DNA of 50,659 nt from a virus. Shown here piece after piece: positions 1-50,659 of the stretch. The notes under the pieces are model-generated. The model was not told where the DNA came from. It saw only the letters and a list, made by a program, of their open reading frames with translations, and searched no databases. Made by a program: the position numbers and the translations under genes. Within the stretch, counting starts at the first letter, position 1. Each line of letters begins with the position of its first letter. The stretch covers positions 1 through 50,659 of the IMG/VR virus record IMGVR_UViG_3300023278_001015; one strand, given 5' to 3'.

Positions 1-11
1 CCAGAGGCGTA

Positions 12-857
12 ATGTTAGGTCTGGGCACAGCAGTAAATAGAGGTGGGTTTGTCAGCGCAGCACCTGCTGCAAAACTTCTTGATACGTACTCAGGTGCAGC
101 CGCTGCTTACAGCTTGCGGCAGCTTTCTAATTCTTATTCTGGGAATACTGTTAAAGTGAGAAGAGCTAGCGATAATGCAGAGCTCGATATCAGCTTTTCT
201 AATGGTGAATTAGACACTTCCGCTATATCTACTCACTGTGGATCATCAGACGGGTTTATCTCGGTGTGGTACGACCAATCAGGAAACTTAAATAACGCTA
301 CTCAATCTACAGCTGCGAGTCAACCAAAAATTCACGACGCCACGACGGGCGTGTTGACGGAGAACGGGAAGCCTGCCATTGATTTTGATGGTAGTAATGA
401 CCAATTATTTAGCGCATCTACATATACACCTACGACAAGCATGGCGCAAATTGTTGTTGCAAAAGGTTTATCAAGTTCAGTTGACCAAATAATAGGAGAC
501 ACGTCAGACCGAAAAGCGGGAATGTCTTTGAGAATACAAAATGGAGATTTTAATTATTTCAACGGAACAACAAGTTCTTTCAATTCCTTAACGCAGACGG
601 CAAACGACAATCAAAATCTTCACTTTTACGGGCGGGACACTTCGTCAAATTTTTACGCTCGATTGAATGGCTCAGAATCAAGCACAAGCATAAGCGCAAT
701 AAATACAACCGCGCAAAATATTTATCTAGCTGCAAGGCATGACGGAAGCCTTGATTTAGACGGCACAATGCAGGAATACGTTTTGTATTTAACAAGTCAA
801 AGCGCAAATAAGACAGCTATCGAAGCTGAAATCAATACCTTTTATTCTATCTTCTAA
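12..857 (+). CDS. LamG/arabinofuranosidase-like tail fibre protein, copy 1
   Basis: The product has 281 residues and is predicted to be a beta-sandwich carbohydrate-binding virion protein. It has the AAYSLRQL, VKVRRASD and VWYDQSGN motifs typical of the concanavalin-like fold in AbfB/LamG-type fibres, and the C-terminal EINTFYSIF ending. The next gene is a paralogue sharing most of the first 125 residues; the C-terminal halves differ. The ATG overlaps a TAA at 10-12, so an upstream gene ends here in the same TAATG arrangement used between copies 1 and 2. The family is recognised by pattern only. A role in receptor or glycan binding is inferred. Confidence 0.6.
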   Translation: MLGLGTAVNRGGFVSAAPAAKLLDTYSGAAAAYSLRQLSNSYSGNTVKVRRASDNAELDISFSNGELDTSAISTHCGSSDGFISVWYDQSGNLNNATQSTAASQPKIHDATTGVLTENGKPAIDFDGSNDQLFSASTYTPTTSMAQIVVAKGLSSSVDQIIGDTSDRKAGMSLRIQNGDFNYFNGTTSSFNSLTQTANDNQNLHFYGRDTSSNFYARLNGSESSTSISAINTTAQNIYLAARHDGSLDLDGTMQEYVLYLTSQSANKTAIEAEINTFYSIF

Positions 858-1672
858 TGCTAGGATTAGGAACATCAGTAAACAGAGGCGGATTTGTAAG
901 TGGTGCAGCAGCCGCGAAACTTCTTGATACGTACTCAAGCGCAGCCGCTGCTTATTCTTTGCGGCAGCTTTCTGATTCTTATTCTGGGAATGCTGTTAAA
1001 GTGAGAAGAGCTAGTGATGACACAGAATTAGATATAGGCTTCTCTAGCGGGGAACTTGATACTTCAGCATTGGCTACTCACTGCGGCTCTAGTAATGGCT
1101 TCGTGGTAACATGGTACGATCAATCGGGCAACTCAAATAACGCTACTCAAAGCACAGCTGCAAATCAGCCAAAAATTTATGATGCAACCGCTGAACGACA
1201 CATAACCGAGAATGGGAAGCCAGCTATTGAATTTGATGGTGGCAATGACGGACTTAATATTAGCCCAGCAATTCTTGCGTCTAGTCAAAAGTATACTTTC
1301 ACGGTTCATGCTGTTGACTCAGGTGATACAGTGTGGTCCATATTTTGTGAAGCAGTAAGCACAGACGTAGTACCGTTGGCTCAGTCGGGAAGCGGTGGAG
1401 GTATTGTTTTTGGCTACACGCTCAATTCATTGCACAAGGATGGAGGCTCAGCATTTAGTGGCACGAGAAATGACCTGTATAGCGCTTACACATCAGCGGG
1501 TCAAGCTTTGACGACGATTGATTTTTCTGGCGATGGCATTGGCGTTTTGTTTCAAAGAAATAGTTTTCTCATGACTGGAACAGCTCAGGAAATCGTCATA
1601 TATGGCTCTGACCAATCCAGCAACCGCACAGCTATCGAAGCTGAAATCAACACCTTCTACTCAATCTTCTAA
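857..1672 (+). CDS. LamG/arabinofuranosidase-like tail fibre protein, copy 2
   Basis: This 271-residue paralogue of the preceding gene starts on the last base of its stop codon (TAATG), so the two are probably translationally coupled. The N-terminal half repeats the same motifs almost word for word (LLDTYS, AAAAYSLRQLS, WYDQSGNSNNATQS). The central and C-terminal part has diverged before converging again on AIEAEINTFYSIF. The pattern of a conserved base and variable tip is what is expected of receptor-binding fibres derived by tandem duplication. The 3' end overlaps the end of the convergent leftward gene by four bases. Confidence 0.6.
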   Translation: MLGLGTSVNRGGFVSGAAAAKLLDTYSSAAAAYSLRQLSDSYSGNAVKVRRASDDTELDIGFSSGELDTSALATHCGSSNGFVVTWYDQSGNSNNATQSTAANQPKIYDATAERHITENGKPAIEFDGGNDGLNISPAILASSQKYTFTVHAVDSGDTVWSIFCEAVSTDVVPLAQSGSGGGIVFGYTLNSLHKDGGSAFSGTRNDLYSAYTSAGQALTTIDFSGDGIGVLFQRNSFLMTGTAQEIVIYGSDQSSNRTAIEAEINTFYSIF

Positions 1673-2085
1673 AGTGAGTTATAGAAACGCTGTACCGCCA
1701 TTCTGCCTTTCTGCGATAGCGCATATCTTACACGGTAGTTAAACTTGGTCTCATCTCTAAACAAATGATCTTCTAGGGTTTGAGACGGCGTAAGCTTGTC
1801 GAAGTGCTTGTATAGGTACCCTAAAGACACTAAAGGGTATATCATCCTGTCAGCTAGGTTCTTTTTATTCATGCCGTACTCACCTGCCACCCACGATATA
1901 GTAAAGAACTCCAGGTCGTAAACAAACAGCATAAAATATAGATAGCTTTTAGTAATCTCACCATTTCCAATAAAATCCTCTAAGGCGTTTTTTAGATTCT
2001 TTAAGTGATTGCTTTTTACAAATCTTGTGGGTAATTTAGAGAAGTCTCTAAACATCCTGGTTTTCTTCACTTGAGACCTTGGCAT
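1669..2085 (-). CDS. small basic protein, possible winged-helix DNA binder
   Basis: This is an unrecognised protein of 138 residues, read leftward from the ATG at 2085. An in-frame TTG at 2112 would add nine residues but falls inside the promoter region, so it is not preferred. The N-terminus is lysine/arginine rich (MPRSQVKKTRMFRD). A central stretch is predicted helical, and the C-terminus (YALSQKGRMAVQRFY) resembles the tail of MarR/PadR-like winged-helix proteins. A regulatory role is inference only. It is the only leftward gene in the first 40 kb and is transcribed divergently from the next block from overlapping promoters, a position that suits a regulator. Confidence 0.55.
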   Translation of the reverse strand: MPRSQVKKTRMFRDFSKLPTRFVKSNHLKNLKNALEDFIGNGEITKSYLYFMLFVYDLEFFTISWVAGEYGMNKKNLADRMIYPLVSLGYLYKHFDKLTPSQTLEDHLFRDETKFNYRVRYALSQKGRMAVQRFYNSL

Positions 2086-2094
2086 ATTACTTCG

Positions 2095-2102
2095 TATATT
2101 TG
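2095..2102 (+). promoter_or_regulatory. Bacteroidota-type minus-7 box for 2122 onward
   Basis: The sequence TATATTTG is preceded by TTCG, giving the extended string TTCGTATATTTG that recurs before 18200 and 19523. It is 19 bases before the ATG at 2122 and would start the small-gene/GroES/tRNA/terminase block. Confidence 0.6.
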
Positions 2103-2109
2103 ACTTATA

Positions 2110-2117
2110 CAAATTTA
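2110..2117 (-). promoter_or_regulatory. Bacteroidota-type minus-7 box for 1669-2085
   Basis: Read on the minus strand this is TAAATTTG, matching TAnnTTTG. It lies 24 bases before the ATG at 2085. It sits seven bases from the opposing plus-strand box at 2095-2102, so the two promoters overlap and would compete. No convincing minus-33 TTTG was seen. Confidence 0.5.
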
Positions 2118-2121
2118 CATC

Positions 2122-2418
2122 ATGAACCCGAAAGACACCCTCTTCTTTGCCGAAATGTACTCCCTCGTCAAAAAGATGGAGGAGACGATTGATGAGTTCG
2201 AAATGAAAGATCGCACCCTAGCCTCTATAGTTATCGGAGTAATAGACTTCGACGCCGTTGAGGAAGATGACGGAAGTGCAGAAATGAAAACAATGTACAG
2301 CTTTAACCTTGAGAATAGGGACGAACTGGAGACGTTGAAGCAGGTTATGGATACCGCTTATTCGGATGACGACTCATTAGACAATATTCTTGGTGAATTG
2401 GGCATATCCCTAAACTAA
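2122..2418 (+). CDS. small acidic protein of unknown function
   Basis: This 98-residue protein is strongly acidic (EEDDGSAEM, YSDDDSLDNI), with a predicted helical N-terminus (FAEMYSLVKKMEETIDEF). No family is recognised. It is the first gene after the TATATTTG promoter and ends one base before the next ATG. The acidic charge could suit a DNA-mimic or an assembly factor, but nothing in the sequence decides this. Confidence 0.6.
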   Translation: MNPKDTLFFAEMYSLVKKMEETIDEFEMKDRTLASIVIGVIDFDAVEEDDGSAEMKTMYSFNLENRDELETLKQVMDTAYSDDDSLDNILGELGISLN

Positions 2419-2419
2419 C

Positions 2420-2656
2420 ATGGAAGGTCTTATTAGAAAAATTGTGGTCGGAAGAGACCCTAAAAATGGCATGGCCTATTACGTAGGCATGAGAGCAGGA
2501 TCTGGAGAGGTCTCAGCTATTGTTGAAGACGAAAGACAGCTCCATAAGTTTGGAAAACAGCGATATCTTATATACATTGAGAATGATGAAGGTACTATGC
2601 TGTGGAAGGCAGTAGATGAAATGCCCTGTGTGCTTGAATTTGATCTAAATTTTTAA
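2420..2656 (+). CDS. small protein of unknown function
   Basis: This 78-residue protein is predicted to be mostly beta strand: an opening IRKIVVGRDP, a central YVGMRAG and a closing CVLEFDLNF. No family is recognised. It is closely packed between the acidic protein and the GroES-like gene (gaps of one and three bases), so it belongs to the same transcript. Confidence 0.6.
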   Translation: MEGLIRKIVVGRDPKNGMAYYVGMRAGSGEVSAIVEDERQLHKFGKQRYLIYIENDEGTMLWKAVDEMPCVLEFDLNF

Positions 2657-2659
2657 TGA

Positions 2660-3244
2660 ATGAAGACTTTTAACTTATTCGTAGTCGAGTTAGAAAAGAC
2701 TATAGACGACACCATTACAACGAGTGGTGGATTAGAATTATACGTAGACAATAGATTCAATGAATTTGAAAATAGAATTACAGAAGGCCCTGTCGTGGCT
2801 GTCCCGTTCAAGTACGATACTGGGGTCAAGCCTGGCGACACGCTTTACTTCCATCACCTCGTGGTTATCAATGAAGGTCAGCCACTTACTGGTGATGACA
2901 ATCACTACCTTGTCAGATATGATGAAGATCATGCTATCAATAATCAAGCTATTGCTTTTAAAGATAGCAGTACTGGTGATGTCCACCCTCTTGCGGGTTG
3001 GAGTCTTCTTGAGGCTATCGAAGAAGAAGAAGTTCAAGAATCGAAGCTTATCGAGGTTGTCAAACTTAGCGAGAAGCTACCAACAAGAGGTAGGGTCGCG
3101 TTTTCGTCTACTGGTATTGAAGAGGTAGGTCTTTCCGTGGGTGATGTGGTTGGATTTAAAGAAAATCGAGACTACAGAATTACTATTGACGGAAAGGAAT
3201 ACTATAGAACGAGGGTTGAGGACCTGCTTTACAAAGAAGTTTAA
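2660..3244 (+). CDS. tandem GroES-like co-chaperonin
   Basis: This 194-residue protein contains two GroES-like beta-barrels. The second (about 132-194) aligns through its length with bacterial GroES: TRGRV for TRGEV, LSVGDVVGF for VKVGDIVIF, and ITIDGKEYYRTRVEDLL for the closing EEV-DIL segment. The first (about 5-100) has SGGLEL where GroES has the GroEL-binding mobile loop AGGIVL, then TEGPVVAVP and VKPGDTLYF. GroES is about 97 residues, so the length fits a duplication. Phage co-chaperonins such as T4 gp31 cap host GroEL so that it can fold the major capsid protein, and this is the likely role. The last base of its stop is the first of the next ATG. Confidence 0.75.
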   Translation: MKTFNLFVVELEKTIDDTITTSGGLELYVDNRFNEFENRITEGPVVAVPFKYDTGVKPGDTLYFHHLVVINEGQPLTGDDNHYLVRYDEDHAINNQAIAFKDSSTGDVHPLAGWSLLEAIEEEEVQESKLIEVVKLSEKLPTRGRVAFSSTGIEEVGLSVGDVVGFKENRDYRITIDGKEYYRTRVEDLLYKEV

Positions 3245-3531
3245 TGGCTAGCAAGTTTACTACCGTAAGCGCCTCCATGAGGCTCATGCAGAGCATGGAG
3301 ATTGCTATTAACAATATGATTGAAGAAGTTAAGAAGCCTGTTGATCCCGAAGCGGGAGGTTCAGCGCGTAAGGCTGAGCTCCAATCCATAAAGCAAACGG
3401 CTATTGACTGTAAAGAGCTTTTGGTGGAGCGCCAGAGGCTAGAACAAATGGTTAAAGAACTAAACGACAATGGAGAAATCGAAAAAGACAAAGACTACTC
3501 AGGGGGATTCGCAGAAAGATTCTCTAAATAG
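3244..3531 (+). CDS. small helical protein upstream of the terminase
   Basis: This 95-residue protein is predicted to be almost entirely helical, with a coiled-coil-like stretch (LLVERQRLEQMVKELN) and an AGGSARKAELQSIK segment. It overlaps the co-chaperonin stop by one base. Its size and place before the large terminase would suit a small terminase subunit, but no helix-turn-helix is visible and the tRNAs and a zinc ribbon intervene. The function is unassigned. Confidence 0.6.
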   Translation: MASKFTTVSASMRLMQSMEIAINNMIEEVKKPVDPEAGGSARKAELQSIKQTAIDCKELLVERQRLEQMVKELNDNGEIEKDKDYSGGFAERFSK

Positions 3532-3622
3532 CGCTAGCGGATTGATCTACTGGGACGACTATAACTTTGATAATCAAAACAATACAGCCTGTAACCTAAA
3601 GGTAAACTTTAAGCTCTCTTAG
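3470..3622 (+). CDS. possible 50-residue ORF overlapping neighbours
   Basis: An ATG at 3470 opens a 50-codon frame that overlaps the end of the preceding gene by 62 bases and runs ten bases into the first tRNA. The product starts lysine rich and then has a non-repetitive LIYWDDYNFDNQNN segment. The composition looks protein-like and it fills an otherwise empty gap. The overlap with a tRNA is unusual and there is no other support, so this is tentative. Confidence 0.3.
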   Translation: MEKSKKTKTTQGDSQKDSLNSASGLIYWDDYNFDNQNNTACNLKVNFKLS

Positions 3623-3686
3623 CTCAGTCGGTTAGAGCATCCGACTCATAATCGGCAGGTCCCAGGTTCAAGTCCTGGAGGGAGCA
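3613..3686 (+). tRNA. tRNA with CAT anticodon (Met or Ile2)
   Basis: A full cloverleaf can be drawn: acceptor GCTCTCT/AGGGAGC, D stem GCTC/GAGC, anticodon loop CTCATAA with CAT at 3647-3649, and T stem CCAGG/CCTGG. The outermost anticodon-stem pair (3640/3656) is mismatched. CAT could be elongator methionine, or isoleucine if C34 is modified to lysidine. The T arm resembles bacterial Ile2 tRNAs, but this does not settle it. CCA is not encoded. Confidence 0.9.
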
Positions 3687-3689
3687 CAT

Positions 3690-3763
3690 GCACCAGTAGC
3701 TCAGTTGGATAGAGCATCTGCCTTCTAAGCAGACGGTCACAGGTTCGAATCCTGTCTGGTGTA
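3690..3763 (+). tRNA. tRNA-Arg (TCT)
   Basis: The cloverleaf is complete: acceptor GCACCAG/CTGGTGT with one G-T pair, D stem GCTC/GAGC, anticodon stem TCTGC/GCAGA, loop CTTCTAA with TCT at 3724-3726, and T stem ACAGG/CCTGT. It starts three bases after the preceding tRNA. It decodes AGA/AGG, codons that are plentiful in the phage genes here. CCA is not encoded. Confidence 0.93.
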
Positions 3764-3781
3764 CGAATTAAATTAAACAAT

Positions 3782-3970
3782 ATGCCCGATCTAATTTGCA
3801 AAGAATGTAAAACAGAGAAATCTGTAAGAAACCTCACTATGAAGTTTAAAAACGGTAGTGTCTACTACCCTGAAGGACAGTGTGAGTGTGGCGAACAAAT
3901 GGAGATTAAAAACCCTAAAGATGGTGTACCTTTGTTGGGTAGAATGAACTCACACGGACAGAGCTTTTGA
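3782..3970 (+). CDS. small zinc-ribbon protein
   Basis: This 62-residue protein has two cysteine knuckles, CKEC near residue 6 and CECG near residue 34, which together form a plausible one-zinc ribbon. It ends with a TGA sharing its last base with the ATG of the large terminase (TGATG). Zinc ribbons commonly bind nucleic acid or proteins. Its coupling to the terminase suggests a packaging accessory role, which is inference. Confidence 0.7.
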   Translation: MPDLICKECKTEKSVRNLTMKFKNGSVYYPEGQCECGEQMEIKNPKDGVPLLGRMNSHGQSF

Positions 3971-6084
3971 TGTCCACTATAATCGACATAAAGGGGTATG
4001 AAACTAAAGGGATTAAGATCGACCCTAACGGTACAGAAGGACAAGTTGTCGAGCTCCACGGGTTACTCGTGGTCCTGCCAAAGAAACCGCGCAAATCGGA
4101 AATTCTCTTCCATGACCAGCCAAAGAAGTTGCAGCTGTGGAAACGCATTCCTATGCCAGAGGAAATGCGTAGGATACGCAGTATGGATGAGTGGTTCGAA
4201 AAGCCTGCCGAGTTTCGGAACAAGTTTCGTTCTTACATCGAACAAGAGTTTCAGCGTAGGCGCGACGGTGTATGGTTTTACAATAATGGGGAACCTACGT
4301 ATATTACAGGGAGACACTATATGTTTCTACAATGGTCTAAAATTGATATCGGATATCCATCATACCTCGCTTTCCAAAAAGACATCTTTACGCACATGGC
4401 TGCTTGTGAAGCTGACCCTCGTTGTTTCGGTCAGCTTTATACTAAGTGTCGTCGTTCTGGCTACACTAACATATGCTCTGCTGTCCTTGTGGATGAAGCT
4501 AGTCAAGTTAAAGAGAAGCTTCTTGGCATACAGTCGAAAACTGGTAAAGACTCGCAAGAGAATATTTTCATGAAAAAAGTAGTCTCTATTTTTAGAGGCT
4601 ACCCATTCTTCTTCAAGCCTATCCAGGACGGTACCACAAACCCACGTATGGAGCTTGCATTTCGTGAGCCGTCAAAGCGTATTACTAAAAACAATAAGAC
4701 CTCACATAGGGGTGACGCTTTAAACACGGTAATTAACTGGAAGAACACCACGAACAATGCGTATGACGGTGAAAAACTACACATGCTTTACCTCGACGAG
4801 GCTGGTAAGTGGGAAAAACCAACCGATATTAGAGAAGCCTGGAGGATTGAGCGTACTTGTTTGATCGTAGGGCGTAAGGTGGTGGGTAAAGCCATTGTGG
4901 GGAGTACGGTAAACCCCATGAACAAAGGGGGCGAGGAATACAAGGGGCTGTGGTATGATTCTGATCCTAACGAGCGAAACAATAACGACAGGACAAAAAC
5001 AGGACTCTACAGAATATTTATCCCAGCCTATGATGCTTTAGAGGGTTTCTTTGATGTTTATGGCAATGCTGTTGTTGAGGATCCACCCCAAAGCGTAAAC
5101 ATACATGGTATAGATGGAGACACCATCGAAATTGGCAGTAAGACCTATCTCAAGAATGAACGCAAGTCATTTAAAGACAACCCGTCTGAACTAAATGAGG
5201 TTACTCGACAGTTCCCGTTTACCGAAGACGAAGCATTTAGGGATAGCATTGAGGGAAGTTTATTTAATATAGGTAAGATATATCAGCAAATAGAGTATAA
5301 CGACGAGCTGTTCCCTAATCCTGTCGTTGTCGGTAACTTTACGTGGAAAGAAAAAGACAAAGAAGTTGTTTTCTCCCCCACACCTAACGGTAGGTTTAGG
5401 GTTTCCTGGATGCCTGATCCTTCTGAAAGAAATATATCTAAAACTGAAAGGGGAAAAAAAATAGCCCCGTTCACTTCTTATGGCTGTGGAGGAGTTGACT
5501 CATATGACCTAGATGCCACTGTGGACAATAGAGGATCTAAAGGCGCTCTTCATATGTATAATAAGTTTAGCATGAACCGTCCCCCTAACATGTTTGTTGT
5601 GGAGTACGCCTCTAGGCCAGACCTAGCCAGTATATTCTATGAGGACGTCCTTATGTGTGCTTTTTATTATGGGTATCCTTTACTTGTAGAGAACAATAAG
5701 TACGGTATCGTAAGATACTTTGAGTCAAGGGGTTATGACGGCTACTTAATGGACAGACCGAGACACCTCATGAGTAGTTCTTCTCATGTAAACGTAAAAA
5801 CAAAAGGCATACCGTCTAACTCTCAGGACGTAATACAGTCTCATGCTCAATCTATAGAAAAATACATTCACGATCACGTTGGTGTAAATTACGAAAGCGG
5901 AGAAACAGGAGCTATGTACTTTAATAAAACCCTTGAGGATTGGATTGGGTTTAAAATAGACAAAAGAACCAAGTTTGACTTAACTATTAGCTCTGGTTTG
6001 GCTTTGCTCGCAGCTCAAAAAGAAAAAGAAAAGCCTAAGGTTGACTTTAAGGAAAAGGTGTTTTTTAGAAAATATAAGGTCTAA
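3970..6084 (+). CDS. terL: terminase large subunit
   Basis: This 704-residue ATPase-nuclease motor packages DNA through the portal. The ATG at 3970 is preferred over an in-frame TTG one codon earlier. The ATPase part has a CRRSGYTN segment near residue 160 at the Walker A position, and a clear Walker B, LHMLYLDEAG, near residues 270-279. A C-terminal nuclease domain begins near GVDSYDLD, about residue 510, with acidic metal-binding candidates. The Walker A lacks the usual GKT lysine. The portal gene follows directly, the standard packaging order. Confidence 0.88.
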   Translation: MSTIIDIKGYETKGIKIDPNGTEGQVVELHGLLVVLPKKPRKSEILFHDQPKKLQLWKRIPMPEEMRRIRSMDEWFEKPAEFRNKFRSYIEQEFQRRRDGVWFYNNGEPTYITGRHYMFLQWSKIDIGYPSYLAFQKDIFTHMAACEADPRCFGQLYTKCRRSGYTNICSAVLVDEASQVKEKLLGIQSKTGKDSQENIFMKKVVSIFRGYPFFFKPIQDGTTNPRMELAFREPSKRITKNNKTSHRGDALNTVINWKNTTNNAYDGEKLHMLYLDEAGKWEKPTDIREAWRIERTCLIVGRKVVGKAIVGSTVNPMNKGGEEYKGLWYDSDPNERNNNDRTKTGLYRIFIPAYDALEGFFDVYGNAVVEDPPQSVNIHGIDGDTIEIGSKTYLKNERKSFKDNPSELNEVTRQFPFTEDEAFRDSIEGSLFNIGKIYQQIEYNDELFPNPVVVGNFTWKEKDKEVVFSPTPNGRFRVSWMPDPSERNISKTERGKKIAPFTSYGCGGVDSYDLDATVDNRGSKGALHMYNKFSMNRPPNMFVVEYASRPDLASIFYEDVLMCAFYYGYPLLVENNKYGIVRYFESRGYDGYLMDRPRHLMSSSSHVNVKTKGIPSNSQDVIQSHAQSIEKYIHDHVGVNYESGETGAMYFNKTLEDWIGFKIDKRTKFDLTISSGLALLAAQKEKEKPKVDFKEKVFFRKYKV

Positions 6085-6095
6085 CGACGATTTGT

Positions 6096-6103
6096 TATAT
6101 TTG
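6096..6103 (+). promoter_or_regulatory. Bacteroidota-type minus-7 box before the portal
   Basis: TATATTTG lies 26 bases before the portal ATG at 6130, in the only gap between terminase and portal. It suggests the portal and fibre genes have their own transcription start. Confidence 0.5.
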
Positions 6104-6129
6104 CAGAATATGCATAATGCAAGTAAATT

Positions 6130-8574
6130 ATGAGCCTCGATAAAAATAGCAAGCATTCCTTCCCAAACCCTCTGGCAGACGCATCAACTAAGGAGAGTAT
6201 GTCTTATGGTTTGCAGTATGCAAAGGCTATTGAAAACCAATGGGGCAAAATAAAGGAGTCTACATCTCTTTACGGTAAAAGAAATGCGGTATTCGAAAGA
6301 AGCCGAGATTACGCTAACGGTACTCAAGATACCAACATATACAAAAAGCTTCTTCGCTCACTTAATCCTAACGATGGAGACGGCAGCTTGATGAATATGG
6401 ATTACACTCCTGTTCCTATTTTGCCTAAATTCGTAAGGGTTGTAGTAAACAAAATTTTATCCAAAGATCCGTATCCGAACCTAGAGGCTATTGACCCTCT
6501 CTCTTCTTCTGAAAAGAACAACAAGAAGAGAAGAATGGAGATCCAGGTTGAGGCAAAGAAGCAGTTGCAGCAGCTTAAGCAGCAAACAGGCATGGTGATT
6601 GGAGAGGATCCAGATCAGCTCCCAGACTCTTTAGAGGAGGCTGAAATACTTTTGGGTACTAACGTCAAAACTGACGCAGAGATTGCAGCTCAGATAGGGA
6701 CTAACATGACCCTTTCATGGAACAATTTCAACGACGGAACCTTACGAAGGTGCGTTAATGATCTAGTCGCCCTAGGCATGTGCGTTGTGAAAAGAAGTAA
6801 CGATCCCAATCACGGCATTAAGACTGATTACGTAGATCCCTCTACGTTTATTCACAGCCATACAGAAGATCCTTTTTTTGAGGATTTAATTTATGCGGGG
6901 CATGTTAAGTCTATTTCTATACAGGAGCTAAGAAGGATATCTGCTGGTGAGATTACAGAAGAGCAGATTGAGGAGTTAGCTAAATCAGTTAAGGGGAAGT
7001 ATGGGAACAACCCAAGCTCTTTTGGTAAAAGCAGCTACAACAACCTGTCTCAAAGGACTGATTATGGTTATGATGAGTACATGGTTGATGTACTTGAGTT
7101 CGAATTTATTTCTGTTGATTGCATATACTTCGAAGAAAAAGAAAACCGTTTCGGTAACGTAAACTTCTTCATGAAGGGACTTGAATACTCTGAGAAACCA
7201 GGCAGTGTATTTGAAAGAAATCCAGTAAAGATGGATATCGCCACTGTGTACGGTGGCATGTATGTCATGAACGGATCTAACATTGTATTTAATTACGGAA
7301 GGTCTAAGAACGTACCAAAGAACATCCACGATATATCATCTGTGAGGCTATCTTATTCTCCAGTGGCTACCAATATTCGGGATATGATGCCGAAGTCTAT
7401 GGTGTCTAGCTGTACTGGTTTTGCTGACATGCTTCAGTTGACCCACCTTAAGATCCAGCAAGCTATCGCTAAAGCGAAACCAGATGGATTGATCATTGAT
7501 ATCGAGGGATTGGAGAATGTGCAGCTAGGCAAAGGCGGAGATTTACAGCCTTTGGACTTGCATGATATCTACGAGCAGACTGGTGTATTCTACTATAGAA
7601 GTAAAAACCCAGAGGGAGGGTTTCAGAACCCACCAGTAAGAGAGATAGGGAATAGTATTCGAAACATCAATGAGCTCATTGGTCTTTACAATCACTATCT
7701 GCGTATGATCCGAGACGCTACAGGTGTCAATGAAATGATGGACGCCTCTACGCCTAAGGGTGACACCCTAGTAGGTGTTCAGCAAAATGCTATTTCCGCA
7801 GGCAATAACGCTATATACGATATCACTAACGCTTCTATGGTTCTTTACAAGAAGGTTTGTGAAGACATAGTTAAGTGTTTGCAGATAATACCAGAAGAGT
7901 CTGTTCTTCATGAGATATACAGCAACGCCATAGGCAAGGAAAATATGGCTGTTCTTTCTTCGTTCAATGACCTCCCTATGTACAACTTCGGTGTACAGGT
8001 GGTGAAAGAAATGGAAGACAAGGATAAGGCGTACTTAGAGCAGAATGTCCAGATGGCTATTCAGCAAAAAGAGATAGACCTCGAAGATGCGATTGCGATT
8101 AGGAACATGAAGGATGTTAACCAGGCCGAAAGGCTTTTGGTGGTAAGACGCAAGAAGCGTATGGCTCAGCAGCAACAAATGGCCGCTCAAAACTCACAGA
8201 TGCAAGCTCAGTCAGCGCAGCAAGCCGCTCAAGCCGCTTCGCAGGCTAAGATGCAAGAAATGCAGATGGAAGCTCAGCTAGAGGCTCAGCAAATGCAGCT
8301 TAAGACCCAGCTTGAGGGTCAGCTAGAGGAGGTAAAGCATCAGTTTAGAAAGGAAATCGAGATTATTAAAGCTCAAGCTACTCTTGGGTTTAAGACTGAA
8401 GATCAAGAGTTTAAGCAAAAACTTGAAGTTTTAAAAGAAGACAGAAAGGACGACAGAGTAAAGAAGCAGTCTTCTGAGCAAAGCAAATTGCTTTCTCAGC
8501 GTCAAGGAAACAGGGGTGAACTTCCAGAGGCTGGGGATAGCGTAGATAATATTGTAAACTCACTATTAGGATAA
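6130..8574 (+). CDS. portal protein
   Basis: At 814 residues this is the size of the large portals of podoviruses such as crAss-like phages. It follows the terminase and contains portal-like stretches: NDLVALGMCVVKR near residue 215, the IRDATGVNEMMDAST segment near residue 535 followed by GVQQNAISAGNNAI, and a helical stem region. The last 130 residues are glutamine/alanine-rich coiled coil (MAQQQQMAAQ, QMEAQLEAQQMQ), which could form the barrel projecting into the capsid. The assignment rests on position, length and these motifs. Confidence 0.85.
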   Translation: MSLDKNSKHSFPNPLADASTKESMSYGLQYAKAIENQWGKIKESTSLYGKRNAVFERSRDYANGTQDTNIYKKLLRSLNPNDGDGSLMNMDYTPVPILPKFVRVVVNKILSKDPYPNLEAIDPLSSSEKNNKKRRMEIQVEAKKQLQQLKQQTGMVIGEDPDQLPDSLEEAEILLGTNVKTDAEIAAQIGTNMTLSWNNFNDGTLRRCVNDLVALGMCVVKRSNDPNHGIKTDYVDPSTFIHSHTEDPFFEDLIYAGHVKSISIQELRRISAGEITEEQIEELAKSVKGKYGNNPSSFGKSSYNNLSQRTDYGYDEYMVDVLEFEFISVDCIYFEEKENRFGNVNFFMKGLEYSEKPGSVFERNPVKMDIATVYGGMYVMNGSNIVFNYGRSKNVPKNIHDISSVRLSYSPVATNIRDMMPKSMVSSCTGFADMLQLTHLKIQQAIAKAKPDGLIIDIEGLENVQLGKGGDLQPLDLHDIYEQTGVFYYRSKNPEGGFQNPPVREIGNSIRNINELIGLYNHYLRMIRDATGVNEMMDASTPKGDTLVGVQQNAISAGNNAIYDITNASMVLYKKVCEDIVKCLQIIPEESVLHEIYSNAIGKENMAVLSSFNDLPMYNFGVQVVKEMEDKDKAYLEQNVQMAIQQKEIDLEDAIAIRNMKDVNQAERLLVVRRKKRMAQQQQMAAQNSQMQAQSAQQAAQAASQAKMQEMQMEAQLEAQQMQLKTQLEGQLEEVKHQFRKEIEIIKAQATLGFKTEDQEFKQKLEVLKEDRKDDRVKKQSSEQSKLLSQRQGNRGELPEAGDSVDNIVNSLLG

Positions 8575-8575
8575 C

Positions 8576-9022
8576 ATGGCAAGTAAAGTAAACTTAGACG
8601 TAGCTGAAAAGCTTGATATCACCTGTAGAAGAGGAGACACCTTTTCCCTTACCCTTACGTTGAACGACTCTAGCGGAACCGCCTTAGACTTGACTGGATA
8701 TGAGTTTTTAATGGATGTAAAGACTAATCCCGTTCGATCTCGAACAGGAGTTTCTGAGAGAGAGGTGATTGCTTCTAGCAGCCTTTCTTCTTCTGCTTCG
8801 GATGCCAAGGGTTTAAGCGAAGAACAAAAGTCAAAACTAAGTAATGGGTTTGTGTTTAGCAATGGAACTACTTCTGGCGTGGTTACCGTTACATCTTCAG
8901 CGGACACTATGAAGGAGCTTCCTGTTGGTTCTTTTACTTACGATATTCAACAAAAAATTAGCGAAGTGGTAACCACCATATTAAGAGGTTCATTCACTGT
9001 AAACGAAGATATCTCTAGATAA
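8576..9022 (+). CDS. BppU-like fibre adaptor protein
   Basis: This 148-residue beta-rich protein has the signature of N-terminal domains in baseplate-upper (BppU) type proteins: CRRGDTFSLTL near residue 18, LDLTGYEF near residue 37, GVVTVTSS, LPVGSFTYDIQ and a closing GSFTVNEDISR. Such domains attach fibres to the virion. The gene starts one base after the portal stop, and the next gene begins one base after its own stop, so it likely links the large fibre to the tail. Confidence 0.65.
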   Translation: MASKVNLDVAEKLDITCRRGDTFSLTLTLNDSSGTALDLTGYEFLMDVKTNPVRSRTGVSEREVIASSSLSSSASDAKGLSEEQKSKLSNGFVFSNGTTSGVVTVTSSADTMKELPVGSFTYDIQQKISEVVTTILRGSFTVNEDISR

Positions 9023-9023
9023 C

Positions 9024-10871
9024 ATGGCTATAACGGTTACAACAAACGGGTCTACCTCAGTAACAGTTACAGCTCCAGCCTCAAGCTCGGTAGTAGTAAC
9101 AGAGAAGGGTGTCAAAGGCGATACAGGCGAAACTGGAGCTACGGGAGCTACGGGAGCTACGGGTGCAGCTGGCTCCGACGGAGGAACAAACATTGTTTCT
9201 GATACATCGCCTCAACTTGGTGGAAATCTTGATGTAAACGGAAGTGATATTATCAGCACCTCTAACGGAGATATTGATCTAGACCCTAACGGCACGGGTA
9301 AGGTTGTGTTCAAAGGAAACTCCGACAAGGGTTCTGGTCAGTTTGTTTTAAACTGTGAGGAGAATACTCACGGCATTGTGGTGAAGGGACCGCCTCACTC
9401 CGCAGGAGCTTCTTACACATTGACACTACCAAACACAGACGGAAGTGCGGATGAGGTGCTAAAGACCGACGGCAGCGGTAATTTAGATTGGGTTGCTCAA
9501 ACAGATACTAATACTCAGCTATCCACTGAACAAGTTCAAGATATAGCTGGCCCTTTAGTCGCTACTGGAGGGACAAAAACAAATATTGCTGTCACTTATG
9601 ATGACACTAGTGGCAACATGGATTTTGTTGTTGCCTCTGACTTAAACACTACGGGTAACGCTGGTACAGCTACTGCACTCGAAACAACAAGGGCAATTAA
9701 TGGTGTAAACTTTGACGGCAGCGCTGCGATTACCGTTCCTGCTGCTGGGTCTACCTTGACCGATACCGTCCCAGTTTCAAAGGGCGGAACTAACGCAACT
9801 TCGTTTACAGACAAAGCTGTAATCATTACGCAGGATAGCGGAACAGACACCCTGGCTGCGGCAGCTATGACTACAAATGGGTCGTTACTTATAGGCGGAA
9901 GTAGCGGTCCAGCAGTGGCTACCCTTACTGCTGGTAGCAACGTCACTATTACAAATGCTGACGGAGCTATTACTATTGCTGCTGCTGGTGGCGGGGGCAG
10001 TGGTGATGGGGATATAGAGGGTGTTACTGCGGGTACTGGACTTTCTGGCGGTGGTGATTCGGGCGCTGTAACCCTAAACGTAGAGGCTGCTCAAACAGGT
10101 ATTACCTCTGTGGTAAACTCTAGCTTAGAGATTGGTAGAGATGCCGACAACAGAATAAAGTTTGGTACTGATAACCAGATCATATTTGAAGTCAGCGGTG
10201 GCGATAATGTAATCATGAAGGCTTCAGGTGAGATAGAGGCCACTAAGTTTGATGGAGCCCTTGAGGGTAACGCTGATACAGCAACTACAGCCACTGTTGC
10301 TACTACCGTTACTGTAAGCGATAACGAAAACACCAACGAAGAAAACGTAATAGCCTTTGTTGCTGGAGCAGCAGGCAGCGGTAACGTGGGGCTAGAAGCA
10401 GATGGTGATTTAACGTACAACCCCTCTACAGGCACCGTAACTGCCACTCAGTTAAACGTCACTAAAAACTTATTTGCAAAAACTGCAAACACCGACTTTA
10501 GCGCACAAGGTGATATCATTAAGATAGGCACAGGTAGCACTACTCAGGGTGAGCTTTGTTACTACAAGTCTGATGGGGCGTGGGCAGCGGCTGACGCTGA
10601 CGCTACGGGTACTGCTGGCGGCGTACTATTGGCAATTGCTTTAGGTACTGATCCCGATTCTGATGGTATGTTGCTCAGAGGTACATTTACCTTAGATCAT
10701 GACCCAGGAACCATTGCTGACGAGCTATACGTTTCTACTACAGCTGGAGACATCACAGGTACTGCACCTTCAGGAACTGGAGATGTCGTTCGCGTAGTAG
10801 GCTACTGCTTAGACAGCACCAACGGACAGATTTGGTTCAACCCTTCTAACGACTTCATAGTACTTGCATAA
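9024..10871 (+). CDS. tail fibre with collagen-like repeat
   Basis: This 615-residue fibre begins with about 30 residues of beta-rich sequence. It then has a Gly-X-Y collagen-like run (GDTGETGATGATGATGA, about residues 33-50), and then long serine/threonine/glycine-rich beta repeats (NGDIDLDPNGTGKVVFKG, LTDTVPVSKGGTNATSF) typical of trimeric phage fibre shafts. The C-terminal part (ELYVSTTAGDITGTAP) resembles the DUF2190-like caps of marine phage fibres. It lies between the adaptor and the RCC1-like protein. Confidence 0.75.
   Translation: MAITVTTNGSTSVTVTAPASSSVVVTEKGVKGDTGETGATGATGATGAAGSDGGTNIVSDTSPQLGGNLDVNGSDIISTSNGDIDLDPNGTGKVVFKGNSDKGSGQFVLNCEENTHGIVVKGPPHSAGASYTLTLPNTDGSADEVLKTDGSGNLDWVAQTDTNTQLSTEQVQDIAGPLVATGGTKTNIAVTYDDTSGNMDFVVASDLNTTGNAGTATALETTRAINGVNFDGSAAITVPAAGSTLTDTVPVSKGGTNATSFTDKAVIITQDSGTDTLAAAAMTTNGSLLIGGSSGPAVATLTAGSNVTITNADGAITIAAAGGGGSGDGDIEGVTAGTGLSGGGDSGAVTLNVEAAQTGITSVVNSSLEIGRDADNRIKFGTDNQIIFEVSGGDNVIMKASGEIEATKFDGALEGNADTATTATVATTVTVSDNENTNEENVIAFVAGAAGSGNVGLEADGDLTYNPSTGTVTATQLNVTKNLFAKTANTDFSAQGDIIKIGTGSTTQGELCYYKSDGAWAAADADATGTAGGVLLAIALGTDPDSDGMLLRGTFTLDHDPGTIADELYVSTTAGDITGTAPSGTGDVVRVVGYCLDSTNGQIWFNPSNDFIVLA
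9135..9161 (+). repeat. 9-base tandem repeat encoding Gly-Ala-Thr
   Basis: Three exact copies of GGAGCTACG encode GAT triplets in the collagen-like segment. Such identical short units can expand or contract by slippage and so change the shaft length. Confidence 0.85.
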
Positions 10872-10873
10872 AC

Positions 10874-12082
10874 ATGCCAGACATAGCATCACATAACGGA
10901 ATAGACGTGGGAAATATAGCATCAATAAACGGTCAAGACGTCCCAAGCGGGGGCAGTGGAATAACAGCAAACTCTATCGCGAACTCTGGCGTTCAGGATT
11001 TGAGTACAGCATCTATTTTTAATAACCCAGTCGTTACTGATAATTTTGCTATAGGTCCAGCAACTTCTCATACATTTTCTAAAATAGTTATTACCAAAAA
11101 CTACACTCAAGCATTCGCCATCAAGTCTAGCGGACAACTGTGGTATTGGGCAACCGAAGACGACTATTGGAACTCGTCAGTTTTTACAACTGACGGGACG
11201 TGGCGGCAATACGGTTCAGATACTGACTGGACAGATATTACTGCTGGCGATGGGCAATTCGGAGCTGTTAAAGGGGGTGATATGATGTTTATAGGATATG
11301 GCGGGAGTAGGCAAAGAGGAGACGGGAATACCAGTAGCTTAGACGATTGGACCGTTACAAATAGCGCTCTTACGTGGAGTAAGGTAGCTATGGGGTATCG
11401 AATGACCGTAGGTATAACGACAGGTGGACACGCTTACACTACGGGTTATGGCTACGATTACATGACTGGACAGGGTAGCGGATCTACGATTTCAACATTC
11501 ACAAGAGAGAAAAACAACCTAACGAACATAACTCAAGCTGTAGTGGGGAGACGCTGTTCTATTTATTTGAATTCTGACGGAGATGTTTACTTTACAGGAA
11601 ACAACCAGTATAATATGGCTGGCCCAGAAATAACCTCAACAAGCGACGTGAATGGACCAACTTTATCGAGTAGCTCGTCAGATAGAGTTATAAGCGTGCT
11701 GGGCCTCCCCAGTTATTTTGGAACTTGCCATATAGATTCAGATAGCTACCTAAGGCACTGCGGTTTTGGAGCTTATCACATGCGACCAGACGATAGTGAC
11801 ACTGCATCACAGGGCTCTAATTCAATGAGGCGTTTAGATAGCGCGGGAACAGGATGGACTCTCTTCTCTGCGCAAAACTGGGGCGATACAAGCTCCACCG
11901 AACAGTCTTGTATAGGTATACAAAGTGGTGCGTTAAAATTTGGGGGGGAGGGTTCAAAGGCATTTAAATCTGCGCTAGGTCTTGCTGTCGATGATACCTG
12001 GGAAACAATCAAGTCTTCAGGCGTTACCTCAGCTGCCATTAACCCAACAGATACATCCGCTGAACTAATTATTTGGAGCTAA
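10874..12082 (+). CDS. RCC1-like beta-propeller fibre protein
   Basis: This 402-residue protein contains repeated blades of the RCC1 type: DWTDITAGDGQFGAVKGG, ALTWSKVAMGYRMTVGIT, NITQAVVGRRCSIYLNSDG and similar segments spaced about 50-60 residues apart, each followed by a glycine-rich turn (GYGGSRQRGDG). The N-terminal 60 residues are low complexity and could join the protein to the fibre. RCC1 propellers in phages occur as fibre tips, so receptor recognition is the likely role. The ATG of the next gene overlaps its stop (TAATG). Confidence 0.65.
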   Translation: MPDIASHNGIDVGNIASINGQDVPSGGSGITANSIANSGVQDLSTASIFNNPVVTDNFAIGPATSHTFSKIVITKNYTQAFAIKSSGQLWYWATEDDYWNSSVFTTDGTWRQYGSDTDWTDITAGDGQFGAVKGGDMMFIGYGGSRQRGDGNTSSLDDWTVTNSALTWSKVAMGYRMTVGITTGGHAYTTGYGYDYMTGQGSGSTISTFTREKNNLTNITQAVVGRRCSIYLNSDGDVYFTGNNQYNMAGPEITSTSDVNGPTLSSSSSDRVISVLGLPSYFGTCHIDSDSYLRHCGFGAYHMRPDDSDTASQGSNSMRRLDSAGTGWTLFSAQNWGDTSSTEQSCIGIQSGALKFGGEGSKAFKSALGLAVDDTWETIKSSGVTSAAINPTDTSAELIIWS

Positions 12083-12339
12083 TGGGATCACACACTGAAT
12101 ACAAAGTAGCTGTTAACGAAAACACAGACTTTCTAGAGGGCTGGACAGATTCGTCTGTCCCTCATATGGTATTTCTTTACGATCAAGAGTCTTTAGAGGA
12201 TTGTGAGTTGGATAACGGCGTTTATTATGCCACATACAAGACAGTCAATTTCGACGAGCAACAAACTTTTGAAGTAGCTTACCCAAGCGGTGTAACTACC
12301 ATTACTGTCCCTCCTGGTGAATACGGAATCAAGCCGTAA
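12082..12339 (+). CDS. small beta-rich fibre-associated protein
   Basis: This protein has 85 residues if translation begins at the ATG at 12082, which overlaps the RCC1-like gene stop; an in-frame TTG at 12073 is less likely. It is predicted to be beta rich (VPHMVFLYDQ, TFEVAYPSGVTTITVPPG) with no recognised family. Its coupling to the propeller gene suggests a fibre chaperone or tip accessory. That is inference from position. Confidence 0.6.
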   Translation: MGSHTEYKVAVNENTDFLEGWTDSSVPHMVFLYDQESLEDCELDNGVYYATYKTVNFDEQQTFEVAYPSGVTTITVPPGEYGIKP

Positions 12340-12351
12340 TTTTGTTTTTAT

Positions 12352-12359
12352 TATCTTTG
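12352..12359 (+). promoter_or_regulatory. minus-7 box four bases before an ATG
   Basis: TATCTTTG is followed by CTTT and then ATG at 12364. With a start site a few bases after the box, the mRNA would be leaderless. The same four-base spacing occurs at 18188 and 19511. Confidence 0.6.
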
Positions 12360-12363
12360 CTTT

Positions 12364-12657
12364 ATGCGCTGTTGCAAGAAGTATAAAAAGGGGGGTAACG
12401 TAAGCCTCAAGATGGGTAAGCACAAGTCTCGTTCTGGCGGACTAACGGCTGAAGGTGTAAGGAAATACAACAGAGAAACAGGGAGTAACCTTAAAACTGC
12501 TGTCACTACACCACCATCTAAACTAAAGAAAGGGAGCAAAGCGGCTAAAAGAAGGAAGTCTTTCTGCGCTAGGATGTCTGGAGTAAAAGGGCCTATGAAG
12601 AAGCCTAATGGTAAACCAACCAGGAAGGCTCTTGCCTTGCGCAAATGGAACTGCTAA
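12364..12657 (+). CDS. conserved lysine-rich protein (DUF6321-like)
   Basis: This 97-residue, strongly basic protein has the segments KSRSGGLTAEGVRKYN, LKTAVTTPPSKL, RRKSFCARMSGVKG and PTRKALALRKWNC. This arrangement recurs in many marine phages and matches DUF6321 as I remember the family. The N-terminus carries KKYKKGG, shared with its neighbours. The function is unknown; the charge and place among virion genes suggest a DNA-binding or packaged protein. It is the first gene after a putative leaderless promoter. Confidence 0.7.
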   Translation: MRCCKKYKKGGNVSLKMGKHKSRSGGLTAEGVRKYNRETGSNLKTAVTTPPSKLKKGSKAAKRRKSFCARMSGVKGPMKKPNGKPTRKALALRKWNC

Positions 12658-12848
12658 TGAAAGCCATGAAATACAAAAAAGGCGGAAAGCTTTCCGTCTC
12701 TAGTAAAAAAGTATCTGTAGATCCACCAAGCGGTTACCACTGGATGGAGGAGCAGGGGAGGTACTATCTAATGAAGGGGGATTACGCGCCTCATCCAGGT
12801 GCTGTAAAGCAGGCTAAGTTTAAGCAGGCTAATCACCCCAAGTCATGA
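12657..12848 (+). CDS. small basic protein with MKYKKGG N-terminus
   Basis: This 63-residue protein starts at the ATG at 12657, which overlaps the previous stop (TAATG); an in-frame ATG at 12645 is also possible. After MKYKKGGKLSV it has a tyrosine- and tryptophan-containing middle (GYHWMEEQGRYYLMKGDY) and a lysine-rich end. No family is recognised. It is coupled to both neighbours by overlapping stop/start codons. Confidence 0.6.
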   Translation: MKAMKYKKGGKLSVSSKKVSVDPPSGYHWMEEQGRYYLMKGDYAPHPGAVKQAKFKQANHPKS

Positions 12849-12991
12849 AGATTAACAAAAAATATTTAGCTGGGAGTAAAGACCCTAAGCGTCGTGCTGC
12901 TTTGATCAAAAGGATTGCAGCTATATACGAGAAGGGTAAACCATACCCAAAGAACTTAGATCAACTTATGAAACAAAGAGACTCGCTATGA
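12845..12991 (+). CDS. 48-residue basic protein
   Basis: A 48-codon frame begins in an ATGA overlap with the previous stop and ends in another ATGA overlap with the next start, which strongly supports it despite its size. The product has KKYLAGSKDPKRRAALIKRI followed by YEKGKPYPKNL. It is predicted helical and very basic. Similar short proteins sit beside DUF6321-like genes in other marine phages, from memory. The function is unknown. Confidence 0.65.
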   Translation: MKINKKYLAGSKDPKRRAALIKRIAAIYEKGKPYPKNLDQLMKQRDSL

Positions 12992-13197
12992 AGGCAAAAA
13001 AAGCATACAAGAAAGGTGGAATGGCTAGCCTGAGCGGTCCTCAAAAAGAAGTTTACAAGCGCGGCTTAGCTGCGTATATGTCTTCAGGCAACAGACCGAA
13101 AACATCTCAACACGCTTGGGCGATGGCAAGAGTGAAAAGCGACTTCGGTAAAAAGGAGGCAGCTAAGATCAGGGCTGGAAAAGGGAAGAAAAAATAA
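12988..13197 (+). CDS. small basic protein with AYKKGG N-terminus
   Basis: This 69-residue protein begins MKAKKAYKKGGMASLSGP and ends in a polylysine-like tail (AGKGKKK). The centre (YKRGLAAYMSSGNRPKTSQ, HAWAMARVKSDFG) is predicted helical. It is the last of four overlapping lysine-rich genes. The promoter box for the next gene follows four bases after the stop. The function is unknown; nucleic-acid binding is a guess from charge. Confidence 0.65.
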   Translation: MKAKKAYKKGGMASLSGPQKEVYKRGLAAYMSSGNRPKTSQHAWAMARVKSDFGKKEAAKIRAGKGKKK

Positions 13198-13201
13198 TGC
13201 T

Positions 13202-13209
13202 TATATTTG
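13202..13209 (+). promoter_or_regulatory. minus-7 box before 13230
   Basis: TATATTTG lies 20 bases before the ATG of the decoration-like gene, leaving a short leader containing ATATAACCAACAACA. Confidence 0.55.
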
Positions 13210-13229
13210 CGTTCATATAACCAACAACA

Positions 13230-13631
13230 ATGGCTACTACTACTGCAACAATCACACTTTCGAGCGGGGACCTTACGGGTGACGCTCTTGCGCTGTCAAC
13301 TACGGCGACACTGACCAAGGCGGGAACGCTCACTGGTTTGACTCAAACAACTGGGGTAGGTCGTAAAACCACCTCTGCTACTTCTCAGTACACTTTGTTT
13401 GATGGAGATGCTTATGCTAACGGATCTCACAAAGTTTACCTTAAAAACACAAGCACTACAGCTACTGAGTATCTTACCATTGAGATTAACTCTGAGCAGA
13501 TGGGTAAGCTTTACGCTGGAGATTGGGCTTTCTTCCCTTGGGAGGCAAACGCTGATACTAACGATATTAAGATCACTCCAAGCGTTTCAACAACTCTAAC
13601 CTTAGAGTACGCTCTATTTATTGACGAGTAA
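13230..13631 (+). CDS. candidate decoration or minor capsid protein
   Basis: This 133-residue protein is threonine/alanine rich and predicted to be beta sandwich. It is distantly related to the next gene: both open with a short strand and then DALALST or SALALST, and close with an EYALF or EYGVF segment. A pair of beta-rich proteins before scaffold and capsid genes is typical of head decoration proteins. The stop and the next start overlap (TAATG). Confidence 0.55.
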   Translation: MATTTATITLSSGDLTGDALALSTTATLTKAGTLTGLTQTTGVGRKTTSATSQYTLFDGDAYANGSHKVYLKNTSTTATEYLTIEINSEQMGKLYAGDWAFFPWEANADTNDIKITPSVSTTLTLEYALFIDE

Positions 13632-14038
13632 TGGCAATAGTACGCGCTTCACTCAGCCTTAATAGTGCTGACGTGCTTACAAGCGCGTTGGCCTTAAGCA
13701 CAGTGGCTAACCTCACTTGCGATTCTGGTAGTTTGATCAGAGCCAAGGTAAAAGGCACGGCTGCGGATACGGACGATCTGGTTGTATATAAAGCAAACGA
13801 TAAAAGCGAAAGAGCTTATATCTATATCAAGAATTTAGAAGGGGAGCTAGAGAATTACATCTACGTAAGAAATGAAACCGAAAGCAACACCGCACTTGTA
13901 GCCAAGATTGGAGGTGGTGAGTTCGCTTTTATTCCTTTAGCTCCAGACAAGACTTACGAGGTTATTGCAACTAGAGTTGACAGCCTTATTGAGTACGGTG
14001 TGTTTGGTAATGACAACTCAGCAGTTTCTCTAGCATAA
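13631..14038 (+). CDS. candidate decoration or minor capsid protein, paralogue
   Basis: This 135-residue paralogue of the preceding protein shares the N-terminal S/LALST motif and the C-terminal IEYGVF ending. The middle differs and contains ERAYIYIKNLEGELENYIYV. It is predicted to be all beta. Tandem duplication followed by divergence is the simplest origin. A structural role is inferred from position before the scaffold and capsid genes. Confidence 0.55.
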   Translation: MAIVRASLSLNSADVLTSALALSTVANLTCDSGSLIRAKVKGTAADTDDLVVYKANDKSERAYIYIKNLEGELENYIYVRNETESNTALVAKIGGGEFAFIPLAPDKTYEVIATRVDSLIEYGVFGNDNSAVSLA

Positions 14039-14050
14039 AATAAACAAGAC

Positions 14051-14332
14051 ATGGCACATCCTTCAGAAGCTTTACCTAAAAACATGTACATCCTTAACGG
14101 GACTAACGATCTTACACTAACTAATGGACGTCATGTTTTTGCTATATATAACCCAACCGCAGCAGCGGTTACAGTGGATATAACTGGTAGTTTATACACT
14201 TATCAGACTGATGCATACAAAGAGCTTTCAACAGAGACAACAGGATTTCCGATTCCTTCTGGAGGAACTCTTTACGGGAGATTCACTAACGTGGAGTCTT
14301 CAGCCGCTAACGTAGTTTGCTACGTGGCTTAA
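14051..14332 (+). CDS. small beta-rich structural protein
   Basis: This 93-residue protein is predicted to be beta strands throughout (NMYILNGTNDLTLTNGRHV, AAVTVDITGSLYTY, NVVCYVA). No family is recognised, but the alternation resembles small head-decoration or head-tail joining proteins. It follows the paralogous pair and precedes the scaffold-like gene. Confidence 0.55.
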   Translation: MAHPSEALPKNMYILNGTNDLTLTNGRHVFAIYNPTAAAVTVDITGSLYTYQTDAYKELSTETTGFPIPSGGTLYGRFTNVESSAANVVCYVA

Positions 14333-14356
14333 ATTGAATACAATTAATTAAATATA

Positions 14357-15466
14357 ATGGAACAAAATACAATCGAAGAGATTGGTGGAATGAAGGTCTT
14401 CAGTAATCCTGAGGACCTTGCTGCGTCTATGAACAGCACACCAGAACAACCACAAGCTGAACAGGTAACACCTGAACAGCCTACGGTAGAAGAGACTCCA
14501 ATGCAAGAAACTCCCGTACAGGAGATGCAGACGGAGCAACCAATACAAGAGAATGAGGTTCAGCAGGAAACTGTCGAGCCAACATCTGATACAGAGTATT
14601 CTGAAGGTGAACTCGAAGGAGCTGTTATGGAATTTTTAAGCAATCGCTTAGGAAGGGAGATCAGTTCTTTTGATGAGTTTGAAAATACTCAACAAGCTGA
14701 AGCAAACGCTATTGACGAGCGTGTTGAAGCCATCGCGAGGTTCGTGGAGGAAACGGGCCGAGCACCAGAAGACTGGTTTAGGTATCAGTCATTGAATCCA
14801 GAAGGTATGGACGATATGACAGCTATTCGCATTCAAATGGCGAATCAATACCCCAACCTCTCTTACGATGAGCTAGACTTACTCGTTAACAGCAAGTACA
14901 AAGTTGATCCAGATCTCAATACTGAGGGCGAGGTTCAGCTTGCACAGCTACAGCTTAAAATGGACGGAGACAAGGCGCGTCAAGACATCGAAGGGATTAG
15001 AGGTAAATACTCTACTCCTGACTATGAATCTAACGCTCCTGAATCTGTTATTGATGATGCGTGGGTGTCAGAGATGTCACAGGAAGTTAATGATCTCACA
15101 GGTCTAGAGTTTGACCTAGGGAATGAGAAGACTTTCGAGTTTGGCCTTGACGACAACTACAAGTCAGAGTTAATAAATAAGAATGCTCGTCTTGACGAGT
15201 ACTTCGATGATTACGTGCGAGAGGACGGAAGCTGGGATTACGACCTGCTGTCTTCGCATAGGGCTTTGATTGATAACATTGACAAAATTGTCAAGTCTGT
15301 TTACACCCAAGGGTTGGGTGACGGTCAAAAAACTATCGTGAACACAGCGGCTAACGTATCTACGCAGACAGCCCCTACTACGAATCAAAATCAAACAAAT
15401 CCGTTAGCTGACCAACTTAAAAATATTCTTGGCGGTCAGTCTAACAAACTAACTTTTAAAGTCTAA
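14357..15466 (+). CDS. scaffold-like protein
   Basis: This 369-residue acidic protein lies directly upstream of the major capsid gene, where scaffolds usually sit. Residues 20-75 are disordered and glutamine/glutamate/proline rich (TPEQPQAEQ, PMQETPVQEMQTEQ). The centre is helical, with RFVEETGRAPEDWFRYQ near residue 127. The C-terminus is short and mixed, ending NKLTFKV. Scaffolds vary greatly in sequence, so the call rests on composition and position. Confidence 0.65.
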   Translation: MEQNTIEEIGGMKVFSNPEDLAASMNSTPEQPQAEQVTPEQPTVEETPMQETPVQEMQTEQPIQENEVQQETVEPTSDTEYSEGELEGAVMEFLSNRLGREISSFDEFENTQQAEANAIDERVEAIARFVEETGRAPEDWFRYQSLNPEGMDDMTAIRIQMANQYPNLSYDELDLLVNSKYKVDPDLNTEGEVQLAQLQLKMDGDKARQDIEGIRGKYSTPDYESNAPESVIDDAWVSEMSQEVNDLTGLEFDLGNEKTFEFGLDDNYKSELINKNARLDEYFDDYVREDGSWDYDLLSSHRALIDNIDKIVKSVYTQGLGDGQKTIVNTAANVSTQTAPTTNQNQTNPLADQLKNILGGQSNKLTFKV

Positions 15467-15471
15467 AAATT

Positions 15472-16887
15472 ATGGCTACTACTGCTGCGGCGGCAGGTGG
15501 TGTGGACGGAGCTGCGTCCAACCTGCGATTATCGCCCGAAACTTATACTACTATCGGCACTTTGCTGGATCAAAACAAAGATTTTGTAATCCCACAACTC
15601 GTCGAAACATATGGTGATCAAGGTATCACTGGGATGTTGAAATTAACTGGCGCTGTAAACGCTGGAGGTACTTCTGATGAAGTACGATATCACGAAGTCG
15701 GAAGACGTCACAGAACAATTACTGGTTCTACTGATGATTCGGCTGGAACAAGTCCAGACACTCAAGTTTTGCACTTTTCAGCAGATAGCACTAACGGTGC
15801 TTCTATTGGTGCTAACGACGTTGTTATGGATAGTGCTGACGGTCGTAGATTCATTGTCACTGCTGTGAACAACGCTTCCCCTACCGCTGCTACCGAAGCA
15901 ACCATGCAGCCTCTTGATGGAGCCGCTGCTGGAGGTGCGAACTCAACCGACAGAGAATTTATCGTTCTTGGCAACATGTATGGACAGGGTACTGAGCAAC
16001 CAGCTCACTTCACCGATAGTGACATTGTAAAGCGTCAGAATCCATTTATGATTGTTAAGGATCGATTCCAAGTGAACGGTTCACAAGCAACCAATATCGG
16101 CTGGGTTGACACTGGCGGAGGTGAATATCGTTGGTTCATGTACGGTGAGCAAGAAGCTCGTAAGCGTTTCGAAGACCGTCGTGAAATGATGATGTTGTTT
16201 GCTGAAACAGGAAACGATGGATCTGCTGGATCTACTGCTGCTTATAACGCTGATCAGGACATGGGTGTGGGATCAGAGGGTTATATCTCTGCTGTTGAAG
16301 CTAGAGGTATTGTTGTCTCTAACGCAAATGCCAATCCATTGGACAGCTTTGCTGAGTTTGACGACATCATCTTGGAGCTCGACAAGAACGGAGCTACTTC
16401 TGAGTACGCTATGTACTTGAACAGAAAGCAAGACTTGGCTGTTGACGACATGTTGGCGTCAGGTATCGCTACTGGCGTTACTGCTGGTTTGGCTGGTCAG
16501 TTCGGTGCGTTTAACAACGATTCTGACATGGCTGTAAGACTTGGCTTTAAGTCGTTTACTCGTGGTGGATACACTTTCCACAAGCACGACTGGAAGCTGT
16601 TGAACGATCCTACTTTGTTAGGTGCAACAAACTTCTTGCAGGGAGCTATGGTTCCTATGAGTCAGGTTGCTGATGCTCGTACTGGTGTTAAGGCTCCTGC
16701 CCTAGCTATGTACTACAAGGAGGCTAACGGCTACAGCAGAGAGATGGAGCACTGGGTAACTGGTGGTGGTGTATTGGGTCACAACAATAATGGAGATGCT
16801 GGTAAGGACGTTGCTACGTTCCACTACCGCTCTGAGATTGCTTTGGTGACTCGTGCTGCAAACCAACACGTTATCATTAAGGGCTAA
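15472..16887 (+). CDS. major capsid protein
   Basis: This 471-residue protein is the likely shell subunit. It follows the scaffold candidate, uses abundant smooth codons, and has a typical capsid layout: an alanine-rich N-terminus, a beta-rich middle (RRFIVTAVNN), the spine-like segment EYRWFMYGEQEARKRFEDRR near residues 217-236, and a C-terminus ending in a strand (YRSEIALVTRAANQHVII). The assignment is by position and composition. The HK97 fold is presumed but not demonstrable by eye. Confidence 0.78.
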   Translation: MATTAAAAGGVDGAASNLRLSPETYTTIGTLLDQNKDFVIPQLVETYGDQGITGMLKLTGAVNAGGTSDEVRYHEVGRRHRTITGSTDDSAGTSPDTQVLHFSADSTNGASIGANDVVMDSADGRRFIVTAVNNASPTAATEATMQPLDGAAAGGANSTDREFIVLGNMYGQGTEQPAHFTDSDIVKRQNPFMIVKDRFQVNGSQATNIGWVDTGGGEYRWFMYGEQEARKRFEDRREMMMLFAETGNDGSAGSTAAYNADQDMGVGSEGYISAVEARGIVVSNANANPLDSFAEFDDIILELDKNGATSEYAMYLNRKQDLAVDDMLASGIATGVTAGLAGQFGAFNNDSDMAVRLGFKSFTRGGYTFHKHDWKLLNDPTLLGATNFLQGAMVPMSQVADARTGVKAPALAMYYKEANGYSREMEHWVTGGGVLGHNNNGDAGKDVATFHYRSEIALVTRAANQHVIIKG

Positions 16888-16915
16888 TTATTAAACAAAT
16901 AAACACTTAGAAAAT

Positions 16916-17236
16916 ATGGCTGCAAAATTTGTACAGTTTATTGATGCCGCTGACGACGCTGCATTGTATCCAGTATCGAACATTCAATCTTTGACATGTG
17001 CTGGTGACGGCGCCCTTGTCTTCAAGTTTGCTCCAGGATCTCTTGGAGTTGGGCAAGCGGTATCGATTGATATCGTTGCTTTGACGATTACCGCTGATAC
17101 TGAGAAGACGGTTATGAAGAACATTGGAGAGGCTATTGCTTTTAGCAAGGAGGCTGTTGTTCTCATTGCTGATGACGTTAGTAGTGATTACGTTGACGCA
17201 AACATTACTGCTTGTGCTATCACGCTTGATGCGTAA
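16916..17236 (+). CDS. small structural protein after the capsid gene
   Basis: This 106-residue beta-rich protein (AVSIDIVALTITADTEKTV, ITACAITLDA) lies 28 bases after the capsid stop and just before a strong terminator. It is probably co-expressed at high level with the capsid protein, so a decoration role is plausible. No family is recognised. Confidence 0.6.
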   Translation: MAAKFVQFIDAADDAALYPVSNIQSLTCAGDGALVFKFAPGSLGVGQAVSIDIVALTITADTEKTVMKNIGEAIAFSKEAVVLIADDVSSDYVDANITACAITLDA

Positions 17237-17256
17237 TAGGTAAGACTACTATGAGA

Positions 17257-17281
17257 AAGGGGGGCTTCGGTCCCCTTTTTT
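17257..17281 (+). terminator. rho-independent terminator after capsid operon
   Basis: AAAGGGG pairs with CCCCTTT around a CTTCGG tetraloop, followed by a run of T. The UUCG loop and T tract make this a clear intrinsic terminator for the capsid transcript. Confidence 0.9.
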
Positions 17282-17289
17282 ATTTTCCC

Positions 17290-17297
17290 TATATTTG
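17290..17297 (+). promoter_or_regulatory. minus-7 box before the AT-hook gene
   Basis: TATATTTG begins nine bases after the terminator stem, and the ATG at 17319 is 21 bases beyond the box. Terminator and promoter together insulate the capsid operon from the next gene. Confidence 0.6.
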
Positions 17298-17318
17298 CAG
17301 TAATTAATTTAATTCAAT

Positions 17319-18152
17319 ATGAATACCCCAACTAAAAAGGCTCCTGGACGGCCTAAAAAAGTCCAACCCGATGCTCAAGTAGCGCCTCCTGCCCCAGCCA
17401 AAAAAAAGAAGCCTGCTATTAGGAGGAGAGAGGAAGTCAATCAGCACAAAGAGTATGAGATAATTAAAGGTGGAGGAATCGTATTTATGCTTCCTCAAAA
17501 AGGCGTAACCGTATACGACAAAGAAAACGACACTGTTAGAGAGATTAGATACTGCCCTAACGAACAGTCTATCTTTCGAGACGAGCAGTCTGAAAACGCC
17601 AAAAGGGAATCTGTTTCTTTTAGAGAAGGCAGGCTTTTTGTCCCCAAGGAAAAACCAAACTTGCGAAAGTTTCTAGAATGGCACCCATTAAATAAGGCAA
17701 ACGGAGGAACAGTTTTTGGTGAGGTCAACAAAAAGAAAGATGCGGAGCAAGAACTTAAAAAAGAATTCTTGACTAATGACGCTATAGCTTTAGTCAGAGA
17801 CACGGACATACAGGAGCTTCTCCCCGTTGCTATGTACTTTAAGGTAAGTATTAACTCTCCAGTATCGGAAATTCGGTTTAACCTCCTTAGAATTGCTAAG
17901 AGCAAGCCTCAGGAGTTTATTGAGTCCTTTGATTCACCACAAGTGCAGGCTCGATCTGTTGCTGTTCAAGCTAAAGAATATCAAATCATCAACGTAAAGT
18001 CTGATGGTGTTTACTGGTTTGACTCCAACGGGTTGATTGTATCTGTACCTGTAGGTCAAGACCCACTAGATGTAATGGTTAGGTTCTGCCTAACGGAGAA
18101 AGGATCTTCCGTTCTATCCTCCCTTGAGGAGAGGCTTGAACGCCTAGCATAA
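17319..18152 (+). CDS. AT-hook-containing virion-region protein
   Basis: This 277-residue protein has a basic N-terminus with an AT-hook core (PGRPKK, residues 9-14) and a second lysine cluster (KKKKPAIRRR). A beta-rich domain follows, containing IIKGGGIVFMLPQKGVTVYD, then helices, and a C-terminal domain with YQIINVKSDGVYWFDS. It is flanked by UUCG-loop terminators and has its own promoter, so it forms a single-gene transcript. AT hooks bind the DNA minor groove. A role in packaged DNA or late transcription is inference. Confidence 0.6.
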   Translation: MNTPTKKAPGRPKKVQPDAQVAPPAPAKKKKPAIRRREEVNQHKEYEIIKGGGIVFMLPQKGVTVYDKENDTVREIRYCPNEQSIFRDEQSENAKRESVSFREGRLFVPKEKPNLRKFLEWHPLNKANGGTVFGEVNKKKDAEQELKKEFLTNDAIALVRDTDIQELLPVAMYFKVSINSPVSEIRFNLLRIAKSKPQEFIESFDSPQVQARSVAVQAKEYQIINVKSDGVYWFDSNGLIVSVPVGQDPLDVMVRFCLTEKGSSVLSSLEERLERLA

Positions 18153-18159
18153 AAGAAAG

Positions 18160-18181
18160 GCCACCTTCGGGTGGCTTTTTT
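18160..18181 (+). terminator. rho-independent terminator
   Basis: The stem GCCACC/GGTGGC has a TTCG loop and is followed by a T tract. It ends the AT-hook gene transcript. Confidence 0.92.
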
Positions 18182-18187
18182 GTTTCG

Positions 18188-18195
18188 TATATTTG
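18188..18195 (+). promoter_or_regulatory. minus-7 box four bases before an ATG
   Basis: TTCGTATATTTG is followed by TTTC and the ATG at 18200. It directly follows the terminator T tract. The spacing implies a leaderless mRNA. Confidence 0.65.
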
Positions 18196-18199
18196 TTTC

Positions 18200-19492
18200 A
18201 TGGACAGAAAATTCTTCTTTTTCCGTAGGGAGCCAGAGTCAGAGACTAGCGCTTCGTTCTCAGACACGGGTGTGGGATTGAGCACTATTGCCATCCCTTC
18301 AGAGAACCTCACTTTCATTACAGCTGGTAAAAAGAAAGTAGTCTTTACGTTCAAGGATTGCAACGGCTTTGATGAGTCTGTCCTTCAAGAGGGTGAGTCA
18401 ATACCTAAAGCAAACATTACCGTAGCCTGTAAAGAGGGGGATGAGGCTGGGCTGATAGAGGATGTGATTAACTTTATGTCTAGAGATACAGCCAAGAATA
18501 TCATGAAGTTTGATGTGGTAGAGGGTAAGTCTACATTTGACAAGGCTGTAGTAGACACAGTAGATGACGTTAGGTCTGTAATACCTTCAGCCCCTGTAAA
18601 CACAATAACAAAAGAGATATCTATTGGTGATGAAGCTAAGAAGTTTCAACAAACCATAGCTGAAATTACGTTTCCTGGCGATTTGCCTTTCATTGATTTT
18701 AACCATGAGATGTTGTCTTCGTTTTCCGATACCGATACTTACACAACTCAAGCAAATTCTGGGACTTATGCTACTGGCATTACAGGGACAACTATCGTTA
18801 ATGATTTCAACACTGAGAAAACATTAGTCAAGAAATCTGTCCCAATAGGATCAGGAGCCTTTTTAAAGATTACGCCACAGGTAGAGGTAAGCGCCTCTGA
18901 TTACACTTTATATGTAGCTCTTAATACAAACCTTGGCGCTGGAAGCTCCAACTATGGATTAGGAGGTATTTACGGAGATAAAAGTGGGGAGCTCTTTGGC
19001 TTTGGTGCTATTCCAAAAAACGATGGGGCTATTGCCGTAGGGAATACTGATATTTTTAAAAAAAGGGATGTGTTTTGCGTAAGGCATTCAGGTATAACTG
19101 GAGCGGCAGCCTTTAGCGGCACTACATCCAGCTCCGACGGAACTAAATCCTTTGCGGTGCCAGGGCATGACTCTGAGTCTGAAGATCACGATCCCAACCA
19201 TGTGTTTATTGTTAGAAGGGATAAAGACTTCAATATGTTTCTTCACAACAGAGACGGCGATATAATCTCCAAGATACCAGCCAAGACTTTAGCCTCAGAC
19301 CTTTCATTAAGGGCGTCCTCTCCTGGAAGGACAGACGGAAGTTTTATTTTGAATCAAATAGGTCAGTCGGGCGGCCAAAGCCTTGGCGCAAAGGCCTACC
19401 TCTATAGATTCGGAATTATACAAAATGACATTGGTGCAAACGACGCTGCTAATTTAGCAAAGCAGCTGTCTAAGGTCTACGGCACAAAATAA
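18200..19492 (+). CDS. structural protein with C-terminal LamG-like domain
   Basis: This 430-residue protein starts with MDRKFFFFRRE and has an N-terminal domain with VVFTFKDCNGFDESVLQEGE. The C-terminal half is predicted concanavalin-like, ending in KAYLYRFGIIQNDIGANDA and LAKQLSKVYG, a pattern seen in LamG-type phage virion proteins. It is transcribed from its own promoter and followed by another. A glycan-binding appendage is possible but not established. Confidence 0.55.
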   Translation: MDRKFFFFRREPESETSASFSDTGVGLSTIAIPSENLTFITAGKKKVVFTFKDCNGFDESVLQEGESIPKANITVACKEGDEAGLIEDVINFMSRDTAKNIMKFDVVEGKSTFDKAVVDTVDDVRSVIPSAPVNTITKEISIGDEAKKFQQTIAEITFPGDLPFIDFNHEMLSSFSDTDTYTTQANSGTYATGITGTTIVNDFNTEKTLVKKSVPIGSGAFLKITPQVEVSASDYTLYVALNTNLGAGSSNYGLGGIYGDKSGELFGFGAIPKNDGAIAVGNTDIFKKRDVFCVRHSGITGAAAFSGTTSSSDGTKSFAVPGHDSESEDHDPNHVFIVRRDKDFNMFLHNRDGDIISKIPAKTLASDLSLRASSPGRTDGSFILNQIGQSGGQSLGAKAYLYRFGIIQNDIGANDAANLAKQLSKVYGTK

Positions 19493-19510
19493 CAGCCTAT
19501 TTGTTTTTCG

Positions 19511-19518
19511 TATATTTG
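19511..19518 (+). promoter_or_regulatory. minus-7 box four bases before an ATG
   Basis: TTCGTATATTTG is followed by TTTT and the ATG at 19523. The arrangement is nearly identical to that at 18188. Confidence 0.65.
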
Positions 19519-19522
19519 TTTT

Positions 19523-20290
19523 ATGGTAAGCGTATTACAAGTATATAACGCCGTAAAGGATATCGCCAACAAGGAGCAGAAGGGCTTTATTACACCTGGC
19601 GTGTTCAACTCCTTTGCCCCTATAGCGCAGATGAATATCTACAATGAGATGTTCTCAGAGCTTGTGGACGCTAAGCGTATAAGCAGGCAGAACTTTGATC
19701 CAGGCAGAGACAAGTCTGTAAGAAAGCAGAAGCTAGAAGACCTTTCTTTTTATCACAGAAGAAAAACATCTCTTGTTGACTTACCTTATGTAAATGGACT
19801 CTTAGAAAAGCCTAAAGACCTGTCTAAGATTATATCCATTTATGTTGGTGAGATTGGAGATCCTCAATTTGTTTCTCTTCTCGATGGTGAGCTAGTGACA
19901 GCCGAGATTGTGTACGATCCCGAAAAAATAGACAGTATAATAGGAAGTAATCTTTCTTACCCAACCCCTTCGTTTCCTATAGCTTTAGTGTCTGCTAAGG
20001 ATATAGAGATTTTTCCTTCTAACCTTCCGTTGGCGAAGCTAACTTACTACGCTAAGCCAACTTCGTTTGACAAGGACGGAAACATAAGTGAAGGGTCTCC
20101 TTATTATGATTACGATGTTGTAAGCTACAATGGAGATGATTTAGAGCTTCCTTCTAGCTCCTGTAGGGACTTTATGCTGCCCCCTCATTATCTCAATGAG
20201 GTTGTTATGGAGATTGCCAAGTTAATAGGTGTTAGGTTGCGAGACCCTAATGTAACTCAGTTCGCAGCACAAGAAGAAGCATCTGAATAA
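19523..20290 (+). CDS. head-tail connector candidate
   Basis: This 255-residue protein has an N-terminal helical part (VLQVYNAVKDIANKEQKGFI, NIYNEMFSELVDAKRISRQN) and a beta-rich middle. It is of the kind found between the capsid and nozzle genes of Bacteroidota podoviruses, where ring/connector proteins are encoded. Stop and next start overlap by one base. The specific ring is not identified. Confidence 0.55.
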   Translation: MVSVLQVYNAVKDIANKEQKGFITPGVFNSFAPIAQMNIYNEMFSELVDAKRISRQNFDPGRDKSVRKQKLEDLSFYHRRKTSLVDLPYVNGLLEKPKDLSKIISIYVGEIGDPQFVSLLDGELVTAEIVYDPEKIDSIIGSNLSYPTPSFPIALVSAKDIEIFPSNLPLAKLTYYAKPTSFDKDGNISEGSPYYDYDVVSYNGDDLELPSSSCRDFMLPPHYLNEVVMEIAKLIGVRLRDPNVTQFAAQEEASE

Positions 20291-21117
20291 TGGCGCAAAA
20301 TAAAGTAAAGCTCAGTCAAATAATTAGAGACTTCATCATAACCCTTGATGGAGACGACTACGCAAGTAACGCTTCAGATAGCGCCATAAGAAACTTTGCG
20401 TTAAGGGGTATTAGAGAGATTGGATTTGATTTTGGGAAAAAGATTAAGTCGTTAAAGCTGTCGATACAGTCTAACGACACGGTTCCTCTCCCAGAGGATT
20501 TTGTAGATCTGTTGAAGGTTGGGGTTGTTGACGACGACGGAATTGTAAGGGTTTTTGGAAACAACAAAAACATAAACTACTCTAGAAAACTTTCTAGCGA
20601 TCCCGTTGGTAGCGATTTTGAGAATAGCCCTCTGAACATTAGCTCTAACATAATATTCAACAGAGAAGACGACAAAACAGCCACTGGAACCTCAACTGGA
20701 TCAGACAATGATTTCGGTCAGTATGTATTCGAGAACTATATCTATCAAGGCGGTGCAGGAAGACTGTACGGTGCTGGGGGTGGTCATTTAGCTGGTGAGT
20801 ATAGACTCAACTTAGATCAAGACAGAATCGAAGTCGAGACAAATAGTGGTTACTCTGAGGTTGTTATAGAGTACGTTGCTGACGAAGCTCGTGCTGGCGA
20901 CCCAGAGGTTCATGTGTACGCAGAGGAGGCGTTGAGGTCGTATATGTACTACAAGATTATAGAGCGTAAATCATCCGTCCCATCAAACGAGAAGTCTAGG
21001 GCTAGAGCAGAGTACTATAACGAAAGAAGAAAGGCTAACGCCAGATTGAGCAACTTCACTAAGGAAGAGGCGTTGAAGACGATTCGTAAGAACTTTATGC
21101 AAGCACCTAAGTACTGA
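20290..21117 (+). CDS. head-tail connector candidate
   Basis: This 275-residue protein resembles conserved podovirus proteins encoded just before the nozzle. It has an N-terminal helix bundle (SAIRNFALRGIREIGFDFGK), a LPEDFVDLLKVGVVDDDG segment, and a C-terminal helical region (EALRSYMYYKIIERKS, RARAEYYNERRKANARLS). Similar proteins in crAss-like phages form tail-collar rings. It overlaps both neighbours by single bases. Confidence 0.6.
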   Translation: MAQNKVKLSQIIRDFIITLDGDDYASNASDSAIRNFALRGIREIGFDFGKKIKSLKLSIQSNDTVPLPEDFVDLLKVGVVDDDGIVRVFGNNKNINYSRKLSSDPVGSDFENSPLNISSNIIFNREDDKTATGTSTGSDNDFGQYVFENYIYQGGAGRLYGAGGGHLAGEYRLNLDQDRIEVETNSGYSEVVIEYVADEARAGDPEVHVYAEEALRSYMYYKIIERKSSVPSNEKSRARAEYYNERRKANARLSNFTKEEALKTIRKNFMQAPKY

Positions 21118-24100
21118 TGCCGATAGATAAATTGACCCCAAGACAACTAGACTCCGACGCTGATAACAAAACTATCAGTAAGGTTTCTATGCTTGATGCC
21201 TTGAATTTGTACTCAGGGCCAGACAACGACAGCTTAACCGTTTTAGATGGTAAGCTAACTAAGTCGGATGCAGGTAACGGAATACTTAAGAACATCAAGG
21301 GTAATGAAAAGGTAGAGGGAGCGCTTCCTGATGGCACGAGAGTTATAGGCGGTGTTGAAGACAAGAAGACTCGTATAACATACATATTTGTTTATCACCC
21401 AAACGCCAGCATGCAAGGTGTTTTTGCTTATGACAGCGAAGGTTTGTTGCCTGAATCTAATGGACCAACCTTAAGAAAAATATACACAAGCTCTCAGTTC
21501 AACTTTCCTCAAAACGGTTTTGTAAAAGCAGATATTGTTTATAGTTCCGCTGTTAGAACATTTAAAAACTTAGGTGAGGACTTCGAGAAAGATGCTATCA
21601 TTTACTTTACCGACGGGGTAAACGAGCCTAGAAAGATAAACGCATATAGGGCCTTTGAGGTTGGTAACTCTATACACGGTAGCGATGAGTTTGCGGAGGC
21701 TGACTTTATCACGGCGTGTCCTAAGACTCAATTGAAGCCTATAACATTTAAATTTGACTCTGACCCTGATGCAGCTACAGAAGATAGGAGGTCTGTAAAC
21801 AACTTCGAAAGATCTCCTGGCTTTCAATTTGCTTATCAGCATGTCTATATTGATGGTATGGAGAGTGCTATATCGTCTTATTCTGACTTAGCGGTTCTCC
21901 CCTCTGTCGTTGATCAAGGCTCTCAAAGTTACGTAGAGCACCTCAACTATAGATGTCTTTTGACGATACCTGGGGCTGGTCCAGAGATAAAAGAAATAAG
22001 AATACTTGGGAAGCAAGGGAATACAGGCTCTTTTTTAATTATTGATGAAATAGAATCATCTGAAGAACCCCAAGAATACGCTTTCTTTAATGACAGGGTT
22101 TTAAAGGGAGTTAGCACCGATGAGGTAAACAAACAGTTTGATTCATTGCCTAGAAACGCTAAATCTCAATCTGTTACCTCTAACAGGCTTATGTATGGAA
22201 ACTATTTAGACGGCTTTGATAAATCTAACACTACAGCTATAGCAACCGTAAGGTATTTAGACAGGCCCGAAGATTTTATTAAGTTTGACATAGAAGACAT
22301 ACCCTCTATAGATCTTGGTTTTCCAGGAAATTCAGGCGACCCTGTAACTGGTGAGTCAGCAGGTTTTTTTCTTGACTATTCTGGCCTCCCTAACTTTATG
22401 CCAGCGGGCACCCAGGTAAATGTTAATTTTTCTTTTAAACCTCAAAAGAATTTTCACTACTACAGGGCTGGATCAGCAGGACAAACAAGGCAAAGAGGTC
22501 CACAGCCTTCCTCTACAGATGACGAAATATTCAGTGAGGTTAATTTTCAACAAAGTTACGCTGCCACTTCAGAGCAAAACGGATCTGAAAACTTTGGTTC
22601 TGAAAACGGTGTAAGCTCCACAGCGGACGACGCAGCCAATGGTTTAATATGGGGGCTGCCTTTAGATCAAATATTTGACGGATCTGCAAACAATTCAGGC
22701 GCTGGAATCTCTAATAGCTGGCAACGAAAAGACAATCCTCTGGTAAACGGAGTTATCCCAGATAATTTTTCTTTTCCGCCTGAAGTAACAGATGCTACAT
22801 TCGGAACCTCTGCTGCCGCTCCTTTTATATTTGAAGGTCAGCCAATTAGTTTTTCCGCTTCTTTTAAGTTTACTGTGGATGTTACAAACGCTCAAGATCT
22901 TATTAAACAAACAGTTGAGGCTTGCTTTACTGAAAGCAGTCCATTATCCCCTGTTGGTGTAGAGATTTTGTCTGGTAACAATGAGTCATCATACGATATA
23001 GACCTAGGGCTTTTTAGTGGTAGTGTAATAACACAAAATTATGTTGGTCAGGACGGCGGATATGACGTTAACTGCTCTAGGATAGTTGCTGTTGCAAACA
23101 AGGGAGGGACGACTGAATCTGGAGTGCCTTGCGGTTTCTTTATAGTAAATAAGGCAACTCCTACTTTTAGGTTACAAAAAAACACAAACACAGGTCAATC
23201 AGGAGTTGACTATCCCGACAACGAGGCCAGATCTCACTTTACCTTTAGGCTTACAGGGTTTGATTGCAGCCCATACTCTGACGTGCTTACCTGTATTCAC
23301 GACACGGCTGAAACGGGCTTAGGGAATAACTCTAAAAACGAATGGGTGTGTATATCAGCGCCAGATTTAGACGCCCTGTTTAATAACTCATATGGTGGAT
23401 CAGGAATATTTGATTGGATTGCTAACACGCTAGGACAGAACGTGGCTGACAGCTTTCACGGATTTGCTAATCACCCCATTACTGGCATTAATTCAGTCAG
23501 TATAACTAACTCCACACTGGGGTATGGCCAGCAAATAGGAAGGATATCGACAAGCCCAGGGCAACCATTTATACAAACGTCTATTGTAACTCCTGGAGGC
23601 ATTGGGATTGGCCTTGGGGGTGGTGGAGGTCAATTCATTGCGTCTCCTCACTCACTAATGGATGGGGAAGGGGGGCCTGGAGGCGGGCCAGCCAGATCTC
23701 CTGCTAGCGATCACCCTTATGACGCCCTAAGGATGAATAAACAAGGATCTGTAACGGTAAATCCTTTTGTTATTCCTGGACCGTCACTTATTCATCTTTA
23801 CCGTAACACTGTTTTTTATAGTGGTTATATTTCTCCTCTTCCTCAATCTGAGGTTAGTGGTAACTTTAAAGAAGTCACCATACTACCTTTTTTAAAAAAC
23901 ACAAGCACTAGCGATTCAGCTACGTTCGAATATCAAGTGCCAGAGGGTGACGAAGAATTCGGAGCTCTAAATGCTGATAGCGTAAACTTTAAGAGAAATC
24001 AAAGCATACTTGAGCAACAAACCCTAAGCCCCGTTACGATACTAAATAATGAGGGTCTAGGTTTTGGAAGAGAATCTTTCAAGACAGAAGCTAATCATGA

Positions 24101-26861
24101 TTTTGGTATTGTTTACTATGACGAGCGCGGCAGGCACGGCTTTGTAGATCATTTAGCTACAGCGTTTGTAGAGGGCTATACGATTACCGAAAGGGGAGGG
24201 GACAACACGGGGGCTGTGGACATACAGCTTGATCTTCAAGGGACTCCGCCTGAATGGGCTCATACTTACAAGATCGTTTATGCAAAAAACAGTAGCGTTC
24301 AGGACTTTATCCAGTACTCAGTTGGTGGCGCTTTTGTTGGCGGAGACCCTAACGACGATGAGGTTACCGAAGCCAACAAGAACATATACGTCTCTCTAAA
24401 CTATCTGCAAGGACATCCAGTTTCTTACGTTAGTTCATTTGGAGCCAGAACACCTGAGGGTGGCTTAAACTTCTATAAATTTGAGCGCGGTGATAAATTA
24501 AAAGTTATTTCTCATGGACCCCCAGAGGGAAGGGTTTTTCATAGCTATGAATTTGATGTTGTTGATTTGGTTGACTTAGGTCTTGGTGACGAAAACCCCC
24601 TCTCCAACGATCCTTCGTCAAATCAAGTTGGTCAATTTGTAGTTCTAAAGGATAGCCCTAACGCTGAAGGTTTTAACCATAACAGCGTTGCTTTTGGGAG
24701 CGATAGCGGTGGCAACAAATGGAACGAAAACTGCATCGTAGAGCTTAGAACCCCTAAAAAAGTTTTAGGTTTAGACGAGCAGATATATTACGAGGCTAGC
24801 CCTAGCTATAAGGTTGTAAAAGAATCGTCTGGCGAGCTATCTCACTCAGAAGAAACCGTATTAATAACTAAAGGGGATGTTTGGTTTAGAAGGGTTGCGA
24901 CAAACGTAAAGCCTTTTCAAAACGGGGAGTTTATTGATATCATACCTGATGACGATGGGGCGGATCCTTCTCCTCAGCCTAATTTTACTACGATATATAT
25001 GGAGACGCCTTCGTTCAGCGATTTGTTTAGGTCGGACTCTTTGTCTATAGGCAGGCCAAACGTAATATTTGAAGACGCTTCGGAAACGATAAGAGAAAAC
25101 ACTATCACGTATTCAGACCCTAGTAACCCAGAGTCTACTAAGGTAAGATACTCATCCTTCAATTCTTCTCTGGCTAATTTTAAGGACCTCTCAGAGACTT
25201 TTGGGGGCATACAGTATATGGGTGACCACGGAGACTTTGTTGTCGTTATACAGCGAGATAACGTGTCTCTAGTCCCTGTAGGCAAAAACATTTTATCTGA
25301 CGCCTCTGGCAACCAACAGCTTATTGCTTCTAGGAATGTACTCAATGAGGCTGTTGTTTATCCAGGGAGGTCTGGTTGCGACATAGACCCTTCTTCAGTA
25401 TTTGATTCTGGAACCGAGGTTTTCTTTGCAAACAAGAATCTTGGCGAGGTGTACAGGTGGAGCAAAGACGCAGGGCCTCAGGTCATATCTGATATAGGGG
25501 TGTCCTCTGTTCTTAGGGCTATATTTAAAAAGGCTGTTGAGTTAAACCTGACCACAGTATCCCCTAACGAGTCAAGGATAGTTGGTGGGTGGGATCCATT
25601 TAAAAAAGAATACCTACTTAGCGTTGTTGATGTTGAAACTAAATCAACAACTGGCGTTGTATTTGCAGATCAGCCTAACGCTGATACTATAGTTCCAGAC
25701 GTAGATGGTGGTGGCGGGTTAGTTGTCTCTCCAGACCCTATTGAATTTGGGGAAATGGAGGTAAACAAGCGAGAAACAAGTGTTGTAAACATAGTAAACA
25801 ACAACCCTGACCCTATCAACATAACAAGCGTTATATTCAATAACTCAACCTACGGTGTTGATGGTTTATCATTTCCTTTATTGGTGGTGGACGAACTTAA
25901 CCTTACGGTCAGCGCTTTGCCTTTAGAAGAAGGACAGCAAAACGGAACGTTAGAAATAAACACAGATAACCCAGATCAACCTAGAATTACGCTCTCTATA
26001 ACAGGTAGTGCAGAAATTCCAGTCCCAGAAGTAACCTTACTTCCATTTACAATAGCGTACAACGAATACTACAATGAGTCTAAAAAAGACGAAGACATGA
26101 GTACAGAAATAGCAAAGAGATACATGATGGACAGAACTGACGATGCGTCAGACCCAATTACTGGGAATCAGCTCCAAGACTTGTTAGGCACGGGATCAGA
26201 TGGTTATTCCGCCCTAGTAGATGGAACATTGCTTGGTCAAATTAGGTTTGACTATAATTCAAGTGGTTCGGTAGGAGCCCCAGATCTTTTGGAATTCCTT
26301 GCAAAATATGACTCTACATACGATCTCACATCAAGCATTGCAGGGCCTCAGACTCAAGCTAAGTCTAACAAACCTCCTGCACCACCAAAGCCTCAGCCGA
26401 CTACAGAGTTTAAAAGTGTTGACGACGCAATATCTTACCTTATAGCTCAAGGGACTATGACCGTTGGGGAGTACTTGCAGCTAAGAAGCTTCTTGCGTCA
26501 AGACGTTGCATTAAACATGAACCAATCAGGAAATGTTTCTGCTCTTGATCTTATTGAGTTCTTGCAGGTGTTCGGAGCGGTCACGGAAAATAGCGACCCT
26601 GCTTTCTTGCCAAACAATCAGGGAGGGCTTCTTGTTGGAATTACCGCTCAAGAAACAGTAAACTGGTTAATTGATGACGGAACGATGACCATTAGTCAAT
26701 ACTTTAATCTAGCTCAGTACATAAAGCCTGAGTGCAAATCAGACGCCGACCAAAGCAACAGCTTAACTACTTCCGATCTCATCAGTTACTTGCAGGTCTT
26801 TGGAGGTCCTCAGTTTGGTGAAGAAGGGTACGGACCAAATGACATCGCCTTCCAACTTTAA
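21117..26861 (+). CDS. giant nozzle/tail-tube protein with ASH and dockerin-like repeats
   Basis: This 1914-residue protein opens like the nozzle (tail stabilisation) proteins of Bacteroidota podoviruses: KVSMLDALNLYSG and GILKNIKGNEKV near residues 22-66. The beta-rich body runs to VGGWDPFKKEYLLSVV near residue 1488. After that point come modules not expected in a nozzle. There is an ASH-like domain (VVSPDPIEFGEMEVNKRE, about 1536-1635), then three dockerin-like repeats near 1711, 1799 and 1875 (FDYNSSGSVGAPDLLEFL, LNMNQSGNVSALDLIEFLQV, SDADQSNSLTTSDLISYLQV). The segment that usually ends the nozzle is found in the next gene instead. Confidence 0.75.
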   Translation: MPIDKLTPRQLDSDADNKTISKVSMLDALNLYSGPDNDSLTVLDGKLTKSDAGNGILKNIKGNEKVEGALPDGTRVIGGVEDKKTRITYIFVYHPNASMQGVFAYDSEGLLPESNGPTLRKIYTSSQFNFPQNGFVKADIVYSSAVRTFKNLGEDFEKDAIIYFTDGVNEPRKINAYRAFEVGNSIHGSDEFAEADFITACPKTQLKPITFKFDSDPDAATEDRRSVNNFERSPGFQFAYQHVYIDGMESAISSYSDLAVLPSVVDQGSQSYVEHLNYRCLLTIPGAGPEIKEIRILGKQGNTGSFLIIDEIESSEEPQEYAFFNDRVLKGVSTDEVNKQFDSLPRNAKSQSVTSNRLMYGNYLDGFDKSNTTAIATVRYLDRPEDFIKFDIEDIPSIDLGFPGNSGDPVTGESAGFFLDYSGLPNFMPAGTQVNVNFSFKPQKNFHYYRAGSAGQTRQRGPQPSSTDDEIFSEVNFQQSYAATSEQNGSENFGSENGVSSTADDAANGLIWGLPLDQIFDGSANNSGAGISNSWQRKDNPLVNGVIPDNFSFPPEVTDATFGTSAAAPFIFEGQPISFSASFKFTVDVTNAQDLIKQTVEACFTESSPLSPVGVEILSGNNESSYDIDLGLFSGSVITQNYVGQDGGYDVNCSRIVAVANKGGTTESGVPCGFFIVNKATPTFRLQKNTNTGQSGVDYPDNEARSHFTFRLTGFDCSPYSDVLTCIHDTAETGLGNNSKNEWVCISAPDLDALFNNSYGGSGIFDWIANTLGQNVADSFHGFANHPITGINSVSITNSTLGYGQQIGRISTSPGQPFIQTSIVTPGGIGIGLGGGGGQFIASPHSLMDGEGGPGGGPARSPASDHPYDALRMNKQGSVTVNPFVIPGPSLIHLYRNTVFYSGYISPLPQSEVSGNFKEVTILPFLKNTSTSDSATFEYQVPEGDEEFGALNADSVNFKRNQSILEQQTLSPVTILNNEGLGFGRESFKTEANHDFGIVYYDERGRHGFVDHLATAFVEGYTITERGGDNTGAVDIQLDLQGTPPEWAHTYKIVYAKNSSVQDFIQYSVGGAFVGGDPNDDEVTEANKNIYVSLNYLQGHPVSYVSSFGARTPEGGLNFYKFERGDKLKVISHGPPEGRVFHSYEFDVVDLVDLGLGDENPLSNDPSSNQVGQFVVLKDSPNAEGFNHNSVAFGSDSGGNKWNENCIVELRTPKKVLGLDEQIYYEASPSYKVVKESSGELSHSEETVLITKGDVWFRRVATNVKPFQNGEFIDIIPDDDGADPSPQPNFTTIYMETPSFSDLFRSDSLSIGRPNVIFEDASETIRENTITYSDPSNPESTKVRYSSFNSSLANFKDLSETFGGIQYMGDHGDFVVVIQRDNVSLVPVGKNILSDASGNQQLIASRNVLNEAVVYPGRSGCDIDPSSVFDSGTEVFFANKNLGEVYRWSKDAGPQVISDIGVSSVLRAIFKKAVELNLTTVSPNESRIVGGWDPFKKEYLLSVVDVETKSTTGVVFADQPNADTIVPDVDGGGGLVVSPDPIEFGEMEVNKRETSVVNIVNNNPDPINITSVIFNNSTYGVDGLSFPLLVVDELNLTVSALPLEEGQQNGTLEINTDNPDQPRITLSITGSAEIPVPEVTLLPFTIAYNEYYNESKKDEDMSTEIAKRYMMDRTDDASDPITGNQLQDLLGTGSDGYSALVDGTLLGQIRFDYNSSGSVGAPDLLEFLAKYDSTYDLTSSIAGPQTQAKSNKPPAPPKPQPTTEFKSVDDAISYLIAQGTMTVGEYLQLRSFLRQDVALNMNQSGNVSALDLIEFLQVFGAVTENSDPAFLPNNQGGLLVGITAQETVNWLIDDGTMTISQYFNLAQYIKPECKSDADQSNSLTTSDLISYLQVFGGPQFGEEGYGPNDIAFQL

Positions 26862-26866
26862 AATAA

Positions 26867-27883
26867 ATGGCGCAGATAAACATAAACGAAAAAACGTTTG
26901 CTTTCTCTACGAGGTCCGATACCTGGACTTCTAGATACAGCTTTGACCCAACGTGTTATATGACTTCTGGGAATAAAATGCTGTCATCAAAAGATGGCTT
27001 AGGCGTGTGGCTTCACGATCAGCTATCTACTAGGAATAAATTCTACGGTAACGAAGTCGCCAAATCTTCTATTACGGTTTCTGCTAATCAAGACCCTTCT
27101 GCGGTTAAGATGTATAAGTCTCTGTCGCTAGAAACAAACACAAAGGACTGGACGGCAGAGGTTTGCACGAACGTAGAGTACGAGGGTAAAGAAAAACAAA
27201 AAGGAAGTATATCTTCTTTTGAAAAGAAAGAAGGCTTTCAGTACGCTGAGATGCCAAGGGATGTGTTGAACTCAACCAGAAATATAGTTGGAAAGCCATT
27301 TACCGCTTCTAGTCTTATAGAAGAGTATGGCTTTGGGGACGCTGTCACAATTAGCGGCAATTTTACCAGTGAACTATACGAAGGTAATTTTGAAAACTTA
27401 CAAGGCTTTAGTCTTTTCTCCGTAATTGCTGAAGAGGGCTTTATGATGGAAAACTCAACCGCAAGCAGTAAAACATTTGACGTTAGTCTTTATAACGTAA
27501 AAAATGGGTCATTACTAGAATTATTTGACGTTCCTGAGGCGGGTGGCGGAGAGCAATACAATGCCGATCCTCTTGCTCTTTATGTTTTAGGACATAAAGA
27601 ATATGAAGGAGAATTACTCTTACTGTTGGGCTATAAACTTGTCCCCCCCAACGCGGACGACGAAGCTCCAGCTCAGAGCAACATATTTTTTGACGAGGAA
27701 TCTATCTTATACAGCAACCAGCTTGTGCTCGTAGTAAACCCAAAGATTGACGGCGATCAGCTACGAGGTCCTTACATTAACGTAGAAATATCAGCACAAA
27801 CGGATAAGCATGCGGAAATCCACGCAATTAACGTAGATTACGAATTCTCTAAGCTTGACAAGCGTTTAACTCAAAATACTTAA
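26867..27883 (+). CDS. detached C-terminal nozzle domain
   Basis: This 338-residue protein begins with ININEKTFAFSTRSDTWTSR, continuing into YSFDPTCYM, then VWLHDQLSTRNKFYGN and ANQDPSAVKMYKSLSLE. This string of motifs is normally the C-terminal part of one long nozzle protein. Here it is a separate gene starting five bases after the 1914-residue protein. It probably assembles with it in the tail. The TAA stop codon is also the TAA of the next promoter box. Confidence 0.65.
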   Translation: MAQININEKTFAFSTRSDTWTSRYSFDPTCYMTSGNKMLSSKDGLGVWLHDQLSTRNKFYGNEVAKSSITVSANQDPSAVKMYKSLSLETNTKDWTAEVCTNVEYEGKEKQKGSISSFEKKEGFQYAEMPRDVLNSTRNIVGKPFTASSLIEEYGFGDAVTISGNFTSELYEGNFENLQGFSLFSVIAEEGFMMENSTASSKTFDVSLYNVKNGSLLELFDVPEAGGGEQYNADPLALYVLGHKEYEGELLLLLGYKLVPPNADDEAPAQSNIFFDEESILYSNQLVLVVNPKIDGDQLRGPYINVEISAQTDKHAEIHAINVDYEFSKLDKRLTQNT

Positions 27884-27888
27884 ATTTG
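27881..27888 (+). promoter_or_regulatory. minus-7 box overlapping a stop codon
   Basis: TAAATTTG shares its TAA with the preceding stop and lies six bases before the ATG at 27895, again implying a very short or absent leader. Confidence 0.5.
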
Positions 27889-27894
27889 TAGATC

Positions 27895-28986
27895 ATGGGT
27901 AAAGTAAAGAAATATAGTAACGGTGGAATATCAGCCCCTGGGTTTGGAATTGCAGACAGGTTTGCCCCAACTTCTTCATTGCCATTAAACTTTGGCCAGT
28001 CTTTTGGAGGCTCTTCCATTGCTAGTTCCGCTCCTAAGAGCTCTATTCTCGACCAAGCGTCTGGCGTAGTCCCGTATCAAGGGGTTCTTGAAGGAGGGGC
28101 AGCAGTAATTGGCGGTATAGCTGATCTTGTTGGATCTAAAGGTCGAATCAATAAGCAGCAGGGACTGTACGACGAAGCGATGCGGTTGAGAGGTCAAACA
28201 AGAGGCAAGCAAGACGATTTTAAGTTTGGTATCGCTCAAGCACAAAGAGACTTAGCTACAGCTGGTATTCGACCAACAGACTTGTCGCCCATGCAAGGCG
28301 TTCAAGCCACAGAGCTGGCTGCTTTGTCTTCAGACCCCAGGGCTCTGATGGGAGGCATTGGGGCCTCTACAGCGAGAGCAAATCAAGCCATTCAAGCTAC
28401 ACAACAAGCAGATTTATCTAGAGAGCTGGGAGCTATGGAAGGACTGGCCAGCCTTGAGCAGCAAGTGCTGTCTCAAAACCAAGCGAAAGATTTTAATCTG
28501 TTGGCTCAAGACAGTCAAGAACAGTTTGCTGACGCTACTATGGCCGCACAAAACAAGATGCAGTTAGAGCAGGACAGAAGAAATGCATTTGCAAACATTG
28601 CCTCTGGTGCGGTTCAGGCTACTGTTTCTGGTTTTACTGGAGCGGAAAATGGCGGAAGGGTAAAGTACGAAGAAGGTGGGAAGATGAATGAAGACGTTAT
28701 GATGCGCATCCTTGAGGAGCAGCGTCCAGTACAGAAGACAGAGGGTGAGTTTAACCACGACACCAACAAGAAGGCTATTATAGACGAGGAGACAGGGGTG
28801 AAGGAGGGAGAGGCTACTGGAGGTGAGTACATACTCAACCCAGAACAGGGAGAGGCAATCAAGGTGCAGTACGACGAAATAGCTAGAATGATAGAAGAAG
28901 GAGGTGAGCCTTCGATGGAAGAGTTGCAAAACCTATACGATGCTGTTCACGAGGTGTTTAGTCAACCACAATTTAACGAAGCATAA
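27895..28986 (+). CDS. internal virion protein candidate
   Basis: This 363-residue protein starts with KVKKYSNGG, a motif like the KKYKKGG of the small basic proteins. It is alanine/glutamine-rich and helical in the centre (QATQQADLSRELGAMEGLAS), with a glycine-rich hydrophobic stretch near residue 65 (LEGGAAVIGGIADLVG). It ends in a conserved-looking segment (TGGEYILNPEQGEAIKVQ). It is followed without gap by the glucosaminidase and giant proteins, the usual place for podovirus core/ejection proteins. Confidence 0.6.
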   Translation: MGKVKKYSNGGISAPGFGIADRFAPTSSLPLNFGQSFGGSSIASSAPKSSILDQASGVVPYQGVLEGGAAVIGGIADLVGSKGRINKQQGLYDEAMRLRGQTRGKQDDFKFGIAQAQRDLATAGIRPTDLSPMQGVQATELAALSSDPRALMGGIGASTARANQAIQATQQADLSRELGAMEGLASLEQQVLSQNQAKDFNLLAQDSQEQFADATMAAQNKMQLEQDRRNAFANIASGAVQATVSGFTGAENGGRVKYEEGGKMNEDVMMRILEEQRPVQKTEGEFNHDTNKKAIIDEETGVKEGEATGGEYILNPEQGEAIKVQYDEIARMIEEGGEPSMEELQNLYDAVHEVFSQPQFNEA

Positions 28987-31526
28987 TGCCAGTAGCTAGA
29001 ATAGGGGAAAGCGTAAGCTATTCAGATAAGCTTAAGGAACAGGCCCAGCTCATAAACAAGAGAAGGCAGCAGAACCTTAATGTTGAGATTGCTCAAGAGG
29101 AAAAGAACCGACAATTCAGAGATCAACAGCTTCAAACGTTCTACGACTTTGATGTGTCTGGAATGTCGGCTGAGCACATAAAGGCTATTGGTAAGCTTCA
29201 AGCTAACATGGCTAACTCGCTAGACCCTAATTCTGAAGATCATTATCAAGACACACAGCAACTAATAGCCGATATATCTTTTCTAAACAACGCATACAAC
29301 GTAGCTAGTAGGCACAGAGACCAGCGCCAGTCTGGAGCTCAGCAGATGGTAGGTCTTATGACGGGAGAGGTTGAGGCGAACCCAGGTGAAGAATTTGTAA
29401 ACGAAGGTATAGACGGTCTTAATAATGCTAACGCTCTTTGGGATCAAGGAGGGTTCAGCGGCGAAATTAACGTTGGCGGTTCTGCTGGAAATAGGTCTAT
29501 GTCAGGAGTTCCTCTTGTTCCAAACCCAGACGGAGGATGGATGTCGGGTGAAGGTGAGGTTAGCTTTTTTGAGAACTCGTTAACTAACGACTCAAGCCCC
29601 CTTTATAGGCCCACTATTATAGCTTCTGCCCCTACCTTAAACAAGATGGCTGAAGAAGCTATGTCTGACGAGGCACTGAATGGAACCAATACTGAAGAGG
29701 TTGCTGATCTAAGGTGGAGCACTATGATCTCCTCCAAAAAAGAACGGATAAGGAAGGAAGAGTATGATAAGGTAGCAAAGGAAGGTGAAACGACAGCTTT
29801 TGAAGATTTGACTGATGATCAAAAGACGGATCTGAAGATTGACGATGAAAGCCTTCGAAACAAGTACAGAGACAAGCTCCAGGAGGGTATTGACGCTAGA
29901 GGTTTTTCAACCGAGTTACCTCCTTCCTTTTTGGGTGGTTCTGTAACCCAAACCGAATACGGAAATGCAATTAAGCTTACTGACCCTAAGACGGGTAAAG
30001 ACCGAACTGTGAGTCTAATTAGTGGCGGTGAAAGAAGAACTGTAACCAACGTAGGGTTTAGCGGAAAAGGAGATGACACCCAAGTGTTTTATATCTACAC
30101 AGACCCAGACAATCCTAACGGATACAGAGAAGCTGTCGTCCCTTTCGATTCTACTGAAGGAATGAGCTTGATAAACGACACGGGGTCTATAGGGGCTATA
30201 GCCAAGATGGTTGGAGTGAGCGTCGAGGATCTTGAAAACATTGAGCCAGTTGCTAATAGCGGAGAAGAAGGCGGAAAAGGAGGTGAAGAAGAAGGCGGAG
30301 AAGAAGGCGGAAAAGGAGGTGAAGAAGAAGGTGAAGAAGATGTCGTTCAGGCTTCTACAGGGCCTGCTGTCAACCCTATTGACAACTACAAATCTGCTAT
30401 AAATTCTTTACTAGAGGCTAACCCTCTTACGGGAACCACTTCTGGTTCTGGAGATTTTTTTAGAAGCGACTTAGGGAAGTTTGCAAACAGGATAAAAGAC
30501 ATGTCTATTGCTCAGCAAGCAACCGAAGTAGATAAAGAGATAAGAAGGTTAAAAGGTGTACGGTCTCAAGAGAGGTTTAGTAACCCTGAAAGCTATCAAA
30601 GAAGTCAAACCTGGAGGAATGCAGATAAAGCATTAAAAAAGCTGGAAGAGGTTCAATCAATGCAGGAGGGCCTAGACACCCCAGAAAACAGAGATATAGC
30701 AGTTGAGGACATCAGAACAAGAATAGACGAAAAGAAACAAGAGCTTATAGAGTCAGAAAACATTTCTGATCGTAATTCCAGAAAGAAAACAAGAGATAGA
30801 ATAAATCAAGATATAGTAGAGCTTGAGCAAGGACTGGAGGGCCTTGATTTATTTGCTAATCGTGAAGAATCAAATTCTAATACAGCAATTCAAGGCGAAG
30901 GAGCAGGCATAGCTTACAGCAAGCCACGGCCACCACAAGATATTTCCCTCCTTGAAGTGGGCAACGCATCGTCAGGATCAACTTCCGAAGAAAGAAAGTT
31001 AGCATTCGGTGAAGCCACGAGGATGGCTAGAGAGGCAGGTCACCCATTTCCTGAAGTTGTGGCCGCTCAATTTGCAAAGGAGTCGGCTTACGGTAAAGAG
31101 ACAGGCGGAGAATTTAATTACTTTGGACTTAAGTCAGGTAACGCCATCATTAAAAGGCTTAAAGATGCTGGAATTGTAGCTACAGCAGCTGATAAAGTAA
31201 ATACAGACGAAATCATAAACGACAAAACCGTAACGATAAAGGATAGCTTTCTTTCGTTTGAATCCCCAGAGGATGGGTTTATGGCTTATCTAATATTTAT
31301 AGATACCGTTAAGAAGAAAAACGAAGATGGATCTTACGTCAGAAGGTATGGGCCTGCATTGGACGAAGCAGAAACAGCGTACGATTACGTTAAGCAAATA
31401 AATGAGTTGGGTTACTCTACAACGCCGCCGAAAGCATACGCTGATAGCACTAACGCTATCGCACAAGGCTTTGGAGTTGATCTAAGAGAGATTACTAGAG
31501 AGCCACAAGGCACAGCAAGTAACTAA
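28986..31526 (+). CDS. virion-associated peptidoglycan hydrolase (GH73-like)
   Basis: This 846-residue internal virion protein has a C-terminal glucosaminidase-like domain from about residue 676: PFPEVVAAQFAKESAYGKET with candidate catalytic Glu699, then FNYFGLKSG and SFLSFESPEDGFMAYL. These match the LESGWG, NYFGIK and Y-S motifs of the PF01832/GH73 family. The N-terminal part is helical. A glycine/glutamate linker near residues 425-450 is built from a tandem repeat. It would open the peptidoglycan during DNA injection. Confidence 0.75.
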   Translation: MPVARIGESVSYSDKLKEQAQLINKRRQQNLNVEIAQEEKNRQFRDQQLQTFYDFDVSGMSAEHIKAIGKLQANMANSLDPNSEDHYQDTQQLIADISFLNNAYNVASRHRDQRQSGAQQMVGLMTGEVEANPGEEFVNEGIDGLNNANALWDQGGFSGEINVGGSAGNRSMSGVPLVPNPDGGWMSGEGEVSFFENSLTNDSSPLYRPTIIASAPTLNKMAEEAMSDEALNGTNTEEVADLRWSTMISSKKERIRKEEYDKVAKEGETTAFEDLTDDQKTDLKIDDESLRNKYRDKLQEGIDARGFSTELPPSFLGGSVTQTEYGNAIKLTDPKTGKDRTVSLISGGERRTVTNVGFSGKGDDTQVFYIYTDPDNPNGYREAVVPFDSTEGMSLINDTGSIGAIAKMVGVSVEDLENIEPVANSGEEGGKGGEEEGGEEGGKGGEEEGEEDVVQASTGPAVNPIDNYKSAINSLLEANPLTGTTSGSGDFFRSDLGKFANRIKDMSIAQQATEVDKEIRRLKGVRSQERFSNPESYQRSQTWRNADKALKKLEEVQSMQEGLDTPENRDIAVEDIRTRIDEKKQELIESENISDRNSRKKTRDRINQDIVELEQGLEGLDLFANREESNSNTAIQGEGAGIAYSKPRPPQDISLLEVGNASSGSTSEERKLAFGEATRMAREAGHPFPEVVAAQFAKESAYGKETGGEFNYFGLKSGNAIIKRLKDAGIVATAADKVNTDEIINDKTVTIKDSFLSFESPEDGFMAYLIFIDTVKKKNEDGSYVRRYGPALDEAETAYDYVKQINELGYSTTPPKAYADSTNAIAQGFGVDLREITREPQGTASN
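30261..30332 (+). repeat. 36-base tandem repeat, two copies
   Basis: Two adjacent 36-base units differ at their last base. They encode the GEEGGKGGEEEG linker in the glucosaminidase protein. The unit is a multiple of three, so copy change keeps the frame. Confidence 0.85.
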
Positions 31527-31532
31527 AACAAC

Positions 31533-34500
31533 ATGCCAGAAAAAAACAAGTACTCTCAGTATACTCGCAATATGACTGAGGCGCAGAAGGCGCAGTTTAA
31601 TTACATGGTGAATGCGTTTGAGACCAGGAACCAGCGCTCTTTAGTTTCGGCTAATGCAAAAAGCCCTGATAAAGAATACAGCCTAGGTGATTACAGCCAA
31701 GAGATACAAAACGTATTATCTAACGAGCAGTTTGGAAGAGTTGAAGAAGAGGCTAGGATTGCTGGTATAAACAAAATACTTGAACTAGGCAATGTAGATT
31801 CGGAAAGCTTTTTTAAGGAGAGACCTGAGGCCACAGCTATTGATGCTATGAGAGCGACAAACTACAACCAGTTTGCCGACAAAGAGAAGGTTTACATGGA
31901 GTCTCAAGCTAATAGCAGGGACAAGATGGTCTCGGATCTCAACGAAGAGTACAACCTGACATTTCAAAACTCTTTTAAGTTCCCAGAAATGGGGAGGGGT
32001 CTTAACGAGATACTCCCTGACTTTATAAAGAACGACCCAGAGAAACAACAGCAGTTCGAGACAGCTTTTTACAACGAGACAGGCGGAGCTAAGATAGACT
32101 TCAACGAAAGCGGACAAGTCGGTGACCTTTACACGGATAGCCTTGTGGGTAATGCGGGAAGGCAGGTGGGAAGATGGTTTAATAACGCTATGAATGAAGT
32201 GGCTGACAGCGCTCTAGGAACAGCTAACGCTATATACGATTTGGCTGGAGGAGATCCATCTAAGAAAGATGAGGAGTTTTTAGCCAAGCAAGAGTCAGGG
32301 GAAGTAGAGACTGGATACGAAAGGCTTCAAAGATTTGAAAAAGAAGGAGCTTTAGGCGTTGGGTTTGATGACCCTTTGTTTTGGGCGTCTTTCTCTAGCC
32401 CCGAAGCAAGAAGACAGCTTTACGCTTCACGGCAAGGTCCTCTTCTGGCTTTTGATTTTCAGCAGATGATGGACACGGGTGGAGTTACGGAGGCTACCGC
32501 TGGACAGCTTTTTTCCATTGGCATGGATCAATTGGTTCAGTCTGCCCCATTGCTTTTAGACTTGGCTGGAGGTGCGGCCATAGCCAAGGGGTTGCTCAAA
32601 AGAACCACTAAAGTTATGGCTAAACGCGCTACCGCGAAGGCTGGGAAGAAGTCATTAAGAAAAGAGGGGGAGATACTAGCTAGAAATCCAGAAAGCATGC
32701 GCATGATGTCCAATAAGGCTGCAAAAGCTATGGATGATCGCGTTGACTACATACTTTCTGAATCTGCAAAAGCTCAGAGAAGAATAAACCAAGCAGGGGC
32801 TTTCTTTGTGTCAGACGCTCTTGTTGCTTCTCAGATGCACTCAGACAACGTAGGACAGGACTGGTATGACAACCTTAGTGGAACCGAAAGGTTCACATAC
32901 CTAGGGATTCAAGCTGGAGCTGAAGTGGCTTCTGGTATGGTTTTGGGGAATATATTTGCTAGAGGTTTCGGTCCAGGTAAAATGACGCGAAACATACTAA
33001 CTGCTGAGCGCAGTGCAATAAAAGAGTACGGAAAGAATATAGTTAGATCTACTCTGCTGGGAGCTACCGAGGAGGTGTTTGCAGAGGGTGCTACCGCTGC
33101 GATTCAGTACAGAAACGAAATATCAGCTAGAATAAAAGGAGGGGACGAGTCAGCTTACTTTGACGACGGTGAGTTCAGAAGAAAGGTTCTTGAAGGCGCG
33201 ACAGCTGGCCTGCTTATGGGTGGACTTGCTGGAGGTCTCAGTGGGACAGTAGGGGGCGCTGCAAAGGCAACCCTTGCTACAATGCACAAAACCTCTATTG
33301 ACGCCAAGAAGGAGCAGGCAAAAGCAGCTGAGGCTGTTAATAAGGCAGCCACGCAGACTGCCAAGAAGGATGCTATGAAGCGTCTTGAGATTGCCACTAA
33401 AAAGTTTACGGCTAGTCAGTCGGCTATGGCTAGGGCGTACAACGTAATGGCTCAGGCAGACCCAGAAAGGTTTGATGAGATCGCTAGGACTCAAGGAGCT
33501 ATAAGCGCTCTTGTTCAGCAACACAAGGCATCAAAGGACCCTGAGTTTCAGGAGGCCACATTTCAGGAGATTAAGTCTTTAGTGGAAAAGAAGCAACAGC
33601 TAGAAACAGAAGCGGCTAAATCTGCTGGTGTTGAGGGGTTAGATGAGCTGTACAAGCAGGAATTTGACAAAGTAAACAAGGAGAGGGGGACTAAAGAGAA
33701 GGCTTGGAGGGCAAAGACGGATCCAGATTTAATTGCTCAAAGAGAAGTAGATCGTCAGATGGAAGAACAGCGAGAAGCCTTCGAGGTGGCTCAAGAAGCA
33801 AACTCTCCTGATCAGAATACAGACGACGACGCACAGGACCAGGAGGGTGAGACGCAGGAGGGCTCTGGCATGCAAAGAAATGAAGATGCGCCTATTGAAG
33901 GGGTAGAGGGTGATGCCAACTCCCCCATGAGTCCGACAGCTTTGGAGGGTCAACCCCTTGCCGCTAAGTATAGAGACGTTGTAGGTAGGGTAAACAACCT
34001 TCTCAAGGCTTTTAAGCCTTTGGGTGTCGATGCTGTTGTACATACTACAGAGCAAAGCTTTTTTAACGCTACAGGAGCGACTTCATTGGGTATGTTCAGG
34101 CAGGGTAAAACCGTACACATAAACCTAGAAAAAGCCAACGTAGGAACCAACACGGTTAGGCACGAGTTTCTGCATGCTGCTTTCATGACGCTTACACCTC
34201 AGAAAAAGCAACAGTTCTTAGAAGAGCTAAGGTCAATTAGAGGCATTAACGCTAGGAATATCGAAAGGGCTGTAGAAGAAACTTACTCTGATTACGATTC
34301 TGAGAGTCTAATAGAGGAAAAAATAGTCAACATATTAGAGAGCGCTCTTGATAAGACCCCCTTAGAAGCTAGACAGTCAACAATACAGAGGATTGCAAAC
34401 TTCTTTAGAAGGTTGTTAGGTATAAAAGAACAAATTACCGAAAGCGACCTGCAAGGCTTTGTGCGTCAATTTAGAGCCGCTGAGAGAAGCGGAGTAGAGT

Positions 34501-37500
34501 TCGAGGGGGGTAGAGCATCCCAGGGGGCTGATATGGACGCAAGGGACCTAGGAATGAACCGAGGAGGTTTTAAGTCAACAGCTTACCCAGACTTAGTGCG
34601 AAAGAAAGTCACATATGTTAAAACCTTTCTCAACAAGATAGGTGAAGAATACCAGTTGTATGATGAGGTGTTTGTCAATGATTACTGGCACTTCAGAAAC
34701 TGGTGGATCAAGGAGACTGGAAACGGGAAGAGAGGTAATTACCTAAGCAACTTTGCTTACGTAGGTGAAAATGGAAAAAGCAAAAAAATAAACCCACCAA
34801 GACCTAAAGTAGACAAGTCTACAGGTGAGGTTGTTGACATGGAGCCGAAGCTAAAGACTCCATTTGAGATGAAGCTATCTGCTAATCAGCGGTCTATGGC
34901 AAAACGCGATAGAATAGGAGACAGAGACAGCGCAACAGACTCTTTGATAAGCAGAATGATGGAGGTTGTTGGGCTAAGCATTCCAGCAGCTAGAGAGGCT
35001 AAGTCTGAGTTTTTTATTGATGAAAGCGGAAAAGAAACGGAGGGTAAGTCCGAACTGCCTGTAGTGTTTAGCGACACCATCTTCACGGAAGGGTTGAGAA
35101 ACATGCAGTTTCAAAATGAGTATGGGGATGCCGTCCGTAGCACAATGGACGACTTTGCATTCTTAGTCCCTAAGAATCAATCAGGTGAGTTTGCATACAG
35201 CATCCGAAACAACGGAGATGGATCGGTAACTATAGAGGCTCATTCAAATGTTCTGGTTGCTAACGGCAAGGAGCAAGGAGAGGTTCTTGCCAAAGGGTCT
35301 GTAAAACCGTCAGAGGGGTTAGAGGCGAGGGAGTTAAAAATATCCCAATCAAACACCCTGGGTAAAGAAGAAAACAGAGGCGACATATTAAGAGATACTG
35401 CTGGTAAAATGGCGGCATCCTTAGGGTTTGATAAGACTGGAGATTATTCTGGCGTAAGAGACCTAATAAATAGAGGCGGAGAAATTATAACCTCTCATAT
35501 CGATAGAACAAAAGCAAGAATAGTTAGAGATCAGCTAGTTAAAATGGCCGTAGAAGAAGCCGAAAGACTGGGACTTAAAGAAGGTGAGATTGGAGAGATT
35601 GTTATATTTCATACTCTCCTGGAAAAAGAATCGTCTTTAGGCAATCCTTATGTGTTTGAAGAGGTAATGAAAAAGTTCTCAAGCGCTAAGGAGATAGAAA
35701 AATCTTTTAGAAAAAACACCAATGACGCAATTGCATTTAGAAACGCCCTTGAGGGTGTGCTAGATGGTGATTCAGAACTTGATCAGTTATTTGATGCAAT
35801 AGACAAGGGTAAGGAAATACAGGTTGATGACGTCTTAGCAAAAAAAATAACCGATCTTCTTGTTAAAAACTCAAGAGGATTTAATTTTGCAACCAGAACA
35901 ACTATATCAAAAGAAGTAACTGATTCCTCATCTAGAGATTCTATTTATAAAAAATATAATGACGATCTGTGGAAGGACACGGAAATAGGAAGTGTAGTGG
36001 CTTATACTGTTGTTCCTTTCAAATACACACCTTCAGAATCTAGACCAATAAAAGGATTTAGTCTAGCTACAGAGCCAGCCAAATCTAAAAGCCCGTTCAA
36101 GGGTATTATAGCTCCTGAGCAAATATTTGATGGAGCAAATCTAGTTCCTGGTCCAAAAACATTAATACCTACAGACCTCTACCACTTAGCAGAATTACTT
36201 CCAGAAACAGTTACAAAATTAGATAAAAAGGGAGATGAGGTTCAGGTCACTGAAAGGTCATCAGACCTTCCTGTTGATCAGCAAAGAAAAGAACTAAACC
36301 CTAGAGCCGCAATATCAGCGGTAAAGGGAAGGGTTCAGCCAACTAGCTTTTTAGACTTAGACAACTCAACAAGAGATCCAGAATCAAGAGACTTAGGGTT
36401 GAATCTAGACAATCAAACTGAACTTCCGTTTGAGCCTAACAACCTAAACGGATTCCAGGCTTTCATGGCTCGTATGGACCAGTTGTTCGCTAACAAGTAT
36501 GCAAACGTTATGCGTATGCAGAAAACCATCGAAAAAGCCAAGGGTAAGGTAGTCGAGTTAAGTAAGGACTTTATAAATGCCGAGGCTCTTCTTTACGGTA
36601 AGACAGCCAACGATCTTGACAAGCTGGACGGTAAGGTAAAAGACATCTCTCTGGAGATGAAGGACAAGGGCATTAACTCAGAGGACGTATCGGAATACCT
36701 CATCGCAAGACACGCTAAAGAACGTAATGCTGTCATCTCTGAGCGTACAGAAGGTAAAGACGAAGCTGGTAGTGGTATGACCAACGAGAGGGCTGACGAG
36801 ATCATGAACAGCCTTTCGCCCGAAAAGAAAGCTGCTCTTGAGTCAGTAGCTGCTAAGGTTGATGCCATCACAGCCGACACTAGAAAGACTATGGTAGACT
36901 TCGGACTCGAAGAGAAGTCCACAATCGACGCCTTTGAAGCTATGTTCCAAAACTATGTACCTCTTGGAGGTTTGGCTTTGGATGAACAAAACTCAGATAC
37001 CTCACTCTACCCAACAGGCGGAGCAGGCATGAGCGTATACGGAGACACAACGAAGCGAGCCAGAGGCCGTAAGAGCGAAGCACAGAATGTACTCGCACAG
37101 GCTATTGCACAGAACGCAGCCGTACACGCCAAAGCACGTAAGAACGAAGCACTATCATCACTTTACAATCTCGTAAAGGACAACCCTAACCCTAAGGTGT
37201 GGAGACTCGCTAAGGAGGTTCCGTTCGATGCGCAGAGCGCGGTGGGCGTAAGAGTAAACGGTGAGCAACAGTTCATTGTGTTTGCCAATCCAGACATGGC
37301 TAAGTCATTGAAGAACATGGGGGTTGAGAAGCTCGACCTTTTCAGTAAGGCTATGCGTAGGTTCTCTGGTTTCCTAAGACGCTCATTTACAACGGCTAAC
37401 CCTGAATTTATCATCTCCAACTTTGCGAGGGATATCCAGTCAGCGTTGTTTAATGCTATGGCGGAGGCAGACATTCCAGGCGGTCAGATTCCAGGGCGCC

Positions 37501-39059
37501 ATATCGCAGCTAAGGTGATGACCCGTGTGAAGCAAACCCTTCCAGCCCTGCTCAAGAACGCAGTAGGTAAGGACTTGTCTCCAGAAATAGCGGCATACTT
37601 CGAGGAGTTCAAAGAGGACGGCGGTCAGACAGGATGGGGATTTGTAAAAGACGTAAGTACGATTGCGGCTGAGATTGAGTCAGAGATAAACGAGAAAAGC
37701 AAAGCGAAGAAAGCATCCGAATGGATGGCTAAAAACAGCATAGAGGTTATTGAGAACGTAAACGATGCGTTTGAGAACTCTGTTCGTCTTGCAGCATATA
37801 TCGAAGCTAGAAAGGCAGGGATAAGCAGAGAGAAGGCGGCAGAGCTTTCCAAGAATATCACGGTAAACTTCAACAGATCGGGTGAGCTCGGACCAATGGC
37901 TAACGCATGGTACATGTTCTTCAACGCATCTGTACAGGGTACTGTAAGGCTTGCTCGATCACTTGGCACCCTGAAGGATGTGCGTAAGCCTAACGGGGAG
38001 CTTGAGTCCTGGCATAAGCGCCTTAATGGGGCTCAGAAGATGGCCTTTGGATTATCCCTGACTACTGGTATGCTTACTATGATTAACATAGCGATGAGTG
38101 ATGACGACGAGGATGGGGTTTCTTTCTATGAAAAGATTCCAGACTACGAGAAGGAGCGTAACCTGATCATCATGTATAGTGGAAAGAACTACTTCAAGAT
38201 ACCTCTCCCATACGGCTTCAACGTATTTGCAAACATGGGTAGCTCTATGGTGGAGGCCGCTAACGGTCAGAGAGAGCCATTAGATGCTGGTATGTTCTTG
38301 TTGAACTCTGCGTTCAGCTCGTTCTCGCCAATCAGCTTCGGACAATCCAAGGACGCGGCAAAGTACCTAGCTAAGGGTGCATCGCCAACTATACTAAAGC
38401 CATTCGTTGACATAGCCGTGAATGAAACTTATTTCGGTAGCTCTGTATACAGGGAGCAGTTCCCAGTAGGAGCGCCTAAGCCACAGGCTGAGATGTCATA
38501 CCGATCACCTGAGGGGGTTAGAAGTTTCTTTAAGTGGATGAACGAGGCTACAGGTGGAAGTGAGCAGGTTCCAGGATCGGCAGACTTCAACCCAGATAAG
38601 TTCTGGTACGGATTTGAGTACTATATCGGTGGTGCTGGTCAGTTCATTACTCGATCGCTTGGCACAGGTAAAGACCTCTTCGAGACAATCAAAGAGGGAG
38701 AGAAGGTGCCTATGAAGGCAAACGACTTCCCGTTCTTAAGAAAGCTGTATGGTGAGGCGTCAAAGTACTATGACTCAGACACTTACACGGACAATGCTAA
38801 TCTAGTTTCTCAACTATACAAGGAGAGGAAAGAAGCAGAAGACAAGAACGACAAACGGTACAAAGGCGTAATGAAACTTGAGTCTGCTCGCAAGTCAACA
38901 GAGAAGAAGATTAAGAGGCTTCGCAAGCTCCGTAAGGAAGCAAGAGACATCAAGAACTATGTTGAGAAACAGAATAGAATCTATGAACTCTACGAGAAAG
39001 AGCGAAGCCTGTTGATGCAGTTTAACAAGCAATACGAACAGCTACGTGGAAAAGATTAA
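31533..39059 (+). CDS. giant polyvalent internal virion protein with zincin motif
   Basis: This 2508-residue protein is probably ejected into the host with the DNA. Residues about 872-890 contain TVRHEFLHAAFM, an HExxH zinc site (His877, Glu878, His881), with a candidate third ligand in SLIEEKIVNIL downstream. Near residue 1945 lies RRSFTTANPEFIISNFARD, the signature of large polyvalent protein-associated domain 38. Hydrophobic stretches occur near 560-590 and 2165-2190. Long charged helices fill the rest. Such proteins in podoviruses form the capsid core and a trans-envelope channel. The protease activity is inferred from the motif alone. Confidence 0.75.
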   Translation: MPEKNKYSQYTRNMTEAQKAQFNYMVNAFETRNQRSLVSANAKSPDKEYSLGDYSQEIQNVLSNEQFGRVEEEARIAGINKILELGNVDSESFFKERPEATAIDAMRATNYNQFADKEKVYMESQANSRDKMVSDLNEEYNLTFQNSFKFPEMGRGLNEILPDFIKNDPEKQQQFETAFYNETGGAKIDFNESGQVGDLYTDSLVGNAGRQVGRWFNNAMNEVADSALGTANAIYDLAGGDPSKKDEEFLAKQESGEVETGYERLQRFEKEGALGVGFDDPLFWASFSSPEARRQLYASRQGPLLAFDFQQMMDTGGVTEATAGQLFSIGMDQLVQSAPLLLDLAGGAAIAKGLLKRTTKVMAKRATAKAGKKSLRKEGEILARNPESMRMMSNKAAKAMDDRVDYILSESAKAQRRINQAGAFFVSDALVASQMHSDNVGQDWYDNLSGTERFTYLGIQAGAEVASGMVLGNIFARGFGPGKMTRNILTAERSAIKEYGKNIVRSTLLGATEEVFAEGATAAIQYRNEISARIKGGDESAYFDDGEFRRKVLEGATAGLLMGGLAGGLSGTVGGAAKATLATMHKTSIDAKKEQAKAAEAVNKAATQTAKKDAMKRLEIATKKFTASQSAMARAYNVMAQADPERFDEIARTQGAISALVQQHKASKDPEFQEATFQEIKSLVEKKQQLETEAAKSAGVEGLDELYKQEFDKVNKERGTKEKAWRAKTDPDLIAQREVDRQMEEQREAFEVAQEANSPDQNTDDDAQDQEGETQEGSGMQRNEDAPIEGVEGDANSPMSPTALEGQPLAAKYRDVVGRVNNLLKAFKPLGVDAVVHTTEQSFFNATGATSLGMFRQGKTVHINLEKANVGTNTVRHEFLHAAFMTLTPQKKQQFLEELRSIRGINARNIERAVEETYSDYDSESLIEEKIVNILESALDKTPLEARQSTIQRIANFFRRLLGIKEQITESDLQGFVRQFRAAERSGVEFEGGRASQGADMDARDLGMNRGGFKSTAYPDLVRKKVTYVKTFLNKIGEEYQLYDEVFVNDYWHFRNWWIKETGNGKRGNYLSNFAYVGENGKSKKINPPRPKVDKSTGEVVDMEPKLKTPFEMKLSANQRSMAKRDRIGDRDSATDSLISRMMEVVGLSIPAAREAKSEFFIDESGKETEGKSELPVVFSDTIFTEGLRNMQFQNEYGDAVRSTMDDFAFLVPKNQSGEFAYSIRNNGDGSVTIEAHSNVLVANGKEQGEVLAKGSVKPSEGLEARELKISQSNTLGKEENRGDILRDTAGKMAASLGFDKTGDYSGVRDLINRGGEIITSHIDRTKARIVRDQLVKMAVEEAERLGLKEGEIGEIVIFHTLLEKESSLGNPYVFEEVMKKFSSAKEIEKSFRKNTNDAIAFRNALEGVLDGDSELDQLFDAIDKGKEIQVDDVLAKKITDLLVKNSRGFNFATRTTISKEVTDSSSRDSIYKKYNDDLWKDTEIGSVVAYTVVPFKYTPSESRPIKGFSLATEPAKSKSPFKGIIAPEQIFDGANLVPGPKTLIPTDLYHLAELLPETVTKLDKKGDEVQVTERSSDLPVDQQRKELNPRAAISAVKGRVQPTSFLDLDNSTRDPESRDLGLNLDNQTELPFEPNNLNGFQAFMARMDQLFANKYANVMRMQKTIEKAKGKVVELSKDFINAEALLYGKTANDLDKLDGKVKDISLEMKDKGINSEDVSEYLIARHAKERNAVISERTEGKDEAGSGMTNERADEIMNSLSPEKKAALESVAAKVDAITADTRKTMVDFGLEEKSTIDAFEAMFQNYVPLGGLALDEQNSDTSLYPTGGAGMSVYGDTTKRARGRKSEAQNVLAQAIAQNAAVHAKARKNEALSSLYNLVKDNPNPKVWRLAKEVPFDAQSAVGVRVNGEQQFIVFANPDMAKSLKNMGVEKLDLFSKAMRRFSGFLRRSFTTANPEFIISNFARDIQSALFNAMAEADIPGGQIPGRHIAAKVMTRVKQTLPALLKNAVGKDLSPEIAAYFEEFKEDGGQTGWGFVKDVSTIAAEIESEINEKSKAKKASEWMAKNSIEVIENVNDAFENSVRLAAYIEARKAGISREKAAELSKNITVNFNRSGELGPMANAWYMFFNASVQGTVRLARSLGTLKDVRKPNGELESWHKRLNGAQKMAFGLSLTTGMLTMINIAMSDDDEDGVSFYEKIPDYEKERNLIIMYSGKNYFKIPLPYGFNVFANMGSSMVEAANGQREPLDAGMFLLNSAFSSFSPISFGQSKDAAKYLAKGASPTILKPFVDIAVNETYFGSSVYREQFPVGAPKPQAEMSYRSPEGVRSFFKWMNEATGGSEQVPGSADFNPDKFWYGFEYYIGGAGQFITRSLGTGKDLFETIKEGEKVPMKANDFPFLRKLYGEASKYYDSDTYTDNANLVSQLYKERKEAEDKNDKRYKGVMKLESARKSTEKKIKRLRKLRKEARDIKNYVEKQNRIYELYEKERSLLMQFNKQYEQLRGKD

Positions 39060-39474
39060 AGACACTAAGCTGGGGGCTTGGCTTAAGTCTAAGGCTCCTG
39101 GCGTACTTGACACAGTGGGCGACCTACTTCCAGATAAAGGAGGGCTTGGCATTGTAAAAAACCTACTCAAGAAAGAATCAAGTATTGATCCAGCTGAAGC
39201 AAAGGCTAAGATAGACGCAGAGGTTCAGTTTCAGAAGAATGTAACGGAGCGTTGGCAAGCAGACATGAGTAGCGACATTAAGCTAGCGAAGGTCATCAGA
39301 CCTATAATGTTAATTGTATTAATAGTTGTTTTTGTAACAACAATGTTTCTCGACAGCCTTGATAATCAGCCATTTAACGTAAAAGATAGTTACGTATCTT
39401 TGCTTGAGATATTAATGTTAACTGTATTCGGAGCTTACTTTGCTGGTAGGACCGTAGAAAAAACCAGGAAGTAA
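39046..39474 (+). CDS. 3-TM-type holin
   Basis: This 142-residue protein uses a GTG start at 39046 that overlaps the preceding gene by 14 bases; no ATG lies near. It has an RWQADMSSDIKLAKVIRP segment followed by a strongly hydrophobic helix (IMLIVLIVVFVTTMFL) and a second one (LLEILMLTVFGAYFAG), then a basic tail. This is the layout of the 3-TM holin family of gene transfer agents and phages. It forms the inner-membrane lesion at lysis. The spanin-like gene follows with a one-base overlap. Confidence 0.8.
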   Translation: MEKIKDTKLGAWLKSKAPGVLDTVGDLLPDKGGLGIVKNLLKKESSIDPAEAKAKIDAEVQFQKNVTERWQADMSSDIKLAKVIRPIMLIVLIVVFVTTMFLDSLDNQPFNVKDSYVSLLEILMLTVFGAYFAGRTVEKTRK

Positions 39475-39683
39475 TGCCTGAAAACTTAAGTCATTTTGAA
39501 TTTTTAGCAGTGGCGGGTGCTTTAGTCGGTGGGTGGATAAAATTTCAATCAGACTACAATAGGCTTTCGTCTCGTGTTGCTGTTCTTGAAGCTGATAACT
39601 CAGAGTTTAAAGAGGACATGAAGCAGCTGCTAAGGGAGATTCAAGAAGTAAAACTTCTTTTAGCTAAGAACCAAATGCAATGA
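39474..39683 (+). CDS. small membrane coiled-coil protein (spanin-like)
   Basis: This 69-residue protein has an N-terminal hydrophobic segment (FLAVAGALVGGWIKF) and a coiled-coil tail (VAVLEADNSEFKEDMKQLLR). The topology fits an inner-membrane spanin or a holin partner. Position after the holin supports a lysis role, but no outer-membrane spanin lipoprotein was found. Its stop overlaps the next ATG (ATGA). Confidence 0.6.
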   Translation: MPENLSHFEFLAVAGALVGGWIKFQSDYNRLSSRVAVLEADNSEFKEDMKQLLREIQEVKLLLAKNQMQ

Positions 39684-40813
39684 GGTTATTTCTTCTGACA
39701 CTATGCCTGCTATCACAGTACGTGATTGTAGGGCAGGATTCCTGCGCTGTATTCGGAAACGAGAACATACAGCCCAGGATGATGGGGTACATCCCAGAGC
39801 CTGTTCAGTGGGAGGAGATCGACTACGTATACCACATATACTACACCGACAGTTTTCCAAATAGCTACATACCTGAGGACATCATCATGGATGCTCACGA
39901 TCACTTGAACGAAGAGTTCGATGAAGCTATGCTTACCTTCGATCTTATTGATGTTATATACCACGACTTCGATGAGTTTTGGGGCGCTCCTGTAATCTTG
40001 GAGCAAAATGCTGTATGCGTACCATACAGTTCGAGTGGGTTCCAGTGGATGGATGGGTATGTAGAGGACCTAGTATGGGACAGAGAACAGTACATGAACG
40101 TACATATATTTCCAAGTTTCTGCAACGGGATACTGGGGTTTGCATGGACGGCATACACAACTCAAACAGAACTAGACGGTGTGTGGGTTAGGTCAGATGT
40201 GTTTGGTAACTACGGACCACAGCTTTCTTATGACGATAGAGATCAAAACAAAACCCTAATACACGAAGTAGGTCACTTCGTTAGTCTTCACCATGTGTTT
40301 CGTAACATAGATAACTGCGGTCAGAATCTAGGTGACTGCCTAGAGACAGGCGATTTTGTGTGCGATACACCCCCAACTAAACTAAACTTCAGCTGTGAAA
40401 ACCCTATATGCCCTCCAGCATTGTACGGGTACGAGACTAACAACCACATGGATTACTACCCTGACTCATGTAGGACGTCGTTTACTGAAGGTCAAATAGA
40501 AAGGATTCATGCCGCTCTTCCTATACTCCGACCTGGGCTCACCGATCAGGACCCTTATTGTTTGGGGGACATAAACGGAGACCACGTAGTGGGTATGGTT
40601 GATCTTATGCTCATGCTGGAAAACTGGGAAAATATATACTGGATTCCAGGAGATCTAAATGGTAGTGGATACTTTAACGTGATGGACTTTCAGATACTGC
40701 TAGGTCAATGGGGTACAATATGTTACGGCGCTGAACTTGATCCTTTTTATAGAGAGGAACCACGACCAGTCTTGAAACTAGAAAGGGGCCGAAGCCCCTT
40801 TCCATTCAAGTAA
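39680..40813 (+). CDS. secreted M43-like metalloprotease with dockerin-like repeats
   Basis: This 377-residue protein opens with a signal peptide (MRLFLLTLCLLSQYVIVGQ). Its catalytic domain has HEVGHFVSLHH at 195-205 (zinc ligands His195, His199, His205; Glu196 the base) and a Met-turn, NNHMDYYPDSC, near Met257, as in pappalysin-type M43 enzymes. The usual Gly of HExxHxxGxxH is Ser202. Paired cysteines suggest disulphides outside the cytoplasm. Residues 297-346 carry two dockerin-like calcium loops (GDINGDHVVGMVDLMLML, GDLNGSGYFNVMDFQILL). It is coupled to the holin and spanin genes. Lysis or cleavage of surface proteins is inferred. Confidence 0.75.
   Translation: MRLFLLTLCLLSQYVIVGQDSCAVFGNENIQPRMMGYIPEPVQWEEIDYVYHIYYTDSFPNSYIPEDIIMDAHDHLNEEFDEAMLTFDLIDVIYHDFDEFWGAPVILEQNAVCVPYSSSGFQWMDGYVEDLVWDREQYMNVHIFPSFCNGILGFAWTAYTTQTELDGVWVRSDVFGNYGPQLSYDDRDQNKTLIHEVGHFVSLHHVFRNIDNCGQNLGDCLETGDFVCDTPPTKLNFSCENPICPPALYGYETNNHMDYYPDSCRTSFTEGQIERIHAALPILRPGLTDQDPYCLGDINGDHVVGMVDLMLMLENWENIYWIPGDLNGSGYFNVMDFQILLGQWGTICYGAELDPFYREEPRPVLKLERGRSPFPFK
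40781..40802 (-). terminator. terminator hairpin at strand convergence
   Basis: GAAAGGGGC and GCCCCTTTC form a nine-base-pair stem. Read leftward the loop is TTCG, as in the other terminators here, so it most likely ends the ribonucleotide reductase transcript. It lies inside the last codons of the rightward protease gene and could also act on that transcript. No long T run follows in either direction. Confidence 0.65.
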
Positions 40814-40847
40814 TACAGCTGGGATATCCAGCATTGATCTATACGCT

Positions 40848-42740
40848 TCATCGTACTGGACATGCACCGCCTTCGCAGTCATCAATCTCCACCTCGTCCA
40901 TCTCTAGCTGGGCTATTGACGTGATCGGTGTCACCGTATTACGCATCTCCAAGTATGTGCCTTCGTCAATCTCCTCCAGAGGAGCCTGCTTAAATCCATG
41001 CTCATTGTGAAGCAGGAATGATACAGACTTCACGTTCTTGAAGTTTTTGTCGAGCCACTCCTTGATGCCGTCCAGCTCTTCCTTACGATAGTAAATAGTA
41101 ACCGATACAGCGTTGTCAGACCACTCAGACTGTAGGCGCTTGATAACCTCTAATTGATCCAAGGCTGTCATGTCGTTAGCGAACATGGTTCCTTTAGGGA
41201 ACTTACATGGGAAGCTTACAACGATAGTAGACTTATCTTCTGTGCCATCAAAGTTTAGCACGAACTCCACAGGGTACCCGTGCTCCCTGGCGGCATGTGC
41301 CAGACTGCTATCAGCTGACATTCTGATTCGTCGAATGTAATATTCGCTGTATCCTGGATGCGCTCCTGGTGTAACGCCAGCAAGTAGACTAAGCGTTCCA
41401 GATGGCTTAACTGTTGTAAGTTTAATGGATGCTGGATATCCTGCCAGTTGAGAGTATTCTTTGTCATATGCTCTAATGTAGTCATAGCAATCCGACAACC
41501 AAGAACGCTGCTCTTCAGTAGCTTGCAGGTATCCAGTGACTCCAATACCCATACGCATGTTCTTGTGTACGATATCCTCGGTCTCCTTAACAGCGCATTT
41601 GATCGCCAAGCTATGCTTGTTAATTCTGTAAAGATAACGCGCAACTTTCTTAAGCTCTTCGTAGTGCTCAATATTAGGGAGATAAATCTCAGCCAAGCAA
41701 CACGTTTCGAAGTTAGCTAGAGATTGTTCTGCACACGGATTAAATCCTTGTACGTCTGGATCTGGGTACTGAACCTCGAATGTCCTGCCCATGCGTCGTG
41801 AAGCCTCTAGGTTAATGAGTCCGTATGGTTCTCCGTTACCGTTGTATCCTTCCCAGAACTCAGCGGGTAGTTTTGAGATATCATCACAAACGACAGAGTT
41901 GTTGCTCATCGCTCTCCAGTTAGGGATACCTCCTAGGTCCCAACGCTTTGCTTGCAAGTACTCTACATCATCGCAGTCTCCGATAGCGATCTGTGCAGAT
42001 CTACGGACGTTACCTGCTACAACGATTCTACCAATGATGTTCATTACATCGAGGCAGTCAACAGGACTGAGGCGCTGACCTGAATTCTTGTTTAAGATAT
42101 CATTTATCTCTTGCATACCCCAGACCAGATCCTCAGGTCCTGAAGCTGTCCCCCCGAACCCTTTAATGGCAGAGCCCTTGGATCGGATAAGATGTGTGGC
42201 ATATGTAAAGTCCTCACCTGTAAGAAATGAAGCCTCCAAGACGCGCTGTAAAAGCTCTACCCATCCCTCACGGCTGTCAGGCACGATAAAGTCTGCGTCG
42301 TTCTCGTCTATACGCTCTACCTTAACTCGGTTCTTAACCTTTGGTAGTTGGTATACATTCTCTCTCTGGATGTTAAACCCTACGCCTGAGCCAAGCATAA
42401 GCATTTCAAACGCCCATGTGAATGGACGAATAGGATCATCTACCACTACGAACGCGCAGTTTTGCAGAGACGGTAACCCCAATCGGTCAACCGTTTTAGT
42501 ACCTAGCTGCCAGAGAAATCGCCCTGCCACGGTGCCTTTCAGCTCCATCATTATCTTCTTCAGCTCACCCTCTTCGAATTGGGTAAAGCCTACGTTGAGT
42601 TGGTCGCGACACGCATCAATCACACGATTAACGGTGTCCTCCCACTCTTCTGTTTTGCCATCGGCAGTTTGTCTGGAATAGGTACGCTTATAGACAGCAT
42701 ACCCTACCTCGCCCCAAGGGACAAGTGAAGGATCATACAT
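40848..42740 (-). CDS. nrdJ: adenosylcobalamin-dependent ribonucleotide reductase (class II, monomeric)
   Basis: This 630-residue enzyme reduces ribonucleoside triphosphates to deoxy forms using a B12-derived radical. The active-site set is complete. Cys95 (SLQNCAFV) and Cys347 are the redox pair. Cys336 in FNPCAEQ is the thiyl-radical residue, with Glu338. Cys622/Cys627 in the tail CEGGACPVR are the shuttle pair. The spacing of 11 between Cys336 and Cys347 matches the Lactobacillus enzyme. SLLAGVTPGAHPGYSEYYIR is a family hallmark. It is shorter than the 739-residue reference. It stands apart from the replication operon behind a terminator. Confidence 0.92.
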   Translation of the reverse strand: MYDPSLVPWGEVGYAVYKRTYSRQTADGKTEEWEDTVNRVIDACRDQLNVGFTQFEEGELKKIMMELKGTVAGRFLWQLGTKTVDRLGLPSLQNCAFVVVDDPIRPFTWAFEMLMLGSGVGFNIQRENVYQLPKVKNRVKVERIDENDADFIVPDSREGWVELLQRVLEASFLTGEDFTYATHLIRSKGSAIKGFGGTASGPEDLVWGMQEINDILNKNSGQRLSPVDCLDVMNIIGRIVVAGNVRRSAQIAIGDCDDVEYLQAKRWDLGGIPNWRAMSNNSVVCDDISKLPAEFWEGYNGNGEPYGLINLEASRRMGRTFEVQYPDPDVQGFNPCAEQSLANFETCCLAEIYLPNIEHYEELKKVARYLYRINKHSLAIKCAVKETEDIVHKNMRMGIGVTGYLQATEEQRSWLSDCYDYIRAYDKEYSQLAGYPASIKLTTVKPSGTLSLLAGVTPGAHPGYSEYYIRRIRMSADSSLAHAAREHGYPVEFVLNFDGTEDKSTIVVSFPCKFPKGTMFANDMTALDQLEVIKRLQSEWSDNAVSVTIYYRKEELDGIKEWLDKNFKNVKSVSFLLHNEHGFKQAPLEEIDEGTYLEMRNTVTPITSIAQLEMDEVEIDDCEGGACPVR

Positions 42741-42766
42741 AATAAAAAAATTTAAAAATTAAAAAC

Positions 42767-42791
42767 GGACTACTAAGATAGTCAATAGTCC
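42767..42791 (-). terminator. terminator after the replication operon
   Basis: Read leftward, GGACTA pairs with TAGTCC around a 13-base loop, followed by a GTTTTTAATTTTT tract. It overlaps the end of the PD-(D/E)XK gene and separates it from the reductase. The downstream AT-rich stretch (minus-strand TAAATTTTTTT) may hold a weak reductase promoter. Confidence 0.6.
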
Positions 42792-43282
42792 TTAAAATAC
42801 TTCCACACCCTGTACGTTTCTAAAGACTTGAGGTCCAACAAGTTAAGTGTTGTTATGACATCCTCTCGGTCTTTTCGAGTGTACTTTTTCTTGTATGAAT
42901 CTCGCTTATGCGACACAAATACATCTTCCACGTTCTCCTCGCAATAAGACACTAGGTCTTCTCGATCAACGATACTAAATCCACCCTCCTCTGGCATGTC
43001 GAATGCTATGATTTTAGCACCCCCATACATCCAGCCTGGATTGCCAGCTACGTTTTTAAACTCACACCAAATCTCATCTGGTAGGTTGTTGCCTTTTACA
43101 TCCACCCCCCACTTCCCCTCTACGTCTTTGTGTTGCATCCAGAAGTCAACATGCAGGTGTACGTCATCTTTCCTTCCTGACTTTACGACCTGAAGACCTA
43201 AGTCTCTTGCCGCGCGTTCGAAGCGTACTTCAGCTACCCTTCCTGTTGAGAACGAATATCGTTTCCTGTTTTGACTTTGCAT
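42782..43282 (-). CDS. PD-(D/E)XK nuclease-like protein
   Basis: This 166-residue protein starts from the ATG at 43282; a TTG at 43306 would extend it by eight residues. The motif set fits a PD-(D/E)XK core: Glu18 in the first helix (GRVAEVRFERA), Asp46 in VHLHVDFW and Asp61-x-Lys63 in GVDVKGNN, followed by EIWCEFKNVAG. Its start lies 53 bases inside the upstream gene. It could be a repair or resolving nuclease, or a DNA-degrading enzyme. The exact substrate is not evident. Confidence 0.6.
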   Translation of the reverse strand: MQSQNRKRYSFSTGRVAEVRFERAARDLGLQVVKSGRKDDVHLHVDFWMQHKDVEGKWGVDVKGNNLPDEIWCEFKNVAGNPGWMYGGAKIIAFDMPEEGGFSIVDREDLVSYCEENVEDVFVSHKRDSYKKKYTRKDREDVITTLNLLDLKSLETYRVWKYFKDY

Positions 43283-43514
43283 CGTAGTTTGCTTCAGAGT
43301 GTTCAAATGAAGCCTCCTTTACAAGGTCTAGCTCCTGATCCATCATAACGCGAACGCCAGCAATCATATTAGCTATGTTGCCAGAGTCCTCACGGGGGTT
43401 TCCGTTTTCATCAAATAGCTCTTCAAAAAACTCATCAATGAGTTCATGAAGCCTTACGGTGGCTATTCTGTAGCTAGCTCCTAGCTGTTCCTTTGTTAGC
43501 TCGTTTTTTGCCAT
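43230..43514 (-). CDS. small acidic protein between two nuclease genes
   Basis: This 94-residue, mostly helical protein has an acidic centre (LIDEFFEELFDENGNPRED) and an IANMIAGVRVMMDQELDLV helix. No family is recognised. It overlaps the endonuclease I gene by 41 bases and the next nuclease gene by 53, so all three are translated together. It might be a partner or inhibitor of one of the nucleases, which is a guess from position. Confidence 0.6.
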   Translation of the reverse strand: MAKNELTKEQLGASYRIATVRLHELIDEFFEELFDENGNPREDSGNIANMIAGVRVMMDQELDLVKEASFEHSEANYDAKSKQETIFVLNRKGS

Positions 43515-43962
43515 ATCCTAATTCTTTAAGTTTTACTATAGCCTGCTCAATCTGGTGTTTGTTTTTACAGATGAACAAAGCTGGGACTGGTTCTCCTGAG
43601 TCTATCAAGTGCTTAAGGAATAGCTTCCAACGCATCGGAAAGTCATGATGCGAAGGAGTGTACCCTTTGGTTTCGATAATCCATTCTCCGTTTGGTCCTA
43701 CGAAGTCTGGAGTGTATTTAATGGGAAGGACTATAGCATCAGTACGATCCGATAAGTCTTTCCGCTTGGTAGTCATCTTCAAGTAAGTTCCTGGATACCT
43801 AAACTTCTCCATGAGCATGTACTCATGAGTCTCGTAGGTGAAGCTAAGCTTATGCTCAGACAATAAATCTGCACATGTCTTCTCTAATCCGCTTTTATAC
43901 TTACCTAAATTGCGCTTTTTTGCTGATTTACGCTTAGGGGTCCCGCTTTTCTGTCGTTTCAC
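43474..43962 (-). CDS. endonuclease I-type Holliday junction resolvase
   Basis: This 162-residue protein matches T7 gp3-like endonuclease I. The motifs KYKSGLEKTCADLLSEH (Glu27), YTPDFVGPNGEW (Asp86) and IIETKG (Glu97, Lys99) reproduce the T7 catalytic set Glu20, Asp55, Glu65, Lys67. A GTG start is used; an in-frame TGA lies just before it and no ATG is near. The N-terminus is very basic. It cleaves branched DNA so that concatemers can be packaged. It follows the primase-helicase by 17 bases. Confidence 0.82.
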   Translation of the reverse strand: MKRQKSGTPKRKSAKKRNLGKYKSGLEKTCADLLSEHKLSFTYETHEYMLMEKFRYPGTYLKMTTKRKDLSDRTDAIVLPIKYTPDFVGPNGEWIIETKGYTPSHHDFPMRWKLFLKHLIDSGEPVPALFICKNKHQIEQAIVKLKELGYGKKRANKGTARS

Positions 43963-43979
43963 TCAGGCTAAGTTACAGC

Positions 43980-45797
43980 CTAATTGTCTAAAAACGAAGA
44001 GTTCATGGGAAAAACAAAGGGCTCTTGCTTGCCCCCCTCTAAATCAACAGATTCAAACATCATTTTCTGAGTCTTAAAAGCACGGAATCCAGTTCTGGTT
44101 GTGTTCATTTCAAGGCGGAACGGTTCTTCAAGCGGGGTAGGCTCGCCTCCTGTTTCTACATCACGCACCTTACGTACATGAAACTCTGTAATCTTGCGCT
44201 CCGCAGGGACTGGATGCTGCACCTTTCTGTGAACCGTTAAGAACGAGTCAGCTCGGTTTACAAACTTACCCCCACCTTCAGTATCTTCAGCGTATGGAGC
44301 GACAGGTAACCCGTCCTCACCCTTGATCCGCTGTGAGGCTGTAACGGCATGCATGTTTAACCACACCGCAATGTTATTTGCTGTAGAGAATGTAAGGAAC
44401 TCAGAGGCCGCTTCGTAGTGATACTCGTGTACACCGATACCTGACTTACCCATGTCGAGCTTGAGACTGTTGTACGGGTCAATAAATACAGCATCTACCT
44501 CCTGCTGCTTCATTACCTTTTCAAGGAACACCATTATATCTGAGTAGCTGTAAACTTGTTTGTTGCTGATTACAGTAAAGTGTTTTCCGACCCACTCATA
44601 AGCCTTCTTGCGCTCCATGTAGTTCATAGAACTAATTGGCTTGTTTAAGGCAAATTGTATAAGAGACATCTTTAGAGAAGCCGTGCGGTTTTCTGATGAA
44701 TAAACAACCCATTTCCATCCATGCCTTACGGTAGCGTTAACCATAAGGTACAAGGCTACAGTGGTCTTACCGACATTACTATGCCCATTGATGATAGTGA
44801 ACTCTCGCTTGTACCTGAAGTACTGGTCGAGATCCTTATCACCAGTGTCCAAACCTACAGGTATGCGCCCATTTGCATAGTCATCAATCCATCTGAAGTC
44901 CTCGTCATCTGAAGATATGAAGGACATGTCCCCATCATTCACCAACATCTCACGCTGCGCCTTCTTCTCGTCGTCGATAGTAGCTCGTATAGGGTCTTGC
45001 TTGCCCTTCTCGATAGCGTCCCGTATGGTGTTTACGGTGTGTTTCTCGTCGTCTACATCGCGCTTGAGTATCTCACGGGTTAGTACACGCACTACCTCGT
45101 CCTCTTCCATACGTCCAGCGGCTACATATCCACCGCACAGCCTAGCGGCACGAAGCAGGGTAGCGTGTTTCTCCCCGTCATCGCACTGACGTATCATACG
45201 TGCGGCTAGATTTAACTTTAAGTAATCCGTGTAAACCCCTGATTGTGAGACAGCTACCTGTGATTCACTCTTTTCTGTAGCGAATGCTCCGAAGGTAGAT
45301 GATTCATCTTTGATGATGATGTCTGGGTCGTATGACTCGAAGCATGCACGGGATTCGTTGATGCCTGACTCGTCTACCTCTAGGTCGTACTGCTTACCGA
45401 AGTATGTGCGCAACGCACGGAAGTGATCACGATGACGCTCAGGATGCGTTATCTTAACTAATGCCTTAAGCCCATCACCCGACGGAGATACCCAGCAGCT
45501 GTATACATACGGGTCGGTACTGAGAAGAGCCTTGGATACACTAACATCAATGTGATCGAAATCCAAAACAATGTATCCGCTATGTTTTTCAATTGACTGG
45601 TCTTTTCTGTCGCCAAACTCACCGCTGAACAATACAACGGGTAGGCTTTTTTTGAAATCTTTTTCTCCACCACGAACAGCTTCAATCGTTGGCGCAGAAG
45701 TCCCCTCCTGTATTCTTTTGAGGGCAGTCACAATCGGAATCACATGGGCATCCGCCTTGGACTTCTTGTACAGGTCTTTGTATATCGTTACGTTCAT
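43980..45797 (-). CDS. AEP-type primase fused to DnaB-like helicase
   Basis: This 605-residue replication enzyme has an N-terminal domain of the BT4734/VirE-N archaeo-eukaryotic primase kind. YIVLDFDHID holds the catalytic Asp79 and Asp81, and VSPSGDGLKALVKI follows near residue 103. The C-terminal RecA-like helicase has Walker A GHSNVGKTT (338-346) and Walker B VDAVFID (Asp440). Such fusions synthesise primers and unwind DNA at the fork. The start at 45797 is required for the N-terminal fold and causes a 116-base overlap with the DUF3310 gene. Confidence 0.85.
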   Translation of the reverse strand: MNVTIYKDLYKKSKADAHVIPIVTALKRIQEGTSAPTIEAVRGGEKDFKKSLPVVLFSGEFGDRKDQSIEKHSGYIVLDFDHIDVSVSKALLSTDPYVYSCWVSPSGDGLKALVKITHPERHRDHFRALRTYFGKQYDLEVDESGINESRACFESYDPDIIIKDESSTFGAFATEKSESQVAVSQSGVYTDYLKLNLAARMIRQCDDGEKHATLLRAARLCGGYVAAGRMEEDEVVRVLTREILKRDVDDEKHTVNTIRDAIEKGKQDPIRATIDDEKKAQREMLVNDGDMSFISSDDEDFRWIDDYANGRIPVGLDTGDKDLDQYFRYKREFTIINGHSNVGKTTVALYLMVNATVRHGWKWVVYSSENRTASLKMSLIQFALNKPISSMNYMERKKAYEWVGKHFTVISNKQVYSYSDIMVFLEKVMKQQEVDAVFIDPYNSLKLDMGKSGIGVHEYHYEAASEFLTFSTANNIAVWLNMHAVTASQRIKGEDGLPVAPYAEDTEGGGKFVNRADSFLTVHRKVQHPVPAERKITEFHVRKVRDVETGGEPTPLEEPFRLEMNTTRTGFRAFKTQKMMFESVDLEGGKQEPFVFPMNSSFLDN

Positions 45798-46002
45798 CCG
45801 AGTATTTGTATTCGAGTAGTAGATTTAAATAATGGATAGCCTTAAGGACATCCTCCTTGCCGTTCTTGAATTCGTGTCGGCATACGTATTTAATTACATT
45901 CCCCTCTATGAAGGGTATGTCATTGGCTGCTATGAAGTCAGTGGGCTGAATCTTCATTTCCTTGTAGTGCTTACCGCCTACTTGTTTGTCGCTATGTTTC
46001 AT
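45682..46002 (-). CDS. DUF3310 protein with cysteine-rich tail
   Basis: This 106-residue protein has the DUF3310 signature: GGKHYKEMKIQPTDFIAAN, then EGNVIKYVCRHEFKNGKEDV and KAIHYLNLLLEYK. The family is common in phages, usually close to replication genes, and has no proven activity. The last 35 residues are an extra, cysteine-rich tail (GGCPCDSDCDCPQ) encoded in the region that also encodes the start of the primase-helicase in another frame. Whether the tail is functional is open. Confidence 0.75.
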   Translation of the reverse strand: MKHSDKQVGGKHYKEMKIQPTDFIAANDIPFIEGNVIKYVCRHEFKNGKEDVLKAIHYLNLLLEYKYSDERNDIQRPVQEVQGGCPCDSDCDCPQKNTGGDFCAND

Positions 46003-46240
46003 TTGGTCGTGATGTTACTCCAACTTGTTTTATCGAAGTTATGGAATCAATCACAATGGTCTTGTTCTTAGCCTTGGCTGTGAATAGTTCCCTCTCAAGC
46101 CTAGACATTGTTTTACCATCGTTCTTCATGATGTCTATAGGTTCGTTGTACTGGCTTACGATCCACACGCTTCTAGACTGTGGTCGCTTATTCTTAATCG
46201 TAGTGACCTTTGCGGTCATAGAGTATATAGGTCGTCCCAT
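45992..46240 (-). CDS. small conserved-looking protein of unknown function
   Basis: This 82-residue protein starts from the ATG at 46240 (MGRPIYSMTAKV). A GTG at 46279 would add 13 residues but would run through a hairpin. It is basic and beta-rich (SVWIVSQYNEPI, NKTIVIDSITSIKQVGV). No family is recognised. It overlaps the DUF3310 start by 11 bases and so belongs to the replication operon. Confidence 0.6.
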   Translation of the reverse strand: MGRPIYSMTAKVTTIKNKRPQSRSVWIVSQYNEPIDIMKNDGKTMSRLERELFTAKAKNKTIVIDSITSIKQVGVTSRPNET

Positions 46241-46258
46241 GATATTAAAGGAAAGAAA

Positions 46259-46282
46259 GGGGCAGAGCTTTCGCTCCACCCC
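46259..46282 (-). terminator. hairpin with GNRA loop inside the replication operon
   Basis: Read leftward, GGGGTGGAGC and GCTCTGCCCC form a ten-pair stem with two mismatches and a GAAA loop, followed by TTTCTTTCC. It could attenuate transcription between the SSB-like gene and the downstream genes, or stabilise the upstream mRNA end. The tract after it is only partly T rich. Confidence 0.45.
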
Positions 46283-46305
46283 CCATATCCTGCTAAAACA
46301 ACCTG

Positions 46306-46608
46306 TTAGAACGGAAGGTCAGACGACCCCTCGGATTTAGTTGCTGTTCGACGCTCTTGCGCCGCTTCACTGTTAGGATCCCATACACTTAGGCATGGCT
46401 TGCCATTCTTCGACATAAATAGTCGAAATCTAACGTTGCCGCCCTGTCCCTGTGCATCACGCTTGGTGGTGTACTGGTCGATGGCATCCTTAAGCTCGTT
46501 GTCCTTGAGGCGGAAAGACCACCCCATCAACTCGCCATTGTCATTGTAGCTTGGCTCATCGGCCCAGCCTACTAGTACGCTTTCGTACTTCTTTGTTTGT
46601 TCACTCAT
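46306..46608 (-). CDS. candidate single-strand DNA-binding protein with SSB-like tip
   Basis: This 100-residue protein ends in GSSDLPF, like the acidic DDIPF/DDLPF tip by which bacterial SSBs recruit replication and repair proteins. The body has beta-type segments (YESVLVGWADEP, GNVRFRLFMSKNGKP, LSVWDP) compatible with a small OB fold, and a disordered linker before the tip. Its neighbours are an exonuclease, an annealing protein and the primase-helicase. No SSB domain match can be shown by eye, so the assignment rests on tip, size and context. Confidence 0.55.
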   Translation of the reverse strand: MSEQTKKYESVLVGWADEPSYNDNGELMGWSFRLKDNELKDAIDQYTTKRDAQGQGGNVRFRLFMSKNGKPCLSVWDPNSEAAQERRTATKSEGSSDLPF

Positions 46609-46694
46609 TTGTAGAGAAAGTTAGTAAATAAGACATGAAAAATAATTGCACCTGCAATAAGAAAAGTTCGTTTGATTAATTTTTTATACTTCAT
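46605..46694 (-). CDS. 29-residue single-pass membrane peptide
   Basis: A 29-codon frame reads MKYKKLIKRTFLIAGAII, followed by FHVLFTNFLYK. The N-terminus is basic and the following 18 or so residues are hydrophobic, so it would insert in the inner membrane. It starts 11 bases inside the exonuclease gene and its TGA overlaps the next ATG (ATGA). It thus exactly fills the only gap in this part of the operon. The function is unknown. Confidence 0.5.
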   Translation of the reverse strand: MKYKKLIKRTFLIAGAIIFHVLFTNFLYK

Positions 46695-47466
46695 AGTTTA
46701 GGTAATCTGTTTGTGGATTATAGTCTTGCTCAAGGAAGTTGGTGATACGCTTGAGTGCATCATGGAACTTCATCTCTCCTGTAAACAGGGTGGAGTCAGA
46801 GCATTTAACGAGGGCAGGAAGGTACGGGTAAGTTTTCTCCTGTACAACCCAATAGAAATCTTTTATTCCAAACACCTGTGTGTAGATGTAAGCTTGGATA
46901 TCATATGAGAAGTCCTTGATAGCATACCGAAACTTCTCCGAGCTACGCGCTGACTTACTATCGCTGATGAATCCATCGCCTAAGCAGTCGAGGAATCCCT
47001 TCACTTGTATGCCGTGTAGCTCTTCGAGGAATCCTACCTGATAGTCACCCTTGAGGTGAGAGTCAAGCAAACCGCATGTAGCTAGCCTGTCGATCATATC
47101 GTTAGCCATCTTCCACTCATCGCCTGACACAATTGTCTTGCCTTCCTCAGCCGCTTCCTCTTTAATTTCCTTCAGCTTAGCCTTGTATTCAGCAGTAAGT
47201 GTAGGCTTCTTGGAGGCTTGAGCCTTGTCGGATAGAGTGGTTACGATGGAAGACGGAGACATGACCGTGTACTTCTCGAATGCTTTGTCCCGTTCGAACA
47301 ACAGCATATCGTACATAGTCCCGAACTCTAGCGCATCTGATTTGTATTTGACTTCCCCCTTCATGTAGCGATCGAACTGAGCCATATCGCCTAGGGCTTG
47401 CTTGAGAGACGAGTACGACAAGTGAGACTTGCCATACCGCTCCATTAATTTATCTGATATATTCAT
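46684..47466 (-). CDS. RecE/DUF3799-type PD-(D/E)XK exonuclease
   Basis: This 260-residue nuclease has the motifs GFLDCLGDGFISDSKSA (Asp160, Asp169, Lys171) and SYDIQAYIYTQVFG (Gln191, Tyr195, the QxxxY motif), as in the RecB/Cas4/RecE-like DUF3799 family. An upstream GFLEEL supplies a candidate Glu148. These enzymes resect duplex ends to expose 3' strands. Two genes upstream lies a strand-annealing protein, giving a Red/RecET-like pair. Its ATG overlaps the preceding stop (ATGA). Confidence 0.8.
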   Translation of the reverse strand: MNISDKLMERYGKSHLSYSSLKQALGDMAQFDRYMKGEVKYKSDALEFGTMYDMLLFERDKAFEKYTVMSPSSIVTTLSDKAQASKKPTLTAEYKAKLKEIKEEAAEEGKTIVSGDEWKMANDMIDRLATCGLLDSHLKGDYQVGFLEELHGIQVKGFLDCLGDGFISDSKSARSSEKFRYAIKDFSYDIQAYIYTQVFGIKDFYWVVQEKTYPYLPALVKCSDSTLFTGEMKFHDALKRITNFLEQDYNPQTDYLNYEV

Positions 47467-47771
47467 TGGTCTTCGTATAATGGTGTGCCGTCTTCAAGCA
47501 TGTATTCGTAGGTTTCTATCTCAGCCCAGTGTGTGGGCTTTCCAGCAGTACACCAAAAGGTTTTACCCTTCGTGTTGATGTGATACTCTGCGATGTCTAT
47601 ATCACCCAGGAAGTCTTTGTGCTTAATGAAGTATAACCCTGTACATATTGGCTGTTCTTTATCATTATCAACCCAGTGCTTAGGCATCCTAGCCGTGAGA
47701 CACTGACGTCGAAAACTTGAGAACGTAGCTATGTTAGTTAGCTTACGGTTTAGTACTGGGTACTTGCTCAT
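47463..47771 (-). CDS. DUF551-like small protein
   Basis: This 102-residue protein has the DUF551 layout: PICTGLYFIKHKDF in the middle and a closing GKPTHWAEI, the THWMPLP-like end of that family. The role of the family in phages is unknown. It sits between the annealing protein and the exonuclease with ATGA overlaps on both sides. Confidence 0.55.
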   Translation of the reverse strand: MSKYPVLNRKLTNIATFSSFRRQCLTARMPKHWVDNDKEQPICTGLYFIKHKDFLGDIDIAEYHINTKGKTFWCTAGKPTHWAEIETYEYMLEDGTPLYEDQ

Positions 47772-48343
47772 CGCACAAACTTCTGTAATCCAGACATTTG
47801 CTTGTCAGTAAGGCTACCTCCGTACTTACCTACGATAGACTCATATGCTTTCTTCTTGTCGGTCTGCGACTTGATGTAAGCAACAGCTTTATCCATGATG
47901 TTTTCAGGTGGGTCAGTATCAAACTTCTCCTGTACTTTCTTGATCATCTTCTCAGCCTTGGCAGGTGCGGCAGGTGCAGCTGTATCTTGCTTAGCGATAG
48001 CATCAGAAACCTCGTTAGCTGAAGCGATTGATGTATCAATACCAATACCCAACATGGCTAATGCACGACCGATAGCTGATGTCTCGCAGTTCTCTACGTA
48101 GCTAGTCTTGTTGATGTTACTACTGCCCTGCACTTCATGTGCATGACCTACTGATATGATGCGATTGTCAGCGTCTACAATAGACGCCTTGCATACACAC
48201 TGAGCTTCGTCTAGCACAGTAAACTCTGTGATAAGACTCCAGTTCTTGTACTGTTCCTCCTGTCGGAAGAACTTGATTCGTTCGTTGACCTCAACGTACT
48301 GTTTGCCACGAATGTTCGTGGTCTTGAATTTGTAATTACTCAT
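47768..48343 (-). CDS. single-strand annealing recombinase-like protein
   Basis: This 191-residue protein has a conserved core: KQYVEVNERIKFFR, NWSLITEFTVL, INKTSYVENCETSAIG and RALAMLGIGI. The TSAIGRALA segment is typical of phage annealing proteins of the Rad52/Erf-like superfamily as I recall them. An alanine/lysine linker leads to a short C-terminal helical domain (KAYESIVGKYGGSLTDKQ). It would anneal strands produced by the exonuclease. The exact subfamily cannot be settled by eye. Confidence 0.7.
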   Translation of the reverse strand: MSNYKFKTTNIRGKQYVEVNERIKFFRQEEQYKNWSLITEFTVLDEAQCVCKASIVDADNRIISVGHAHEVQGSSNINKTSYVENCETSAIGRALAMLGIGIDTSIASANEVSDAIAKQDTAAPAAPAKAEKMIKKVQEKFDTDPPENIMDKAVAYIKSQTDKKKAYESIVGKYGGSLTDKQMSGLQKFVR

Positions 48344-48708
48344 ACGAGTTCTTGTTTTAGATTTTCAGCTAGACCCTCTAGCCTTTTGATTTGGATTCTA
48401 ATTGTTGTAAGCTTTTCTTCGATGCTGTTATATCGAAGGTGTACATTGCATAGCCTTACAGCTAGCAGGTACTTGTCTTCATACCCATCCCATGAGAACA
48501 GGTTGGCTTCATGCTGACGTTGATGATGTATGACTGTGCTGTGGTCTTTCACAAAGCTTTTGCCAACTTCCGTCTTGGTCATGTGCTGAGCCATAGCAAC
48601 CATTAGCGCGGCTCGTGCCTGAACTTGTGGTGCCTTCCTAGATGTGTTGGGGGTGAGATCGAGGGTAGCGTAGTACTCCTCGTGTAGCCTTTTGATGTCA
48701 TCATTCAT
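48340..48708 (-). CDS. DnaA domain-IV-like DNA-binding protein
   Basis: This 122-residue protein has QVQARAALMVAMAQHMTKTE followed by VGKSFVKDHSTVIHHQRQ (about 28-65). This matches the DNA-binding domain IV of DnaA, whose signature is IGxxFGxxDHSTVxHA. The AAA+ domain of DnaA is absent. The C-terminal half is helical and may dimerise (TTIRIQIKRLEGLAENL). It is the first gene after the operon promoter, so it may recognise DnaA-box-like sites at the phage origin or regulate the operon. Confidence 0.7.
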   Translation of the reverse strand: MNDDIKRLHEEYYATLDLTPNTSRKAPQVQARAALMVAMAQHMTKTEVGKSFVKDHSTVIHHQRQHEANLFSWDGYEDKYLLAVRLCNVHLRYNSIEEKLTTIRIQIKRLEGLAENLKQELV

Positions 48709-48722
48709 TGGATTTGCTGGTT

Positions 48723-48730
48723 CAAATTTA
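48723..48730 (-). promoter_or_regulatory. promoter of the replication operon
   Basis: Read leftward this is TAAATTTG, with a TTG 20 bases upstream as a possible minus-33 element. It is 14 bases before the ATG at 48708 and marks the start of the overlapping gene chain down to 42782. Confidence 0.6.
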
Positions 48731-48734
48731 AAGT

Positions 48735-48839
48735 TTAAATGTTATTAATGCAAGGAAAGGAGAGACTTTGTTTCTCAACGCTCTCAATGTTGTGCTGTCT
48801 CCAGCACACGGCGCGTCGCAGGATCTCCCTGCACACCAT
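48735..48839 (-). other. gap with hairpin and possible 34-residue ORF
   Basis: This part of the 146-base gap between the operon and the upstream cluster holds a perfect seven-pair hairpin (TGTGCTG/CAGCACA, 48791-48808, loop TCTC). It also holds a 34-codon frame from an ATG at 48839 preceded by GGGGGGAGGCGT, one of the few Shine-Dalgarno-like sequences here. The peptide starts MVCREILRRAVCWRQHN. Either feature could be functional, as a processing or termination hairpin or as a micro-gene. Neither is certain. Confidence 0.3.
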
Positions 48840-48854
48840 ACGCCTCCCCCCTTG

Positions 48855-49169
48855 TCAGCGTTCTGACAATGCTATGTCGTAACTGCTGAGTATTTCGTAA
48901 AATTTTACGTAGTGATACATAGACCTCGATACTTCGGTCAAGCTATTCGCTACGCGCTCTACTGATATGCTGTCTTCTTTAAGAAGGTCTTCTACTAAAC
49001 TGTCTGCGATATCAGGGAACTGAGGTAGATACTCTGATACATCTTTGCTTAGCCATACGTCAATGTCTGCTTCAAGTATATCGTCGCAAGCATACATGGC
49101 TGCTAGACGTTCTGCGTTAGATGGGTCTTTGTTTTCCAATACGATTTTGATTGCTTGTTGGTTAGTCAT
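48855..49169 (-). CDS. small helical acidic protein of unknown function
   Basis: This 104-residue protein is predicted all helical, with acidic patches (CDDILEADIDVWLSKD) and a C-terminal SVERVANSLTEVSRSMYHYV segment that could be a helix-turn-helix-like pair. No family is recognised. It overlaps the upstream 47-residue gene by eight bases. Confidence 0.55.
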   Translation of the reverse strand: MTNQQAIKIVLENKDPSNAERLAAMYACDDILEADIDVWLSKDVSEYLPQFPDIADSLVEDLLKEDSISVERVANSLTEVSRSMYHYVKFYEILSSYDIALSER

Positions 49170-49305
49170 ATGTAATGTTTAGTACCTGTTGTATGTTGAT
49201 GCCTGTCTTCTCAGCGTATGCACCAGACGGGGTATAGTATGTCTTGCCGTCTCGCTCATAACTCCATAGCTGCTGTGTAATTTCAGAATCCGTATTCCAT
49301 CCCAT
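49162..49305 (-). CDS. 47-residue protein of unknown function
   Basis: A 47-codon frame begins MGWNTDSEITQQLWSYERDG and continues KTYYTPSGAYAEKTGINIQQ. It overlaps its upstream neighbour by 23 bases and its downstream one by eight, fitting the tiled gene order. The composition is clearly protein-like. No family is recognised. Confidence 0.55.
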   Translation of the reverse strand: MGWNTDSEITQQLWSYERDGKTYYTPSGAYAEKTGINIQQVLNITYD

Positions 49306-49501
49306 CTTCGTATAGTTTATTAATTTTTGTTTCAAACTCCCTGAACTTGTTCATCATGTCATTAGTCATTAAAGGGAGTATAACCTTTCCGTCCATCTCT
49401 TCTTTCATTATCTGCATGAACTCAATGAACAGCTTACGCCCATCGTTCTTTGTATGTTCAGCTGACTGATTTGTATATATTGATATCCTTGGCTCGCTCA
49501 T
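49283..49501 (-). CDS. 72-residue protein of unknown function
   Basis: This small helical protein has RKLFIEFMQIMKEEMDGKV and MMNKFREFETKINKLYED segments. No family is recognised. It lies 36 bases after the 140-residue gene and overlaps the next small gene. Confidence 0.5.
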   Translation of the reverse strand: MSEPRISIYTNQSAEHTKNDGRKLFIEFMQIMKEEMDGKVILPLMTNDMMNKFREFETKINKLYEDGMEYGF

Positions 49502-49537
49502 TTGTTTCCGTTTTTAAAGAACCATCCAAACTTGTTG

Positions 49538-49960
49538 TTAAACCAAGTCGGAAGATCCACACTCATAAGCGTCACCAACCACCCATAGAGTCCTGTCATT
49601 TGTAAATAGTATTTCGTATTCGTTACCGCTAACGATGTTGTTGTATCCGTCAGTCCAGTTAGGACTTTGACGCGGGTTGAACTTGATGCGGTAGTCTTGT
49701 TCGTTTGGCTTGAGTCGATTGACCTCCAGCACTTGGACAACCTCGCACTCTATCCATGCACACACAGTCTTGTTTGCACCGTCATGAATCTTCTGAGCCG
49801 CCGTTGGTTGTACGCTTAGCTTACAGCCTAGCATAGCTAACTGATTGTCCTGTGGGTTTACATAAGACACCCTGTCTTCGTCTCCATTTTCTGAGAGGTA
49901 CTTGACCTGCCACTTCATGAAGTTCGTGCCTCGTCCGAGGTGGAATCTAACTTTGTACAT
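49538..49960 (-). CDS. conserved phage protein of unknown function
   Basis: This 140-residue protein has segments that recur in phage hypothetical proteins: VRFHLGRGTNFMKWQVKYL at the start and KIHDGANKTVCAWIECEVVQ in the middle. Similar proteins occur near replication genes in other phages, from memory. It is predicted mostly beta. The function is unknown. A competing frame at 49498-49740 overlaps most of it and is judged a shadow. Confidence 0.65.
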   Translation of the reverse strand: MYKVRFHLGRGTNFMKWQVKYLSENGDEDRVSYVNPQDNQLAMLGCKLSVQPTAAQKIHDGANKTVCAWIECEVVQVLEVNRLKPNEQDYRIKFNPRQSPNWTDGYNNIVSGNEYEILFTNDRTLWVVGDAYECGSSDLV

Positions 49961-50079
49961 GAGATTTTTGATTTATAATTTTGTTTAACTTGATTGAATG
50001 TGTACTCCGCCCACTCATTGAAGTCCTGTGTTGGGTTGACGTGTACACTTGATCGGACACACACTAGCGTCTGCCCCAT
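49915..50079 (-). CDS. possible 54-residue ORF
   Basis: A 54-codon frame opens with MGQTLVCVRSSVHVNPTQD and continues FNEWAEYTFNQVKQNYKSK. It overlaps the end of the upstream 58-residue gene by 16 bases and the start of the 140-residue gene by 46. The first 40 codons fill an otherwise empty 104-base gap and look protein-like. The long downstream overlap makes it less certain. Confidence 0.35.
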   Translation of the reverse strand: MGQTLVCVRSSVHVNPTQDFNEWAEYTFNQVKQNYKSKISCTKLDSTSDEARTS

Positions 50080-50240
50080 TGTTTATCTTTTGGTTCTTCA
50101 TCGAACACCACCATGCTTCTGTCATCGCTCGGTGTATTCTTGACGATAGTCTGTGCTTGTTCTCGTGTGAGTCCATCCATTAGGACTTCTGGTCGCTTCT
50201 CCCAGTCACGGAAGACGCGGTATACTGCGTAGTTACTCAT
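50064..50240 (-). CDS. 58-residue protein of unknown function
   Basis: A 58-codon frame reads MSNYAVYRVFRDWEKRPEVL, then MDGLTREQAQTIVKNTPSDD and an acidic-to-basic end. The YxVYRVF...GLTREQAQ pattern recurs in small phage proteins that adopt a short alpha/beta fold. It overlaps the upstream gene by eight bases. Confidence 0.6.
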   Translation of the reverse strand: MSNYAVYRVFRDWEKRPEVLMDGLTREQAQTIVKNTPSDDRSMVVFDEEPKDKQWGRR

Positions 50241-50628
50241 TGATATTAGGGTTTTGTTCGAGGAAAGCCTCGAAGATTTGTCGTGCCTTGTGCTTGGAGT
50301 ATGTATCCTGCTGTGTCATAGTGCCTGTCCTCTGTGGGGTGGGTAGGTCTTCAATCCTGAAGCTGTCAGTTACATAGCCTGATGCTCCGTCACGGATACA
50401 GAAAGCTATGTTCCGTATGTGTTCTTCTTTGCGTTCGTGTTTCATTGTGTTTTGTTTGTCGTTTCCAATTAATTCTGAGTTGTCCCAGTCTCGAACAATC
50501 TCGATAGGTACGTGGTAGTAGTCCCCTGTCACGGGATCTAACCACGTCTCCATATCACCTGCATATGTTTCTTCGAAGTATTCTAGTCGGGCAATGATTT
50601 CGTCTTTCATGTGGTATTTCTTGTTCAT
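50233..50628 (-). CDS. 131-residue protein of unknown function
   Basis: This protein starts MNKKYHMKDEIIARLEYFEE and has a central DPVTGDYYHVPIEIVRDWD and a C-terminal helix (KARQIFEAFLEQNPN). No family is recognised. An internal methionine could serve as an alternative start (MKDEIIARLE). It is the most upstream leftward gene in the window. No promoter is visible in the 31 bases before it. Confidence 0.55.
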   Translation of the reverse strand: MNKKYHMKDEIIARLEYFEETYAGDMETWLDPVTGDYYHVPIEIVRDWDNSELIGNDKQNTMKHERKEEHIRNIAFCIRDGASGYVTDSFRIEDLPTPQRTGTMTQQDTYSKHKARQIFEAFLEQNPNINE

Positions 50629-50659
50629 AGTGTGTCTGATTTAGGTACTCGGAAGAAGT

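Follow-up and report, generated by a model that had tools for sequence, protein, structure and literature searches.

A nozzle/muzzle protein divided between two genes at a propeller hairpin in crAss-related podoviruses

We analyzed a 50,659-nucleotide stretch of viral DNA (positions 1 to 50,659 of the IMG/VR virus record IMGVR_UViG_3300023278_001015, hereafter the window), which stems from a marine bacterial virus and has a gene set typical of a crAss-related podovirus, including a terminase (3967-6084), a portal (6130-8574), and virion structural proteins. Directly 3' of the portal and of a 615-aa protein with a repetitive start lies a gene for a 402-aa RCC1-repeat-like protein (10874-12082, +). 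Elsewhere, the window encodes a Cpn10/GroES-like protein (2660-3244, +), a 2508-aa protein with an LPD38 large polyvalent domain close to its C-terminus (31533-39059, +), and a protein (857-1672, +) with similarity to the alpha-L-arabinofuranosidase B catalytic domain (E 3e-10 over 84 residues), which is odd for a phage structural neighbourhood. This study concerns two consecutive genes, A and B, for which an earlier note made from the sequence alone had given correct coordinates and lengths. Their features are as follows, A2 being a profile HMM built from an alignment of 15 unsplit relatives:

21117..26861, + strand: gene A, 1914 aa, N-terminal chain of the split nozzle/muzzle plus a putative C-terminal display module (phrog_14478, A2 profile)
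24999..25649, + strand: propeller half of the nozzle as encoded by A before the break, residues 1295-1511 (positions 17-225 of the A2 profile)
25581..25628, + strand: VGGWDPFKKEYLLSVV, A residues 1489-1504, last nozzle strand pair before the break and first strand of the broken hairpin
25629..25718, + strand: linker from the nozzle half to the ASH domain, including DVDGGGG (read from the sequence)
25719..26018, + strand: ASH / HYDIN-type Ig-like domain, A residues 1535-1634 (PF15780, AF2, Foldseek)
26088..26858, + strand: three diverged helical repeats with one EF-hand/dockerin-like Ca loop each (pattern and self-comparison)
26250-26300, 26514-26564, 26742-26792, + strand: Ca loops in the A repeats (DxNxSGxVxxxDL-type pattern)
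26862..26866, + strand: intergenic spacer between A and B, 5 nt
26867..27883, + strand: gene B, 338 aa, C-terminal chain of the split nozzle/muzzle (A2 profile, E 3e-29; phrog_18548)
26894..26944, + strand: TFAFSTRSDTWTSRYSF, the strand pairing across the broken hairpin in unsplit relatives
27029..27262, + strand: crAss_MUZ_C domain in B, residues 55-132 (PF25729)

Gene A matched phrog_14478 (virion structural protein) with an E-value of 1.8e-72 and gene B matched phrog_18548 with an E-value of 1.1e-16; the start of B holds TFAFSTRSDTWTSRYSF, VWLHDQ, and RNKFYG. The A2 profile matched A over model positions 17-225 (E 2.6e-42) and B over positions 220-378 plus 404-451 (E 3e-29). Hence, as the earlier note had proposed, the nozzle continuation is missing after VGGWDPFKKEYLLSVV and opens B instead, and the profile alignment it had asked for identifies A and B, by sequence, as complementary halves of one nozzle/muzzle protein without duplication. 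A complete nozzle C-terminal domain within A would have spoken against such a split, but the Pfam scan placed crAss_MUZ_C (PF25729) in B (E 9.9e-8, 32.8 bits against a cut-off of 27) and not in A. For the crAss_MUZ main body, A showed no direct Pfam match at E 1, so that its muzzle membership runs via the intermediate profile A2, whose unsplit members match PF25731 and carry crAss_MUZ followed by crAss_MUZ_C in a single chain. With filters off, A2 also matched residues 1050-1287 of the crAss001 muzzle gp44 at 69.8 bits (E 1.9e-18 among 177,635 sequences), against 7.6 bits for the best-scoring of 200 shuffles; under default filters, gp44 was not matched by A1 or A2 in the PDB profile search. 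PHROG 18548, listed as "unknown function", is this C-terminal nozzle subunit.

Next, we located the break. The unsplit chain, seen in elemoF gp22, phi38:1 gp97, and numerous relatives from metagenomes, carries the strand VGGxDPxxxEYLLS followed by a short turn and by TxxYSxxxxGWTSxxSFxPE, and the break lies within this single beta-hairpin of the C-terminal propeller half. An AlphaFold model of the unsplit relative L035 was weak overall, its best Foldseek matches being phage nozzles, among them the podovirus nozzles T7 gp12, SU10, GP4, A4, and Pa223. The solved podovirus nozzles are known as single chains. In gp44, the break maps to about residue 1199, in VYFTYK/DHCLCYSE. This protein forms a hexameric muzzle whose propeller has seven blades and resembles the T7 nozzle, and its IG2 together with the crass domain spans residues 318-1021 (PMC10172136); the break therefore falls in the propeller half, after IG2. 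The earlier note was right to place it in the nozzle; more exactly, it lies in a hairpin of the propeller and not in the distal crass domain. Known variation in muzzle length stems from insertion in the crass and IG2 regions, not in the hairpin (PMC10172136). The window proteins share with gp44 (7qok/7qol; PF25731 + PF25729) the C-terminal propeller half, the MUZ_C domain, and the position in the structural block, whereas gp44 is an uninterrupted chain that makes a short turn where the window proteins are broken, and the window departs from the single polypeptide of crAss-type muzzles in having two genes with stops in both frames at the junction. The literature searched contained no earlier account of a muzzle or nozzle divided in this way. 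Among cultured phages, the same hairpin is split in the Pachyviridae phi18:3 (gp114/gp115) and phi13:2 (gp120/gp121), with both halves recorded as virion proteins under the sole designation "structural protein"; for the Cellulophaga phage phi18:3, the annotation of both as virion proteins comes from MS/MS (GenBank note). Their module is Big_9/cadherin-like, as opposed to ASH plus Ca loops in the window, and their split is a separate event according to the tree.

Beyond the break, A runs on for 411 aa by the profile boundary (about 380 residues in the earlier note, which had correctly recognized an insert), comprising the linker, the ASH/HYDIN Ig-like domain, and the three repeats. Residues 1535-1634 qualify as an ASH/HYDIN Ig-like domain by both profile and fold. 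Specifically, PF15780 matched with E-values of 2.1e-4 for the whole protein and 4.6e-5 for the isolated tail, the latter below the curated cut-off, the sister L024 gave a HYDIN Ig match above cut-off, and an AF2 model of the domain (pLDDT mostly 80-89) retrieved HYDIN 2e6j (E 1.2e-6) and CEP192 6fvi (E 4.2e-6) in Foldseek. ASH/HYDIN PapD-like domains, with which this region shares sequence and fold, usually occur in cilia, centrosome, and bacterial surface proteins, while here the domain sits on a phage nozzle. The ASH-like part of the earlier note's description was thus borne out; of its dockerin-like part, the Ca loops hold and a Dockerin_1 match does not. The repeats are related by self-comparison (repeat 2 versus 3, E 8e-13; repeat 2 versus 1, E 1e-4), and their three loops carry the DxNxSGxVxxxDL-type Ca-binding motif of type I dockerins, from which they differ in having one loop each, set in helical repeats, with no match to Pfam Dockerin_1 (PF00404) in the window module; EF-hand_6 matched the A tail below cut-off (E 1e-3). 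For the window tail and for an unsplit relative, AF2 gave models (mean pLDDT 45 and 51) that were poor outside the ASH domain and the strands next to the break. Among the 16 window proteins scanned, the only dockerin-like loop outside A lies in an M43 (pappalysin-like) metallopeptidase (39680-40813, +), which probably has a signal peptide and whose C-terminal dockerin-type pair narrowly misses the Dockerin_1 cut-off (E 4e-4).

The extension also differs from the rest of A in its divergence. Compared to the nearest relative, L004, A is 98% identical before the break and 74% identical in the extension, with an island of 60-79% identity at about 25750-26500. As read from these identities, the island fits an exchange or fast change of the module, though the genome has other such islands. 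B, for its part, is under purifying selection (dN/dS 0.23-0.38), and its first 132 residues are 94-96% identical.

To place this locus among its relatives, we used two profiles to classify the loci from six IMG/VR scans and from known phages; 115 distinct loci remained once near-copies had been removed. Unsplit relatives exist (elemoF gp22, phi38:1 gp97, L073, L079, and others): 51 loci were unsplit, 41 of them with a linker of 60 aa or less, and 64 were split, every one at the same hairpin. Extra material of at least 519 nt was present at all 64 (median 512 aa-equivalents), i.e., no split without an insert was seen among the distinct split loci, and in 36 of them at least 350 nt separated the two genes. 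This speaks against the possibility, raised in the earlier note, that B is always a separate protein and the module absent from relatives. In all 26 split representatives tabulated, a possible start codon lay 0-12 residues ahead of the core strand of B. Only the L035 group, near the window clade, was counted as having a clear insertion in frame at the hairpin: L035 carries 135 aa and its sister L188 none, so that insertion without a break is possible. L091, L092, and L096 were rejected as further cases, their insert preceding the GGFD strand. Two cases stood apart. A 78-kb contig (IMGVR_UViG_3300030406_003150) holds an unsplit and a split muzzle locus together (L197, L215) and is either chimeric, joining two phages, or derived from one phage that has two tails. 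In Maribacter phage Panino, the annotated muzzle gene (L013 8551-8725) is broken at an earlier point of the propeller, where open frames overlap, probably because the record contains a frameshift or because a second break occurred naturally.

The inserts themselves ranged from Ig/ASH, cadherin-like (Big_9/cadherin in phi13:2 and L027), and BACON-like domains (L060, L076) to Cys-rich repeats, novel domains, or whole genes; since the first insertion, the inserted material has been exchanged many times. One module was a separate gene in MW202828 and part of the extension in L041 (47% identical over 57 aa). In L026, which adjoins the window clade, A and B are separated by three consecutive adhesin-like genes (4367-10001). 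All three have EF-hand or Dockerin_1 segments, two also show LamG-like lectin matches, and the first two are paralogous over the EF-hand region. By eye, the A extensions of L027 and L032 contain a von Willebrand A-like motif (IYIYFDASGSM) beside a Big_9-type Ig domain, which Pfam did not report as vWA. Overall, the insert domain types (Ig/ASH, Big_9/cadherin, BACON, and LamG plus dockerin) are folds usual in adhesive phage parts, and together with their turnover they suggest display and adhesion.

The module might instead serve assembly or stabilization, with the Ig domain and Ca-loop repeats locking neighbouring muzzle subunits or docking virion proteins such as fibres or lectins. EF-hand/dockerin-like loops are usually docking elements, and the L026 proteins between A and B would suit such a role, yet the Pfam scan of window proteins returned no cohesin-like partner, and the complete difference of modules between lineages fits display better than a conserved assembly function. 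We consider an assembly role unlikely, though it deserves to be kept in mind.

We then asked how often the split arose. The split state needs four changes on a 48-row tree and five on a 110-row tree, four of the latter forced by well-supported branches (quick method), although these counts cannot separate gain from loss since the trees are unrooted. Constraining all splits to a single clade was rejected (p 9.5e-5), but a common origin of all non-window splits was not (p 0.09); at least two origins are thus firm, and five changes are most parsimonious. The unrooted trees would also accommodate an ancestral two-gene state, with unsplit relatives as secondary fusions and nothing broken by insertion. 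However, crAss001 gp44, of known structure, is one chain (PMC10172136), unsplit rows occur in every major part of the 110-row tree, and several precise re-fusions would be needed, each also losing the insert, which makes this scenario improbable and the unsplit form the likely ancestor. The earlier note's idea of an insertion that broke one tail gene is accordingly supported, but not as a local event: the break is clade-wide and old, is not peculiar to the window genome, and arose at least twice.

Two further readings were weighed. A programmed frameshift or read-through could yield an A-B fusion and make the split only apparent, and the open frames do overlap by some bases in 17 of the 64 split loci. 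In the window, A terminates at a TAA, and another TAA, directly before the ATG of B and in frame with it, rules out a frameshift fusion there; 47 of the 64 split loci have no overlap, up to 5.6 kb of genes intervene, and the phi18:3 halves are recorded as separate MS/MS proteins, so that we regard a fusion as very improbable. An intein was considered and rejected. An assembly error, sequencing frameshift, or decaying gene, conceivable for a single metagenomic contig, can be dismissed almost entirely, given that contigs from independent samples and cultured Pachyviridae share the junction and that both halves are conserved with low dN/dS.

Taken together, we consider it probable that A and B form a two-chain tail-tip nozzle subunit, in which B completes A non-covalently and the freed end of A displays exchangeable, probably adhesive modules. 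Specifically, with the chain of one nozzle/muzzle subunit cut inside one beta-hairpin of its C-terminal propeller half, B would begin with the outer strand of that hairpin and supply the remaining propeller and the C-terminal domain; it would therefore have to complete A non-covalently, by strand complementation, aided by adjacent or overlapping genes. The open hairpin would let A continue into the ASH domain and three Ca-loop repeats, and the free end of A would hold this module on the outside of the tail tip, most likely as an adhesin for glycans or the host surface, or as an arm that docks such an adhesin in a Ca-dependent manner. The co-operation of the two subunits and the exposure of the module, both anticipated in the earlier note, are in this sense strongly suggested. 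A bolder version, possible but tentative, is that aquatic Bacteroidota podoviruses possess an open socket, a repeatedly evolved, swappable host-range cassette in which the cut hairpin carries arbitrary adhesin arrays on A and adhesin genes between A and B, some docking back via EF-hand/dockerin-like contacts.

For structural biologists, the two-chain form with its variable module shows where the propeller tolerates a cut, and it explains orphan families such as PHROG 18548. Because related viruses arrived at this break independently on several occasions, it may be a favoured site for displaying host-contact parts. In crAss-related phages of aquatic Bacteroidota, the hairpin may thus act as a display platform that recurs and whose modules can be exchanged, and would be a likely location of host-contact parts in phages with few recognised adhesins.
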